Assembly: GCA_018241325.1 (NCBI GenBank) | Contig: JAFEEB010000048.1 | Location: forward strand, 1 to 44,163 | Reading direction: 5' to 3' | From: Pseudomonadota bacterium | GTDB taxonomy: Bacteria > Pseudomonadota > Gammaproteobacteria > Burkholderiales > Burkholderiaceae_C | Length of the DNA: 44,163 nucleotides | Shown here: positions 1 through 44,163 of the stretch, in pieces | How the letters are laid out: every line of letters starts with the position of its first letter | Position numbering within the stretch: the first letter of the stretch is position 1 | Notes under the pieces: model-generated | Databases searched by the model: none | What the model was told of the DNA's origin: nothing | The model's input: the letters and a program-made list of their open reading frames with translations, nothing else | Made by a program: the position numbers and the translations under genes

Positions 1-1035
1 CACTTTGTAGTTGAATCCAAGAGTGATTTCGACCGCTGGCGCGCATGCAGCAAGCGTGGCCAGCTCCTGATTTTGGAGCAACCAGGCCGAGATGGCCTCG
101 GGCTCGTTGGTCAGGCGCAGCGTGTCGAAGGCCTGCTGCGCCTCGGCGTAGGCGTGGCGCAGGTAGTTCAGCCACTGCTTCAGGCGCCCGGCGCGGTGGC
201 GGCGCTCGACGCGCTGGCACACGTCCTGCCAGAACTCGGCCAGCAGCGGCACGACCTGGGGCCAGGGCCAGGCGGCGACGCTCGGGTCCACGTCCGCCCG
301 ATCGCTCGCCCGGCCCGCATCGCGCTGGCGAATGGCGCGCGCCAGCGCCGGCCGGCGCACCAGGCCGCGGCCCAGCATCAGCTGCGTGCAGCCCGTCACC
401 GCGCGGCAGCGCAGAGCGTCCTCCACCGTCCAGATGTCGCCGTTGGCGATCACCGGCAGGCGCACGCCTTCGCGCACGGCGGCAATGGACTCCCAGTGCG
501 CCGGCGGCCGGTAGCCCTGCGCCTTGGTGCGCGCGTGCACGGCCAGCTCGCTGGCGCCGCCGGCCTCCAGCGCCTGCGCGCACTCCAGCGCGCGCCGGTC
601 GTCGTCGATGCCCAGGCGCATCTTGGCCGACACGGCGATGGCGGGCGGCACCGCGCGGCGCACGGCGGCCACGATGGCGTGCATCAGCTCGGGCTCGTCC
701 ATCAGCACCACGCCACCGCGGTGGCGGTTCACGGTCTTGGCCGGGCAGCCGAAGTTCAGGTCGATGCCGGCCGGTTGCAGCTCGGCCAGGCGCGCGGCGT
801 TGTCGGCCAGGCAGGCCGGGTCGCTGCCCAGCAGTTGCGGGCGCACCGGCACGCCGCTGGCGGTGCGGCTGCCGCACAGCAGCTCGGGCACGACGCGCGT
901 GAAGCTGCGCACGGGCAGCAGCTGGTCGGTGATGCGGATGAACTCGGACACGCAGCGGTCCACCCCGCCCACCCGGGTCAGCACCCGGCGCAAGCCGTGA
1001 TCCAGCAGGCCTTCCATCGGAGCGAGAATCAGCAT
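1..1035 (-). CDS. dusC: tRNA-dihydrouridine synthase, DusC type (3' end cut by window)
   Basis: FMN-dependent enzyme that reduces a uridine of tRNA to dihydrouridine; the DusC class acts on U16. The protein starts [13 protein letters not shown], the typical Dus barrel start, and reads open for 345 codons to base 1 without a stop. The catalytic-cysteine motif [15 protein letters not shown] is visible, followed by the barrel segments HARTKAQGY and VIANGDIW and the late helical motif [10 protein letters not shown], which match E. coli DusC better than DusA or DusB (comparison from memory). It is already longer than the roughly 315-residue E. coli enzyme, so it has a C-terminal extension. The gene is divergent from the FecR gene at 1217. 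The family is secure; the U16 specificity is inferred. Confidence 0.9.
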
Positions 1036-1216
1036 GGCGAATGCGATGTGAGGCCCGGGCGACGCGGGCAAAGCGATGATTGTCGCCGCACCCGCGCCCG
1101 CTGCGCCCGGCCGGCGGGTCGATCTGGGCTACCATGCCCTGTTTTTTGCACCGATGCGCGCGCGGGTTCCTGCAACCCCTTTGGCCGAGCGCGCCCACCC
1201 CAAGGGGATGAACACG

Positions 1217-1759
1217 ATGAAGACGACCAACACCCAGCCCGCCCGGGCCACGCCGGCGGCCCTGCTGGCGTTGCTGCTGCTCGCCGGCACGGCGGGCGCA
1301 CAGCCGGCAACACCGCCCGCGCCCGCGCCCGAGGCCAGCGCCGCGTCCGCGGCGGCGCCTACCCTGACGCTGACGCCGGGCGACGACCGCCAGGGCACCT
1401 TCAAGACCGTGCAAGGCCAGATCACCCACGCCCATGGCGGCCGCAGCGGCCCGGCCCAGGTGGGCGACGCGCTGTGGGAGGGCGACCGCGTGAGCAGCGG
1501 CCCCAAGAGCGCCGCCGCCATCACGCTGCGCGACGGCACGGTGCTGTCCATCGGGCCCGACAGCTCGGTCAATCTGGCGCAGTTTCAGTTCGAACCCACC
1601 ACCCACGAAGGCAACGTGCTGATCGCCCTGGCCAAGGGCAGCTTGCGCCTGGTCACCGGCCTGATCGCCAAGCTGCGGCCCGAGCAGGTCAAGGTGACCA
1701 CGCCCACCACCGTGATCGGGGTGCGCGGCACCGACTTCATCGTGGAGCAAAAGCCATGA
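1217..1759 (+). CDS. FecR-domain secreted protein
   Basis: 180-residue exported protein. An N-terminal signal peptide (MKTTNTQPARAT, then a Leu/Ala-rich core, likely cleaved after AGA) is followed by an Ala/Pro-rich linker. A FecR-type beta domain covers roughly residues 50-180, with the family signatures GDALWEGDRV, DGTVLSIGPDSS, KGSLRLVTGL and TTVIGVRGTDF. Start choice: AAGGGG at 1202-1207 sits 9 bases before ATG 1217, whereas the in-frame ATG 1208 abuts it. The last codon and stop overlap the start of the OmpA-like lipoprotein gene (ATGA at 1756), so the two are translationally coupled. FecR domains of this stand-alone type are often periplasmic and not tied to iron signalling, so the role is open. 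Confidence 0.85.
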   Translation: MKTTNTQPARATPAALLALLLLAGTAGAQPATPPAPAPEASAASAAAPTLTLTPGDDRQGTFKTVQGQITHAHGGRSGPAQVGDALWEGDRVSSGPKSAAAITLRDGTVLSIGPDSSVNLAQFQFEPTTHEGNVLIALAKGSLRLVTGLIAKLRPEQVKVTTPTTVIGVRGTDFIVEQKP

Positions 1760-2343
1760 AGACCGCCATCCTGATGAGCATGGTCGCCCTGCTGTGCGCG
1801 GCGTGCGCGGCCCCCCCGACGCAAGTGGTCCTGCTGCCCCAGCCGGGCGGCGCCGGCGCGGTCGAGGTCAGCACCGCGGCCGCCAGCCAGCGGATCGACC
1901 GCGGCTATGCCGAGGCCACCGTGCAGGCGGGCGGCGCCATCACGCTCGAGCAGCTCGACGCCGAGCAGGTCAAGGGCCGCTACCCCCAGCTGCTGGCCGT
2001 GCAGCCGGCGCCGGCGCAGGACTTCACGCTGTACTTCGACACCGGCGGGGTGGTGCTGACACCGCAATCCGAGGCCGCGCTCAAGACCGTGCTGACCCTG
2101 GCGCGCGAGCGCCCCGGCGGCGAGATCGTGGTGATCGGCCACACCGACCGCGTCGGCTCCGCGCAGAGCAACGACGCGCTGTCGCTGCAGCGCGCGCGCG
2201 CCATTCGCGAAACGGTGATCGCCGACGGCTTCGACCCCAACCGCATCACGGCAGCGGGCCGCGGTGAGCGCGACCCCGCCGTCGCCACCGACGACGAAGT
2301 GGCCGAGCCGCGCAACCGGCGCACCGAAGTCATCGTGCGCTAG
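1756..2343 (+). CDS. OmpA-family peptidoglycan-binding lipoprotein
   Basis: 195-residue lipoprotein predicted to link the outer membrane to peptidoglycan. The N-terminus MKTAILMSMVALLCAAC has a short hydrophobic stretch and a lipobox ending in Cys17. The C-terminal half is an OmpA domain: FTLYFDTGGVVLTPQSEAAL, then IVVIGHTDRVGSAQSNDALS, then LQRARAIRETVIADG and AAGRGERDP, ending in RNRRTEVIVR. These include the Asp and Arg positions that bind diaminopimelate in the family. It starts on the ATGA overlap with the FecR gene, so the pair is probably one two-gene surface unit. It is followed by a GC-rich repeat with a C5/G5 palindrome that may end transcription. Confidence 0.88.
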   Translation: MKTAILMSMVALLCAACAAPPTQVVLLPQPGGAGAVEVSTAAASQRIDRGYAEATVQAGGAITLEQLDAEQVKGRYPQLLAVQPAPAQDFTLYFDTGGVVLTPQSEAALKTVLTLARERPGGEIVVIGHTDRVGSAQSNDALSLQRARAIRETVIADGFDPNRITAAGRGERDPAVATDDEVAEPRNRRTEVIVR

Positions 2344-2465
2344 AAATGGCCCACCCCCAAGCTCCACACGCTGCGCGTTGTTGCGCTTCCCCCCTTCAAG
2401 GGGGCGCACCCATTGACCGGGGAAGCCCCGGCCAGGGGTGCCTTGGCACGGCCTGCTCCGCGGCC
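2344..2465. repeat. GC-rich intergenic repeat, copy A
   Basis: This segment between the OmpA-like gene and the diheme cytochrome gene contains a CCCCCTT-C-AAGGGGG palindrome near 2390-2404 and, further on, the block GGCACGGCCTGCTCCGCGGCC near 2446. Related blocks recur after the gene ending at 5794 and, twice in tandem, after the gene ending at 7362. The placement just after stop codons suggests a 3'-end or terminator-associated repeat family. Confidence 0.6.
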
Positions 2466-2491
2466 CTCTGACTCCTGCCTTGGTCGTGCCG

Positions 2492-3241
2492 ATGTGGTGC
2501 TCCATCAAGTCCCTGTGCACGGTCGTCTGCTCGCTGGCCTGCGGCCTCGTGTTGACCGCCCGTGCGGATGCCGCCCCCGCGTTTGAAGACAGCATCGCCC
2601 AGCGCACCCTGGCCTGCACCGCCTGCCATGGCGACCAGGGCCGCGCCGGGCCGGACGGCTACTACCCGCGCCTGGCCGGCAAGCCCGCGGGCTACCTGTA
2701 CAACCAGCTGCTGAACTTCCGCGACGGACGGCGCCACTACGGCCTGATGACGCACATGGTGGACGTGCTCAGCGACGCCTATCTGTTCGAGATCGCCAGC
2801 CACTTCGCGTCCCTGCAGGTGCCCTACCCGCCGCCGGCGCCGCCGGCCCAGCGCCCGGCGCCCGAGGTGCTGCAACGCGGACGCACGCTGGCTCTGCAAG
2901 GCGATGCCGCGCAGCGCCTGCCGGCGTGCGCCGACTGCCACGGCCGCGCGCTGATGGGGGCGCAGACGCATTTCCCGGCCCTGCTGGGCCTGCCGGCCGA
3001 CTACCTGACCGCCCAGCTCGGCGGCTGGAAGACCGGCCAGCGCCGCGCCGCCAGCCCCGACTGCATGGCCCGCGTCGCCGAGCGCTTGAGCGACGCCGAC
3101 GCCCATGCCGTGGTCAGCTGGCTGGCCAGCCAGCCGGTGCCGGCCCACACCCAGGCCGCCGACGCGCGCCCGGCATCGCGGCCGCTCGCCGCCGACCTGC
3201 GCTGCGGCAGCGCGCCCGTGCCGACCGGCCCGTCACGATGA
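2492..3241 (+). CDS. diheme cytochrome c (c4-like)
   Basis: 249-residue exported electron carrier with two class I heme domains. An N-terminal hydrophobic export signal ends near ARADA. Heme motifs are CTACH at about residues 42-46 and CADCH at about 146-150; candidate axial methionines lie in YGLMTHM after the first and SPDCMARV after the second. The two halves repeat the same pattern (YYPRLAGKPAGYLYNQL and FPALLGLPADYLTAQL), the hallmark of the cytochrome c4/c553 group. ATG 2492 gives a compact signal peptide; the upstream ATG 2438 lies inside the GC-rich repeat and is less likely. The stop overlaps the next gene's start (ATGA at 3238), so the two cytochromes are made together. Confidence 0.85.
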   Translation: MWCSIKSLCTVVCSLACGLVLTARADAAPAFEDSIAQRTLACTACHGDQGRAGPDGYYPRLAGKPAGYLYNQLLNFRDGRRHYGLMTHMVDVLSDAYLFEIASHFASLQVPYPPPAPPAQRPAPEVLQRGRTLALQGDAAQRLPACADCHGRALMGAQTHFPALLGLPADYLTAQLGGWKTGQRRAASPDCMARVAERLSDADAHAVVSWLASQPVPAHTQAADARPASRPLAADLRCGSAPVPTGPSR

Positions 3242-4536
3242 AAGCCCTGGCGCGCGCCCTGCTGGCCCTGGCCGCACTGTCCGTGCTCGCGGCCGCATGG
3301 CTGTGGCAGGCCAACTTCAACGACGGGGTCGACATCGACGGCCCAGCAGCCGCCACAGCCGCCCGCCTGGCCACGCCAGCGCAGCAGGCGCGCGGCGCGT
3401 ATCTGGCGCAGGTGGGCAACTGCCTGGCCTGCCACACCGCACGCGGTGGCGCTCCCGGCGCCGGCGGCCTGGCGATCGCCACCGGGTTCGGCACCGCCTT
3501 CAGCAGCAACCTCACGTCCGACCCGTCCCACGGCATCGGCCAGTGGAGCGCCGCCGCATTCTGGCGCGCGCTGCACCATGGGCGCTCGCAGGACGGACGG
3601 CTGCTGGTGCCGGCGTTTCCCTACACCCACACCACCCTGCTCACGCGCGCCGACTCGGACGCGCTGTGGGCCTACTTCGGCAGCCTGCCGCCCAGCAGCA
3701 CGCCCACGCCAGCGCACGAACTGCGCTGGCCCTACGGCACGCAGGCGGCGCTGGCCGTGTGGCGCGCGCTGTACTTTCGCCCCGGCACCTACACCCCCGA
3801 GCCCGCGCACGACGCGCGCTGGAACGCGGGCGCCTACCTGGTGCGCGGCGTGGCGCATTGCTCGGCCTGCCATGCCCCGCGCGATGCACTGGGCGGTGCC
3901 GACTGGCGCGACCTGCGCGGCGGCCGGATGGCGGCCCAGGGCTGGTACGCGCCTTCCCTGCACGACCCGCGCCAGGCCGGCCTGGCCGACTGGTCGGTGG
4001 CCGAGATTGCCCGCCTGCTGCAAACCGGCGTGGCCGAGCGCGGCCGCGCCAGCGGCCCCATGGCCGAGGTGGTGTTTCACGGCACCCAGCACCTGAGCGC
4101 GGACGATGCCGCCGCCATGGCCGTGTACCTGCGCGCCCTGCCGCAAGCCGCACCCGCGCCGCCGCCGGCCGCTGCGCCCCGCAGCCGTCTGGCCGAATCC
4201 GGCGCAAAGCTGTACGAGCAGCACTGCGCGCAATGCCACGGCGAGCAAGGCCAGGGCCAGGGCCAGGCCTACCCGCCCCTGGCGGGCAACCGCGCCGTCA
4301 CGCTCGAGTCCGTGGACAACCTGCTGCAAGCCGTGCTGTACGGCGGCTTCAACGCCGCCACCGCCGGCTACCCGCGCCCCTTCGGCATGCCGCCCTTCCT
4401 GCTCACGCTCAGCGACCAAGAGGTGGCCGCCACGCTCAGCCACATCCGCACGGCCTGGGGCAACCAGGCCAGCGAGGTCAGCACCGCGCAGGTGCACGCG
4501 CTGCGCTCGCGCACGTCCACCGCGGCGCAGCGCTGA
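3238..4536 (+). CDS. triheme cytochrome c, dehydrogenase-subunit type
   Basis: 432-residue membrane-anchored or secreted cytochrome with three heme motifs: CLACH (about 62-66), CSACH (about 208-212) and CAQCH (about 330-334). The N-terminus (MKALARALLALAALSVLAAA) is a signal or anchor. The first two domains (GNCLACHTARGG, SNLTSDPSHGIGQWS, AFPYTH, then GVAHCSACHAPRD) resemble the cytochrome subunits that serve alcohol, gluconate or aldehyde dehydrogenases; the third is a plain class I domain. No dehydrogenase catalytic subunit is adjacent, so with the coupled diheme cytochrome it probably forms an electron-transfer pair serving an enzyme encoded elsewhere. The class is well supported; the redox partner is unknown. 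Confidence 0.85.
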   Translation: MKALARALLALAALSVLAAAWLWQANFNDGVDIDGPAAATAARLATPAQQARGAYLAQVGNCLACHTARGGAPGAGGLAIATGFGTAFSSNLTSDPSHGIGQWSAAAFWRALHHGRSQDGRLLVPAFPYTHTTLLTRADSDALWAYFGSLPPSSTPTPAHELRWPYGTQAALAVWRALYFRPGTYTPEPAHDARWNAGAYLVRGVAHCSACHAPRDALGGADWRDLRGGRMAAQGWYAPSLHDPRQAGLADWSVAEIARLLQTGVAERGRASGPMAEVVFHGTQHLSADDAAAMAVYLRALPQAAPAPPPAAAPRSRLAESGAKLYEQHCAQCHGEQGQGQGQAYPPLAGNRAVTLESVDNLLQAVLYGGFNAATAGYPRPFGMPPFLLTLSDQEVAATLSHIRTAWGNQASEVSTAQVHALRSRTSTAAQR

Positions 4537-4550
4537 CCGGGACAAGAATC

Positions 4551-4579
4551 AGGACAAGAATGGGCGCCGTGCCTATACT
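4551..4579 (+). promoter_or_regulatory. candidate sigma-70 promoter
   Basis: AGGACA (4551-4556) and TATACT (4574-4579) are separated by 17 bases and lie about 65 bases before ATG 4643. The -35 box sits in a small direct repeat (GACAAGAATC, then GGACAAGAAT). The match to consensus is four of six and five of six bases. Confidence 0.4.
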
Positions 4580-4642
4580 TGTGCCACAAGAACGGCGCGC
4601 CGGCATCCCGAAGGCCAGCGGCGCCACGCGGGGGAGCAGTCC

Positions 4643-5794
4643 ATGGGGTTGAACTGGTTTTCCAATCGGGCGGTCGGCGCGCCGAGCGAGCCGCCCAATG
4701 CAAGCCGCCTGGTGCCGGGGCCGTCCGCCGCCGGCGGTGCGGACGCGCTCACGCCGTCTTGGCAGGACATGGTGCGCCAGTTGGGCGAGGAAGTGGCCAC
4801 CTCGCTGAACAGCGCCACCGAGCAGCTCACGCGCCTGAACCGGCTGGAGCCCGGCCTGGTGCGCAGCCTGGGCCCCGTGCAGGACGCGGTCGAGCGCGCA
4901 CGCCAGGCCGGCATGGCCGCGCAGCACGTGCTGCGCCTGTGCGAAGACCCGCCGCCGCAGCGCCGCGAGGTGCTCAACCTGGCCGACGTGGCGCACGCCG
5001 CGCTGACCGCGCGCAGCGACTGGCTGCGCCTGCGCCGCATCAACGTGCGCAAGGGCTTTTCGCCGGCGCCGGTGTATGCCGATGCGACCCTGCTCTATCA
5101 GCTGATCGACGAGCTGCTGCTGTGGGTGGGCCAGCTTGGCGCCGACATTTCCGTCACCGTCGAGGCGACGCACGCCAGCGGTCGCCCGCGCTTGCAGGTG
5201 ATTTCGCAGCGCGCGCCCTCGGCCGCGCCGGCGGCCGTCTGGCGCGGCGTGCGCTGGGTGCTGTGGCATCAGCTGGCGCGCACCCTGGAGGCGCAAACCG
5301 AGCTGGACCTGAAAGACCAGTACGTGCGCATCAGCGTCAGCCTGCCGGCGGCCACGCCCGAGCAAATCGCCCACGCGGCCGAGGCGCAGGTCGAGCCCTC
5401 CAGCGTGTCGGCGGGCATCTCAGGCTGCCGCGTTCTCATCGTGTCGGGCAACGCCCAGCGGCGCGCCCAGTGCCTGCAAGCGCTGGCCGGCTACGGCCTG
5501 ATCATCGACACCGCCGAAGACACGCACCAGGCGCAGCAACCGGCGCTGCAGCGCCTGCCCGACGCCGTGATCTACGACGCCAGCATCTGCGCCCGCGACG
5601 TGCGCCTGTTGCGCGGGCAACTGCTGGAGAACGCCGGCACGCCGGCGGCCTTCATCGAGATCCACGAGCAGACCGGCGGCGCGGATTTCCACGCTTCCTC
5701 CGTCGGCAACGAATCCACCGGCCACGTGTCCGCGGCGGCACTCGGCCAGGCGCTGGGCCCGGCGCTGGTGTTCGAGCTCTGCAGGGTTCTGTGA
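4643..5794 (+). CDS. degenerate histidine-kinase/receiver-like protein
   Basis: 383-residue cytoplasmic protein of unknown function. Residues about 40-100 are helical, like a dimerisation region. Residues about 108-235 resemble a GHKL ATPase fold (LNLADVAHAALTARS, then VYADATLLYQLIDELLLW), but the N-box asparagine and the glycine-rich ATP-lid motifs are missing. Residues about 260-345 resemble a receiver domain (GCRVLIVSGNAQRRAQCL): an Asp is present at about 312 where the phospho-acceptor would be, but the acidic pair near the first strand is replaced by Ser-Gly-Asn. It may therefore be a non-catalytic signalling scaffold. GGGGAG at 4631-4636 supports ATG 4643. It is not in an evident operon. 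Confidence 0.6.
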   Translation: MGLNWFSNRAVGAPSEPPNASRLVPGPSAAGGADALTPSWQDMVRQLGEEVATSLNSATEQLTRLNRLEPGLVRSLGPVQDAVERARQAGMAAQHVLRLCEDPPPQRREVLNLADVAHAALTARSDWLRLRRINVRKGFSPAPVYADATLLYQLIDELLLWVGQLGADISVTVEATHASGRPRLQVISQRAPSAAPAAVWRGVRWVLWHQLARTLEAQTELDLKDQYVRISVSLPAATPEQIAHAAEAQVEPSSVSAGISGCRVLIVSGNAQRRAQCLQALAGYGLIIDTAEDTHQAQQPALQRLPDAVIYDASICARDVRLLRGQLLENAGTPAAFIEIHEQTGGADFHASSVGNESTGHVSAAALGQALGPALVFELCRVL

Positions 5795-5865
5795 ACCCCC
5801 CCCCTGCGCCGCTGCGCGCCACGGCGTTCGCTGGCACGGCCTGCTGCGCGGCCTCCTGGTTCTTT
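5795..5865. repeat. GC-rich intergenic repeat, copy B
   Basis: A run of C followed by GCCGCTGCGCGCCACGGCG and then GGCACGGCCTGCTGCGCGGCC, starting directly after the stop codon of the gene ending at 5794. It shares the GGCACGGCCTGCTNCGCGGCC block with the copy at 2344-2465. Confidence 0.5.
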
Positions 5866-5927
5866 GAACGTGAAGCACCCGCAAGCCGATCGGCGCCGGT
5901 CCGAATACGCCCCAGGCAACTACATTA

Positions 5928-6608
5928 ATGATAGCTGACAGCGCCCTACCACCCAGCGCCATCGGCCCATTGGACGATGAATGGCGGGTGCACGAAGACG
6001 AGGCGTTGTTGGTGCTGGACAAACCCGCCGGCCTGCTGTCGGTGCCCGGCCGCGGGCCGGACAAGGCCGACTGCCTGAGCGCCCGCGCGCGCCAGCGCTG
6101 GCCCGACGCGCTCGTCGTGCACCGGCTCGACCAGGCCACCAGCGGCCTGCTGCTGATGGCGCGGGGCGCCGCCGTGCAACGCGCACTCAGCGCCGCCTTT
6201 GCCGAGCGCCGCATCCGCAAGCGCTACGAAGCCCTCGTGCACGGCCTGCCGCCCGCGCCCGACACCGCCGACGGCTGGGGCGAGATCGACCTGCCGCTGC
6301 GGCTGGACTGGCCACGGCGCCCGCGCAGCATCGTCGATGGCGCGCACGGCAAGCCCAGCCGCACGCGCTGGCGCGTGCTGGAGCGCAACGCCGCAGGCGC
6401 CTGCACCCGCCTGGAGCTGGAGCCCGTCACCGGCCGCTCGCATCAGCTGCGCGTTCATCTGCAGGCCCTCGGCCACCCCATCGTGGGCGACGCGCTGTAC
6501 GGCCCCGAGGACGGCGCGCCGCGCCTGATGCTGCACGCCCGCACGCTGGCGCTGGCGCACCCGGTGTCGGGGCGGCCGCTGGTGCTGTCGCGCCCCGCGC
6601 CGTTTTGA
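5928..6608 (+). CDS. rluA: RNA pseudouridine synthase RluA
   Basis: 226-residue enzyme that converts U746 of 23S rRNA and U32 of several tRNAs to pseudouridine. Residues 26-45 carry LLVLDKPAGLLSVPGRGPD, and the catalytic motif HRLDQATSG has its Asp at about residue 68. Later motifs KPSRTRWRVLE, LEPVTGRSHQLRVHLQALGH, PIVGDALYG and LMLHARTL follow the E. coli RluA order closely (219 residues there; comparison from memory), so RluA fits better than RluC or RluD, and no S4 domain is present. The start lies in an AT-rich TTAATGATAGC context that resembles a short repeat seen elsewhere in this genome, and no clear ribosome site is visible. Confidence 0.9.
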   Translation: MIADSALPPSAIGPLDDEWRVHEDEALLVLDKPAGLLSVPGRGPDKADCLSARARQRWPDALVVHRLDQATSGLLLMARGAAVQRALSAAFAERRIRKRYEALVHGLPPAPDTADGWGEIDLPLRLDWPRRPRSIVDGAHGKPSRTRWRVLERNAAGACTRLELEPVTGRSHQLRVHLQALGHPIVGDALYGPEDGAPRLMLHARTLALAHPVSGRPLVLSRPAPF

Positions 6609-6750
6609 CGGCCCGGCGCGCCCCCCGCGGGGACCCGATGACATGCGCTTACGTTCGGCTTTTCACGGGCGCGCGCAAAGCCGTCACCAAGCGCTTACAG
6701 TTGCCATCGAGGACCTTTCTCCTCCAAAACTTGAATCACAAGGAGCCCCC

Positions 6751-7362
6751 ATGCACACACCCCGCACACTCGCATCCTGGTCGCGCCCCACCGGCTTCGC
6801 GCTGGCCCTGGCCGCCGGCGCCCTGGGCCTGAGCGCCTGCACCACCACGACGGACACCGCGCCACCGGCGGCCGCGGCCAGCAGCTTCAGCACCCAGGCC
6901 AAGCTCGACAGCGCCGTCACCGCCACGCTCGATCGCCTGTACCGGGTCGTCCCCGGCTCGCGCGAGATGGTGCAGCACGCCGCCGGCGTGCTGGTGTTCC
7001 CCGAGGTCATCGGCGGCGCGCTGATCGTGGGCGCCGAGCACGGGCGCGGCGCGCTGCGCGTGGGCGGGCGCACGGCCGGTTACTACAGCACCACGGGCGC
7101 CTCGGTCGGCTGGCAGGTCGGCGGGCAGTCCAAGGCGGTGGTGTACGTGTTCAGCACGCGCGAGGCGCTGCAAAAATTCCAGGCCAGCAAGGGCTGGACC
7201 GCCGGCGCCGACGCCACGGTCGCCATCGGCAAGGTCAGCGCCAACGGCTCGGTGGACTCCGAAACCGTGCGCCAACCGGTGGTCAGCTTCGTCATGAACA
7301 ACGTGGGGCTGGAAGTGGGCGTGTCGCTCACCGGCGCCAAGATCAGCCCGATCACCCCTTGA
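6751..7362 (+). CDS. YSC84/SYLF-domain lipoprotein
   Basis: 203-residue envelope lipoprotein with a lipid-binding SYLF (YSC84) domain. The N-terminal signal peptide ends in a lipobox (GALGLSAC). The domain signatures are LDRLYRVVPGSREMVQHAAGVLVFPEVIGGALIVG, of which the VLVFPEV core is diagnostic, followed by GGRTAGYYSTTGASVGWQVG, VYVFSTREALQKFQ and TAGADATVAIGKVSANG. Length is typical of the bacterial family. AAGGAG at 6740-6745 clearly sets ATG 6751. The function in bacteria is poorly defined; family members are often stress-induced. Confidence 0.85.
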   Translation: MHTPRTLASWSRPTGFALALAAGALGLSACTTTTDTAPPAAAASSFSTQAKLDSAVTATLDRLYRVVPGSREMVQHAAGVLVFPEVIGGALIVGAEHGRGALRVGGRTAGYYSTTGASVGWQVGGQSKAVVYVFSTREALQKFQASKGWTAGADATVAIGKVSANGSVDSETVRQPVVSFVMNNVGLEVGVSLTGAKISPITP

Positions 7363-7369
7363 AATAGAC

Positions 7370-7557
7370 CACCCCCTGCGTCGCCTTCGGCGCCTTCCCC
7401 CTCAAGGGGGACGACGCCAGTGGCCGGGCAAAGCCCGCTCCACGGCGCCCGCGGGCTTGGCCTGCTCCGCGGCCTTTAGGCTCAAGGATGGACGACGCCT
7501 GTGGCCGGGCCAAGCCCGCTCCACGGCGTCCGCGGGCTTGGCCTGCTCCGCGGCCAT
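7370..7557. repeat. GC-rich intergenic repeat, copy C, with a tandem duplication
   Basis: Most of the 315 bases between the YSC84 gene and the SDR gene is repeat. A CCCCCTCAAGGGGG palindrome (7397-7410) is followed by two near-identical 66-base units at 7411-7476 and 7492-7557 (81-base period). Each runs from ACGACGCC through GGCCGGGC and GCCCGCTCCACGGCG to GGCTTGGCCTGCTCCGCGGCC. The units differ by a handful of substitutions. No convincing gene lies in 7363-7677. Confidence 0.75.
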
Positions 7558-7677
7558 TCGACCCCCGAGGCTTGATGCGCTGCGGGTGGCGCGCAGCGGG
7601 ATGGACAACCGAGATGCCGAATGCCCGTTTCGCCGGGCGCGGCAGGCGTTGTTCCGTTCATGCGCTAGATTGCGGGC

Positions 7678-8451
7678 ATGACTCCACCCGCCCCCCAGTC
7701 CCTCACCATTCTCACCGGCGCCTCGCGCGGCATGGGCGCGGCCATGGCCCGTCAGTTGCTGGCGCTCGGCCACACCCTGCTGACCCTGGCGCGCCACCCC
7801 GACGCCGCGCTGGCCACCCAAGCGCAGGCCGCTGGTGCCACGCTCACGCAATGGCCGGTCGACCTGGCCCACGCCAGCGCCGTTGGCCAGCGCCTGCGCG
7901 AGTGGCTGGCCCACCTGGACCGCGATCGATTCGAGCAGGTCACGCTGATCAACAACGCCGGCGTCATTCCGGCCATCGTGCCCCTGCGCGACGCGGCCGA
8001 CGCCGAATCGACCGCCGCGCTGCGGGTGGGCCTGGAAGCGCCCATGGTGCTGACGGCCGCCTTTTTGGACGCCACGCGCGCCTGGCGCGGCCAGCGCCGC
8101 GTGCTCAACATCTCCTCGGGCCTCGGGCGCCGCCCCATGGCCTCGCAAGCGGCGTACTGCGCGGCCAAGGCGGGGATGGACCTGTTCACCCGCTGCGTCG
8201 CGCTGGACGAGGCCGGCCAGCTCAACGGCGCGCGCGTGTGCTCGCTGGCGCCGGGCGTGATCGACACCGACATGCAGACGCAACTGCGCGGCGCCGACGC
8301 CGCGGCGTTTCCGGATCGCGGCAACTTCGAGCAACTCAAGCGCCAAGGCCAGCTGACATCGCCCGAGGCGGCGGCGGCGCGCGTGCTGGCGTATCTGGCG
8401 CGCTCCGATTTCGGCGACCCCCCGGTGGCCAACGTGCGCGATCCAGCCTGA
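7678..8451 (+). CDS. SDR-family oxidoreductase
   Basis: 257-residue classical short-chain dehydrogenase/reductase. Visible motifs are the cofactor loop TGASRGMG (about 13-20), NNAG (about 92-95), the catalytic serine in LNISSGLG (about 146) and YCAAK (Tyr about 160, Lys about 164). The cofactor loop followed by a basic residue at the end of the second strand (LARH) favours NADP(H). The sequence resembles the sepiapterin/benzil-reductase-like branch, but the substrate cannot be assigned. It stands alone between a repeat block and bktB. ATG 7678 follows a GCGGGC stretch with no strong ribosome site. Confidence 0.82.
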   Translation: MTPPAPQSLTILTGASRGMGAAMARQLLALGHTLLTLARHPDAALATQAQAAGATLTQWPVDLAHASAVGQRLREWLAHLDRDRFEQVTLINNAGVIPAIVPLRDAADAESTAALRVGLEAPMVLTAAFLDATRAWRGQRRVLNISSGLGRRPMASQAAYCAAKAGMDLFTRCVALDEAGQLNGARVCSLAPGVIDTDMQTQLRGADAAAFPDRGNFEQLKRQGQLTSPEAAAARVLAYLARSDFGDPPVANVRDPA

Positions 8452-8534
8452 TGACCCGCACCGCCGTTCGACGCGGATGCAGCGACCCGGCGAAGCCTCG
8501 CAGCGCCGGCGGCCCAGCAAGCCCATCATCAGCA

Positions 8535-8580
8535 TGTTGCATTGCAACAATCGACCCGGTTCGCGGCATACTGCAATGCT
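8535..8580. promoter_or_regulatory. candidate operator pair upstream of bktB
   Basis: A perfect inverted repeat TGTTGCA-T-TGCAACA occupies 8535-8549. Its core GCATTGCA recurs in inverted orientation as TGCAATGC at 8572-8579, with centres 33 bases (about three helical turns) apart. Both lie 55-100 bases before ATG 8635. TGC-rich dyads are known targets of PhaR-type regulators of polyhydroxyalkanoate genes, which would suit bktB, but the regulator is inferred. Confidence 0.45.
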
Positions 8581-8634
8581 CGCGCGTGTCGCGTGCCATT
8601 TCCCAATGTTCAATCAACCCAGGAGTCTTGCATC

Positions 8635-9819
8635 ATGAGCCGTGAAGTCATCGTCGCCGCTGGCGTGCGCACCGCCGTTGGAACCTTTGGCGGCAGCCTG
8701 AAGGACATTCCCACTGTCGACCTGGCCGCTGCCGTGGTCAAGGAAGCGATCGCCCGCGCCGGCATCGAGGGCAAGGACGTGGGCCACGTGGTGTTCGGCC
8801 ACGTGGTCAACACCGAGCCGCGCGACATGTACCTCTCGCGCGTGGCGGCGCTCAACGGCGGCTGTCCCAAGGAAACGCCGGCCATGAACGTCAACCGCCT
8901 GTGCGGCTCGGGCCTGCAGGCCATCGTCAGCGCCAGCCAGTCCATCCTGCTGGGCGACTGCGACGTGGCCATCGGCGGCGGCGCCGAGAACATGAGCCGC
9001 GCGCCCTACGCCAGCCTGGCCACGCGCTTTGGCGCGCGCATGGGCGACACCAAGATGGTGGACATGATGGTCGGCGCCCTGCACGACCCCTTCCAGACCA
9101 TCCACATGGGCGTGACGGCCGAGAACGTGGCCAAGGAGTTCGGCATCACGCGCGAACAGCAAGACGCGCTGGCGCTGGAGAGCCACCACCGCGCCGAACG
9201 CGCCTGGGCCGAGGGCCGCTTTGCCGGGCAAATCCTGCCCATCATGCTCAAGAGCCGCAAGGGCGAGGTGGCCTTCGACAAGGACGAGCACTTCCGCGCC
9301 GGGGCCAAGATCGAGGATTTCCAGAAGATGAAGCCGGTGTTCGCCAAGGAGAACGGCACGGTGACGGCCGCCAACGCCAGCGGCATCAACGACGCCGCCG
9401 CCGCCGTGCTGCTGATGGAAGCGGGCGCCGCCAAGGCGCGCGGGGCCAAGCCGCTGGCGCGTCTGGTGGGCTACGCGCACGCCGGCGTGGACCCGAAGAT
9501 CATGGGCATCGGCCCGGTGCCCGCCACCAAGGCGGTGCTGGCGCGCACGGGCCTCAAGCTCGACCAGATGGATGTGATCGAGGCCAACGAGGCCTTTGCC
9601 GCGCAAGCCTGCGCCGTCACCAAGGGCCTGGGGGCCGACCCGGCCAAGGTCAACCCCAACGGCTCGGGCATCTCGCTGGGCCACCCCATCGGCGCCACCG
9701 GCGCGCTGATCACCGTCAAGGCGCTGTATGAGCTTCAGCGCATCCAGGGCAAGTACGCGCTGGTGACCATGTGCATCGGCGGTGGCCAGGGCATTGCCGC
9801 GGTGTTCGAGCGCATGTGA
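8635..9819 (+). CDS. bktB: beta-ketothiolase BktB
   Basis: 394-residue acetyl-CoA C-acyltransferase that condenses two acyl-CoA units, or cleaves 3-ketoacyl-CoA, in polyhydroxyalkanoate synthesis and fatty acid metabolism. The acyl-enzyme cysteine is Cys90 in VNRLCGSGLQA. The other active-site motifs are NEAFAAQA, GHPIGATGA (His about 350) and CIGGGQG (Cys about 380). Length and many stretches (REVIVAAGVRTAVGTFGGSL, HDPFQTIHMGVTAENVAKEF, GHAGVDPK-like) match Cupriavidus BktB closely from memory, favouring BktB over PhaA. AGGAG at 8621-8625 sets ATG 8635. A dyad candidate operator lies upstream. Confidence 0.9.
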   Translation: MSREVIVAAGVRTAVGTFGGSLKDIPTVDLAAAVVKEAIARAGIEGKDVGHVVFGHVVNTEPRDMYLSRVAALNGGCPKETPAMNVNRLCGSGLQAIVSASQSILLGDCDVAIGGGAENMSRAPYASLATRFGARMGDTKMVDMMVGALHDPFQTIHMGVTAENVAKEFGITREQQDALALESHHRAERAWAEGRFAGQILPIMLKSRKGEVAFDKDEHFRAGAKIEDFQKMKPVFAKENGTVTAANASGINDAAAAVLLMEAGAAKARGAKPLARLVGYAHAGVDPKIMGIGPVPATKAVLARTGLKLDQMDVIEANEAFAAQACAVTKGLGADPAKVNPNGSGISLGHPIGATGALITVKALYELQRIQGKYALVTMCIGGGQGIAAVFERM

Positions 9820-9993
9820 TGCCCGCCCGCCCCGGTCGCGTTCGCGCGCCGCCAGGGCCCGTGGGCGACCCAGCGCCTCCCATGGCCGCAGGCGCGGGTT
9901 CGCAGCGTGCAAGGCCGTGGGACAGGTCTGGCCTCGCGGCGTGGCGCGATTTGACGGGTTTTTGGCCGCGAGCCAGCGCCAGCATTGCGCAAA

Positions 9994-10019
9994 CAGCTAA
10001 TATTTTGATAGCAATTTGA
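9994..10019. repeat. short GATAGC-type repeat in the bktB-DUF302 gap
   Basis: CAGCTAATATTTTGATAGCA lies in a 390-base stretch (9820-10209) without a convincing gene. It belongs with the TTAATGATAGCTG at the rluA start and the in-gene copy in rarA (15425-15452). I see no other structured feature in this gap. Confidence 0.45.
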
Positions 10020-10209
10020 GTGCCGGCATGGTCGCGCGTGCGTGCCCAGTCGGCACGGTCCGTTCAGGCCGAAATCGGTGCCGCGTCGGCCGCTGGGCGG
10101 CATGTGCACGTGAGGGACGTTGACAAGCTCGCGGCGCCAGCGAACCTTTCAGGCGCAACAGAACTCCAACGTCGCAGGAATTGATCTGCGGCCCGCGCCC
10201 ACACATCCC

Positions 10210-10611
10210 ATGCCATCGCACGACATCGTTCAACGGACCAGTCCGTACGCGTTCGCTGACACCGTGGGGCGGCTGCTCGCCGCCTTCGACGAGAAAGGCA
10301 TCACGGTCTTCGCGACCATCGATCAACAGGCCGAGGCCCGGGCGGTCGGCTTGTCGATGCCGCCGACCACCTTGATCGTTTTCGGCAACCCCAGGGCGGG
10401 CACGCCGCTGATGCTCGCCAATCCGCAAGCCGGGCTCGATCTGCCCTTGAAGGTGCTGGTTTGCGAACCGGCGCCAGGTCGGGTGGACGTGTTTTTTACG
10501 CCGGCGTTGGCGATCATTGAGCGGCATGCGCTCCCGCCCGAGATGGCATCGAATCTGATCCCGGCCGAGCAGCTGATCGCCCGTGTCCTTGCCCAGGCCA
10601 CAGGCCCCTGA
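10210..10611 (+). CDS. DUF302-domain protein
   Basis: 133-residue cytoplasmic protein consisting of one DUF302 domain. The pattern is typical: an early helix (YAFADTVGRLLAAFDEKGITVFATIDQQAEARAVG) followed by PPTTLIVFGNPRAGTPLMLANPQAGLDLPLKVLV and a late TPALAIIERHALP. ATG 10210 gives the usual family length; a TTG start at 10120 would add 30 residues without family similarity. No ribosome site is obvious. The domain's biochemical role is not established. It is convergent with livF. Confidence 0.78.
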   Translation: MPSHDIVQRTSPYAFADTVGRLLAAFDEKGITVFATIDQQAEARAVGLSMPPTTLIVFGNPRAGTPLMLANPQAGLDLPLKVLVCEPAPGRVDVFFTPALAIIERHALPPEMASNLIPAEQLIARVLAQATGP

Positions 10612-10800
10612 CGATTCGTCCCTGCAGATTCCCGCCCGCAGGTCGAAACGCGGGTGAACCGGGCGGCCGCGTTGGTCGAAAGCCAGGGCAAGGCGGTCGC
10701 CTTTGCCCAGCTCCGATCAGAACGCGACAGCGCGTGGTGGTTTGATCCCGACCTGTTCGCCCAGGACCAGAACCTGAACGTCTTGTTGAACCCGGCGGAC

Positions 10801-11517
<717 letters not shown>

Positions 11518-11518
11518 C

Positions 11519-12295
11519 TCAATGTCCTCCGGTGCCCAGATAGGCTTCAATGACTTTTTCGTTTTTCTGCACATCGGCCGGCGTGCCTTCGGCAATCTGC
11601 TTGCCGTAGTCCAGCACCGTCACGCGGTCGCACAGGCCCATCACCAGCTTCACGTCGTGCTCGATCAGCAAGATGGTGCGGTTGTCGTTGCGGATGCGGT
11701 CGATCAGCTCGCGCAGCTGCACCTTTTCGGTGGCGTTCATGCCGGCGGCCGGCTCGTCCAGCGCGATGAGTTGCGGGTCGGTGGCCAGGGCGCGGGCAAT
11801 CTCCAGCCGGCGCTGGTCGCCGTAGGACAGCGTGCGCGAGCGAAAGTGCGCGTACTTGCCGATGCCCACGTACTCCAGCAGCTCGTGCGCGCGGGCGCGA
11901 ATGGCCGCTTCTTCGGCCTTGAAGCTGGCGGTGCGAAACACCGCGCCGAACAGGCCCGAATGGGTGCGCACGTGGCGCCCGACCATGACGTTTTCCAGCG
12001 CGGTCATTTCGGCAAACAGCCGGATGTTCTGGAAGGTGCGCGCAATGCCCGCCTTGGCCACCAGGTGCACCGCCTGTGGCTTGTAGGGGTGGCCGGCCAG
12101 CTCGAAACTGCCCTTGTCGGGCGTGTACAGGCCCGTCAGCACGTTGAAGAAGGTGGTCTTGCCGGCCCCGTTGGGGCCGATCAGGCCATAGACCTGGCCA
12201 CGCCGGATGGAGATGCCCACGTCGGTGAGGGCCTGCAGGCCGCCAAAGCGCTTGGACACGCCCTGGACTTGCAAAACGATATCGGTGTTGCTCAT
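11519..12295 (-). CDS. livG: branched-chain amino acid ABC transporter ATPase LivG
   Basis: 258-residue partner ATPase of the Liv importer. Walker A is GPNGAGKTT, the signature motif is LSYGDQRRLEIARAL (a variant of LSGGQ usual in LivG) and Walker B is LIALDEPA, followed by the LivG-typical AAGMNATEK. The N-terminus VQGVSKRFGGLQALTDV is standard. It lies 21 bases after livM and one base before livF. Confidence 0.93.
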   Translation of the reverse strand: MSNTDIVLQVQGVSKRFGGLQALTDVGISIRRGQVYGLIGPNGAGKTTFFNVLTGLYTPDKGSFELAGHPYKPQAVHLVAKAGIARTFQNIRLFAEMTALENVMVGRHVRTHSGLFGAVFRTASFKAEEAAIRARAHELLEYVGIGKYAHFRSRTLSYGDQRRLEIARALATDPQLIALDEPAAGMNATEKVQLRELIDRIRNDNRTILLIEHDVKLVMGLCDRVTVLDYGKQIAEGTPADVQKNEKVIEAYLGTGGH

Positions 12296-12316
12296 GACAT
12301 TCGTCTCCGCGGGCCG

Positions 12317-13504
12317 TCAGGGGTTGATGGCGTCTTGGCGCACCGCCACCGCACCGGGCGTCGCGTCCGACGGAAAGTCGATGCCCGGCGGGTCTTGCTG
12401 GGCCGTCAGCGGCATGACCTTGTCGGCCGGGTCGATCTTGGCCTTGCCGTGCTCGGGCGAGGGCCACAGGCCGCGCGGGCGCAGCAGCATGATGACGATC
12501 ATCGCCAGCGCGATGAAGAGCTGGCGCAGGATGGCCGCGTCCAGGCGGCCGTCGGTCATTTGCTGCAAGGGGCCGGCCACGTAGCGCAGCACCTCGGGCA
12601 GCGCCGACAGCAAGAGCGCGCCCACCACCACGCCGGGCAGATGGCCCAGGCCGCCCAGCACCACCATGGCGACGATCATCACCGACTCCATCAGGCTGAA
12701 GGACTCGGGCGAGACGAATTGCTGGAACGACGCGAACAGCGCGCCCGACGCGCCGCCGAACGATGCCCCCATGCCGAAGGCCAGCAGCTTGAGGTTGCGC
12801 ACGTTCAGGCCCATGGCCTTGGCCGCCACGTCGTCCTCGCGGATCGCCATCCATGCGCGCCCGATGCGCGAATCTTCCAGGCGCTTGCAGATGATCAGGG
12901 TGATGATGACGGCCACCAGAAACAGGTAGTAGTACAGCGACACCGAAGCCACGTCGAAGCCGAACAGGTGCAGCGGCTTGCTGAGGTTGACGCCGAAGAA
13001 GTGGACCGGATCGATCTGGTTGACGCCCTTGGGCCCGTTGGTGATGTTGACCGGGTGGTCCAGGTTGTTCATGAAGATGCGGATGATCTCGCCGAAGCCC
13101 AGCGTCACGATGGCCAGGTAGTCGCCGCGCAACTTGAGCACCGGGATGCCCAGCAGGACGCCTGCGGTGGCCGCCACCAGCAGCCCCAGCGGCAGCGCCA
13201 GCCAGATGGACAAGTGCAGGCCATGGGGAAACATCGCCGCGATGGCGGGGAAGTTGTCGGTGAGCTGGGGCGAGGCCAGCAGCCCGTACAGGTACGCGCC
13301 CACCGCGAAGAAGGCCACGTAGCCCAGATCGAGCAGGCCCGCGTAGCCCACCACGATGTTCAGGCCCAGCGCCAGCATGGTGTAGAGCAGCGCGATGTTG
13401 ACGATGCGCACCCACGCGTTGCCGAAGCCCTGCAGCACCAGCGGCAGCACCAGCAGCGCCAGCGCGCAAAGCAGAAAGAAGACGAGCTTGTTTTTTTGCG
13501 CCAT
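12317..13504 (-). CDS. livM: branched-chain amino acid ABC transporter permease LivM
   Basis: 395-residue inner-membrane permease with about ten hydrophobic segments. Family motifs are ALGLNIVVGYAGLLDLGYVAFFAVGAY, LRGDYLAIVTLGFGEIIR, and the EAA-like cytoplasmic loop RAWMAIREDDVAAKAMGLN. A hydrophilic tail of about 45 residues (from RPRGLWPSPEHG) extends past the last membrane segment. Start: GGGAG lies 8 bases before ATG 13504 (MAQKNKLVFF), better placed than for the in-frame ATG 13519. Confidence 0.92.
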   Translation of the reverse strand: MAQKNKLVFFLLCALALLVLPLVLQGFGNAWVRIVNIALLYTMLALGLNIVVGYAGLLDLGYVAFFAVGAYLYGLLASPQLTDNFPAIAAMFPHGLHLSIWLALPLGLLVAATAGVLLGIPVLKLRGDYLAIVTLGFGEIIRIFMNNLDHPVNITNGPKGVNQIDPVHFFGVNLSKPLHLFGFDVASVSLYYYLFLVAVIITLIICKRLEDSRIGRAWMAIREDDVAAKAMGLNVRNLKLLAFGMGASFGGASGALFASFQQFVSPESFSLMESVMIVAMVVLGGLGHLPGVVVGALLLSALPEVLRYVAGPLQQMTDGRLDAAILRQLFIALAMIVIMLLRPRGLWPSPEHGKAKIDPADKVMPLTAQQDPPGIDFPSDATPGAVAVRQDAINP

Positions 13505-13523
13505 GATTTGCACTCCCATCGAC

Positions 13524-14453
13524 TCAGGCGCGGTCCGCCACGCGCTCGCCCAGCAGGCCCGAGGGCCGCAGCGTCAGCACGAAGATCAGCACGATGAAGG
13601 CAAAGATGTCGGTGTAGTCGCTGCCCAGGAAGCCGCCCGTGAGGGTGCCCAGGTAGCCCGAGCCGATGGCCTCGATCAGCCCCAGAAGCACACCGCCCAC
13701 CACCGCGCCGGCCAGGTTGCCGATGCCGCCGAACACCGCCGCCGTGAAGGCCTTCAGGCCCGGCAGAAAGCCCATGAAGTGCTGCGCCGTGCCGTAGTTG
13801 GACGCGTACATCACGCCGGCGATGGCCGCCAGCACCGCACCGATGACGAAGGTGGCCGAGATCACCGAGTCGGGCTTGACGCCCATCAGCGAAGCCACGC
13901 GCGGGTTCTCGGCCGTGGCGCGCATGGCGCGGCCGATGTTGGTGTAGTTGACGATCCAGGTCAGCACCGCCAGCGCCATGACCGTGACCACCAGGATCAT
14001 GATCTGCGTGGGGGTGATCACCGCCTCGCCGATGAAGAACGGCTCGGTCGGCAGCATGGAGGGGAAGGACTTGACGTTGGGCTTCCAGATCATCATGGCC
14101 AGCGCCTGCAGCAGGATGGACATGCCCAGCGCGGTGATCAGGGGCGCCAGGCGCGGCGCGTTGCGCAGCGGCCTGTAGGCGAACTTCTCGATCAACACGT
14201 TGACGATGGAGGCCACCACGCAACCGGCCAGCGTGGCCAGCAGCAGCATGACCCAGGTGGGCATGCCCGGCGTTGCGCCCTGCAACCAGCCGATGACGGA
14301 CCAGGCCGTCAGGGCGCCCACCATCAGCACCTCGCCGTGGGCGAAGTTGATGAGCTGGATGATGCCGTACACCATGGTGTAGCCCAAGGCGATCAGGGCG
14401 TACATGCTGCCCAGCACCAGCCCGTTGATGATCTGCTGAAGCAGAATGTCCAT
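13524..14453 (-). CDS. livH: branched-chain amino acid ABC transporter permease LivH
   Basis: 309-residue inner-membrane permease and first gene of livHMGF. It starts MDILLQQIINGLVLGSMYAL and has the LivH pattern GYTMVYGIIQLINFAHGEV, IGRAMRATAENPRVASLMGV (the EAA-like loop) and AAVFGGIGNLAGAVVGG. AGGAAGG, 7 bases before ATG 14453, is the ribosome site. No periplasmic binding-protein gene (livJ/livK) precedes it, so the receptor is encoded elsewhere. The 226-base gap to rarA holds the likely operon promoter, but I see no convincing box pair. Confidence 0.92.
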   Translation of the reverse strand: MDILLQQIINGLVLGSMYALIALGYTMVYGIIQLINFAHGEVLMVGALTAWSVIGWLQGATPGMPTWVMLLLATLAGCVVASIVNVLIEKFAYRPLRNAPRLAPLITALGMSILLQALAMMIWKPNVKSFPSMLPTEPFFIGEAVITPTQIMILVVTVMALAVLTWIVNYTNIGRAMRATAENPRVASLMGVKPDSVISATFVIGAVLAAIAGVMYASNYGTAQHFMGFLPGLKAFTAAVFGGIGNLAGAVVGGVLLGLIEAIGSGYLGTLTGGFLGSDYTDIFAFIVLIFVLTLRPSGLLGERVADRA

Positions 14454-14679
14454 AACAACCTTCCTCTTGTGACGGGCCCGTTGTCTCCAGGCCAGCCGGG
14501 TTTGCGCAATGGCCGTCGGCTGCCTTGTGAGCGCTTTCGGCCGTCAGACCAATCCGCCCTCAACAACGCCACGGGCAAAAAGTGTGCGCGATTTTATCGG
14601 GCCCCGCCCCACATCCCGGAACGATCTGACGCGGGTTTACCCTTCGTCAAGCCTTGTTTTTCCCATATCGCAAAACCCG

Positions 14680-15987
14680 TCAGCGGGGGTTCGCCTCGCG
14701 ATTGCGTCGGCGCAGTTCGGCCAGCTTTTCGCCGATGCGAATCTCCAGGCCACGGGCCACCGGCTGATAAAAACCGGGCTCGGCCATGCCCTCGGGCAGG
14801 TAGCGCTCGCCGGCGGCAAAGCCGCCCTCCTCGTCATGCGCGTAGCGGTAGCCCTTGCCGTAGTCCAGCTCCTTCATCAGCTTCGTCGGCGCGTTGCGCA
14901 GGTGCATGGGCACGGGGCGCGTCACGTCCTGCTTGACGAAGGCGCGCGCCGCGTTGAAAGCCTTGTACACCGCGTTGCTCTTGGGCGCCACGGCCAGGTA
15001 CACCACGCATTCGGCCAGCGCCAGCTCGCCCTCGGGGCTGCCCAGGCGCTCATACACCTCGGCCGCGTCCAGCGCCAGGCGCAGCGCGCGCGGGTCGGCC
15101 AGGCCGATGTCTTCGCTGGCCATGCGCACCAGGCGCCGCGCCAGGTAGCGCGGCTCGGCCCCGCCATCGAGCATGCGCGCCAGCCAGTACAGCGCGGCGT
15201 CGGGGTCGGAGCCGCGCACCGACTTGTGCAGCGCGCTGATGGTGTCGTAGAACTGCTCGCCGCCCTTGTCGTAGCGGCGCAGCTGCTGGCCCAGCACCTT
15301 GAGCAGCCAGGCCTCGTCCACGCGTTCGACCGAATCGGCCGCCGCCGTCACCGCCACGGTCTCCAGCGTGTTCAGCAGGCGCCGCGCGTCGCCGTCGGCG
15401 TAGGCAATCAAACGCTCGAGCGCTTCTGATTCGATAGCTGGCAGCGCTTGTTCCGCCTGCGCCTTGGCCACGATTTGCTTCAAATCCTGCTCGGTGAGCG
15501 CGTGCAGCACGTACACCGTGGCACGCGACAGCAGGGCCGAATTGACCTCGAACGAAGGGTTCTCCGTGGTCGCGCCAATGAAGGTGAACAGGCCCGACTC
15601 CACGTGCGGCAGGAAGGCGTCTTGCTGACTTTTGTTGAAACGGTGCACCTCGTCCACGAAGACGATGGTGGCCTGGCGCTGCAGGCCGTCGCGCGCGCTT
15701 TCGGCCAGCGCCACCGCCTCCCGAATGTCCTTGACCCCACCCAGCACCGCACTGATGGCGATGAACTGCGCGTCGAACGCATCGGCCATCAGCCGTGCAA
15801 TGGTGGTCTTGCCGGTGCCCGGTGGCCCCCACAGGATGCAGCTGTGCGGCCGACCCGATTCAAACGCGATGCGCAGCGGCATGCCCGGGCCCAGCAAATG
15901 CTGCTGGCCCACAACCTCGCCCAGGCTGCGCGGGCGCAGGCGTTCGGCCAAGGGTTGATTGGGGGGTACGGCGGACAAGTCAGTCAC
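14680..15987 (-). CDS. rarA: replication-associated recombination ATPase RarA (MgsA)
   Basis: 435-residue AAA+ clamp-loader-like ATPase that acts at stalled replication forks. Walker A is GPPGTGKTT, Walker B is FVDEVHRF, and the family blocks [84 protein letters not shown] and [16 protein letters not shown] follow E. coli RarA in order. GTG 15987 (reading [18 protein letters not shown]) gives the usual length; an in-frame GTG at 16050 would add 21 residues. The gene contains an in-frame copy of a short genome repeat. It is the last core gene before the integrated element. Confidence 0.92.
15425..15452. repeat. GATAGC-type short repeat inside rarA
   Basis: On the minus strand this reads ACAAGCGCTGCCAGCTATCG followed by AATCAG. 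It encodes about nine residues (QALPAIESE) at a point where E. coli RarA has unrelated sequence of similar length. It matches the form of the short intergenic GATAGC repeats of Acidovorax-type genomes. Confidence 0.45.
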
Positions 15988-16208
15988 CGTGCGGGCAAAC
16001 GCAAGAGCCTGCCTGAGCTGGGTTTTTTGGCGGAAGGGGTGTCTGCACACCTAGTATCCAGAGGCCTGCAACACCATCCAGAAAATTTTATAACACATTG
16101 ATTTATAAAGATTCAAGCACTTCAAGTTGTCCAACGGCACTCATCCAAATCCAATCCAATCATTTTCTCTATGGTAGGAGCAATGGCGGATAAATTAAAC
16201 TCTCCGCC

Positions 16209-17396
16209 ATGCCCAAGAAAGCCAAGGAACTCAGCGCGCTGGCCGTCAGCCGCTTGTCGGTCGCCGGCAACCATGCCGTCGGCGGCGTGACCGGACTGTA
16301 CCTGTACATCAACGACGCCAACGCCCGCTCCTGGGTGCTCCGCATTGTGGTGGGCGACAAGCGCCGACACATCGGTCTGGGGGGCTACCCCGACGTCACC
16401 CTCGCTCAAGCTCGCGACAAGGCACGTGCCGCGCGCGACGAGGTCTCCCGCGGCATCGACCCCATCGTCCAGCGCCGAGCCCTGGCCAGCCAGTTGCGTG
16501 CCCAGCAGGCGGCCGACAAGACCTTCAAGCAGGCCGCCCAAGCCTACATCGAGGCCCATGGCGACACCTGGAAAAATCCCAAGCACCGTGCCCAGTGGGT
16601 CAGCACCCTCACCACCTACGCCTACCCTCATGTGGGCGAGCTCGCTGTTCGTGACATCGGCCAAGGACATGTGCTGAGCATCCTGGAGCCGATCTGGAAG
16701 ACCAAGAACGAAACAGCCTCACGTCTTCGCGGCCGAATTGAAAGCGTGCTCGACTGGGCCACCGCGCGTGGCTTGCGCAGCGGTGAGAACCCGGCGCGCT
16801 GGAAAGGCCACCTGGACAAGCTGCTACCGGCACCCAGCAAAGTGCAGAAGGTCGAGCATCACCGGGCCCTGCCGATCGACGAGATGCCCGCATTCATGCA
16901 AGCGCTACGGCAACGCGAAGGCCTGGCCGCTCGGGCCTTGGAGTTCGCCATCCTTACAGCCGCCCGCAGCGGCGAGGCTCGTGGAGCCATTTGGGAAGAG
17001 ATCGATGCCAAGGCCAAGGTCTGGACCATCCCAGCCGAGCGCATGAAGGCCGGGCGTGAGCACCGGGTGCCGCTCAGCGATGCTGCTCTGCACCTGCTCA
17101 AGGCCTTGCCACGCCTGGCCGACAGCCCGCTGGTGTTTCCAGCACCGCGAGGCGGGCAACTGTCCGACATGACGCTCAACGCAGTAATGCGCCGCATGCA
17201 GGTCGATGCCGTGCCGCACGGGTTTCGATCCACCTTCAGGGACTGGGTGGCCGAGCGCACCAACCACCCGCGTGAGCTGGCCGAACAGGCCTTGGCGCAC
17301 ACGCTGGAGAGCAAGGTGGAAGCGGCGTACCGGCGTGGGGATGCGCTGGAGAAGCGGCGGGGGATGATGCAGGAATGGGCAGAGTTCATCAAATGA
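16209..17396 (+). CDS. P4-type tyrosine site-specific integrase
   Basis: 395-residue DNA recombinase that would integrate and excise the element to its right. The N-terminal DUF4102-type arm-binding domain (LYLYINDANARSWVLRIVVGDKRRHIGLGGYPDVTLAQAR) is typical of the P4 group, followed by a core-binding domain (about 105-200). Catalytic residues are Arg253 (AARSGEA), His337 and Arg340 (HGFRSTFRDW), His364 (ALAHTLES) and Tyr374 (EAAYRR), all present, so it looks active. The stop overlaps the start of the AT-rich gene at 17393. It sits just beyond the rarA start, in a 158-base AT-rich gap where the left attachment site should be; no tRNA gene is visible there. Confidence 0.93.
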   Translation: MPKKAKELSALAVSRLSVAGNHAVGGVTGLYLYINDANARSWVLRIVVGDKRRHIGLGGYPDVTLAQARDKARAARDEVSRGIDPIVQRRALASQLRAQQAADKTFKQAAQAYIEAHGDTWKNPKHRAQWVSTLTTYAYPHVGELAVRDIGQGHVLSILEPIWKTKNETASRLRGRIESVLDWATARGLRSGENPARWKGHLDKLLPAPSKVQKVEHHRALPIDEMPAFMQALRQREGLAARALEFAILTAARSGEARGAIWEEIDAKAKVWTIPAERMKAGREHRVPLSDAALHLLKALPRLADSPLVFPAPRGGQLSDMTLNAVMRRMQVDAVPHGFRSTFRDWVAERTNHPRELAEQALAHTLESKVEAAYRRGDALEKRRGMMQEWAEFIK

Positions 17397-18541
17397 CAAA
17401 ACGAGCCTCGTTCCTTGGCGCAGGAAAATTTCATGACGTCATTTCGACTCCCCAATATATTCCTTGGCCGGAAAATCAAGGCCGAATGACAACCCAAAAA
17501 CTCAGGAAAAAAATTTGGAAAATAAATCGCTCTCATCAAATCTTGTTTGAATCATCTTCCGCGAGCACATCTGACGGAGATTTAACCTCAAATGAATTTC
17601 AAAAACAAGCCGACGCACGGCATTCGATATTCACATATGCCGCAGGGCTACTGTATTCGCACGAATTGTCAAACGTGATATCCCAATTGATATCCAAAAA
17701 CAATGAGTATCTCCACTCCAGCGAAATAACCGACTGGAAAAACATCAATTATTTTTTTGATGTCTGGCGTCATGTGGTGGAAAAATTCTGCCACACAAAA
17801 GCCCCATGGGGACCATCTTGGATCGACTATTCTCATCCGATCGCCAAAACCCTGGATGATATCGCCCACAAATCAAAATCGAAGAGCGACACTCAGATAC
17901 TCTCTACTTTTAATTTTTCATTATTCAAATCCCCCGAATACAAAAAAGCAAGCGCCAATTTTATCCGTTCCAGCGAACAAGAACGCAGCTACATCAAGAA
18001 ATTTTTCACACAAATTGCCAATAAGAAAAAGAAAATCATAATATGCCGCTTCCAAGCCAGAATGGATCGAGAATTTTTCGTTGATCAAGGTCTTGATTGG
18101 AATTTGGTATTGAGACAGAAAATATCTGAGATGATGAAAAATATAGTAACCGAAGAATACCCTCTACTTGGATATATTCACTCCATTCCCCCAAGCAATT
18201 TTTTGTCAGAAAAGTTGAATGCCTCTTTTAGCCATCTTCTCCTGGTTTTTGGATTAACAAAGGGAAATCATCAAGATATGTCAAATATTATAATTTCATC
18301 GCGAATTATTCAAGCAGACGAACAGGCATTGAAGCTAAGCCCCGTTTACATGAGCGACGATTTCTACCAGAATGCTGGCTGTGGCACTCTGGATCTTTCC
18401 AGTATTTCGAGTCTTGCCATAATTGACGATATCGCCGATTTTATGACGACGGAGCGTCGCTTTTTGAAACCGATTCAACCAAAGCTTGGCATTTCAGGTG
18501 ATCGGGTTGCAAAATCTCTTCAAATTCATTCATTTTTTTGA
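17393..18541 (+). CDS. AT-rich unknown protein, divergent Gp2-like (no HxH)
   Basis: 382 residues from the ATG that overlaps the integrase stop (ATGA), so the two are probably co-translated; ATG 17375 is an alternative. Base composition is far more AT-rich than any other gene here, pointing to separate acquisition. No annotated family is obvious, but its second half lines up with the Gp2-type protein at 20607: KKIIICRFQARM with LMIVRLDLWYM, then LLGYIHSI with WVGYAVKF, SFSHLLLVFG with HAHVMLLFNG, GCGTLDL with GIGTFTS, and IADFMTTERRFLKP with IADYLAKPD. The HxH pair is not conserved, leaving one His. The likely role is a non-catalytic or altered relative of the replication/mobilisation protein; this is inference from hand alignment. 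Confidence 0.65.
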   Translation: MTKRASFLGAGKFHDVISTPQYIPWPENQGRMTTQKLRKKIWKINRSHQILFESSSASTSDGDLTSNEFQKQADARHSIFTYAAGLLYSHELSNVISQLISKNNEYLHSSEITDWKNINYFFDVWRHVVEKFCHTKAPWGPSWIDYSHPIAKTLDDIAHKSKSKSDTQILSTFNFSLFKSPEYKKASANFIRSSEQERSYIKKFFTQIANKKKKIIICRFQARMDREFFVDQGLDWNLVLRQKISEMMKNIVTEEYPLLGYIHSIPPSNFLSEKLNASFSHLLLVFGLTKGNHQDMSNIIISSRIIQADEQALKLSPVYMSDDFYQNAGCGTLDLSSISSLAIIDDIADFMTTERRFLKPIQPKLGISGDRVAKSLQIHSFF

Positions 18542-19062
18542 TTCATTGCATCGGTTGGATGGCGACGGATTTGGTCAGGGGTTGATTTTTTTTTGACCTG
18601 AGCTACTACACGAACTGAATGCGCCTCATTTGCCTTGTTCGGGGCGCACCAGCCCCTAAAATTATCAGCTCTTGAGCTTGAGATGGGCCTTCAGGCGGTT
18701 CATCCTCGCCGGCCAATGGACCGGGGTGAGGGACAGGCCGCAAGATGCCGTGACTCGCTCGATCGAGGTGATGGGCACGGCTACAGCCGAGCGGCCAATC
18801 CCCGCGAAGGCCTCCAAGGCTCATGCTCACTATGGCCCGCAATGATCGCCAGCGGGTTTGGCCTACTACCCCCGCACAGCCCCGCTTGCGGCTCGTTGTC
18901 CCCAGAGCCACCGGCACGCCGTTGCCGCGCTGGGGCGCGCTTCCTTCGCCAGAAGGTGGGACTCCAGGGTGCCTTGTATCCAGGCACGGGGCCGTCGAAG
19001 GCGCACTCCAAAGTCCGCCCCTGTCCCGGTTCGGCATTGGCCACTGCATGGCCGTTCGCCAA

Positions 19063-19099
19063 GCGCTTGCCCTTCGCTCAGCTCACCCAGGGCAAGCGC
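19063..19099. other. GC-rich stem-loop
   Basis: GCGCTTGCCC (19063-19072) and GGGCAAGCGC (19090-19099) are perfect inverted repeats; one more T-A pair extends the stem to 11 bp, enclosing a 15-base loop. There is no U tract on either strand, so it is not a standard terminator. Confidence 0.6.
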
Positions 19100-19124
19100 C
19101 ACCGCAGACCACCGGGGCTCATCG

Positions 19125-19154
19125 GGCGCGCGACAGCAACGGGGCACGCGCGCC
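19125..19154. other. GC-rich stem-loop
   Basis: GGCGCGCG (19125-19132) pairs with CGCGCGCC (19147-19154) across a 14-base loop, 25 bases after the stem ending at 19099. The two hairpins form a compact structured block. Confidence 0.5.
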
Positions 19155-20069
19155 GGCATGAAGCTTGGCTGGACCGGCGGGACACTTTCTCATTGACCCA
19201 GTCGCATGAATAAATTTTCATGCATTTCGAATATTTTTTTCTTCATATCGAATAAAAATAGTTATGCCGCTTTCGAGTGTCATTTAAAGCGTTTACCGGC
19301 ACACCATGCTTTAGCTCAAAAGAAAGGATATCGGCTGGCAAACCGCCTCGACGACCGATCCTTGGTCTGCTGGCAACATGACCTCCAGGTCCTGAGGAAC
19401 ACTTGCCACGGCTTCGGCTCGCGCGGGTAGTCGTACAAGAACGAGGGCGATTCAGCGGCCCGCCGAAGACCCTGACGCAGCAACAACATCCGTCGGTTGC
19501 CCGGCCCTCGTGTCTGCAAATCAGTCAGAGCGATGGCCGATGCCGGTGTTTGAAGTTGCCCTCTTGAGCGGCGCGATCATTGAAGAAGAAGGGGCATCCC
19601 ACCGCGTCGGTTGCCAACGAACCGTCCCCCTCGGCACACGGTCTCCTTCCCCCTTGGCCCCACGCGCAAGGCTCCTTCCTCATACGGGAGAACCTGTTGA
19701 TAACGGACTACGGAGCGGCCCGCCAGTACGGCGGCGAGGCCGTGAGTACGAGCGTGATGCACGTTGGCCACGCCTTGGCCGTCGCAGGGTAGCGGTCACC
19801 TATCCCACTCGGTGCAGCCGCCCCCGCATCTTCGAAGGACGTCGTTTCCGGGTACCAGGGCGGTGCCAGCAGCCACCAGTTCCCATCGTGTCTCTGAATT
19901 CGAGCGCATATCAGGCGGCGTAGCGAACTGGCCGCCACGGCCTTGCGGGCATGCGGCCCATTGGCGCTTCTAGGATTTTTTTATTGGACAACCGGATGGT
20001 TTGAGCTGGATAGCGTTGCATTTCATGAAACTGCATTAACTGGCCGGCTCACAGGTATCGATCAGGGTC

Positions 20070-20079
20070 AGTCATGACT
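20070..20079. promoter_or_regulatory. palindrome upstream of alpA
   Basis: AGTCATGACT is a perfect 10-base palindrome 40 bases before ATG 20120 and directly upstream of a TTGACA hexamer (20084-20089). A matching -10 box at normal spacing is not evident. It may be an operator for the AlpA protein or an element repressor. Confidence 0.3.
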
Positions 20080-20119
20080 CCGATTGACATGGTAATTAAA
20101 TCGTTCAGGAGAGCTTCAA

Positions 20120-20398
20120 ATGTCCGCAGGTCACGCCAGCAACTTCATCGTCATCCGCCGCAATGACGTGTGCAAGAAGTTGAAAATTTCAAACAGCACG
20201 CTCTACAACAAGCTCAATCAGGCATCACCTCAGTATGACCCGTCGTTTCCACAGAAGGTTCGTTTGGGCGCTTCGTCCGTCGGCTGGATTGAATCGGAGA
20301 TCGACGACTGGATCTTGAGCCACAGGATCGCCACGCATTCCGAGAAGCCGGAACCAACTTTCGAAGCAAAGACTTCACCGGCGCTCCAGTCATGCTAA
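20120..20398 (+). CDS. AlpA-family DNA-binding regulator
   Basis: 92-residue MerR/AlpA-type helix-turn-helix protein. The pattern VIRRNDVCKKLKISNSTLYNKLNQ, then DPSFPQKVRLGASSVGWIESEIDDWILSHR, is the standard AlpA layout of an HTH plus wing ending in E.DDWI. In P4-like elements AlpA proteins activate the integrase or excision genes, so it probably controls this element. AGGAGA at 20107-20112 sets ATG 20120. The last codons overlap a 58-codon reading frame starting at 20392. Confidence 0.88.
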   Translation: MSAGHASNFIVIRRNDVCKKLKISNSTLYNKLNQASPQYDPSFPQKVRLGASSVGWIESEIDDWILSHRIATHSEKPEPTFEAKTSPALQSC

Positions 20399-20568
20399 GC
20401 CATTGGCTGAAAGCTTCCCAGGTGTCGTCTGGACCATTGGCGGACGATATCTGGGGAGTTTATTTAATTGATAGTGCTTGGCTATTGATTGGCCTCCTTC
20501 TCATCTTGGAGCTGTGCTTCATCCGATGTTTTTTGACGTACATGAAGCGTCATGAGCCGCTGCGATGA
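20392..20568 (+). CDS. small single-pass membrane protein (58 aa)
   Basis: The reading frame starts with ATG 20392, overlapping the alpA stop, and encodes MLSHWLKASQVSSGPLADDI followed by one clear hydrophobic span (about residues 29-46, LIDSAWLLIGLLLILELC) and a basic tail ending MKRHEPLR. This is a plausible small inner-membrane protein with the positive end inside. It lies between alpA and the Gp2-type gene on the same strand with close spacing, which supports co-expression. There is no strong ribosome site, so it probably depends on coupling. No family is recognised. Confidence 0.5.
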   Translation: MLSHWLKASQVSSGPLADDIWGVYLIDSAWLLIGLLLILELCFIRCFLTYMKRHEPLR

Positions 20569-20606
20569 CCGTTCCGAGCTTTATGGATAAAATTTAAAGG
20601 CATGAA

Positions 20607-21566
20607 ATGACTATGCACTTGTACTTCGATCTTCCAGAGGCCTTGTCGTGGATAAACAAGGCCAGTAGCTTGATCAAGGCCATGCACGCCGCGTCCTTGA
20701 TCTCCACCCCGCGCTTTGTACTAGGCGAAGCGGCTGTGCACGGATTTGGCGAGCGACTCAAGGCCCTGATCGAAGGTGTGGCCGAGGAGCGATGGCGGTT
20801 GCTACTAAAGGAATCGACGGACCCATACATCCTGCCCTTCCAAGCCGCATGTGATCACTACTTCACTCACTTGGCGCAGGGACGCGAGCCATCTGGGCTT
20901 GAGTTAATGAGCGTCGTCTTGCAGGCCCTGCAATCACCGCTATTTGCTCTTCGACGGGATTCCGTTCGGCGCTTGCGCCACAAGGTGCGCAATTCACTCC
21001 AGCAATACGTGCATGACTTGAAGTTGATCTATTCCAAGCTGATGATTGTTCGTCTGGACTTGTGGTACATGAAGGGGTACACGCGCAACATGCTGCCCGA
21101 GCAGCGCATCCTGGAAGATTGGGAGCGACTGCTGCGATTCATCGCACAGGGCTTTACACCGGCTTGGGTGGGCTATGCGGTGAAGTTTGAGTACGGTCCG
21201 CAGCGTGGCGTCCATGCGCACGTCATGCTGCTCTTCAACGGCCGGGAGGTTCGCGAGGACGAGACGATCGGGCGCATCATCGGCGAGCATTGGCGGCAGG
21301 TCATCACCGATGGGGTCGGCGGCTACTTCAACACCAACACGCGAGCGTACAAGGCTCAGATGGAATACTGCGGGATCGGGACGTTCACATCGATGACGGA
21401 CGACTTTCAGGAAGGGGTGGCGCGCATTGCGGACTACCTGGCAAAACCCGATCACGGGGTACGCCTAGCGGTGCCGGGTCTGGATCGCAGTGTGCGTCGC
21501 AGCTACCTGGACGGTTGGCAACGTGATCGACTGGAAAGGCTCCAAGCCGAAGCATGCTCTGACTGA
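20607..21566 (+). CDS. inovirus Gp2/YagK-YfjJ-type protein with HxH motif
   Basis: 319-residue protein of the inovirus Gp2/YagK-YfjJ C-terminal family, linked to replication of filamentous phages and satellite elements. Key features are KLMIVRLDLWYM (about 144-155), WVGYAVKFEYGPQRGVHAHVMLLFNG with His203-Ala-His205, then GEHWRQVITDGVGGYFNTN, several tyrosines in ~235-255 (YFNTNTRAYKAQMEYCGIG) and IADYLAKPD. A His-x-His strand followed by tyrosines is the arrangement of HUH-type nickases, so a nicking role in rolling-circle replication or mobilisation is plausible but inferred. AAAGG at 20596-20600 sets ATG 20607. The next gene begins 5 bases after its stop. Confidence 0.8.
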   Translation: MTMHLYFDLPEALSWINKASSLIKAMHAASLISTPRFVLGEAAVHGFGERLKALIEGVAEERWRLLLKESTDPYILPFQAACDHYFTHLAQGREPSGLELMSVVLQALQSPLFALRRDSVRRLRHKVRNSLQQYVHDLKLIYSKLMIVRLDLWYMKGYTRNMLPEQRILEDWERLLRFIAQGFTPAWVGYAVKFEYGPQRGVHAHVMLLFNGREVREDETIGRIIGEHWRQVITDGVGGYFNTNTRAYKAQMEYCGIGTFTSMTDDFQEGVARIADYLAKPDHGVRLAVPGLDRSVRRSYLDGWQRDRLERLQAEACSD

Positions 21567-21571
21567 TTTCG

Positions 21572-22714
21572 ATGACCAAGACCGTGACCACAAAGAATAC
21601 TCCTCCGCCAACGGACAAGCTCCGACAGCGAGTTGAGCAGGCGGAGCACCAAGCCGGGCTTGAATGGTCACTATCTCCGCGCAGACAGATATTCCAAGCT
21701 GGCTCCCCTGGTGGGCACGTCGCCGCTGCTCTGGTGGCCGCGCATGTCTACCTGCGACTGGCGGAAGAGCTTCGAAAGATGTCGGTGGAGCCGCTCTTCG
21801 GCTGGGATGACGCATCGAAGCGAGCGTCGACGAACCCTGTAGGAGAGAGGTTGGAGTGGGTGGCACAGCAACTCGATACGCAGCGCCACGAGCTTTACCC
21901 CTTACTGTGTGCCTACGAACAGTCACCACTCATCGAAGGATTCCTACGTGCCTTTTGGCCGCAGGCGTTAGACGTCAGGCACGCACGATTGCGAGCCCGC
22001 GACGTTCAAGATGTGCGCGAGCGTGCGCTCACGGCATCCCTTCAGTGGGCCGAGGACGCGGCGCAGCGCAAAAAGAGAAAGCGCTTCTGTACCAATGTGC
22101 GCAAAGCCACCGCATCCGTCAGCGCCTATCTTCAAACGCTACCAAGCACGAGACAGTTGTCGGTGGTTCGGGTGGAACTCACCCCACAGCCAGCGCTCCC
22201 GGGCCTGTATAACGCAGTCATTCCGGGGGTCAGGCAGCTATTCAAGTCCACGGAGGACGTTGATCAGAAAGCGCAAAGAAAATTGCTCGATCACCATGTC
22301 TTCAAGTCGTACTCGGGACAGCTGACGACGTTTCTGGAGTTGTTGAAGCGAGACCCAAAGCAGGCGTTTGTGGACTACAGCATCAAGCAAGAGTTCAAGC
22401 CTGGGGTGGGGGCGTCCTTCAACGCATTCCTGTTCTTCGATGGTAGCGTCTGGGGAGACTTTGGCAGCTTGCGTGCTGTCGTGAAGCAGCTCTGGAGTGC
22501 CGCGACCTGCGTGAATCCGGCCTCGATAGACGAAGTCGCCCACTTCGCAGAAACGTGGTCGTTCCCGGGGGGCCACGATCCGGATTGGAAGGATTTTGTT
22601 CGCAAAGTTCTTGCCCATCAAGTTGACAACACCGCCTATCTGAGTCTGCGCGTGCCTTCCGGTGTGCGCGCGTATCGTCGGGGAATCATGCGCGGCGAGG
22701 ACGAAGAACAATAG
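21572..22714 (+). CDS. second Gp2-like protein lacking HxH
   Basis: 380-residue protein, 5 bases downstream of the HxH Gp2-type gene. Its C-terminal half follows the same layout: QLSVVRVELTPQ with KLMIVRLDLWYM, VDYSIKQEFKPGVGASFNAFLFFDGSVWGDFGSLRAVVKQLW with WVGYAVKFEY...HAHVMLLFNGREVREDETIGRIIGEHW, and VLAHQVDNTAYLSLRVPSGVRAYRRGIM with IADYLAKPDHGVRLAVPGLDRSVRRSYL. The HAH is replaced by Ser-Phe-Asn, so a metal-dependent nicking activity is unlikely. Residues 1-200 are mostly helical, with a basic patch (QRKKRKRF). It could be a partner, an inhibitor or a DNA-binding accessory of its neighbour. Confidence 0.6.
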   Translation: MTKTVTTKNTPPPTDKLRQRVEQAEHQAGLEWSLSPRRQIFQAGSPGGHVAAALVAAHVYLRLAEELRKMSVEPLFGWDDASKRASTNPVGERLEWVAQQLDTQRHELYPLLCAYEQSPLIEGFLRAFWPQALDVRHARLRARDVQDVRERALTASLQWAEDAAQRKKRKRFCTNVRKATASVSAYLQTLPSTRQLSVVRVELTPQPALPGLYNAVIPGVRQLFKSTEDVDQKAQRKLLDHHVFKSYSGQLTTFLELLKRDPKQAFVDYSIKQEFKPGVGASFNAFLFFDGSVWGDFGSLRAVVKQLWSAATCVNPASIDEVAHFAETWSFPGGHDPDWKDFVRKVLAHQVDNTAYLSLRVPSGVRAYRRGIMRGEDEEQ

Positions 22715-22753
22715 CTGTCAACTCAAGGGCCATTGCTGATTGACTGAGACCGC

Positions 22754-22795
22754 ATGAGTTTCGCGCAATACCCGGCGTACAAGGACAACGGTGCG
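22754..22795 (+). pseudogene. 5' remnant of a type I R-M specificity gene (hsdS)
   Basis: From ATG 22754 the frame reads MSFAQYPAYKDNG, then runs into transposase-like sequence. The same start occurs at 44059 (MSFAKYSAYKDSGVAWLGEVP), and similarity begins upstream of the ATG, in TTGNNTGAGNCCGCATG. Only about 14 codons remain. It marks an old junction where another mobile element disrupted or captured an hsdS locus. Confidence 0.65.
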
Positions 22796-22929
22796 TGTGG
22801 CCGAGCTCAGTGCAATGCCGGGTACTGGGTGTCAGTATGAGCGGATATCACGAGCATTTCGTTCGCCGCGCCAGTGATGCGCAGCGACGCCATCTGAGTG
22901 ACGACGCGCTGCTTGTGCACATCAAGGCT
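22795..22929 (+). mobile_element. IS3-family transposase (OrfB) fragment
   Basis: The frame reads SSVQCRVLGVSMSGYHEH, then FVRRASDAQRRHLSDDALLVHIKA, the early part of an IS3-type OrfB (typical pattern CxVLGVSRSGYY...D..L...I). It breaks off after about 45 residues, without the DDE catalytic core or recognisable ends. The 208 bases from 22930 to 23137 hold no gene I can support, only an inverted repeat CACTTTG/CAAAGTG (22957-22963, 22986-22992). Confidence 0.65.
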
Positions 22930-23137
22930 ATGGGATACGGATTCCAGAGGCAAGGTCACTTTGCAAAGCAGAAAAATTCAGTTTTCAAAGTGCCGGACTT
23001 CACGTGGGGTGCTGGCATCTTTCGCTGAATTGCAAGGGCCAGCTTCGAATCACTCAAGGAAATCGAACGGGGCCGCGGGTGGCTTGACACGCTGATTCGC
23101 TGCGCGGATTAGTGGTCTGGGTGCCTACTGCGGCCGC

Positions 23138-24058
23138 TCATGAAGAGGTGTCGGCAGGCCTGCCCACAGAAGGATGCGTACGCGAAGCCGCAGCGTGAAG
23201 CCAAGCAAGAAAGGCTTCGACCGACGGCCGCTTGGCGTGGCGTTCTGGGTAAACGGCAAAGTGCGCCTTCACACGCACCACCTTGTCCATTCCGAAGACT
23301 GGTTGCAGCTTGCCTTCGGCCAGGTGACTGCCAGCCATCGTGGCACTCTCCAACGCGACCCCCAAACCTTGGGTCGCGCTGTCCAATGCAAGCTGCGCGC
23401 GGTCAAAGCGCGCGGCGTAGAGATCGGGCGCGGGCTTGTCTGAATAGTTGAGAAACCAGTCCGACCACTGTACGATGCTGATGGTGCTCTGGATCAGTGG
23501 CACTTCCGTTAGTTGGTCAATGCGTCGCAAGCGATGTTCACGAATGAATGCGGAGTTCGCCAGCGGCAGGATTGATTCCTCGAAAAGCGGCTCAACAACC
23601 AAGTTCGGCCAGCGCGGCACGCCATAGCGAATGTCGAGATCGGCTTGGCCGAGTGCGAAATCGCTGTGGATCGGCGAAGCCGATAGGTTCAGCGCGATTT
23701 GTGGGTTCGCCTGCGCAAAACCGCGCAGCCGCGGCATCAGCCACAGCGCGGCCAAGCTCGGTGTGCAGTGCACATGCAAGCTGTTGTTCACGCCGTGGCG
23801 CAGGTCGTCGGTAGCTGCCGCGATGGCCGCCAGCGCGCCAGCAATGCGCTCCATGTAGATCTCCCCCGCTGAACTGAGCCACACGCCGTGGGCGCTGCGC
23901 TCGAGAAGTCGAACGCCGAGCCGCGATTCCAACCGCGCCACTTGGTGGCTGACCGCCGAGGCTGTGACGTGAAGTTCGGCTGCCGCAAGCGCGAAGCTTC
24001 GACGGCGCGCGACGGCCTCAAGGGCTTGAAGGCTTGCTGTCGGCGGCAAATAGGGCAT
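23138..24058 (-). CDS. LysR-family transcriptional regulator (GcvA-like)
   Basis: 306-residue regulator. The N-terminal winged helix (residues about 6-65: LQALEAVARRRSFALAAAELHVTASAVSHQVARLESRLGVRLLER) is classic LysR. The effector domain (SLHVHCTPSLAALWLMPRLRGFAQANPQIALNLSAS, then DLDIRYGVPRWPNLVVEPLFEESILPLAN) resembles the GcvA branch. It is divergent from the SDR/TRAP/transketolase operon across a 144-base gap that holds a strong dyad with T-N11-A geometry, so it very likely controls that operon in response to the imported substrate or a product of it. Confidence 0.9.
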   Translation of the reverse strand: MPYLPPTASLQALEAVARRRSFALAAAELHVTASAVSHQVARLESRLGVRLLERSAHGVWLSSAGEIYMERIAGALAAIAAATDDLRHGVNNSLHVHCTPSLAALWLMPRLRGFAQANPQIALNLSASPIHSDFALGQADLDIRYGVPRWPNLVVEPLFEESILPLANSAFIREHRLRRIDQLTEVPLIQSTISIVQWSDWFLNYSDKPAPDLYAARFDRAQLALDSATQGLGVALESATMAGSHLAEGKLQPVFGMDKVVRVKAHFAVYPERHAKRPSVEAFLAWLHAAASRTHPSVGRPADTSS

Positions 24059-24073
24059 AGGGTCAACCCGGGC

Positions 24074-24098
24074 TTAACATGACAAAACGTCATCTTAA
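24074..24098. promoter_or_regulatory. candidate LysR operator
   Basis: TTAACATGAC (24074-24083) and GTCATCTTAA (24089-24098) form an inverted repeat with nine of ten pairs matching and a 5-base spacer. The inner part is T-N11-A from 24080 to 24092. It lies 16 bases from the LysR start and about 105 bases before the SDR start, the usual place for a site serving both autoregulation and activation. Confidence 0.6.
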
Positions 24099-24202
24099 GG
24101 TGAAGAAGCATCGTTTGCTGTATTCCAACCCCTTATCCAAAATGCCATCCATCGGAAACGGCCTCTTGCGCCGCCGCCATCCACCGACAGGAGTTTGATG
24201 AC

Positions 24203-24952
24203 ATGTTGCTTCGAAATAAAGTTGTCTTGATTACCGGCGGTGCCGGCCAAAACGGCCTTGGCTTTGCCAGTGCCCGCGAGATGGCGGCGCAAGGTGCGCG
24301 GGTTGTCATTCTCGACCTGGCGCGCGCCGAGCCAGCGACTGCCGCAGCGCGGCTCGGTGAAGGTCACTTCGGTATCGTCGCCGACGTCACCGACAAAGCA
24401 TCATGCGTCGCCGCGGTTGAGGAGATTCGTCGCCGCATGGGCCATATCGATATTCTCGTAAACAACGCGGGCATCACGCAGCCGCGCAAGACACTAGACA
24501 TCAGCGCCGCGGATTATGACGCCGTGCTTGACGTGAGCCTGCGTGGCACGCTGCACATGTCCCAGGCGGTGTTACCAGTCATGCAGATGCAAAAGTCTGG
24601 CTCCATTGTCTGTATCTCATCCGTGTCGGCACAGCGGGGTGGGGGAATCCTTGGCGGACCGCACTACTCGGCCGCCAAGGCCGGCGTGCTGGGCTTGGCG
24701 CGCGCGATGGCTCGCGAATTTGGCATCCATGGCATTCGAGTCAACAGTGTGACTCCAGGGCTGATCGCCACCGACATCAACAAGGGTTTGATCCCCGCCG
24801 ATCGGATGAAAGGCATCCTCGAAGACATACCGTTAAACCGCATCGGCGAACCAAGCGACGTTGCCGGTTGCGTGGTTTTTCTCGCGAGTGATCTCGCCAA
24901 GTATTTGACCGGCGTAACGCTCGACGTGAACGGCGGGATGTTGATTCACTGA
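24203..24952 (+). CDS. SDR-family dehydrogenase of the transketolase operon
   Basis: 249-residue classical SDR, first gene of the operon. NNAG is at about 87-90, the catalytic Ser in CISSVSAQ (about 140), and YSAAK has Tyr155 and Lys159. It ends in the usual TGVTLDVNGGMLIH. The cofactor loop is TGGAGQNGLG, two residues longer than the common TGxxxGxG; the acidic residue ending the second strand (VVILDLA) favours NAD+. It would oxidise a polyol or hydroxy-acid substrate, or reduce a ketose, in the pathway. ACAGGAG at 24187-24193 sets ATG 24203. The TRAP binding-protein gene starts 44 bases after its stop. Confidence 0.85.
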   Translation: MLLRNKVVLITGGAGQNGLGFASAREMAAQGARVVILDLARAEPATAAARLGEGHFGIVADVTDKASCVAAVEEIRRRMGHIDILVNNAGITQPRKTLDISAADYDAVLDVSLRGTLHMSQAVLPVMQMQKSGSIVCISSVSAQRGGGILGGPHYSAAKAGVLGLARAMAREFGIHGIRVNSVTPGLIATDINKGLIPADRMKGILEDIPLNRIGEPSDVAGCVVFLASDLAKYLTGVTLDVNGGMLIH

Positions 24953-24996
24953 CGGCCCATTGATCCAGAATTTTTACAACCAGGAGACGACCCATC

Positions 24997-25977
24997 ATGC
25001 AACGCAAGATCTTCATCAGCATGCTGACCGCCGCCGTATTGGCGCCGCTGGGCGCACAAGCGCAGACCACCAAGCTGACACTCGGGCACGGTGCTGCCGC
25101 TGGCAACCCGCGCCACGAGGCTGCGGTCAAGTTCGGCGAAATATTGAAGGCGAAGACCGGCGGCCGTATCGAGGTACAGGTGGCACCGTCGGGGCAACTC
25201 GGAGACGACGCGGCGATGGTGACCGCACTGCGCACGGGTGCGCTCGACATCTCAGCCAATTCACAAGGTGCGGTGGCCAACGTAGTACCCGAGTACGCGG
25301 CGTTTGGCATGCCTTTCCTGTTCGATAGCTTGCCGCAGGCGTGGAAGCTGCTAGACGGCCCTCTCGGCAAGGAACTGGCGGACAAGAGCGCAGCGAAGGG
25401 GTTAATCGTCCTCGGTTACTGGGACAACGGCATCCGCCACATGAGCGACAGCAAGAGGCCGCTTCTCAAGCCAGAGGATCTGAAGGGGCTGAAGATGCGC
25501 ACCCCGCCCGACGCCGTGACGGTGGACATCATGGAGGCATTGGGTGCTGAGGCACAGCAAATCAAGTTCGCCGAGCTTTATATTGCGCTGCAACAAGGGG
25601 TCGTCGACGGGCAGGAGAACCCGCTGATGAACATCTATGCGAGCAAGCTCTACGAGGTGCAGCCATTCATTTCATTGACTGGCCACAAGTACGAGATGAC
25701 GCCCTTTTTGATGAGCAAGCGCAGCTGGGATCGACTGTCCGAGGCGGACCGTATCGCAGTGCGCGAAGCTGCGGCCGACGCCACCGCGCTGCAGCGAAAG
25801 CTGTCGCAAGAGTCGGACGAAAAGCTCGTCGTCGAACTCAAGGGAAAAGGCGTACGCGTGGACACCGTGGATAAAGCGCCGTTCAAGAAGGCGACGGCAT
25901 CGGTCGACGACAAATGGATCGCTTCACCGATCGGGCCGTACGTCAAGAAGGTGATCACGGCCGCGCGCGCGAAATGA
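24997..25977 (+). CDS. TRAP transporter substrate-binding protein (DctP type)
   Basis: 326-residue periplasmic receptor for a TRAP importer. A signal peptide (MQRKIFISMLTAAVLAPLGAQA) precedes the DctP fold: LTLGHGAAAGNPRHEAAVKFGEILKAKTGGRIEVQVAPSGQLGDD, FGMPFLFDS, LKPEDLKGLKMRTPPD (the conserved Arg that salt-bridges a substrate carboxylate or other anion), IALQQGVVDGQENPLMNIYASKLYEVQ. The intact anion-binding Arg region suggests an acidic ligand such as a sugar acid, hydroxy acid or sulfonate. It is followed by the Q and M membrane genes. Confidence 0.9.
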   Translation: MQRKIFISMLTAAVLAPLGAQAQTTKLTLGHGAAAGNPRHEAAVKFGEILKAKTGGRIEVQVAPSGQLGDDAAMVTALRTGALDISANSQGAVANVVPEYAAFGMPFLFDSLPQAWKLLDGPLGKELADKSAAKGLIVLGYWDNGIRHMSDSKRPLLKPEDLKGLKMRTPPDAVTVDIMEALGAEAQQIKFAELYIALQQGVVDGQENPLMNIYASKLYEVQPFISLTGHKYEMTPFLMSKRSWDRLSEADRIAVREAAADATALQRKLSQESDEKLVVELKGKGVRVDTVDKAPFKKATASVDDKWIASPIGPYVKKVITAARAK

Positions 25978-26071
25978 AAGCCGGTGCAGCGCGGGCGGCT
26001 TGGCTGTCCAGCGGTGCAAGCCCATTTGACGTGGTTACCGCCTAAAAGTCGATTCGAGGAGACGACCGCAA

Positions 26072-26596
26072 ATGAACATCCCCGAACGCAATCCTCTTGA
26101 GCGCACCATTGTTGTCCTTTGCAGCTTCGTGCTCTGGGTCACGACATCAGTGATTTTCGTGATCCTCACGGCCAATACCATCCTGCGCTACACCGGAGGC
26201 AGGGGGTTGCAATGGGCCAACGAACTGCCTGAGCTGCTGTTTCCCTGGCTCGTGATGGCGGGTGTAGTGCTTGCCGCCGAGCGAGGCGCACACATCGCTA
26301 CCGTTTTCTTGATTGAAGTCCTGCCGCCGCAAGCACGTCGAATCGTCGTCGTGACGGGCTGGTTCGTCACGGCGGGCCTCTATGCAGTGTTGTCAACAGC
26401 AACATACAACCTGCTCGAGATCGTCCACGACGAGAAGTCACCGATCCTGCACGTGCCTGGGTCCGTCACCTACGGCTGCGTGATGGGTGGAATGGTGATG
26501 CTTGCCCTACTGGCGCTTCAGGCGGCTTGGCGGGCCTGGCGAGCCGAACCCGTTTCAGCGCTCTCCGAAGGCGAAGTGCAGAGCCCACACTGGTAA
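26072..26596 (+). CDS. TRAP transporter small permease (DctQ type)
   Basis: 174-residue membrane protein with four hydrophobic segments (about 12-40, 48-68, 87-110, 128-152). It has the family feature NELPELLFPWLVMAGVVLAAERGAHIA between the first segments. It pairs with DctM to form the membrane part of the importer. GGAG at about 26057-26061 precedes ATG 26072. Confidence 0.88.
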   Translation: MNIPERNPLERTIVVLCSFVLWVTTSVIFVILTANTILRYTGGRGLQWANELPELLFPWLVMAGVVLAAERGAHIATVFLIEVLPPQARRIVVVTGWFVTAGLYAVLSTATYNLLEIVHDEKSPILHVPGSVTYGCVMGGMVMLALLALQAAWRAWRAEPVSALSEGEVQSPHW

Positions 26597-26659
26597 AGGC
26601 GTTGTCCGCCGATGGGCCTCACTTGTGACCACAAATCCTAGGAGGCAGAGGAGCACGTA

Positions 26660-27919
26660 ATGAGTGTCTTGATTCTCGTCGTTTTTCTCGGTGCGGCAGT
26701 AGCTGCGATGCCGATTGCCCACGCGCTGCTGCTGGCGGCGATGGCGGCAGCCGCGACCACGGATCGTGTCCCGATTGACCTGTTGGTGCAACAAATGGTT
26801 GCGCAGGTGCAGAGCTTTCCGATGATCGCTATCCCGTTCTTCATGTTGACGGGGGCGTTGATGATGGGCGGTAGGCTGGGCGAGGCGATCGTTGGCACGT
26901 TGACCACCACCGTCGGGCGCTGGCACGGCGGGCCTGCGCAGGTTAGCGTGCTGTCGTCGACTTTGTTTGGAGGTGTCTCGGGGTCGGCAGTGGCGGATGC
27001 GTCGGCGATCGGCGCGCTACTGATGCCTTGGCATCGGCGACTCGGATATCCGATGGCCTTCTCGGCGGCGTCGCTCGCATCGGCGGCGACGATTGACATC
27101 ATCATCCCGCCATCCATTCCACTGATTCTGTTTGCGCTCACGGCCAACGAGTCGATCGCCGCGCTTTTTTATGCCGGCATCCTGCCCGGTCTGATGTTGT
27201 GCGCCGGATTCATGACCGCCTGCTGGTGGGTCGGAAAACGTCGAAATCTGCCGCGCGAGTCCGCCCCGGTCGACCGTGCAGTCTTCCGCCGCAATCTTGT
27301 GTTTTCGCTGCCGGCGCTCGCGCTGCCGGTGATGATCGTCGTCCTGCTGCGCTTCGGCATAGCCACTCCGACGGAAGTCGCGGTGCTATCGACGCTGTAC
27401 GCGGTCATTGTCTCGCTGTTGATTTACCGCGACCTGACGATCACGCGGGTGCACACGGCGATCATCGAGGCTGGCTTGGCCACCGGTGTGGTGCTGCTGG
27501 TCATCATGGCCTCGGCGGCGATCGGTTGGCTGTTGACCTTCGATCAGACGCCGCAGGGCATAGCGCACTGGGTGCAGCAAAACGTGCATGCAAAGTGGCT
27601 CGTAATTTTGCTGATGAACCTCATGATGCTGTTCATCGGCATGTTCATCGATCTACCAGCAGCCATTTTGCTTCTCACGCCCGTGTTCCTGCCATTGGCG
27701 CATGGCATCGGCATGGACTCGGTACAGCTCGGTCTGATGATGGTTCTGAACCTGGCGATCGGGTTGTACACGCCGCCGGTTGGCACCACGCTGTTCATCA
27801 CGAGTTCAATCGCCAAGGTCAAGGTCGGTGAGACGGTGCGCGCAATGGGACCGTTCTATCTCGTCGCGCTCGTCGTACTCGCACTCATCTCCTACTTTCC
27901 ATCCTTCGTGCTGCGCTGA
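26660..27919 (+). CDS. TRAP transporter large permease (DctM type)
   Basis: 419-residue multi-span permease that carries substrate inward using a sodium or proton gradient. DctM signatures are FPMIAIPFFMLTGALMMGG, LSSTLFGGVSGSAVADASAIGALLMP, AATIDIIIPPSIPLILFA, PTEVAVLSTLYAV, FIGMFIDLPAAILLLTPVFLPLA and LAIGLYTPPVGTTLFITSS. Length is normal for a stand-alone DctM, not fused to Q. Its stop is 31 bases before the split transketolase gene, tying transport to the downstream enzymes. Confidence 0.92.
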   Translation: MSVLILVVFLGAAVAAMPIAHALLLAAMAAAATTDRVPIDLLVQQMVAQVQSFPMIAIPFFMLTGALMMGGRLGEAIVGTLTTTVGRWHGGPAQVSVLSSTLFGGVSGSAVADASAIGALLMPWHRRLGYPMAFSAASLASAATIDIIIPPSIPLILFALTANESIAALFYAGILPGLMLCAGFMTACWWVGKRRNLPRESAPVDRAVFRRNLVFSLPALALPVMIVVLLRFGIATPTEVAVLSTLYAVIVSLLIYRDLTITRVHTAIIEAGLATGVVLLVIMASAAIGWLLTFDQTPQGIAHWVQQNVHAKWLVILLMNLMMLFIGMFIDLPAAILLLTPVFLPLAHGIGMDSVQLGLMMVLNLAIGLYTPPVGTTLFITSSIAKVKVGETVRAMGPFYLVALVVLALISYFPSFVLR

Positions 27920-27950
27920 ACATCACTTGACTGAGAAAAGGAATCGCTCC

Positions 27951-28817
27951 ATGTCTACAACCGCACTGACGCTGGCCAAACTGGCTCGCAGCGCCTACAA
28001 CATCCGTCGCTACGCCCTGCGCATGGGTGAAGTCCAGGGCCAAGGCTACATCGGCCAAGCGCTTGGATATGCTGACGTGCTGGCGGTGGCTTACTGTCAT
28101 TCGATGGCCTTGCGCTCCGACGAGCCAGGGTGGGAGGGCCGCGACCGGTTTCTGCTCTCGCACGGTCACTACGCCATCGCCCACTATGCCGCGTTGATCG
28201 AGGCCGGTGTGATCCCCGAGTCGGAGCTCGAGACCTACGGCAGCGACGATAGCCGCCTGCCGATGTCGGGCATGGCTAGCTATACGCCTGGCATGGAGAT
28301 TTCCGGCGGATCGCTGGGCCAGGGATTGACTATCGGCGTCGGCATGGCCCTCGGTCTGAAGCAAAAGAACAATCCGGCTTTTGTCTACAACTCGATGTCT
28401 GACGGGGAACTGGATGAAGGGTCGACCTGGGAGGCGGCGATGTCAGCTGGACACTATGGGCTCGACAACCTCATCTGCCTTGTCGATGTCAACAACCAGC
28501 AGGCTGACGGCCCCTCCACCAAGGTGCTGGGTTTCGAGCCGCTCATCGACAAATGGGCGGCGTTCGGCTGGCACGTTCAGCGCGTGAACGGCAATGATCT
28601 ACCCGCAGTGCTCGAGGCCTTCGACGCGGCTCGCGCGCCAACGGAAGCCAAACCCCGGGTCATTCTCTTCGATACCTTGATGGGCAAGGGAGTACCGTTT
28701 TTGGAGGAGCGCGAGAAGAACCACTTCATTCGCGTCGATCCGCCTGAGTGGCAGCAGGCGCTCGCCATACTCGATCAATCTCAGCCGCATATGCAGTCCG
28801 AAGGAGCGTCGGCATGA
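27951..28817 (+). CDS. transketolase N-terminal (TPP-binding) subunit
   Basis: 288-residue half-transketolase supplying the thiamine pyrophosphate domain. Key elements are RDRFLLSHGHYAIAHYAAL, GGSLGQGLTIGVGMALG and the TPP/metal motif SDGELDEGSTWEAAMSAGHYGLDNLICLVDVNNQQADG, then FGWHVQRVNGNDL and DTLMGKGV. AAAAGGAA lies about 10 bases before ATG 27951. The stop overlaps the C-subunit start (ATGA at 28814), giving balanced synthesis. Dedicated split transketolases of this type serve catabolic pathways in the literature, such as apulose-4-phosphate (AptAB) and sulfoquinovose (SqwGH); which substrate applies here is not evident. Confidence 0.9.
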   Translation: MSTTALTLAKLARSAYNIRRYALRMGEVQGQGYIGQALGYADVLAVAYCHSMALRSDEPGWEGRDRFLLSHGHYAIAHYAALIEAGVIPESELETYGSDDSRLPMSGMASYTPGMEISGGSLGQGLTIGVGMALGLKQKNNPAFVYNSMSDGELDEGSTWEAAMSAGHYGLDNLICLVDVNNQQADGPSTKVLGFEPLIDKWAAFGWHVQRVNGNDLPAVLEAFDAARAPTEAKPRVILFDTLMGKGVPFLEEREKNHFIRVDPPEWQQALAILDQSQPHMQSEGASA

Positions 28818-29824
28818 ACACTGTCACCGCCGAAAAAAAACCACGCCTTACTACCTCGGCGATGATCGCCTCGATCGCCTCCGAGGGTCAACGGGTGAAG
28901 GCCGCACCGTTCGGCAAGGCGCTGGTTGACTACGCTGCCGGACACCCCGAGGTCGTGGGTCTCACCGCAGATCTGGCCAAATACACCGATCTTCACCTTT
29001 TCGCCCAAGCCTACCCCGAGCGTTTCTATCAGATGGGGATGGCCGAGCAGTTGCTGATGGGCGCAGCAGGCGGTATGGCCAAGGAGGGACTGATACCGTT
29101 CGCGACGACTTATGCCGTGTTCGGCACACGGCGGGCGTACGACTTCATCCATCAGGTGATCGCTGAGGAAAACCTCAACGTAAAAATCTGCTGCGCCTTG
29201 CCGGGGCTGACTACAGGCTACGGCCCAAGCCACCAGGCCACCGAGGACATTGCAATGATGCGCGGAATCCCCGGACTGACGATCATCGATCCGTGCGACG
29301 CGCTCGACATCGAGCAGGCGGTGCCACAGATCGCCGCACACAAGGGACCGGTGTACATGCGACTGCTGCGTGGCCAGGTTCCACTGGTTCTCGACGAGGT
29401 TAACGGCTACAAATTCGAGCTCGGCAAGGCCAAGCTGCTGCGTGATGGCGCAGACGTATTGGTAATCTCGAGCGGTCTGTTGACCATGCGCGCACTGGAA
29501 GTGGCGCAAGACCTGGCCAAGGACAATATTGGTGTGGCTGTGCTGCACTGCCCGACGATCAAGCCACTCGACGAGGCGGCGATCGTTGACGCGGTGCGTT
29601 ACAAGTCTCGGCTCGTGGTCGTAGCCGAAAATCACTCGGTCATTGGGGGCCTCGGCGAGGCGGTGGCGAGCACTTTGCTGCGCCATCGCGTGCAGCCGGC
29701 TGGCTTCCAGCTTGCAGGGTTGCCCGACGCCTTTCTCGACGCTGGTGCGCTGCCGACTTTGCACGAACGCTACGGTATCAGCCGCGAGGCACTGGGTGCG
29801 CGCGTCAAGGCTTGGCTCGGTTGA
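28814..29824 (+). CDS. transketolase C-terminal subunit
   Basis: 336-residue partner with the pyrimidine-binding and C-terminal domains. It contains VVGLTADLAKYTDLHLFAQAYPERFYQMGMAEQLLMGAAGGMAKEG (the Glu of GMAEQ activates the thiamine), PFATTYAVFGTRRAYDFI, LPGLTTGYGPSHQATEDIAMMRGIPGLTIIDPCD and VYMRLLRGQVP, then VLVISSGLLTMRALEVA and VVVAENHSVIGGLGEAV of the C-terminal domain. It starts on the overlap with the N subunit and ends 2 bases before the full-length transketolase ATG. Confidence 0.9.
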   Translation: MNTVTAEKKPRLTTSAMIASIASEGQRVKAAPFGKALVDYAAGHPEVVGLTADLAKYTDLHLFAQAYPERFYQMGMAEQLLMGAAGGMAKEGLIPFATTYAVFGTRRAYDFIHQVIAEENLNVKICCALPGLTTGYGPSHQATEDIAMMRGIPGLTIIDPCDALDIEQAVPQIAAHKGPVYMRLLRGQVPLVLDEVNGYKFELGKAKLLRDGADVLVISSGLLTMRALEVAQDLAKDNIGVAVLHCPTIKPLDEAAIVDAVRYKSRLVVVAENHSVIGGLGEAVASTLLRHRVQPAGFQLAGLPDAFLDAGALPTLHERYGISREALGARVKAWLG

Positions 29825-29826
29825 CT

Positions 29827-31833
29827 ATGAAACACGCTGCGCCGTCCAAGCTCGCGGACGCGATTCGCTTTCTTGCCATCGACGCGATCGTGCGCGCTGG
29901 CGAAGGCCATCAGGGCGTGCCACTCGGCATGGCCGAGATTGCCACCGCGTTGTACACCCAGCACCTAACGTTCGATGCTGGCGATCCCTCATGGCCTGAC
30001 CGCGACCGCGTCGTGCTAAGCAATGGCCACGGCTCAATGCTGCTGTATGCACTGCTGCATCTCTGCGGGTACGAGCGCTTCGGCATAGAGCAATTACGCA
30101 CCTTTCGCGACTTCGGATCGCGCTGCGAGGGTCACCCCGAACGCGATATTGCGTCGGGGATCGAGGTCACCACCGGCCCGCTCGGCCAGGGTATCGCGAA
30201 TGCGCTGGGGATGGCGGTGGCCGAGGCCTACTTGAATGCCCGCTTCGGCGATGAGTTGGTCAATCACCGCACTTACGCCTTCGTCGGCGACGGTTGCCTG
30301 CAGGAGGGAGTAGGCCAAGAGATGATCTCGCTCGCCGGCCATCTGCGGCTCAGCAAGTTGACGGTACTGTGGGACGACAATCAGATCACCGACGATGGCG
30401 CGACGACGCTGTCGATCAGCGAGGACGTGGCCGAGCGCTTCCGCGTCGCCGGCTGGCATGTCATTGAAGTTGATGGACATGATCTGGCAGCCGTGTCGGT
30501 GGCGTTGGACGCCGCGCGTGTGGATCGGCGGCCGTCGTTGCTTGCCTGCCGTACTGTCATCGCTCGCGGCATCACTCGGCTTCAGGGCCGGCGCGGCGGA
30601 CACAGTGGCAAGCTTTTCGTCGAGGATGCCGATGCCGCACGCGCAGCGTTGGACTGGCCGCACGCACCCTTCGAGGTCCCAGCCGACGTGCTGGACGCCT
30701 GGCGTGATGCCGGGCGACGCGGCCGCAGTGCGCGCGATGCGTGGCAGGCGCGCGTTGCCGCGCTGCCCGCTGCCGAACGCGTCGAATTCGAACGGGTTCT
30801 CGCCGGTGAGCTGCCTGCAGGCTGGCGCGAGACGCTTGCGACGTACAAGAGCGTGGCGAGCACGCGCGAGCCGTTGCCCAGTGGCATCTACATATCCGGC
30901 GAGATTAGTGACGCGCTGGTGAATCGTCAACCGGAGCGCATGGTCATTTGCGCCGATCTGGAGGCTCCTACCGGCCACAAGAGACGGCTGGCGGCCTTCA
31001 CGGCCGAGAGTCGAGACGGACCCTACGTGCACTGCGGCGTGCGCGAGCACTTGATGGGAGCGATGGCGAATGGCATGGCAGCGCATGGCGGCGTTGATCC
31101 ATTGGCCGTAACCTACCTAGCCTTCTCCGATTACGAACGCCCGGCAATGCGCATGGCCGCCTTGATGGGGCTGCCGGTGAAGTTCGTGTTCAGCCACGAC
31201 TCGATCGGTATCGGCAAGAACGGCCCGACGCACCAACCGGTGGAAATTTTGGCATCGCTGCGCGCGATGCCAAATATGCTGGTGCTTCGCCCGGCAGACG
31301 CGGTTGAGGCGGCGGAATGCTGGGAGATCGTGCTCGAACGGAATCGGGGGCCGTCGTCACTGGTGTTCGCGCGCCAGTCTCTACCGCACGTGCGGCGCGT
31401 CCCCACCAGCGCGAACCTATCGCGGCGTGGCGCCTATGTGCTTGCCGAAGCTGAAGGCGGCGAGCGCGAGGTAACGCTGCTGGCCACCGGCTCCGAGGTC
31501 GCTCTGGCGCTGGCCGCCCGCGAACAGCTACAGGTTGCCGGAACCCCTACCGCTGTGGTGTCGATGCCGTGCTGGGAACTGTTCGAACAACAGGACGCCG
31601 CCTACCAGGCGAGTGTTCTCGGCCCGCGCACGATACGTGTCGGTTGCGAGGCTGCCGTGCGTTTTGGTTGGGACCGTTGGCTGGGACAACGCGGGGGTTT
31701 TGTCGGCATGACGGGTTTTGGCGCGTCAGGGCCGGCGGATGCCCTGTACCGTCATTTCGGTATTACCGCCGAGGCGATGGTTGTCGAAGCACGGCGACTG
31801 CTCAACTCGCAAGCTCAGGAGATCCTTGCATGA
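29827..31833 (+). CDS. full-length transketolase with altered substrate pocket
   Basis: 668-residue single-chain transketolase, a second such activity in the operon. TPP motif GDGCLQEG (154-161) to Asn185, Glu407 in GVREH, His28, His67 and His259 are kept. Compared with E. coli TktA from memory, the phosphate-binding Arg358 of SRKASQ aligns ungapped with Ile354 (GIYISG), the Ser385 loop ADLAPSN reads ADLEAPTG, and Asp469 of GLGEDG is Asn465 (GIGKNG); His457 and Arg516 remain. HGAPLG is replaced by HSGKLF. This suggests specificity for non-phosphorylated or otherwise unusual substrates. ATG 29827 is 2 bases after the C-subunit stop; the stop overlaps the dehydrogenase start (ATGA at 31830). 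Confidence 0.88.
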   Translation: MKHAAPSKLADAIRFLAIDAIVRAGEGHQGVPLGMAEIATALYTQHLTFDAGDPSWPDRDRVVLSNGHGSMLLYALLHLCGYERFGIEQLRTFRDFGSRCEGHPERDIASGIEVTTGPLGQGIANALGMAVAEAYLNARFGDELVNHRTYAFVGDGCLQEGVGQEMISLAGHLRLSKLTVLWDDNQITDDGATTLSISEDVAERFRVAGWHVIEVDGHDLAAVSVALDAARVDRRPSLLACRTVIARGITRLQGRRGGHSGKLFVEDADAARAALDWPHAPFEVPADVLDAWRDAGRRGRSARDAWQARVAALPAAERVEFERVLAGELPAGWRETLATYKSVASTREPLPSGIYISGEISDALVNRQPERMVICADLEAPTGHKRRLAAFTAESRDGPYVHCGVREHLMGAMANGMAAHGGVDPLAVTYLAFSDYERPAMRMAALMGLPVKFVFSHDSIGIGKNGPTHQPVEILASLRAMPNMLVLRPADAVEAAECWEIVLERNRGPSSLVFARQSLPHVRRVPTSANLSRRGAYVLAEAEGGEREVTLLATGSEVALALAAREQLQVAGTPTAVVSMPCWELFEQQDAAYQASVLGPRTIRVGCEAAVRFGWDRWLGQRGGFVGMTGFGASGPADALYRHFGITAEAMVVEARRLLNSQAQEILA

Positions 31834-32804
31834 GTGCCAAACAGCGCATTGTCTTTCTGGATCGATCGACCATCGCGCCGCAAATCCGGTTGCGTCCGCC
31901 ATCATTTGAGCATGAGATGGTCGAGCATCAAAACACGTCCGCCGATCAGGTGGTGCCTCGCCTTGACAGCGCGACGGTCGCGATTCTGAACAAGGTGCCG
32001 ATCAGCGTCGCGGTGCTTGAGCAATTGCCTCGGCTGAAGTTGATCGCGGTGGCCGCCACGGGCACCGATTGCATTGACAAGGCTGCGTGCGCGGCGCACG
32101 GCGTCGCGGTGGCAAATATCCGCGGCTATGCGCTCAACACAGTGCCAGAACACACCTTCGCGGTGATGCTCGCGCTGCGTCGAAATATCGTCGCCTATCG
32201 CGAATCAGTTTTGGCGGGGCGCTGGCAGCAGGCAGCGCAGTTTTGCTATTTTGACTTTCCGATCCATGACCTCGCCGGCGCGCGTCTGGGCATCATCGGC
32301 GAAGGCGTGATCGGCCAGCGCGTGGCCGAATTAGGCAAGGCGTTCGGTATGGTGCCTATGTTTGCATCGCACAAGGGCGTGAGCGGCATGGGTCCGCTGT
32401 ACACGCCGTGGCAGCAGGTGCTGGAGACGGCCGACGTGATCACGCTCCACTCGCCCTTGACCTCGCAGACCAGAGGCATGATTGCAATGCCTGAATTCGA
32501 GGCGATGCGGCGGCGTCCATTGCTCATCAACACCGCGCGCGGCGGCCTCGTCGATGAGATGGACCTCGTTGCAGCGTTGGATCGAGGGCTTGTCAGCGGG
32601 GCCGGCTTCGACGTCACCGATGGTGAGCCGCCAGCGGCGGATCACCCGCTGATGCGTGCGGCTTCGCGTCCCAACGTAATTCTCACACCGCATGTCGCAT
32701 GGGCTGCCGATGAGGCGCAGCAGGCGCTGGCCGATCAGCTGATCGACAACATCGAGAAATTTGTCGCCGGCACGCCGACGAATTTGGTTCAGGGTGCTTT
32801 CTGA
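31830..32804 (+). CDS. D-isomer-specific 2-hydroxyacid dehydrogenase
   Basis: 324-residue NAD(P)-dependent enzyme that interconverts 2-oxo acids and D-2-hydroxy acids, in the glyoxylate/hydroxypyruvate reductase group. The nucleotide loop is GIIGEGVIGQRVA (about 154-165), and the catalytic triad is Arg237 (NTARGG), Glu266 (DGEPP) and His288 (TPHVAWA). The second-strand end reads FASHKG rather than ending in Asp, which favours NADPH, as in glyoxylate/hydroxypyruvate reductases. It is the last gene of the operon, starting on an ATGA overlap with CAGGAGAT just upstream. Reducing hydroxypyruvate or glyoxylate formed upstream would be consistent, but is inference. Confidence 0.88.
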   Translation: MSAKQRIVFLDRSTIAPQIRLRPPSFEHEMVEHQNTSADQVVPRLDSATVAILNKVPISVAVLEQLPRLKLIAVAATGTDCIDKAACAAHGVAVANIRGYALNTVPEHTFAVMLALRRNIVAYRESVLAGRWQQAAQFCYFDFPIHDLAGARLGIIGEGVIGQRVAELGKAFGMVPMFASHKGVSGMGPLYTPWQQVLETADVITLHSPLTSQTRGMIAMPEFEAMRRRPLLINTARGGLVDEMDLVAALDRGLVSGAGFDVTDGEPPAADHPLMRAASRPNVILTPHVAWAADEAQQALADQLIDNIEKFVAGTPTNLVQGAF

Positions 32805-33695
32805 ACGTCTTTTACCTGCACATGAATCCCAATGGTTCTTTTTGGGTGATTCCATTGAGTTCGACGGCGAGTTGATCGGACTGTTATCGGATGACGTGGT
32901 GTTCGGTGCATCCTGACCGGCGTTGCCTGTAGAAGGCCAGGTTAGGACATTTTCGCGAGCGTGAAAACCCAATGCCCTTAACGACGCGACTGTGCGCCTT
33001 GGTCGCTGCGCGACTGGCAGCCGATGTCCATCATCCAGCCACTTTGCGGGCGCTCGAGAACGGGCGTCCGTAATCGCGGCGGCGGAACGCTTCCCCCTGC
33101 GGGTCGCAACCCGCCTGCGCGCCAGCCGGCCCCTTCGCCTCTGGGCTTATCCGCAAGTCAAGACATGGCTTGGAGCTCACGCTTCGCGTCCGCGAAACGG
33201 ACTCTTTCCTTGCTTTCTCGGGCGACGGCCGAAGTGGTACGGATTTCATCGACCTGCATTGTGCGGTCGCCTTGTAGCTGGACGAACCTCGGAGGAAAAC
33301 TTGTTTGACTTCGTCATGGCTCAATCCTCTCAGAGAAAAGAGCCCCCTCAAAACCGGGGGCGATGCACAAACTGCGAGTGCCTGAATCGCTGCATATCGA
33401 TCATAGCCGCTCGGACGTCAACCGACCGTACCGGGTCGAGAGCACCCGTTAACAAATCGGAATGGCGATCATTCCAGACGAAGCTCCGAAGTGGCACGTT
33501 CCCGATGGCGTGCCATCACGCGGCAGCGCCATCGATCCACCACGCCCCTCGCTTGAGCGCCCCAGAAGCAGGCAGTCGTCGTCGGAGCGCATCTGCGACA
33601 GCGCAACTCACCGCCAATGCAAACCGAATGGTCAATGTTATGGAAAGCACGCGCTTCCCATTTCTTTCACCATTCCGTAATGAAAAGGTCCTTTC
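32805..33695. other. 0.9 kb gap: IS remnant and hairpin-rich leader
   Basis: No intact gene. It contains an IS3-type end (about 33281-33366), a stem-loop GCGGGT-CGCA-ACCCGC (33099-33114), a TTCGCG-TC-CGCGAA dyad (33183-33196), GGAATG-GCGAT-CATTCC (33459-33475) and TGGCACG/CGTGCCA (33492-33515, 10-base loop). The last two are 180-240 bases ahead of the DUF3223 gene and could be regulatory. Confidence 0.5.
33281..33366 (-). mobile_element. IS3-family left-end/OrfA remnant
   Basis: On the minus strand a GCCCCC-GGTTTTGA-GGGGGC end-like hairpin (33342-33361) is followed by TCTTTTCTCTGAGAGG and ATG 33316, reading MTKSNKFSSEVR. This is the stock start of IS3-group OrfA proteins (MTKSNKFSPEVRERAV). 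The frame then degrades and stops after 23 codons. Only the terminal region survives. Confidence 0.6.
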
Positions 33696-34247
33696 ATGCC
33701 CTCCCCCATCCCCGTGGTCCTGGACCACCTGCGCTTTGCCAGCCAGAACCAGGCGCGTCAGCACTTCTCCGACATGCTGCACCGCTATCAGCCTGGCCAG
33801 AGCCTGAACCCCGCCGACAGCACCGAGCTGCAAAGCCTGCTCAAACGCCACCCCCTGTACGACAAGACCCCGCTGGCCAGCCTCGATCGCCTCCACGTCG
33901 CCACTGCCGGCTTCGGGCGCCACTGCTTCAGCGCCCAGCAGCCCGACCGCTCCAAGCGCAACGTCTCCTTCGTGCAATGCATCCGCAATTGCCGCGACCA
34001 CCCCGATCCCGAAGCCAGCAACCCAGAACCAAAAAAAACAGCCCCCGAGACGATCGCGCTACCAGCGCAGCCCCAACCCCAAGAACAAAAACCGGTGCAG
34101 GCCAAGCCGCCAGTACCCGTCACCGACATCCCCGCATCGACCGCGACGCCGGTACTGCCTGCACCCAAGCCAACACCAACGCCAACTCTCAAAAAGCCTA
34201 CACCACCCACCAAGGCCACCAAGCCGAAGAAGGAGCGCACCCAATGA
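33696..34247 (+). CDS. DUF3223/DCL-like protein with proline-rich tail
   Basis: 183 residues. Residues about 10-95 match the DUF3223 (DCL-like) pattern: FASQNQARQHFSDMLHRYQPGQSLNPADSTELQSLLKRHPLYDKT, then RLHVATAGFGRHCFSAQQPDRSKRNVSFVQCIRN. Residues about 105-183 are a low-complexity Pro/Lys/Thr tail (PKPTPTPTLKKPTPPTKATK). AAAAGG lies 8 bases before ATG 33696. The stop overlaps the next gene's start (ATGA at 34244). Such proteins occur in integrative elements; function unknown. Confidence 0.75.
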   Translation: MPSPIPVVLDHLRFASQNQARQHFSDMLHRYQPGQSLNPADSTELQSLLKRHPLYDKTPLASLDRLHVATAGFGRHCFSAQQPDRSKRNVSFVQCIRNCRDHPDPEASNPEPKKTAPETIALPAQPQPQEQKPVQAKPPVPVTDIPASTATPVLPAPKPTPTPTLKKPTPPTKATKPKKERTQ

Positions 34248-34516
34248 CCCCGTGCCGCTTCACCCAGATGCGCAGCGCGCCCTCCCGCCTGGACGATGGT
34301 CTTCGACGCCGAACCCGCCGTCTTCTGCACCTGGCCGGCTATCCCCCCGAGACCGCGTGCACGATCCACGTCAGGCAAACACCATGGTTCCCCGATGGGC
34401 CATGGTCTTGCGAGGTGCGCGCAGCGCCAGCCGATGACGATCCCTCTCCATGGAAGCGGCGGCTGAAGCGCCTGGTTGAATACTGGCTGCGGCTGCGCAC
34501 CCGGTGGCCTTCCTGA
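34244..34516 (+). CDS. small protein coupled to the DUF3223 gene (90 aa)
   Basis: MTPCRFTQMRSAPSRLDDGL and onward, with a basic amphipathic start (RRRTRRLLHLAGYP) and a Trp-rich end (TPWFPDGPWSCEV, SPWKRRLKRLVEYWLRLR). No family is recognised. The ATGA overlap with the preceding gene and the GC-appropriate codon use support it as real. It is convergent with the Gp3-like gene at 34541, only 24 bases away. Confidence 0.55.
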   Translation: MTPCRFTQMRSAPSRLDDGLRRRTRRLLHLAGYPPETACTIHVRQTPWFPDGPWSCEVRAAPADDDPSPWKRRLKRLVEYWLRLRTRWPS

Positions 34517-34540
34517 ACCCACCGGGTGCGCTCCTTTCCA

Positions 34541-35488
34541 TCAGGCCGGCACCGGCTCGCCCCCATTGCTTCTTCGTAAGCGCCCCTCCAGCCGAGCCTG
34601 CAACCCGCCCGAGCCCTTGGGCGGGGGTGGAAGCCGGGGATCGCCCTCCCCCTCCGGCGCCGTCTCCGGATAGAACTCCTCCACCACCGCCCCACCTTCT
34701 TCCTCGGTCTCCTCGAACGCTCCGGCCGCATAGCCTTCGCGCGCCGCCTCATCGAGTGCCCACTGGTCAAACCCCAGCTGCTTGCGCCGTTCATCCTCGG
34801 CCGTGGCCTGCACCACCGCCTGCTCCAGGGGGGTGCCCGGTGGCGTGGTGACATCCACGTAGTACACCGGGGCCCGATACGACTGGGTGGTGGACTTGCC
34901 GCGCAGGCGCAGCATCAGGGGCAGCGAGGCCAGCAGGCCGCCCGAGACCGCCTTCAAGTAGGCCAGCCGCGCGGTCAGCGTGCGAATGCTGTTGAAACCC
35001 GTGGTGCGAAACACAAAGGTGCCCAGCCCATCGTCTTCTCCCGCTCCCGTTTCCACTTCGGGCGTGACGACCCGCACGTGCAGCCGCCCATAGGGCTTGC
35101 AGCGTCCGTCTTGCGCCAGTGGGCAGCCCGCCGGGGTCGGACAGGGCAGGCTCTCGATGCCCTGATCGGTCACGCGCCGGCAGCGCTCACCATCCCCCAC
35201 GCACAGGGGCCGGCCGGTTTCCCGATCAAACAGCGTGTAGTGGGCCCTCAGGTTCAGCTCCGGCGCCCCGAAGGGCAGGCGCACCGGGATGCTGCGCAGC
35301 TTGGTGCCAGCATCCTTGCGCAGCGCCGCATCCAGCGGATGCTTGACCCAGCCTTCGAGCCCCTGCACCTGACTGGTCAGGGTGAACTCATCGTCCTTCT
35401 CCGGCAGGCGCCGGCCGTTCTTCTCCACCACCCGGCCAATCGAGATGCGCCCAATCACCGGCGGTGTAATGGCAAGACCTTTCAACAT
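34541..35488 (-). CDS. Gp3-like protein, candidate recombination directionality factor
   Basis: 315-residue protein of the type annotated in ICEs as 'hydrolase or metal-binding protein' and, in the phage phiC31 Gp3-like family, as a recombination directionality factor. It has a cysteine cluster (LCVGDGERCRR, then LPCPTPAGCPLAQDGRCKPYGRLHVRVV) likely binding zinc, and FVFRTTGFNSIRTLTARLAYL. The C-terminal ~60 residues are acidic and Gly/Pro-rich. ATG 35488 follows AAAGGA by 8 bases; the in-frame TTG 35503 is worse placed. It is last in the minus-strand module. The family call is from motif memory, and phiC31 Gp3 partners serine integrases, whereas the integrase here is a tyrosine enzyme. Confidence 0.6.
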   Translation of the reverse strand: MLKGLAITPPVIGRISIGRVVEKNGRRLPEKDDEFTLTSQVQGLEGWVKHPLDAALRKDAGTKLRSIPVRLPFGAPELNLRAHYTLFDRETGRPLCVGDGERCRRVTDQGIESLPCPTPAGCPLAQDGRCKPYGRLHVRVVTPEVETGAGEDDGLGTFVFRTTGFNSIRTLTARLAYLKAVSGGLLASLPLMLRLRGKSTTQSYRAPVYYVDVTTPPGTPLEQAVVQATAEDERRKQLGFDQWALDEAAREGYAAGAFEETEEEGGAVVEEFYPETAPEGEGDPRLPPPPKGSGGLQARLEGRLRRSNGGEPVPA

Positions 35489-35499
35489 GATGTGTCCTT

Positions 35500-36357
35500 T
35501 CAATTGATGGGTATTTCGCGTTCATCCAGGGCCCGTACCGTCTGCGGTTGCGGATCCGGGTCTTCGTCCGGCTCAGGCTCTTCGTCCTCCACCTCCCAGT
35601 CGAAGACCTCCCGTGCCAGGCCAGCCGCATCGGACGTGGGTTGGTCCTCGAACCCGCCCGGCACCTGCACGCCAAAGCGATACGTGCCGGCAAACCCCAA
35701 GCCTTCGTCCAGGTAGTCGATCCAGCCACTCAGGGCCGGATGGGCCTGGACGATCCGCCGCAACACCGGCTCGGGGGGACTCCAGGCGGTCTCGAAGTGC
35801 AGCGCCAGCTCGGTTTCCGACAGGCGTGCAAGCTCGCAGCGGCCACCGTTCCACTTGCATCCCCAGTGCTCCAGCGACCAGCCGTACCAGTCGGCGTGAC
35901 CGTGGCGCTCGATGTTGCGCAGCCGTGTGCGCCCCAGGCTGAGGCAGTGCTGCAACTGCTGCAGGGCCGTCTGAGCGGCCGTCAGGGGCTGCGCCGCGTC
36001 CGGCAGCGACTGCGCCTCGGCCCAGTGCACCAGATCGCCCACCACCCGCACCGGGATGGCCTCGGTGGGCAGCGGCTGACACAGGCGCGCGCACCAGCGG
36101 TCTTGCGCCAGAAACCCCTCCCACGGCTCGGTCATGTGGGCCAGCAAGGCATCGCCCAGCTGGCTCTGGCCGCCGACCTCGATCGCCTCCAGCTCCGGCG
36201 GCATGGGGGCCCAGACGTTGAAGTCCAGGGCATACCCGGCCGGCGCCTGATCCTGATCCTGATCCTCGGCACTCTCTGGTTTGAGTTGCGCCACGAAGCG
36301 CTCCAACGCCTCGGGCGAACCCGTCAGGCGCATGCGGTGATAAACCCAGTTGGGCAT
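35500..36357 (-). CDS. DUF1281/YubB-like ferredoxin-fold protein
   Basis: 285 residues. The start MPNWVYHRMRLTGSPEALERFVAQL and the later NVWAPMPPELEAI, then DWYGWSLEHWGCKWNG and LHFETAWSPPEPVLRRIVQAHPAL, are the signature of the plasmid/ICE DUF1281 (YubB) family. It ends in a strongly acidic stretch (DWEVEDEEPEPDEDPDP). AAAGGA lies 8 bases before ATG 36357. Function is unknown; family members sit in the leading regions of conjugative elements. It ends 11 bases before the Gp3-like start. Confidence 0.72.
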   Translation of the reverse strand: MPNWVYHRMRLTGSPEALERFVAQLKPESAEDQDQDQAPAGYALDFNVWAPMPPELEAIEVGGQSQLGDALLAHMTEPWEGFLAQDRWCARLCQPLPTEAIPVRVVGDLVHWAEAQSLPDAAQPLTAAQTALQQLQHCLSLGRTRLRNIERHGHADWYGWSLEHWGCKWNGGRCELARLSETELALHFETAWSPPEPVLRRIVQAHPALSGWIDYLDEGLGFAGTYRFGVQVPGGFEDQPTSDAAGLAREVFDWEVEDEEPEPDEDPDPQPQTVRALDEREIPIN

Positions 36358-36391
36358 GATGAAATCCTTTCCTTGAAATGAATGAAGACTC

Positions 36392-36410
36392 AAAACCCGA
36401 AGCAATCGGG
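36392..36410 (-). terminator. terminator-like hairpin between YqaJ and DUF1281-like genes
   Basis: On the minus strand CCCGA-TTGCT-TCGGG is followed by TTTTGAG, 18 bases after the YqaJ stop. The stem is only 5 bp with a short T run, so partial termination is more likely than full. Confidence 0.4.
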
Positions 36411-36427
36411 CTCTCGGCCGGATCGCC

Positions 36428-37453
36428 TCAGTCCGCTGCCGTCTGGCCGCGCAGCACAAAGCGCCGGCTGCCGGCTCGCACCTGGCCATAGGCATCCTTC
36501 AAGCCCGGCTGCTCCTGCAACAGGCGCTTGGTGTCCAGCACCACGCTGTCCTTGATTCGGCGAAACGTCACTTCACCGGTCTCGAACACCGCCCGCGAGG
36601 CCTCGCCCATGCGCTCTTCGATGCGCTGGCGCAGCTGGGCTTCCTGTAGTTCGAAGGCCTTCAGCCGCTCGCGCACCGCCTGCAGATCGGAGAAGGTGCT
36701 GCCCATCTCCATGTCCTGCGTCCAGTCCAAGGTTTGGCCGCTGTCCTGGGGGTACAGCGCCTGCAGGGCGCGTTCGGCCGAGGCCGAGCCATCGGCCGGT
36801 GGCGGTGCTCCGTCCTGTACCCGCTGCCAGAACGCCGCTTCCAGCTCGATCAGCCGCTCAATCACGGCGGCATCGCGCTCGATGCGGTGAATGCGCAGCT
36901 CCTGGCCGCCGATCAGCACGATCACATCGGCGGCCTGCTTGCCGGTCACGGCCAGCTGGTGCATCACCTGCAGCTGCACGTACTCGGGCACGCCGTCCCT
37001 CCACAGCCGGGCGCCATGGATGCCGGCGGTCTTGCACTCCAGGATCTGTACCTCAGGGGTGCCCAGCACCTCCCGATCGAGGTTGGCCAGCATCCAGGGG
37101 TGTTCGGGGTGTTGCAGCACCGCATTGACCCGGCGCACCCGCCGGCCGGTGCGGCGCGTGTAGTGCGCCGCCACGATGGGCTCCAGCAGGGTGCCCCAGT
37201 ACATGGGCTGGCTGTCATCGTCGGGATCGGGTTGAGCGAAGCTGGCCTTCCCGGTCTTCTGCGCCCACAGCTCCAAGGGGGACTGGTAGGGGCTCAGACC
37301 GACGGCTGCCGCCGCATCCGAGCTGCCAATGCCCTGGCGGCGCACGTCCAGCCACTCGGCACGGCTCAGCTGCTGGGTCTTGACCAGGCGCAGGGCCGGT
37401 CGGGGTTTGGATGCCACGGATGGCAACCCATTTGATTCAATCATCGGATTCAT
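36428..37453 (-). CDS. YqaJ-family (lambda-exonuclease-like) recombinase nuclease
   Basis: 341-residue nuclease of the YqaJ viral recombinase family, a 5'-3' exonuclease used with a single-strand annealing protein. Motifs are EWLDVRRQGIGSSDAAAAVGLSPYQSPLELWAQKTG (about 33-68), WGTLLEP with Glu91, LANLDREV with Asp126, ILECKTA with Glu139 and Lys141, and Gln161 in VPEYVQLQVMHQL; these form the D-E-K active site. Residues about 250-285 are a coiled coil. AAGGAG, 7 bases before ATG 37453, sets the start. No RecT/Bet annealing protein is adjacent; the DUF932 neighbour often accompanies such nucleases in ICEs. Confidence 0.88.
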   Translation of the reverse strand: MNPMIESNGLPSVASKPRPALRLVKTQQLSRAEWLDVRRQGIGSSDAAAAVGLSPYQSPLELWAQKTGKASFAQPDPDDDSQPMYWGTLLEPIVAAHYTRRTGRRVRRVNAVLQHPEHPWMLANLDREVLGTPEVQILECKTAGIHGARLWRDGVPEYVQLQVMHQLAVTGKQAADVIVLIGGQELRIHRIERDAAVIERLIELEAAFWQRVQDGAPPPADGSASAERALQALYPQDSGQTLDWTQDMEMGSTFSDLQAVRERLKAFELQEAQLRQRIEERMGEASRAVFETGEVTFRRIKDSVVLDTKRLLQEQPGLKDAYGQVRAGSRRFVLRGQTAAD

Positions 37454-37477
37454 GACGCACTCCTTCAGAAACAGGAA

Positions 37478-37505
37478 AGCCCCGGCGCCATGAGGTGCCG
37501 GGGCT
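37478..37505 (-). terminator. GC-rich hairpin between DUF932 and YqaJ genes
   Basis: AGCCCCGGC (37478-37486) pairs with GCCGGGGCT (37497-37505) across a 10-base loop. On the minus strand it is followed by TTCCTGTTTC and, 24 bases after the stem, the YqaJ start. It is a strong 9-bp stem with an imperfect T tail. Confidence 0.5.
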
Positions 37506-37540
37506 ATGGACGGGGATAAACAAAGACTCAGGCCACCGAA

Positions 37541-38533
37541 TCAGGCGACCAGTTGCAAGGCCTGGGTCAAAGCCCGCTGCTTGAGATTCGCCCCCTGGCC
37601 GAACCAGGCGCTGTCCAGGCGGTACTCGCGGCTGCGAGCGCGCCGTTCGTGATCGACAAACTCGGTGACAGCGCTGAGCAGCCCCCAGGCGGTGCCCTTG
37701 GCGGCAGCCAGCTCCGCCCCTCGGCCCTGACCGTCGTAGAGCGCCTGCACCTGCTTGAGGGCGCGTTCGTTGATCAGGGAGGTGGCAGACGAGGTTGACG
37801 CTGCAGAACCGATCGAAGCACTGCCCTCGGGCTCACACAAGAGCCTCAGGAAGTAGTTCATCGCCTCGTGGTTCTTGACCTTGCGCTCGGCCAGGGTCTT
37901 CATGCGGTACATGAAGCCATCCCACTGGGAGACGGCCACCCCGAGCTGCTGCTTGACCGCCTGGGCGTCAAAGCGGGTGTTGTGCGGCACCCGTATGGCG
38001 CCTTCGGCCTGGCGCAAGGCCATGTTCAGGCTGTTCTGGCACACCACGCGGATGGTGGTGGGGGTGGCGGTGGTGGCCAGGGTGCCGTCGCACGAGGTGG
38101 CCAGCAGCAGGTAGCCATTGACCAAGTCATCCCCCTTCAAGGCCAGGGACTTGCCGGTACGCGCCAGGGCCCAGAACTTGCGGCCTTCCTTGAGCACGCC
38201 GGCGGTCTCCAGCTCGTAGCCGGCCACCTCGGTCAGGTCACGGTAGAACTCCAGCACCTCGCGGGGCTGGACCACCTGGTAGCGGGCGCCGACCACCGAC
38301 AGGGGCAGCTGGGAGTCGGAGCGGAACAGCACCTTGTGTTCGTCAAAGCTGTGGATGGCACCCAGGTTGCCGGCCTGATCGCTCATGAAGTTCACGGGAG
38401 CCTCGCAGATGCGCCAGTCCATGCCGGCGGCACGGGCCCAGGTTTCGATGGATTGCTTGGCGGGCAGGCGCTGGCCCACGTCTTGCCACGGGGCGGGGCT
38501 GACGGGAACAAAGGAAGCAACGGACAGGGACAT
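37541..38533 (-). CDS. DUF932-domain protein
   Basis: 330-residue protein of the DUF932 family (phage/plasmid-related, TIGR03299 type). Signatures are WRICEAPVNF, HKVLFRSDSQLPLSVVGARYQVVQPREVLEF, KFWALARTG, YLLLATSCDGTLATTATPTTIRVVCQNSLNMAL and RVPHNTRFDAQAVKQQLG. Members occur beside phage-like recombination nucleases; the molecular role is undefined. AAGGAG, 8 bases before ATG 38533, sets the start, 13 codons inside the longest possible frame. Confidence 0.82.
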   Translation of the reverse strand: MSLSVASFVPVSPAPWQDVGQRLPAKQSIETWARAAGMDWRICEAPVNFMSDQAGNLGAIHSFDEHKVLFRSDSQLPLSVVGARYQVVQPREVLEFYRDLTEVAGYELETAGVLKEGRKFWALARTGKSLALKGDDLVNGYLLLATSCDGTLATTATPTTIRVVCQNSLNMALRQAEGAIRVPHNTRFDAQAVKQQLGVAVSQWDGFMYRMKTLAERKVKNHEAMNYFLRLLCEPEGSASIGSAASTSSATSLINERALKQVQALYDGQGRGAELAAAKGTAWGLLSAVTEFVDHERRARSREYRLDSAWFGQGANLKQRALTQALQLVA

Positions 38534-38572
38534 GGAAATCTCCTTGAGATCAAGGCGCCGAGGCGCAGACAC

Positions 38573-38592
38573 AAAAAAAGCCCCGACGGGGC
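38573..38592 (-). terminator. Rho-independent terminator
   Basis: On the minus strand GCCCC-GTC-GGGGC is followed directly by seven T residues, 43 bases after the stop of the gene at 38636. This is the cleanest terminator of the module, placed between two genes of the same orientation. Confidence 0.7.
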
Positions 38593-38635
38593 CGATGGAC
38601 AGAAACGACAGGGAAAAGAAGCAGGACGCGGGAAC

Positions 38636-38974
38636 TCAGACCCTCGGGGTGAAGGTGTGGCCGCAGGTCAGGCAGGCGTGCGAGTCGAGCCAGTTCTGGT
38701 CGATGGCTTCACCGACGTCGCTGCCGACTTCGCGGCCAAGTGCGCCACCGATGGCGCCGCCGATGCAGGCCCCGGCAATGGCGCCGATGGAGCTGCCCAG
38801 GGGGCCAGCAATGAGACCAACGGTGGCACCGGCCTGAGCGCCGCTGGTGGCGCCGCGCAGGGCCACGGCAATGCCGCTGGCGGTGCCAAGGGCGGTGCCG
38901 ACCGCGGCGCCGGTGTTGCGGCCGACGTGGCGGGGCATGACGCGGGGGGATTGGCAGTTGGGACAGGTGTGCAT
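38636..38974 (-). CDS. split zinc ribbon with inserted glycine-zipper segment
   Basis: 112 residues. The N-terminus has CPNCQSPRV (Cys4, Cys7) and the C-terminus CLTCGHTFTPRV, together the four cysteines of one zinc ribbon. Between them, residues about 20-90 are a Gly/Ala-rich glycine-zipper region (GAAVGTALGTASGIAVALRG, then GATVGLIAGPLGSSIGAIAGACIGGAIGGALG) likely to insert in the membrane as a hairpin. The two half-ribbons would meet on the cytoplasmic side. AAGGAA precedes ATG 38974. Function is unknown. Confidence 0.7.
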   Translation of the reverse strand: MHTCPNCQSPRVMPRHVGRNTGAAVGTALGTASGIAVALRGATSGAQAGATVGLIAGPLGSSIGAIAGACIGGAIGGALGREVGSDVGEAIDQNWLDSHACLTCGHTFTPRV

Positions 38975-39002
38975 GCAAGATTCCTTCAGACACAGGAAAA
39001 GG

Positions 39003-39061
39003 CCCTGACGGCAGACAGCCCGGCGATCCGCATGGGATGGCCGGGCTGCTGCAGGTCAGGG
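39003..39061. other. long nested stem-loop upstream of the zinc-ribbon gene
   Basis: CCCTGAC (39003-39009) pairs with GTCAGGG (39055-39061), and inside it CAGCCCGGC (39016-39024) pairs with GCCGGGCTG (39040-39048). On the minus strand it is followed by CCTTTTCCTGTG and then the ribosome site of the gene starting at 38974. It may be a leader attenuator or terminator. The rest of the 322-base gap to the SRAP gene shows nothing I can support. Confidence 0.5.
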
Positions 39062-39296
39062 GGAAGGTGAACCGGTGGGGTTCACTTCAGTGATATGTGA
39101 CTGAAAAATTCTGGATTGAGGCGACGGCGGACGCTCCGACAGTTGCGCTCACGCTGCTGCAAACATTTCCTCTGGAGGTGAAGCGCCTCATCTGGGCCGA
39201 AGCTGATGTGCGGTCCAGGGGCACGCACAGGCGTCGTCCGCCATCCTCAGGGCTGTGCGCCGCCGCTGCCCGAGTCCAACGTCGCACAATGCCCCG

Positions 39297-39962
39297 ATGT
39301 GCAACCGCTACGTGAGCCCCCAGGAGGCCGACATCGAGCGCGCCTGGCATATCGGCGCGCGCAACCCGGTGCGCTGGTGGGATGAGGTCGTGTTTCCGCG
39401 CGGCCGGGGCGCCTTCGTCCGGCGCGCGGTGCGCGATGCCGGATACGCGCGCGAGTTGGTAGCCGGCCAGTGGGGCCTGATCCCGTGGTTTGCCAAGGCG
39501 GTCCGACTGTCCTACTCCACCAACAACGCGCGCAGCGAGGAGCTGGCGGCCAAGGCCACGTACAAACAGCCTTGGGCCAGGGGCCAGCGCTGCATCATTC
39601 CGGCGCTGTCGTTTGATGAGCCGTGCTGGGAGACCGGCAAGAACGTCTGGTGGCGTTTTTGCCGCGCCGATGGCATGCCCTGGGGCTTGGCTGGACTTTG
39701 GAACACCTGGATCGACAAGGCTACGGGCGAGGTGCATGAGAGTTACACCATGCTGACCATCAATGCCGACCGTCACCCGCTGATGAGCCGCATGCACAAG
39801 CCCGATCCGAAGCTGCCACTCAATCAGCAGGACAAGCGCAGCGTGATCCCGATAGAAGTGGGCGACGTGGATCAATGGTTGGCCGGCACCGTCGCTGAGG
39901 CCCAGGAATTGCTCAGGCTGGCCGAGGCTGAGGTTTTCGACGCGGTGGCGGTGGCGTCATGA
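39297..39962 (+). CDS. SRAP-family DNA-protein crosslink protein (YedK/HMCES-like)
   Basis: 221-residue protein that covalently traps abasic sites in single-stranded DNA through its N-terminal cysteine. Cys2 is directly after the initiator Met (MCNRY), and the other active-site positions are Asn76/77 (YSTNNARSE), Glu108 (PALSFDEP) and His160 (NADRHPLMSRMH), spaced as in E. coli YedK (Cys2, Asn75, Glu105, His160, from memory). The usual FYEW around the Glu is changed to FDEP. ATG 39297 must be the start, because the Cys must be residue 2. SRAP genes are frequent in mobile elements and phages, alongside recombination genes such as the nearby YqaJ. Confidence 0.88.
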   Translation: MCNRYVSPQEADIERAWHIGARNPVRWWDEVVFPRGRGAFVRRAVRDAGYARELVAGQWGLIPWFAKAVRLSYSTNNARSEELAAKATYKQPWARGQRCIIPALSFDEPCWETGKNVWWRFCRADGMPWGLAGLWNTWIDKATGEVHESYTMLTINADRHPLMSRMHKPDPKLPLNQQDKRSVIPIEVGDVDQWLAGTVAEAQELLRLAEAEVFDAVAVAS

Positions 39963-40296
39963 CGGCGCGCGCAGCAGCGTGTACGCCGTCTTCGTTTTAC
40001 TCCTCGGCGACCAGCTCCATCTGTGCCAGCTCGCCTGCACTGAACAAGGCACGGGCATCGAAGATCAGTTTGCGCAGCTCAGGCACATCCAGCTGACCCG
40101 GGCCACCGTGGGCCGGGTTGGCCTTGGACGGCTTGCAGCGCGTGGTTCGACTTCGTCACCGTGTGCGGAGATTTCATGCAGACCCGGTGCACGCCGGTGT
40201 ACAGGTCGGACGTCGGTGGACGTGGAGCCAACGTGATCGGCGACGTGGGAGCGTGAAGACAGGGAGGACGCAGCACGCCCCGATACACTCAAACCC
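39963..40296. other. 334-base gap before hsdM with a possible gene remnant
   Basis: No intact gene. On the minus strand, 39997-40145 reads a well-formed C-terminal-looking peptide (GQLDVPELRKLIFDARALFS, then AGELAQMELVAEE and a stop), open for only about 50 codons after an upstream stop. It may be the tail of a decayed gene. The hsdM promoter should lie near 40180-40290, but no clear boxes are seen. Confidence 0.35.
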
Positions 40297-42045
40297 ATGC
40301 CCCCGCAACCCGCCCTGTCCTCCTTCCTCTGGTCCGTCGCCGACCTGCTGCGTGGCGACTACAAGCAGTCCGACTATGGCAAGGTTATCCTCCCTTTCAC
40401 CGTGCTGCGCCGCCTGGACTGCGTGCTCGAATCCACCAAGGACGCGGTGCTGCTCGAACTGGCCGCCAAACAGAAGCTGGGTGTCAACCCCGACCCCTTC
40501 CTCAAGCGCAAGACCGGCCTGCCGTTCTTCAACCAGTCGCCGCTGGATTTGAACAAGCTGCTGGGCGACCCTAGCAACGTGGCGCAAAACCTGCTGAGCT
40601 ACCTGCAGGGCTTCTCGCCCGAGGTGCGCGACATCTTCGAGCACTTCGAGTTCCAGACCCAGATCGAGCGCCTGTCCAAGGCCGGCCTGCTCTACCAGGT
40701 GACCGAGAAGTTCTGCCAGATCGACCTGCACCCCAAGCGCGTCAGCAACGCCGACATGGGCACCGTGTTCGAGGAGCTGATCCGCAAGTTCGCCGAACTC
40801 TCCAATGAAACCGCCGGCGAGCACTTCACCCCGCGCGAGGTCATCCGCCTGATGGTCAACCTGCTGTTTGTCGAGGACAGCGACGCCCTCGCCAAACCCG
40901 GCGTGGTGCGCACCCTGTACGACCCGACGGCCGGCACCGGCGGCATGCTCAGCGTGGCCGGTGAATACCTGGCCCAGCTCAACCCCAAGGCCAGCCTGAA
41001 CGTCTACGGCCAGGAGCTCAACCCCGAGTCCTACGCCATCTGCAAGGCCGACATGCTGATCAAGGGCCAGGACGTGGGCAACATCACCTTTGGAAACACC
41101 CTCAGCGACGACGGCCACCCCGGCGAGCACTTCGACTACATGCTGTCCAACCCGCCCTTCGGCGTGGAGTGGAAAAAGGTTGAGAAGGAGGTCCGCAAGG
41201 AGCACGAGACCCAGGGCTTCGCCGGCCGCTTCGGCCCCGGCCTGCCGCGCGTGTCCGACGGCTCCATGCTGTTTTTGCTGCACCTGCTCAGCAAGATGCG
41301 CCCCACGGCCGAGGGCGGCAGCCGCTTTGGCATCGTGCTCAACGGCTCACCGCTGTTCACCGGCGGCGCCGGCTCGGGCGAATCCGAAATCCGCCGCCAT
41401 GTGCTGGAAAACGACCTGTGCGAAGCCATCGTCGGCCTGCCCACCGACATGTTCTACAACACCGGCATCGCCACCTACGTGTGGATCATCAGCAACCGCA
41501 AGCCGCCCGCACGCAAGGGCAAGGTGCAGTTGATCGACGCCAGCGGCATGTGGCAGAAGATGCGCAAGAGCCTGGGTTCCAAGCGCAAGGAGCTGTCGGA
41601 CGAACACATCGCCCACATCACCCGGCTGTTCGGCAGCTTTGAGGAGGCCCAGGACGAAGACGGCAAGCCCATCAGCCGCCTCTTCGACAACGAGGACTTC
41701 GGCTACCACGCCATCACCGTCGAGCGCCCGCTGCGCGACGACGCCGGCCAGATCGTGCTCGGCCTCAAGGGCAAGCAAAAGGGCAAGCCGCAGCCCGACA
41801 GCGCGCTACGCGACACCGAGAACGTGCCCTATACCGAAGACGTAGGCGAATACTTCCGGCGCGAGGTGCTGCCACACGCGAGCGACGCCTGGATCGACCC
41901 CGACAAGACCAAGGTGGGCTACGAAATTCCGTTCAACCGCCACTTCTACGTCTTCAAGCCACCCCGGCCGCTGACCGAGATCGATGCCGAGCTGAAAACC
42001 ACCACCGACCGCATCCTGGAGATGATCAAGGGGCTGTCGGCATGA
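40297..42045 (+). CDS. hsdM: type I restriction-modification methyltransferase HsdM
   Basis: 582-residue N6-adenine methyltransferase subunit of a type I R-M system. An N-terminal recognition-associated helical domain ([31 protein letters not shown]) precedes [33 protein letters not shown], the AdoMet motif DPTAGTGGM (209-217) and the catalytic NPPF (285-288), then [13 protein letters not shown]-like and [17 protein letters not shown]. All motifs are intact. It heads a plus-strand operon that continues into hsdS past the window; hsdR is not in view. Confidence 0.94.
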
Positions 42046-42082
42046 TTTTTATCACATCTGAAAGCGGAAAATTGAAATTTCT

Positions 42083-42108
42083 ATTGAATATCAATGAGTT
42101 GCTATGAT
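42083..42108 (+). promoter_or_regulatory. candidate extended -10 promoter with overlapping dyad
   Basis: TGCTATGAT (42100-42108) is an extended -10 box about 50 bases before ATG 42159. An ATTGA-ATA-TCAAT dyad (42083-42095) lies just upstream in an AT-rich stretch that contrasts with the GC-rich genes around it. This suggests that the downstream genes can be expressed apart from hsdM and are regulated. Confidence 0.4.
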
Positions 42109-42158
42109 GTCACCATGTCGCACGACGCTTGTCAGCGGTACTTTCCGGAGGCGTGTTC

Positions 42159-43274
42159 ATGAATCCATTCGACTTCCTTGCCGCGAAGCTGGAGGGGGAA
42201 CGATTCGATCGCCACACCTTGCCGCTCGAAGTGCTCCGTGACTTTGCTGCCTTGCAAGAGATGCTGGTTGAGGTCGCCAAGTGGGAATTCCGAAACGCCC
42301 ACCCCGATCGGCAGCGCATTCCTCGAAATTTCGATGAAGGCTTGGAATTGCATTTGGCGCAGATTGGAGAAGGAAGCGTCGTTGCTACCCTGGTGCTGCC
42401 ATTGCTCGGCCTGTTTCCACAAGAAAACGTGCGCTATCTGGAACAGGCCCGCGATCACATCGTCGAGTCCATCGCGAAGGCAGATGCCGGCCAACAGCCG
42501 CCTCTGCCACCGAACCTGCTGAGCTACTTCGACCGTTTTGGCCGCAGCCTGCGCGAAGGCGAGTCCATCACGTTTGCACGTGCAGACGGTGGCGGTGCCC
42601 GACTCAGCCCTGAAACCCGTCTCAAGTTGGTCAAGGCTGCGAAGGTGCAAAGCTGGACCGAAGAAGTGGCCTTGCGAGGGCGTGTGCCGGAGGCTGACCA
42701 AGATCGCCAGACCTTCCAGATTCAGCTGCGCGACGGCACCAAGCTGACGGCACCCTTGGACGAGCAATTTCAAGAAACTGTCTTCAAGGCATTCAGCGAC
42801 TACAAGAGCGGCGCGCATGTCCTCATCAAAGGCATAGCGCGCAAAAATGGTGGAGCCAGCCCGGCATACAGAGACATTGAATCGGTCGAACGCGTCAGTT
42901 TGCTCGACCCGCTGGACGTCGGCTTACGTATCGAAGATTTCTTCGATCTGCGCGATGGCTGGCTGGACGGCAAGGGACTGGCGCCACCGTCGGACGGCCT
43001 GCATTGGCTGCAACACGCCTTTGGCGCCGACTACAGCAGCGAGCTACGCCTGCCCTATCTCTACCCCACGCCCGAAGGCGGCGTGCGCGCCGAATGGAGC
43101 ACCCCTGAATCGGAGATTAGCCTCGACATCGACCTGAACACCCGCAACGCCAGTTACCACGCCCTCGACTTGCGCACGGATACGACCGATGAAGTGCAAC
43201 TGAACCTGGGGGGCGACATCGGCTGGCGTGAGCTGGACCGGCGGCTGCGCGCTGTGGAGGGCTTGCAAGCATGA
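42159..43274 (+). CDS. unrecognised protein inside the R-M operon (371 aa)
   Basis: MNPFDFLAAKLEGERFDRHT at the start, then an N-terminal half that is helical (FAALQEMLVEVAKWEF, QENVRYLEQARDHIVESIAK). The second half is beta-rich, with GRVPEADQDRQTFQIQLRDGTKLTAPLDEQFQETVFKAFSDY (about 184-225), which reads like an OB/beta-barrel stretch, and a C-terminal LRLPYLYPTPEGGVRAEWS...ISLDIDL segment. No signal peptide or membrane span. CCGGAGG, 7 bases before ATG 42159, sets the start. Its stop overlaps the next gene (ATGA at 43271), so they act as a pair. No enzymatic motif is recognised. Confidence 0.75.
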   Translation: MNPFDFLAAKLEGERFDRHTLPLEVLRDFAALQEMLVEVAKWEFRNAHPDRQRIPRNFDEGLELHLAQIGEGSVVATLVLPLLGLFPQENVRYLEQARDHIVESIAKADAGQQPPLPPNLLSYFDRFGRSLREGESITFARADGGGARLSPETRLKLVKAAKVQSWTEEVALRGRVPEADQDRQTFQIQLRDGTKLTAPLDEQFQETVFKAFSDYKSGAHVLIKGIARKNGGASPAYRDIESVERVSLLDPLDVGLRIEDFFDLRDGWLDGKGLAPPSDGLHWLQHAFGADYSSELRLPYLYPTPEGGVRAEWSTPESEISLDIDLNTRNASYHALDLRTDTTDEVQLNLGGDIGWRELDRRLRAVEGLQA

Positions 43275-43639
43275 AGCCTGACACCCTGTTGCTGCGCCAA
43301 ATCCATCCAAATTTTGTCCAACAAGGCCGTGTGACTTCACAGGCTTTTCGCCCCACACCGAAGGACGAAAACCTACTGTCGGTGGACGATGGTGACCGCA
43401 TCAGCGCCGCCAAGGCCTTTGCGAGGTTCACGGCTGCGCCGAACTGTCGATCGGCCGGCGTCATGGCGGTCGCGCAGGCGGAATGTGCTGCGCTGGGGTT
43501 GCCCGTGATTGCAGACGGCCAACCTTATCCCGAGCACTGCAGCATTGACTTCGCCGGCTGCAGCCCCAATGAGCGGGATCGCAAAGCCAAGCGCTTGGCG
43601 CATGGAGCGCAAGAACGCGGCTGGCAGTTTCAGCCCTGA
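43271..43639 (+). CDS. unrecognised small partner protein (122 aa)
   Basis: Soluble protein beginning MKPDTLLLRQIHPNFVQQGR, with VTSQAFRPTPKDENLLSVDDGDRISAAKAFARF, GVMAVAQAECAALGLPV, PEHCSIDFAGCSPNERDRKAKRLA and a short Trp-containing end. It overlaps both neighbours: ATGA with the 371-residue gene, and a shared base with the antitoxin start at 43639. The tight packing indicates obligate co-expression. No family function is known to me; association with the larger protein in defence loci is an inference from this context. Confidence 0.72.
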   Translation: MKPDTLLLRQIHPNFVQQGRVTSQAFRPTPKDENLLSVDDGDRISAAKAFARFTAAPNCRSAGVMAVAQAECAALGLPVIADGQPYPEHCSIDFAGCSPNERDRKAKRLAHGAQERGWQFQP

Positions 43640-44052
43640 TGAACGCAACCATCGACACCGGCCACCTGCTACCGGCCTGGGAGCAGTTTCGCGCCGCCAC
43701 CGACATTGCCCCCATCCGCAGCGAGGCCCACTACGCCCGCATGACGGCCACGCTGGAGCAGTTGCTGGACACCGCCCAGGGCGACGAGCGCCACCCCGCC
43801 ATGGAGCTGGCCGACATCGTGGGCGACTTGATCGAAGACTACGAGACCTGCCACCACCCTCTGCCCGAGGCCACGGGCGTGCAGGCGCTCAAGTTTCTGA
43901 TGGAGCAGCACGGCCTGCGCCAAAGCGACTTGACCGAGCTGGGCAGCCAGGGCGTGGTGTCCGAAATCCTGACGGCCAAGCGCGAGCTGAACCTGCGCGA
44001 GGTGCGCGCCCTGGCTGAGCGCTTTGGCGTGTCGGTGGCCACCTTTGTTTGA
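43639..44052 (+). CDS. HigA-like antitoxin/HTH regulator (COG5499 type)
   Basis: 137-residue protein. The N-terminal part (IRSEAHYARMTATLEQLLDTAQGDERHPAMELADIVGDLIEDYETCHHPLPEATGVQALKFLMEQHGL) is the standard HigA/COG5499 domain, and the C-terminal Xre helix-turn-helix is RQSDLTELGSQGVVSEILTAKRELNLREVRALAERFGVSVATF. No HigB toxin gene is next to it; the gene before it is not toxin-like. Such antitoxin-type regulators occur between hsdM and hsdS in type I loci and may control R-M expression. It is followed 7 bases later by hsdS. Confidence 0.85.
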   Translation: MNATIDTGHLLPAWEQFRAATDIAPIRSEAHYARMTATLEQLLDTAQGDERHPAMELADIVGDLIEDYETCHHPLPEATGVQALKFLMEQHGLRQSDLTELGSQGVVSEILTAKRELNLREVRALAERFGVSVATFV

Positions 44053-44058
44053 GGCCGC

Positions 44059-44163
44059 ATGAGTTTCGCGAAATATTCGGCGTACAAGGACAGTGGGGTG
44101 GCCTGGCTGGGGGAAGTGCCGGAGCATTGGGAGGTCGATGGGCTCTTCTTGCGAATGTTAGTG
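44059..44163 (+). CDS. hsdS: type I R-M specificity subunit HsdS (5' end, cut by window)
   Basis: ATG 44059 opens MSFAKYSAYKDSGVAWLGEV, then PEHWEVDGLFLRMLV, running off the window end. The KDSGVAWLGEVPEHWE motif marks the start of the first target-recognition domain in HsdS proteins. The gene follows hsdM, the unknown pair and the antitoxin in one direction. A matching short start occurs at 22754. Confidence 0.85.
   Translation, partial: MSFAKYSAYKDSGVAWLGEVPEHWEVDGLFLRMLV

Follow-up and report, generated by a model that had tools for sequence, protein, structure and literature searches.

AptAB is a two-gene transketolase that acts in a catabolic setting, and the apiose gene set to which it belongs is kinase-dependent. 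Another kinase pathway, composed of LtnD, OtnI, OtnK and OtnC, serves L-threonate and D-erythronate. According to excerpts of PMC13219744, the SqwGH transketolase (sqwG, sqwH) transfers a C2 unit onto glyceraldehyde 3-phosphate to form xylulose 5-phosphate, and the leftover acidic aldehyde is reduced. Engineered variants of E. coli TktA are described in excerpts of several further papers. TktA R358I/H461S/R520Q was an improved catalyst for obtaining tartaric semialdehyde from 5-keto-D-gluconate (PMC12016104), S385Y with D469T accepted formylbenzoic acids and H100L accepted pyruvate as a donor (PMC10787763, PMC5073344), and H26Y and D469Y flipped the stereopreference from S to R (PMC3657141). 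In engineered enzymes, H100F or H100L made pyruvate usable as a donor (PMC7661550, PMC10787763); natural DXS carries Phe, not Ser, at the H100 site (PMC7661550).

The window analyzed here, a stretch of 44,163 nucleotides, contains an operon of eight intact genes in one direction, in the order SDR, DctP, DctQ, DctM, TktN, TktC, Tkt and D-2-hydroxyacid dehydrogenase. Their place, order and families agreed with the preliminary description. The gaps of 0-94 bases that it gave were 31-94 bases in the first half of the operon, and of its three ATGA overlaps two were found (28814-28817 and 31830-31833), but the third was not. TktC and Tkt meet in a TTGA overlap or with 2 bases between them, according to which start codon Tkt uses, ATG at 29827 or possibly TTG at 29812 or 29821. 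A search of ORFs and Pfam domains found no kinase among the operon genes, as had been claimed; a glycerate kinase homologue is present elsewhere in the source genome, outside the operon. Integrase and phage-type genes adjoin the operon, and none of 28 genomes of the same genus yielded a TktC of the operon family.

A divergent gene for a GcvA-like LysR-family regulator (23138..24058, minus strand; NCBIfam GcvA 234 bits with a cut-off of 288, Pfam HTH_1 and LysR_substrate) belongs to the operon unit, as indicated by LysR matches in 64 of 80 genome loci and by a conserved operator. This probable operator is a T-N11-A inverted repeat, ATGAC-N5-GTCAT (24079..24093, unstranded), that is conserved in LysR-SDR spacers. 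The exact repeat occurred in 18 of 33 such spacers, compared to 0.01 of 33 in shuffled spacers, and a looser form, ATGA-N7-TCATCTTA, in 22 of 33, while 9 of 33 had neither. The number of such repeats expected by chance in the window is zero.

The operon encodes both a split and a full-length transketolase, as proposed previously. TktN (27951..28817, plus strand; Pfam Transketolase_N) and TktC (28814..29824, plus strand; Pfam Transket_pyr and Transketolase_C) are the N- and C-terminal halves of the split enzyme, TktNC. The full-length Tkt (29827..31833, plus strand) represents a distinct, non-canonical subfamily and scored 677 bits on TIGR00232, for which the cut-off is 682. Both enzymes carry the three domains of the ThDP transketolase superfamily (Transketolase_N, Transket_pyr and Transketolase_C), together with Glu411 and His473. 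We take R358, S385, H461, D469 and R520 to be the substrate residues of canonical pentose-phosphate transketolase. H26Y and H100S were present in all 97 complete TktN subfamily members, and S385Y, H461L and the loss of one residue at 468/469 in all 100 TktC members. The latter retained Arg520 (100/100), varied at the R358 position and had a Tyr at 468/469. Hence TktC lacks S385, H461 and one of residues 468/469 of the canonical pentose-phosphate set and keeps R520. Tkt also departs from this set, R358 and D469 being gone in all 35 complete sequences of the operon type. It has His26 and Asn469 and keeps H461 and, mostly, R520; its S385 is alignment-dependent, the motif CADLEAPT representing a possible S385T after a one-residue insertion. 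The canonical residues altered in the operon enzymes are retained by E. coli TktA and by the intact copy in the source genome (L002), and canonical-type copies are found on contigs C41 (in two frames) and C6. Judged by these residues, neither operon transketolase is of the canonical pentose-phosphate type. The finding that the preliminary description had named as fatal to its reading, that both are ordinary pentose-phosphate enzymes, is thus opposite to where the residues appear to point.

The importer was confirmed as a TRAP transporter by TIGR and Pfam models, and its three proteins are accompanied by a carboxylate-binding arginine. DctP (24997..25977, plus strand) scored 293 bits on TIGR00787, DctQ (26072..26596, plus strand) 86.7 bits on Pfam DctQ, and DctM (26660..27919, plus strand) 423 bits on TIGR00786. 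In DctP, Arg147 and Arg168 were invariant among 28 aligned sequences and have the same 21-residue spacing as in IseP. According to excerpts of PMC11668362, pantoate or erythronate was bound by relatives of IseP and 2-keto-3-deoxy-gluconate by 7BBR. A structure search with DctP identified its fold and relatives, and the closest solved chain to it by sequence is 7bbr, a sugar-acid protein of Advenella. Presumably, the ligands of 4pdh, 4pdd, 4p9k and 4pak are D-erythronate or pantoate. The importer varies among related loci yet stays anion-type. Four scanned clusters had an MFS importer, with galactonate or shikimate as the nearest models, at scores below the cut-offs; one of these also matched a 4-hydroxyphenylacetate permease model, again below the cut-off. 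A single locus, L045, instead has a sugar ABC importer and an SMP-30 lactonase (lactonase in 1 of 80 genome loci). Such a lactonase would be expected if the acid can lactonize; alternatively, the L045 SDR could act as a sugar 1-dehydrogenase that supplies the lactonase. Together, the DctP arginines and the anion-type importers of relatives support the acidic substrate suggested earlier.

The closest solved chain to the SDR dehydrogenase (24203..24952, plus strand; Pfam adh_short_C2 and adh_short) is 7krk (319 bits), and an SDR-MFS-TktNC cluster of A. baumannii encodes an SDR nearly identical to 7krk. The nearest named models are FabG-like and scored below their cut-offs. Excerpts of PMC8007833, on A. 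baumannii FabG-like proteins, mention neither 7KRK nor transketolase. The last gene (31830..32804, plus strand; Pfam 2-Hacid_dh and 2-Hacid_dh_C) encodes a D-2-hydroxyacid dehydrogenase, a probable hydroxypyruvate/glyoxylate reductase. Glyoxylate reductases and glycerate dehydrogenases are among its solved relatives, as are D-lactate and phosphoglycerate dehydrogenases; family membership fits the role of hydroxypyruvate or glyoxylate handler assigned to it earlier.

The pair of transketolases is not a one-off but recurs: Tkt was present in 25 of 61 related genome loci with more than 8 kb beyond TktC. Its recurrence across Burkholderiales, Azoarcus, Azospirillum, Skermanella, Xanthobacter, Marinobacterium and others shows that the combination does not reflect chance. 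Related operons are scattered through Proteobacteria and occur in at least one actinobacterium. Carriers of both TktNC and Tkt include Variovorax sp. YR216 (L039) and Polaromonas jejuensis (L040); Acidovorax sp. GW101-3H11 (L066) has the smaller cluster. Comparison of conserved neighbors, which the preliminary description had recommended, retained only part of its gene set as a core (SDR, TktNC and an anion importer, usually with LysR), with Tkt as a second module. The dehydrogenase occurred in 18 of 35 loci with Tkt, compared to 2 of 39 without it, and was absent from 14 of the 30 Tkt-containing loci with room beyond Tkt. In quick trees, Tkt presence needed 9 changes on the SDR tree, a better fit than the 16 on the TktNC tree. 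Tkt, often with the dehydrogenase, thus appears to be a separate module that accompanies a single SDR type. This association may be partly a lineage effect; the trees were quick ones, and shuffles show clustering only.

Other partners varied among loci. A gene resembling L-threonate dehydrogenase was found in 22 of 80 genome loci and was equally common in those without Tkt (11/39) and with it (9/35). On two Azospirillum plasmids, SDR-Tkt-dehydrogenase-glycerate kinase sets occurred with no adjacent TktNC. A panel of 31 proteins detected glycerate kinase in 3 of 80 genome loci and dihydroxyacetone kinase in none. Among 649 unassigned ORFs (at least 130 aa, with little overlap with panel matches), eight clusters occurred in at least three loci: a sugar ABC ATPase, a phosphonate-type binding protein, a LacI-type regulator, a threonyl-tRNA ligase, a LysR-type regulator, a DUF2339/TctC reading frame, a 2Fe-2S protein and an enoyl-CoA hydratase. 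None of the eight points to a substrate.

We propose, with a probability of roughly 50%, that the operon serves to break down an aldonic-type hydroxy acid by a non-phosphorylative transketolase pathway. TRAP would bring in the carboxylate, an aldonate, and SDR would oxidize its penultimate hydroxyl, adjoining the terminal CH2OH, to give a terminal keto-acid, HOOC-(CHOH)n-CHOH-CO-CH2OH. The transketolases would then cut off the terminal C2 ketol and transfer it, SqwGH-like, to a sugar phosphate such as glyceraldehyde 3-phosphate. A kinase would be unnecessary, because a pre-existing phosphosugar would receive the C2 unit. The acid-aldehyde released would be glyoxylate (C4), tartronate semialdehyde (C5) or tartrate semialdehyde (C6), which, or the hydroxypyruvate tautomer of which, the D-2-hydroxyacid dehydrogenase would convert towards glycolate or D-glycerate. 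In some relatives, the L-threonate-dehydrogenase-like enzyme or glycerate kinase might also act at this step. A reason for retaining both enzymes may be that TktNC (Tyr26, Tyr at 468/469) and Tkt (His26, Asn469) would have opposite C3 preferences. The genes, their conservation, the residue changes and the importer type are observed; we infer every reaction, as well as the substrate with its chain length and stereochemistry and the requirement for both transketolases. The pathway is favored by the non-canonical residues with their engineered precedents, by the signs of carboxylate import, by the downstream enzymes and by the association of Tkt with one SDR type. Against it stand the Tkt-containing loci that lack the dehydrogenase, the equal frequency of the L-threonate-dehydrogenase-like gene with and without Tkt, the kinase and isomerase genes of a Shinella cluster (L023, below), the FabG-like models nearest to the SDR and the alternative reading of L045. 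Phosphorylated substrates are possibly compatible with R520 in TktC (100/100) and most Tkt proteins and with H461 in Tkt.

The replacement of donor-binding H100 by Ser in 97 of 97 TktN proteins could mean that TktNC uses donors without a C1 hydroxyl. In that case a deoxy-aldonate would be oxidized by SDR to a methyl ketone, from which TktNC would form acetaldehyde or a 1-deoxyketose phosphate by transfer of a deoxy, acetyl-level C2 unit, leaving hydroxylated analogues to Tkt. The use of pyruvate by H100F and H100L enzymes, described above, and the location of adhE (acetaldehyde/alcohol dehydrogenase) directly 3' of TktNC in E. coli RM9513 favor this scheme, which nevertheless seems unlikely to us, since adhE was seen in that locus only (0 of 80 genome loci in the panel search) and the residue of DXS at this site is Phe. 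Another observation, that Tyr385 and the lost residue at 468/469 of TktC (100/100) resemble the combination of S385Y and a D469 change that admits formylbenzoates to E. coli TktA, would suit an arylglycerol- or aryl-type acid from which TktNC frees a bulky or aromatic aldehyde, as would the 4-hydroxyphenylacetate permease match. We regard this as very unlikely: the eight recurrent unassigned clusters include no aromatic-catabolism gene set, and the glycerate kinase, lactonase and L-threonate-dehydrogenase-like neighbors indicate sugar acids.

About as improbable is an AptAB- or SqwGH-like pathway in which the sugar is phosphorylated or sulfonated and the kinase or isomerase is encoded at another place in the genome. 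It would share the split architecture, the C2 transfer and the retained R520, and dihydroxyacetone kinase and isomerase genes lie on the divergent side of LysR in a Shinella cluster (L023). These genes would also suit a kinase route and dihydroxyacetone, which could arise, for example, when a C4 keto-acid decarboxylates spontaneously. Against such a pathway are the 31% and 30% identity to the annotated AptA/AptB pair, which itself has H26, H100, H461 and D469, the loss of R358 in Tkt and its variability in TktC, the scarcity of glycerate and dihydroxyacetone kinases in the 31-protein panel search, and the lack of a sugar kinase or isomerase among the eight clusters. Least probable of all is the recruitment of ordinary pentose-phosphate transketolases as helpers; Tkt does score 677 bits on the general bacterial model, but this is below the cut-off, the absence of R358 and D469 disfavors it, and the genome has its separate canonical-type copies.

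A literature search that covered few subscription journals found no paper on the operon's gene set; the main text of PMC9007349 does not mention transketolase or TRAP. An extension of the aldonate pathway, which we offer tentatively and with some doubt, is that these operons represent a widespread and, judging by this search, undescribed shortening of unphosphorylated sugar acids by two stereo-complementary transketolases, with TktNC and Tkt acting on opposite C3 configurations and with C2 units passing to sugar phosphates and acid-aldehydes to glycerate. If the aldonate pathway is right, two transketolase families would act on free sugar acids, and nature would have independently reached some of the engineered active-site changes for acidic, non-phosphorylated or stereo-inverted substrates. 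The pathway would also give operons across Proteobacteria and at least one actinobacterium a function, provide ready-made biocatalysts, and cast doubt on the label 3-oxoacyl-ACP reductase of the solved SDR 7krk/7krm.

The earlier comparison with AptAB and SqwGH holds as pathway logic but not, for AptAB, by sequence. AptAB is a two-gene transketolase like TktNC, but the L107 pair, identified by annotation only, is 31% (TktN) and 30% (TktC) identical to the operon proteins, on which grounds membership was rejected, and the apiose kinase has no counterpart in the operon. SqwGH resembles the operon in its two-gene transketolase, C2 transfer to a phosphosugar and acid-aldehyde reduction, as proposed here. 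The operon differs in its oxidizing SDR and TRAP import, and membership was rejected on neighbor genes only: SQ isomerase, SqwI and sulfoacetaldehyde genes are neither in the operon nor named in the annotated TktNC stretches. The LtnD/OtnI/OtnK/OtnC pathway has parallels in the L-threonate-dehydrogenase-like partners and in a TIM-barrel partner in Sphaerotilus (L011), whereas the operon has transketolases and no such kinase or decarboxylase. The Carboxydothermus split transketolase (PDB 6yaj/6yak) has the same domain split and is the closest solved relative of both halves, but in alignments its residues at the sites of Tyr26, Ser100, Tyr385, Leu461 and the gap of the operon enzyme are His, His, Ser, His and Asp. 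In the engineered TktA variants (R358I/H461S/R520Q; H100L with S385Y and D469T; H26Y; D469Y) the same positions are changed as in the operon enzymes, several by identical substitutions. By alignment, then, several of the operon's residue changes match TktA mutations for non-phosphorylated, acidic or stereo-inverted substrates; the TktA variants are laboratory enzymes, whereas the changes in the operon are natural and fixed in two families.

The operon (24203-32804, + strand) was found to be intact by ORF and domain searches of the window, with its eight genes in the order originally proposed: SDR, DctP, DctQ, DctM, TktN and TktC (the halves of a split transketolase, TktNC), a full-length transketolase (Tkt) and a D-2-hydroxyacid dehydrogenase. 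The preliminary description had also claimed gaps of 0-94 bases and three ATGA overlaps. The gaps in the first half measure 31-94 bases, two junctions are ATGA overlaps, and the TktC/Tkt junction is either a TTGA overlap or a 2-base gap. A GcvA-like LysR gene is divergent from the operon, and the LysR-SDR spacer contains the T-N11-A repeat ATGAC-N5-GTCAT (24079-24093). In 33 such spacers, from loci with a LysR more than 60% identical and SDR as first gene, the repeat was exact in 18 and present in a looser form in 22; 24 spacers had one form or the other and 9 had neither.

To describe the spread of the cluster, we used the best 80 of 410 confirmed TktC matches from one scan, so that the rates are not population rates. 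Each neighbor took the label of its best BLAST match in a panel of 31 sequences, and some contigs stop early. These loci contained TktN (78), DctP (65), LysR (64), SDR (59), Tkt (31), an L-threonate-dehydrogenase-like gene (22), the D-2-hydroxyacid dehydrogenase (18), a second SDR type (14), MFS (4), glycerate kinase (3) and lactonase (1). Where more than 8 kb followed TktC, Tkt was present in 25/61 loci, in 22 of these downstream on the same strand. Klebsiella, E. coli, Caballeronia and Acinetobacter have smaller SDR/importer/TktNC sets, of which only the Caballeronia stretch lacks a LysR gene. An Arthrobacter version has MFS and a GntR gene. A distant DNA search detected TktNC in 5 of 5,426 E. 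coli genomes.

The two transketolases differ in their active-site residues (E. coli numbering, from alignment). Tyr26, His66, Ser100 and His261 were present in 97 of the 101 TktN sequences placed; one of the other four is truncated, and three, less than 60% identical (L107, L110 and L089), have His26 and His100. The 100 subfamily members among 104 TktC share Tyr385, Glu411, Leu461, His473, Arg520 and loss of a residue at 468/469, while position 358 is variable (Lys 53, Arg 18, Gln 9, Thr 8, Val 7, others 5). The motif T[TS]GYGPSHQ, found in 94 of these 100, suggests that its Tyr may occupy position 469. Four more distant TktC deviate from these residues, one of which (L110) has Leu461 and the deletion as in the subfamily and is adjoined by a sugar isomerase and a kinase. 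In Bosea sp. WAO (L089, 3283-5147), a second, distant split transketolase that retains His26 and His100 lies directly behind TktNC.

For Tkt, 42 matches yielded 35 complete operon-type sequences (one Azoarcus gene counted twice) and three truncated ones. All 35 have His26, His66, His100, His261, Glu411, His461, Asn469 and His473. Arg358 is missing throughout (Ile 29, Asn 3, Tyr, Trp and Met 1 each), Arg520 is replaced by Lys in three and His in one, and position 385 is Pro or Ala, or Thr if a one-residue insertion is assumed. R358, S385 and D469 are present in E. coli TktA and in L002, a copy from the same genome as the operon. Of the canonical-type copies in that genome, the one on contig C6 is intact; the other (L001, contig C41) matches TktA residues 1-433 in one frame and, up to the end of the locus, 447-603 in another; this may reflect a frameshift or assembly error. 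A relative's locus (L127, about 0.9-4.0 kb) has Tkt, also matching in two frames, and the dehydrogenase across LysR on the opposite strand.

In transketolase, R358, S385, H461 and R520 bind phosphate, and H26 contacts the donor. According to the available text of the reports cited here, H66, H100, G114 and H473 are donor residues (PMC7661550), and E. coli TktA R358I/H461S/R520Q outdoes the wild type in converting 5-keto-D-gluconate to tartaric semialdehyde (PMC12016104). S385Y with a D469 change allowed formylbenzoic acids to be accepted, and H100L, pyruvate (PMC10787763, PMC5073344). The propionaldehyde product was 88% R with H26Y and 68% R with D469Y, as compared to 58% S with the wild type (PMC3657141). 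TktNC has the H26Y change and perhaps D469Y, whereas H26 is unchanged in Tkt. By analogy, we hypothesize that TktNC and Tkt prefer opposite C3 configurations.

On the SDR tree (68 rows), the distribution of Tkt can be explained by 9 changes, as compared to 23 after shuffling (0/500 shuffles as low); the TktNC tree (67 rows) takes 16, as compared to 22.6 (4/500 as low). Both trees are quick searches, and the counts and shuffles ignore relatedness. The window's SDR lies in a 20-row clade that is Tkt+ throughout, and the TktNC nearest to the window's comes from a Tkt- locus. Since Tkt tracks the SDR tree better than the TktNC tree, SDR and Tkt look like one functional unit.

Downstream genes were compared in 74 of 100 loci (80 genome loci and 20 annotated records, three chosen for their Tkt); Tkt+ loci were kept at any length and Tkt- loci only with more than 8 kb after TktC, so the 35:39 ratio is not a frequency. 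The D-2-hydroxyacid dehydrogenase was found in 18/35 Tkt+ versus 2/39 Tkt- loci, the L-threonate-dehydrogenase-like gene in 9/35 versus 11/39, and glycerate kinase in 3/35 versus 0/39. With more than 1.3 kb beyond Tkt (n=30), the dehydrogenase was present in 16 loci and absent from 14. LysR, SDR, Tkt, the dehydrogenase and glycerate kinase occur together on two Azospirillum plasmids, in stretches that lack TktNC; in A. ramasamyi, the other plasmid carries a TktNC set. In the operon's own genome, contig C49 contains consecutive thiamine-enzyme, TIM-barrel, NAD_binding_2-type reductase and glycerate-kinase genes, which we read as including gcl, hyi and tartronate semialdehyde reductase; through these, glycerate could be formed from either glyoxylate or tartronate semialdehyde. 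The product could instead be dihydroxyacetone, as dihydroxyacetone kinase genes and a TIM-barrel isomerase-like gene are divergent from the LysR/SDR/TktNC/TRAP set in Shinella (L023, 1-4931). Of the loci examined, only E. coli RM9513 (L105) has the gene of an acetaldehyde enzyme immediately after the TktNC cluster: adhE, accompanied by an RraA-family gene (7858-11147). In L090, the SDR of a TktNC cluster is followed by a gene (10816-11646) belonging to the PGDH_C family (PF16896), which is known from apionate catabolism; two L-threonate-dehydrogenase-like genes adjoin it.

An integrated element appears to carry the operon. On this contig (C42) of a 3.82-Mb, 93-contig genome, a tyrosine integrase gene (16209-17396) lies to the left of the operon and phage/ICE-type genes (Gp3-like recombination directionality factor, YqaJ recombinase, DUF932 and HsdM; 34541-42045) to its right, and the stretch holding the operon has a lower GC than the window's left part. 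No right end of the element was located. Two adjoining genes (20607-22714) of 319 aa, weakly similar to YagK/YfjJ, and 380 aa, with no Pfam match, probably belong to the element. Among the matches listed, subfamily TktC was found in 0/28 same-genus genomes (several incomplete, down to 57%), 2/7 same-family and 0/24 same-order genomes, the remaining matches being at most 40% identical. These findings fit horizontal gain of the operon.

No description of this gene set was found in the literature searched. AptAB was considered for TktNC and rejected on sequence. An A. baumannii LysR-SDR-MFS-TktNC cluster encodes an SDR near-identical (513 bits) to the solved SDR 7krk/7krm, whose PDB label, 3-oxoacyl-ACP reductase, is therefore doubtful and probably wrong. 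Judged from sequence, the operon would represent a transketolase-based catabolism that is known in kind, with a putative substrate class: in the available text of PMC13219744, SqwGH follows the same pathway logic as proposed here.
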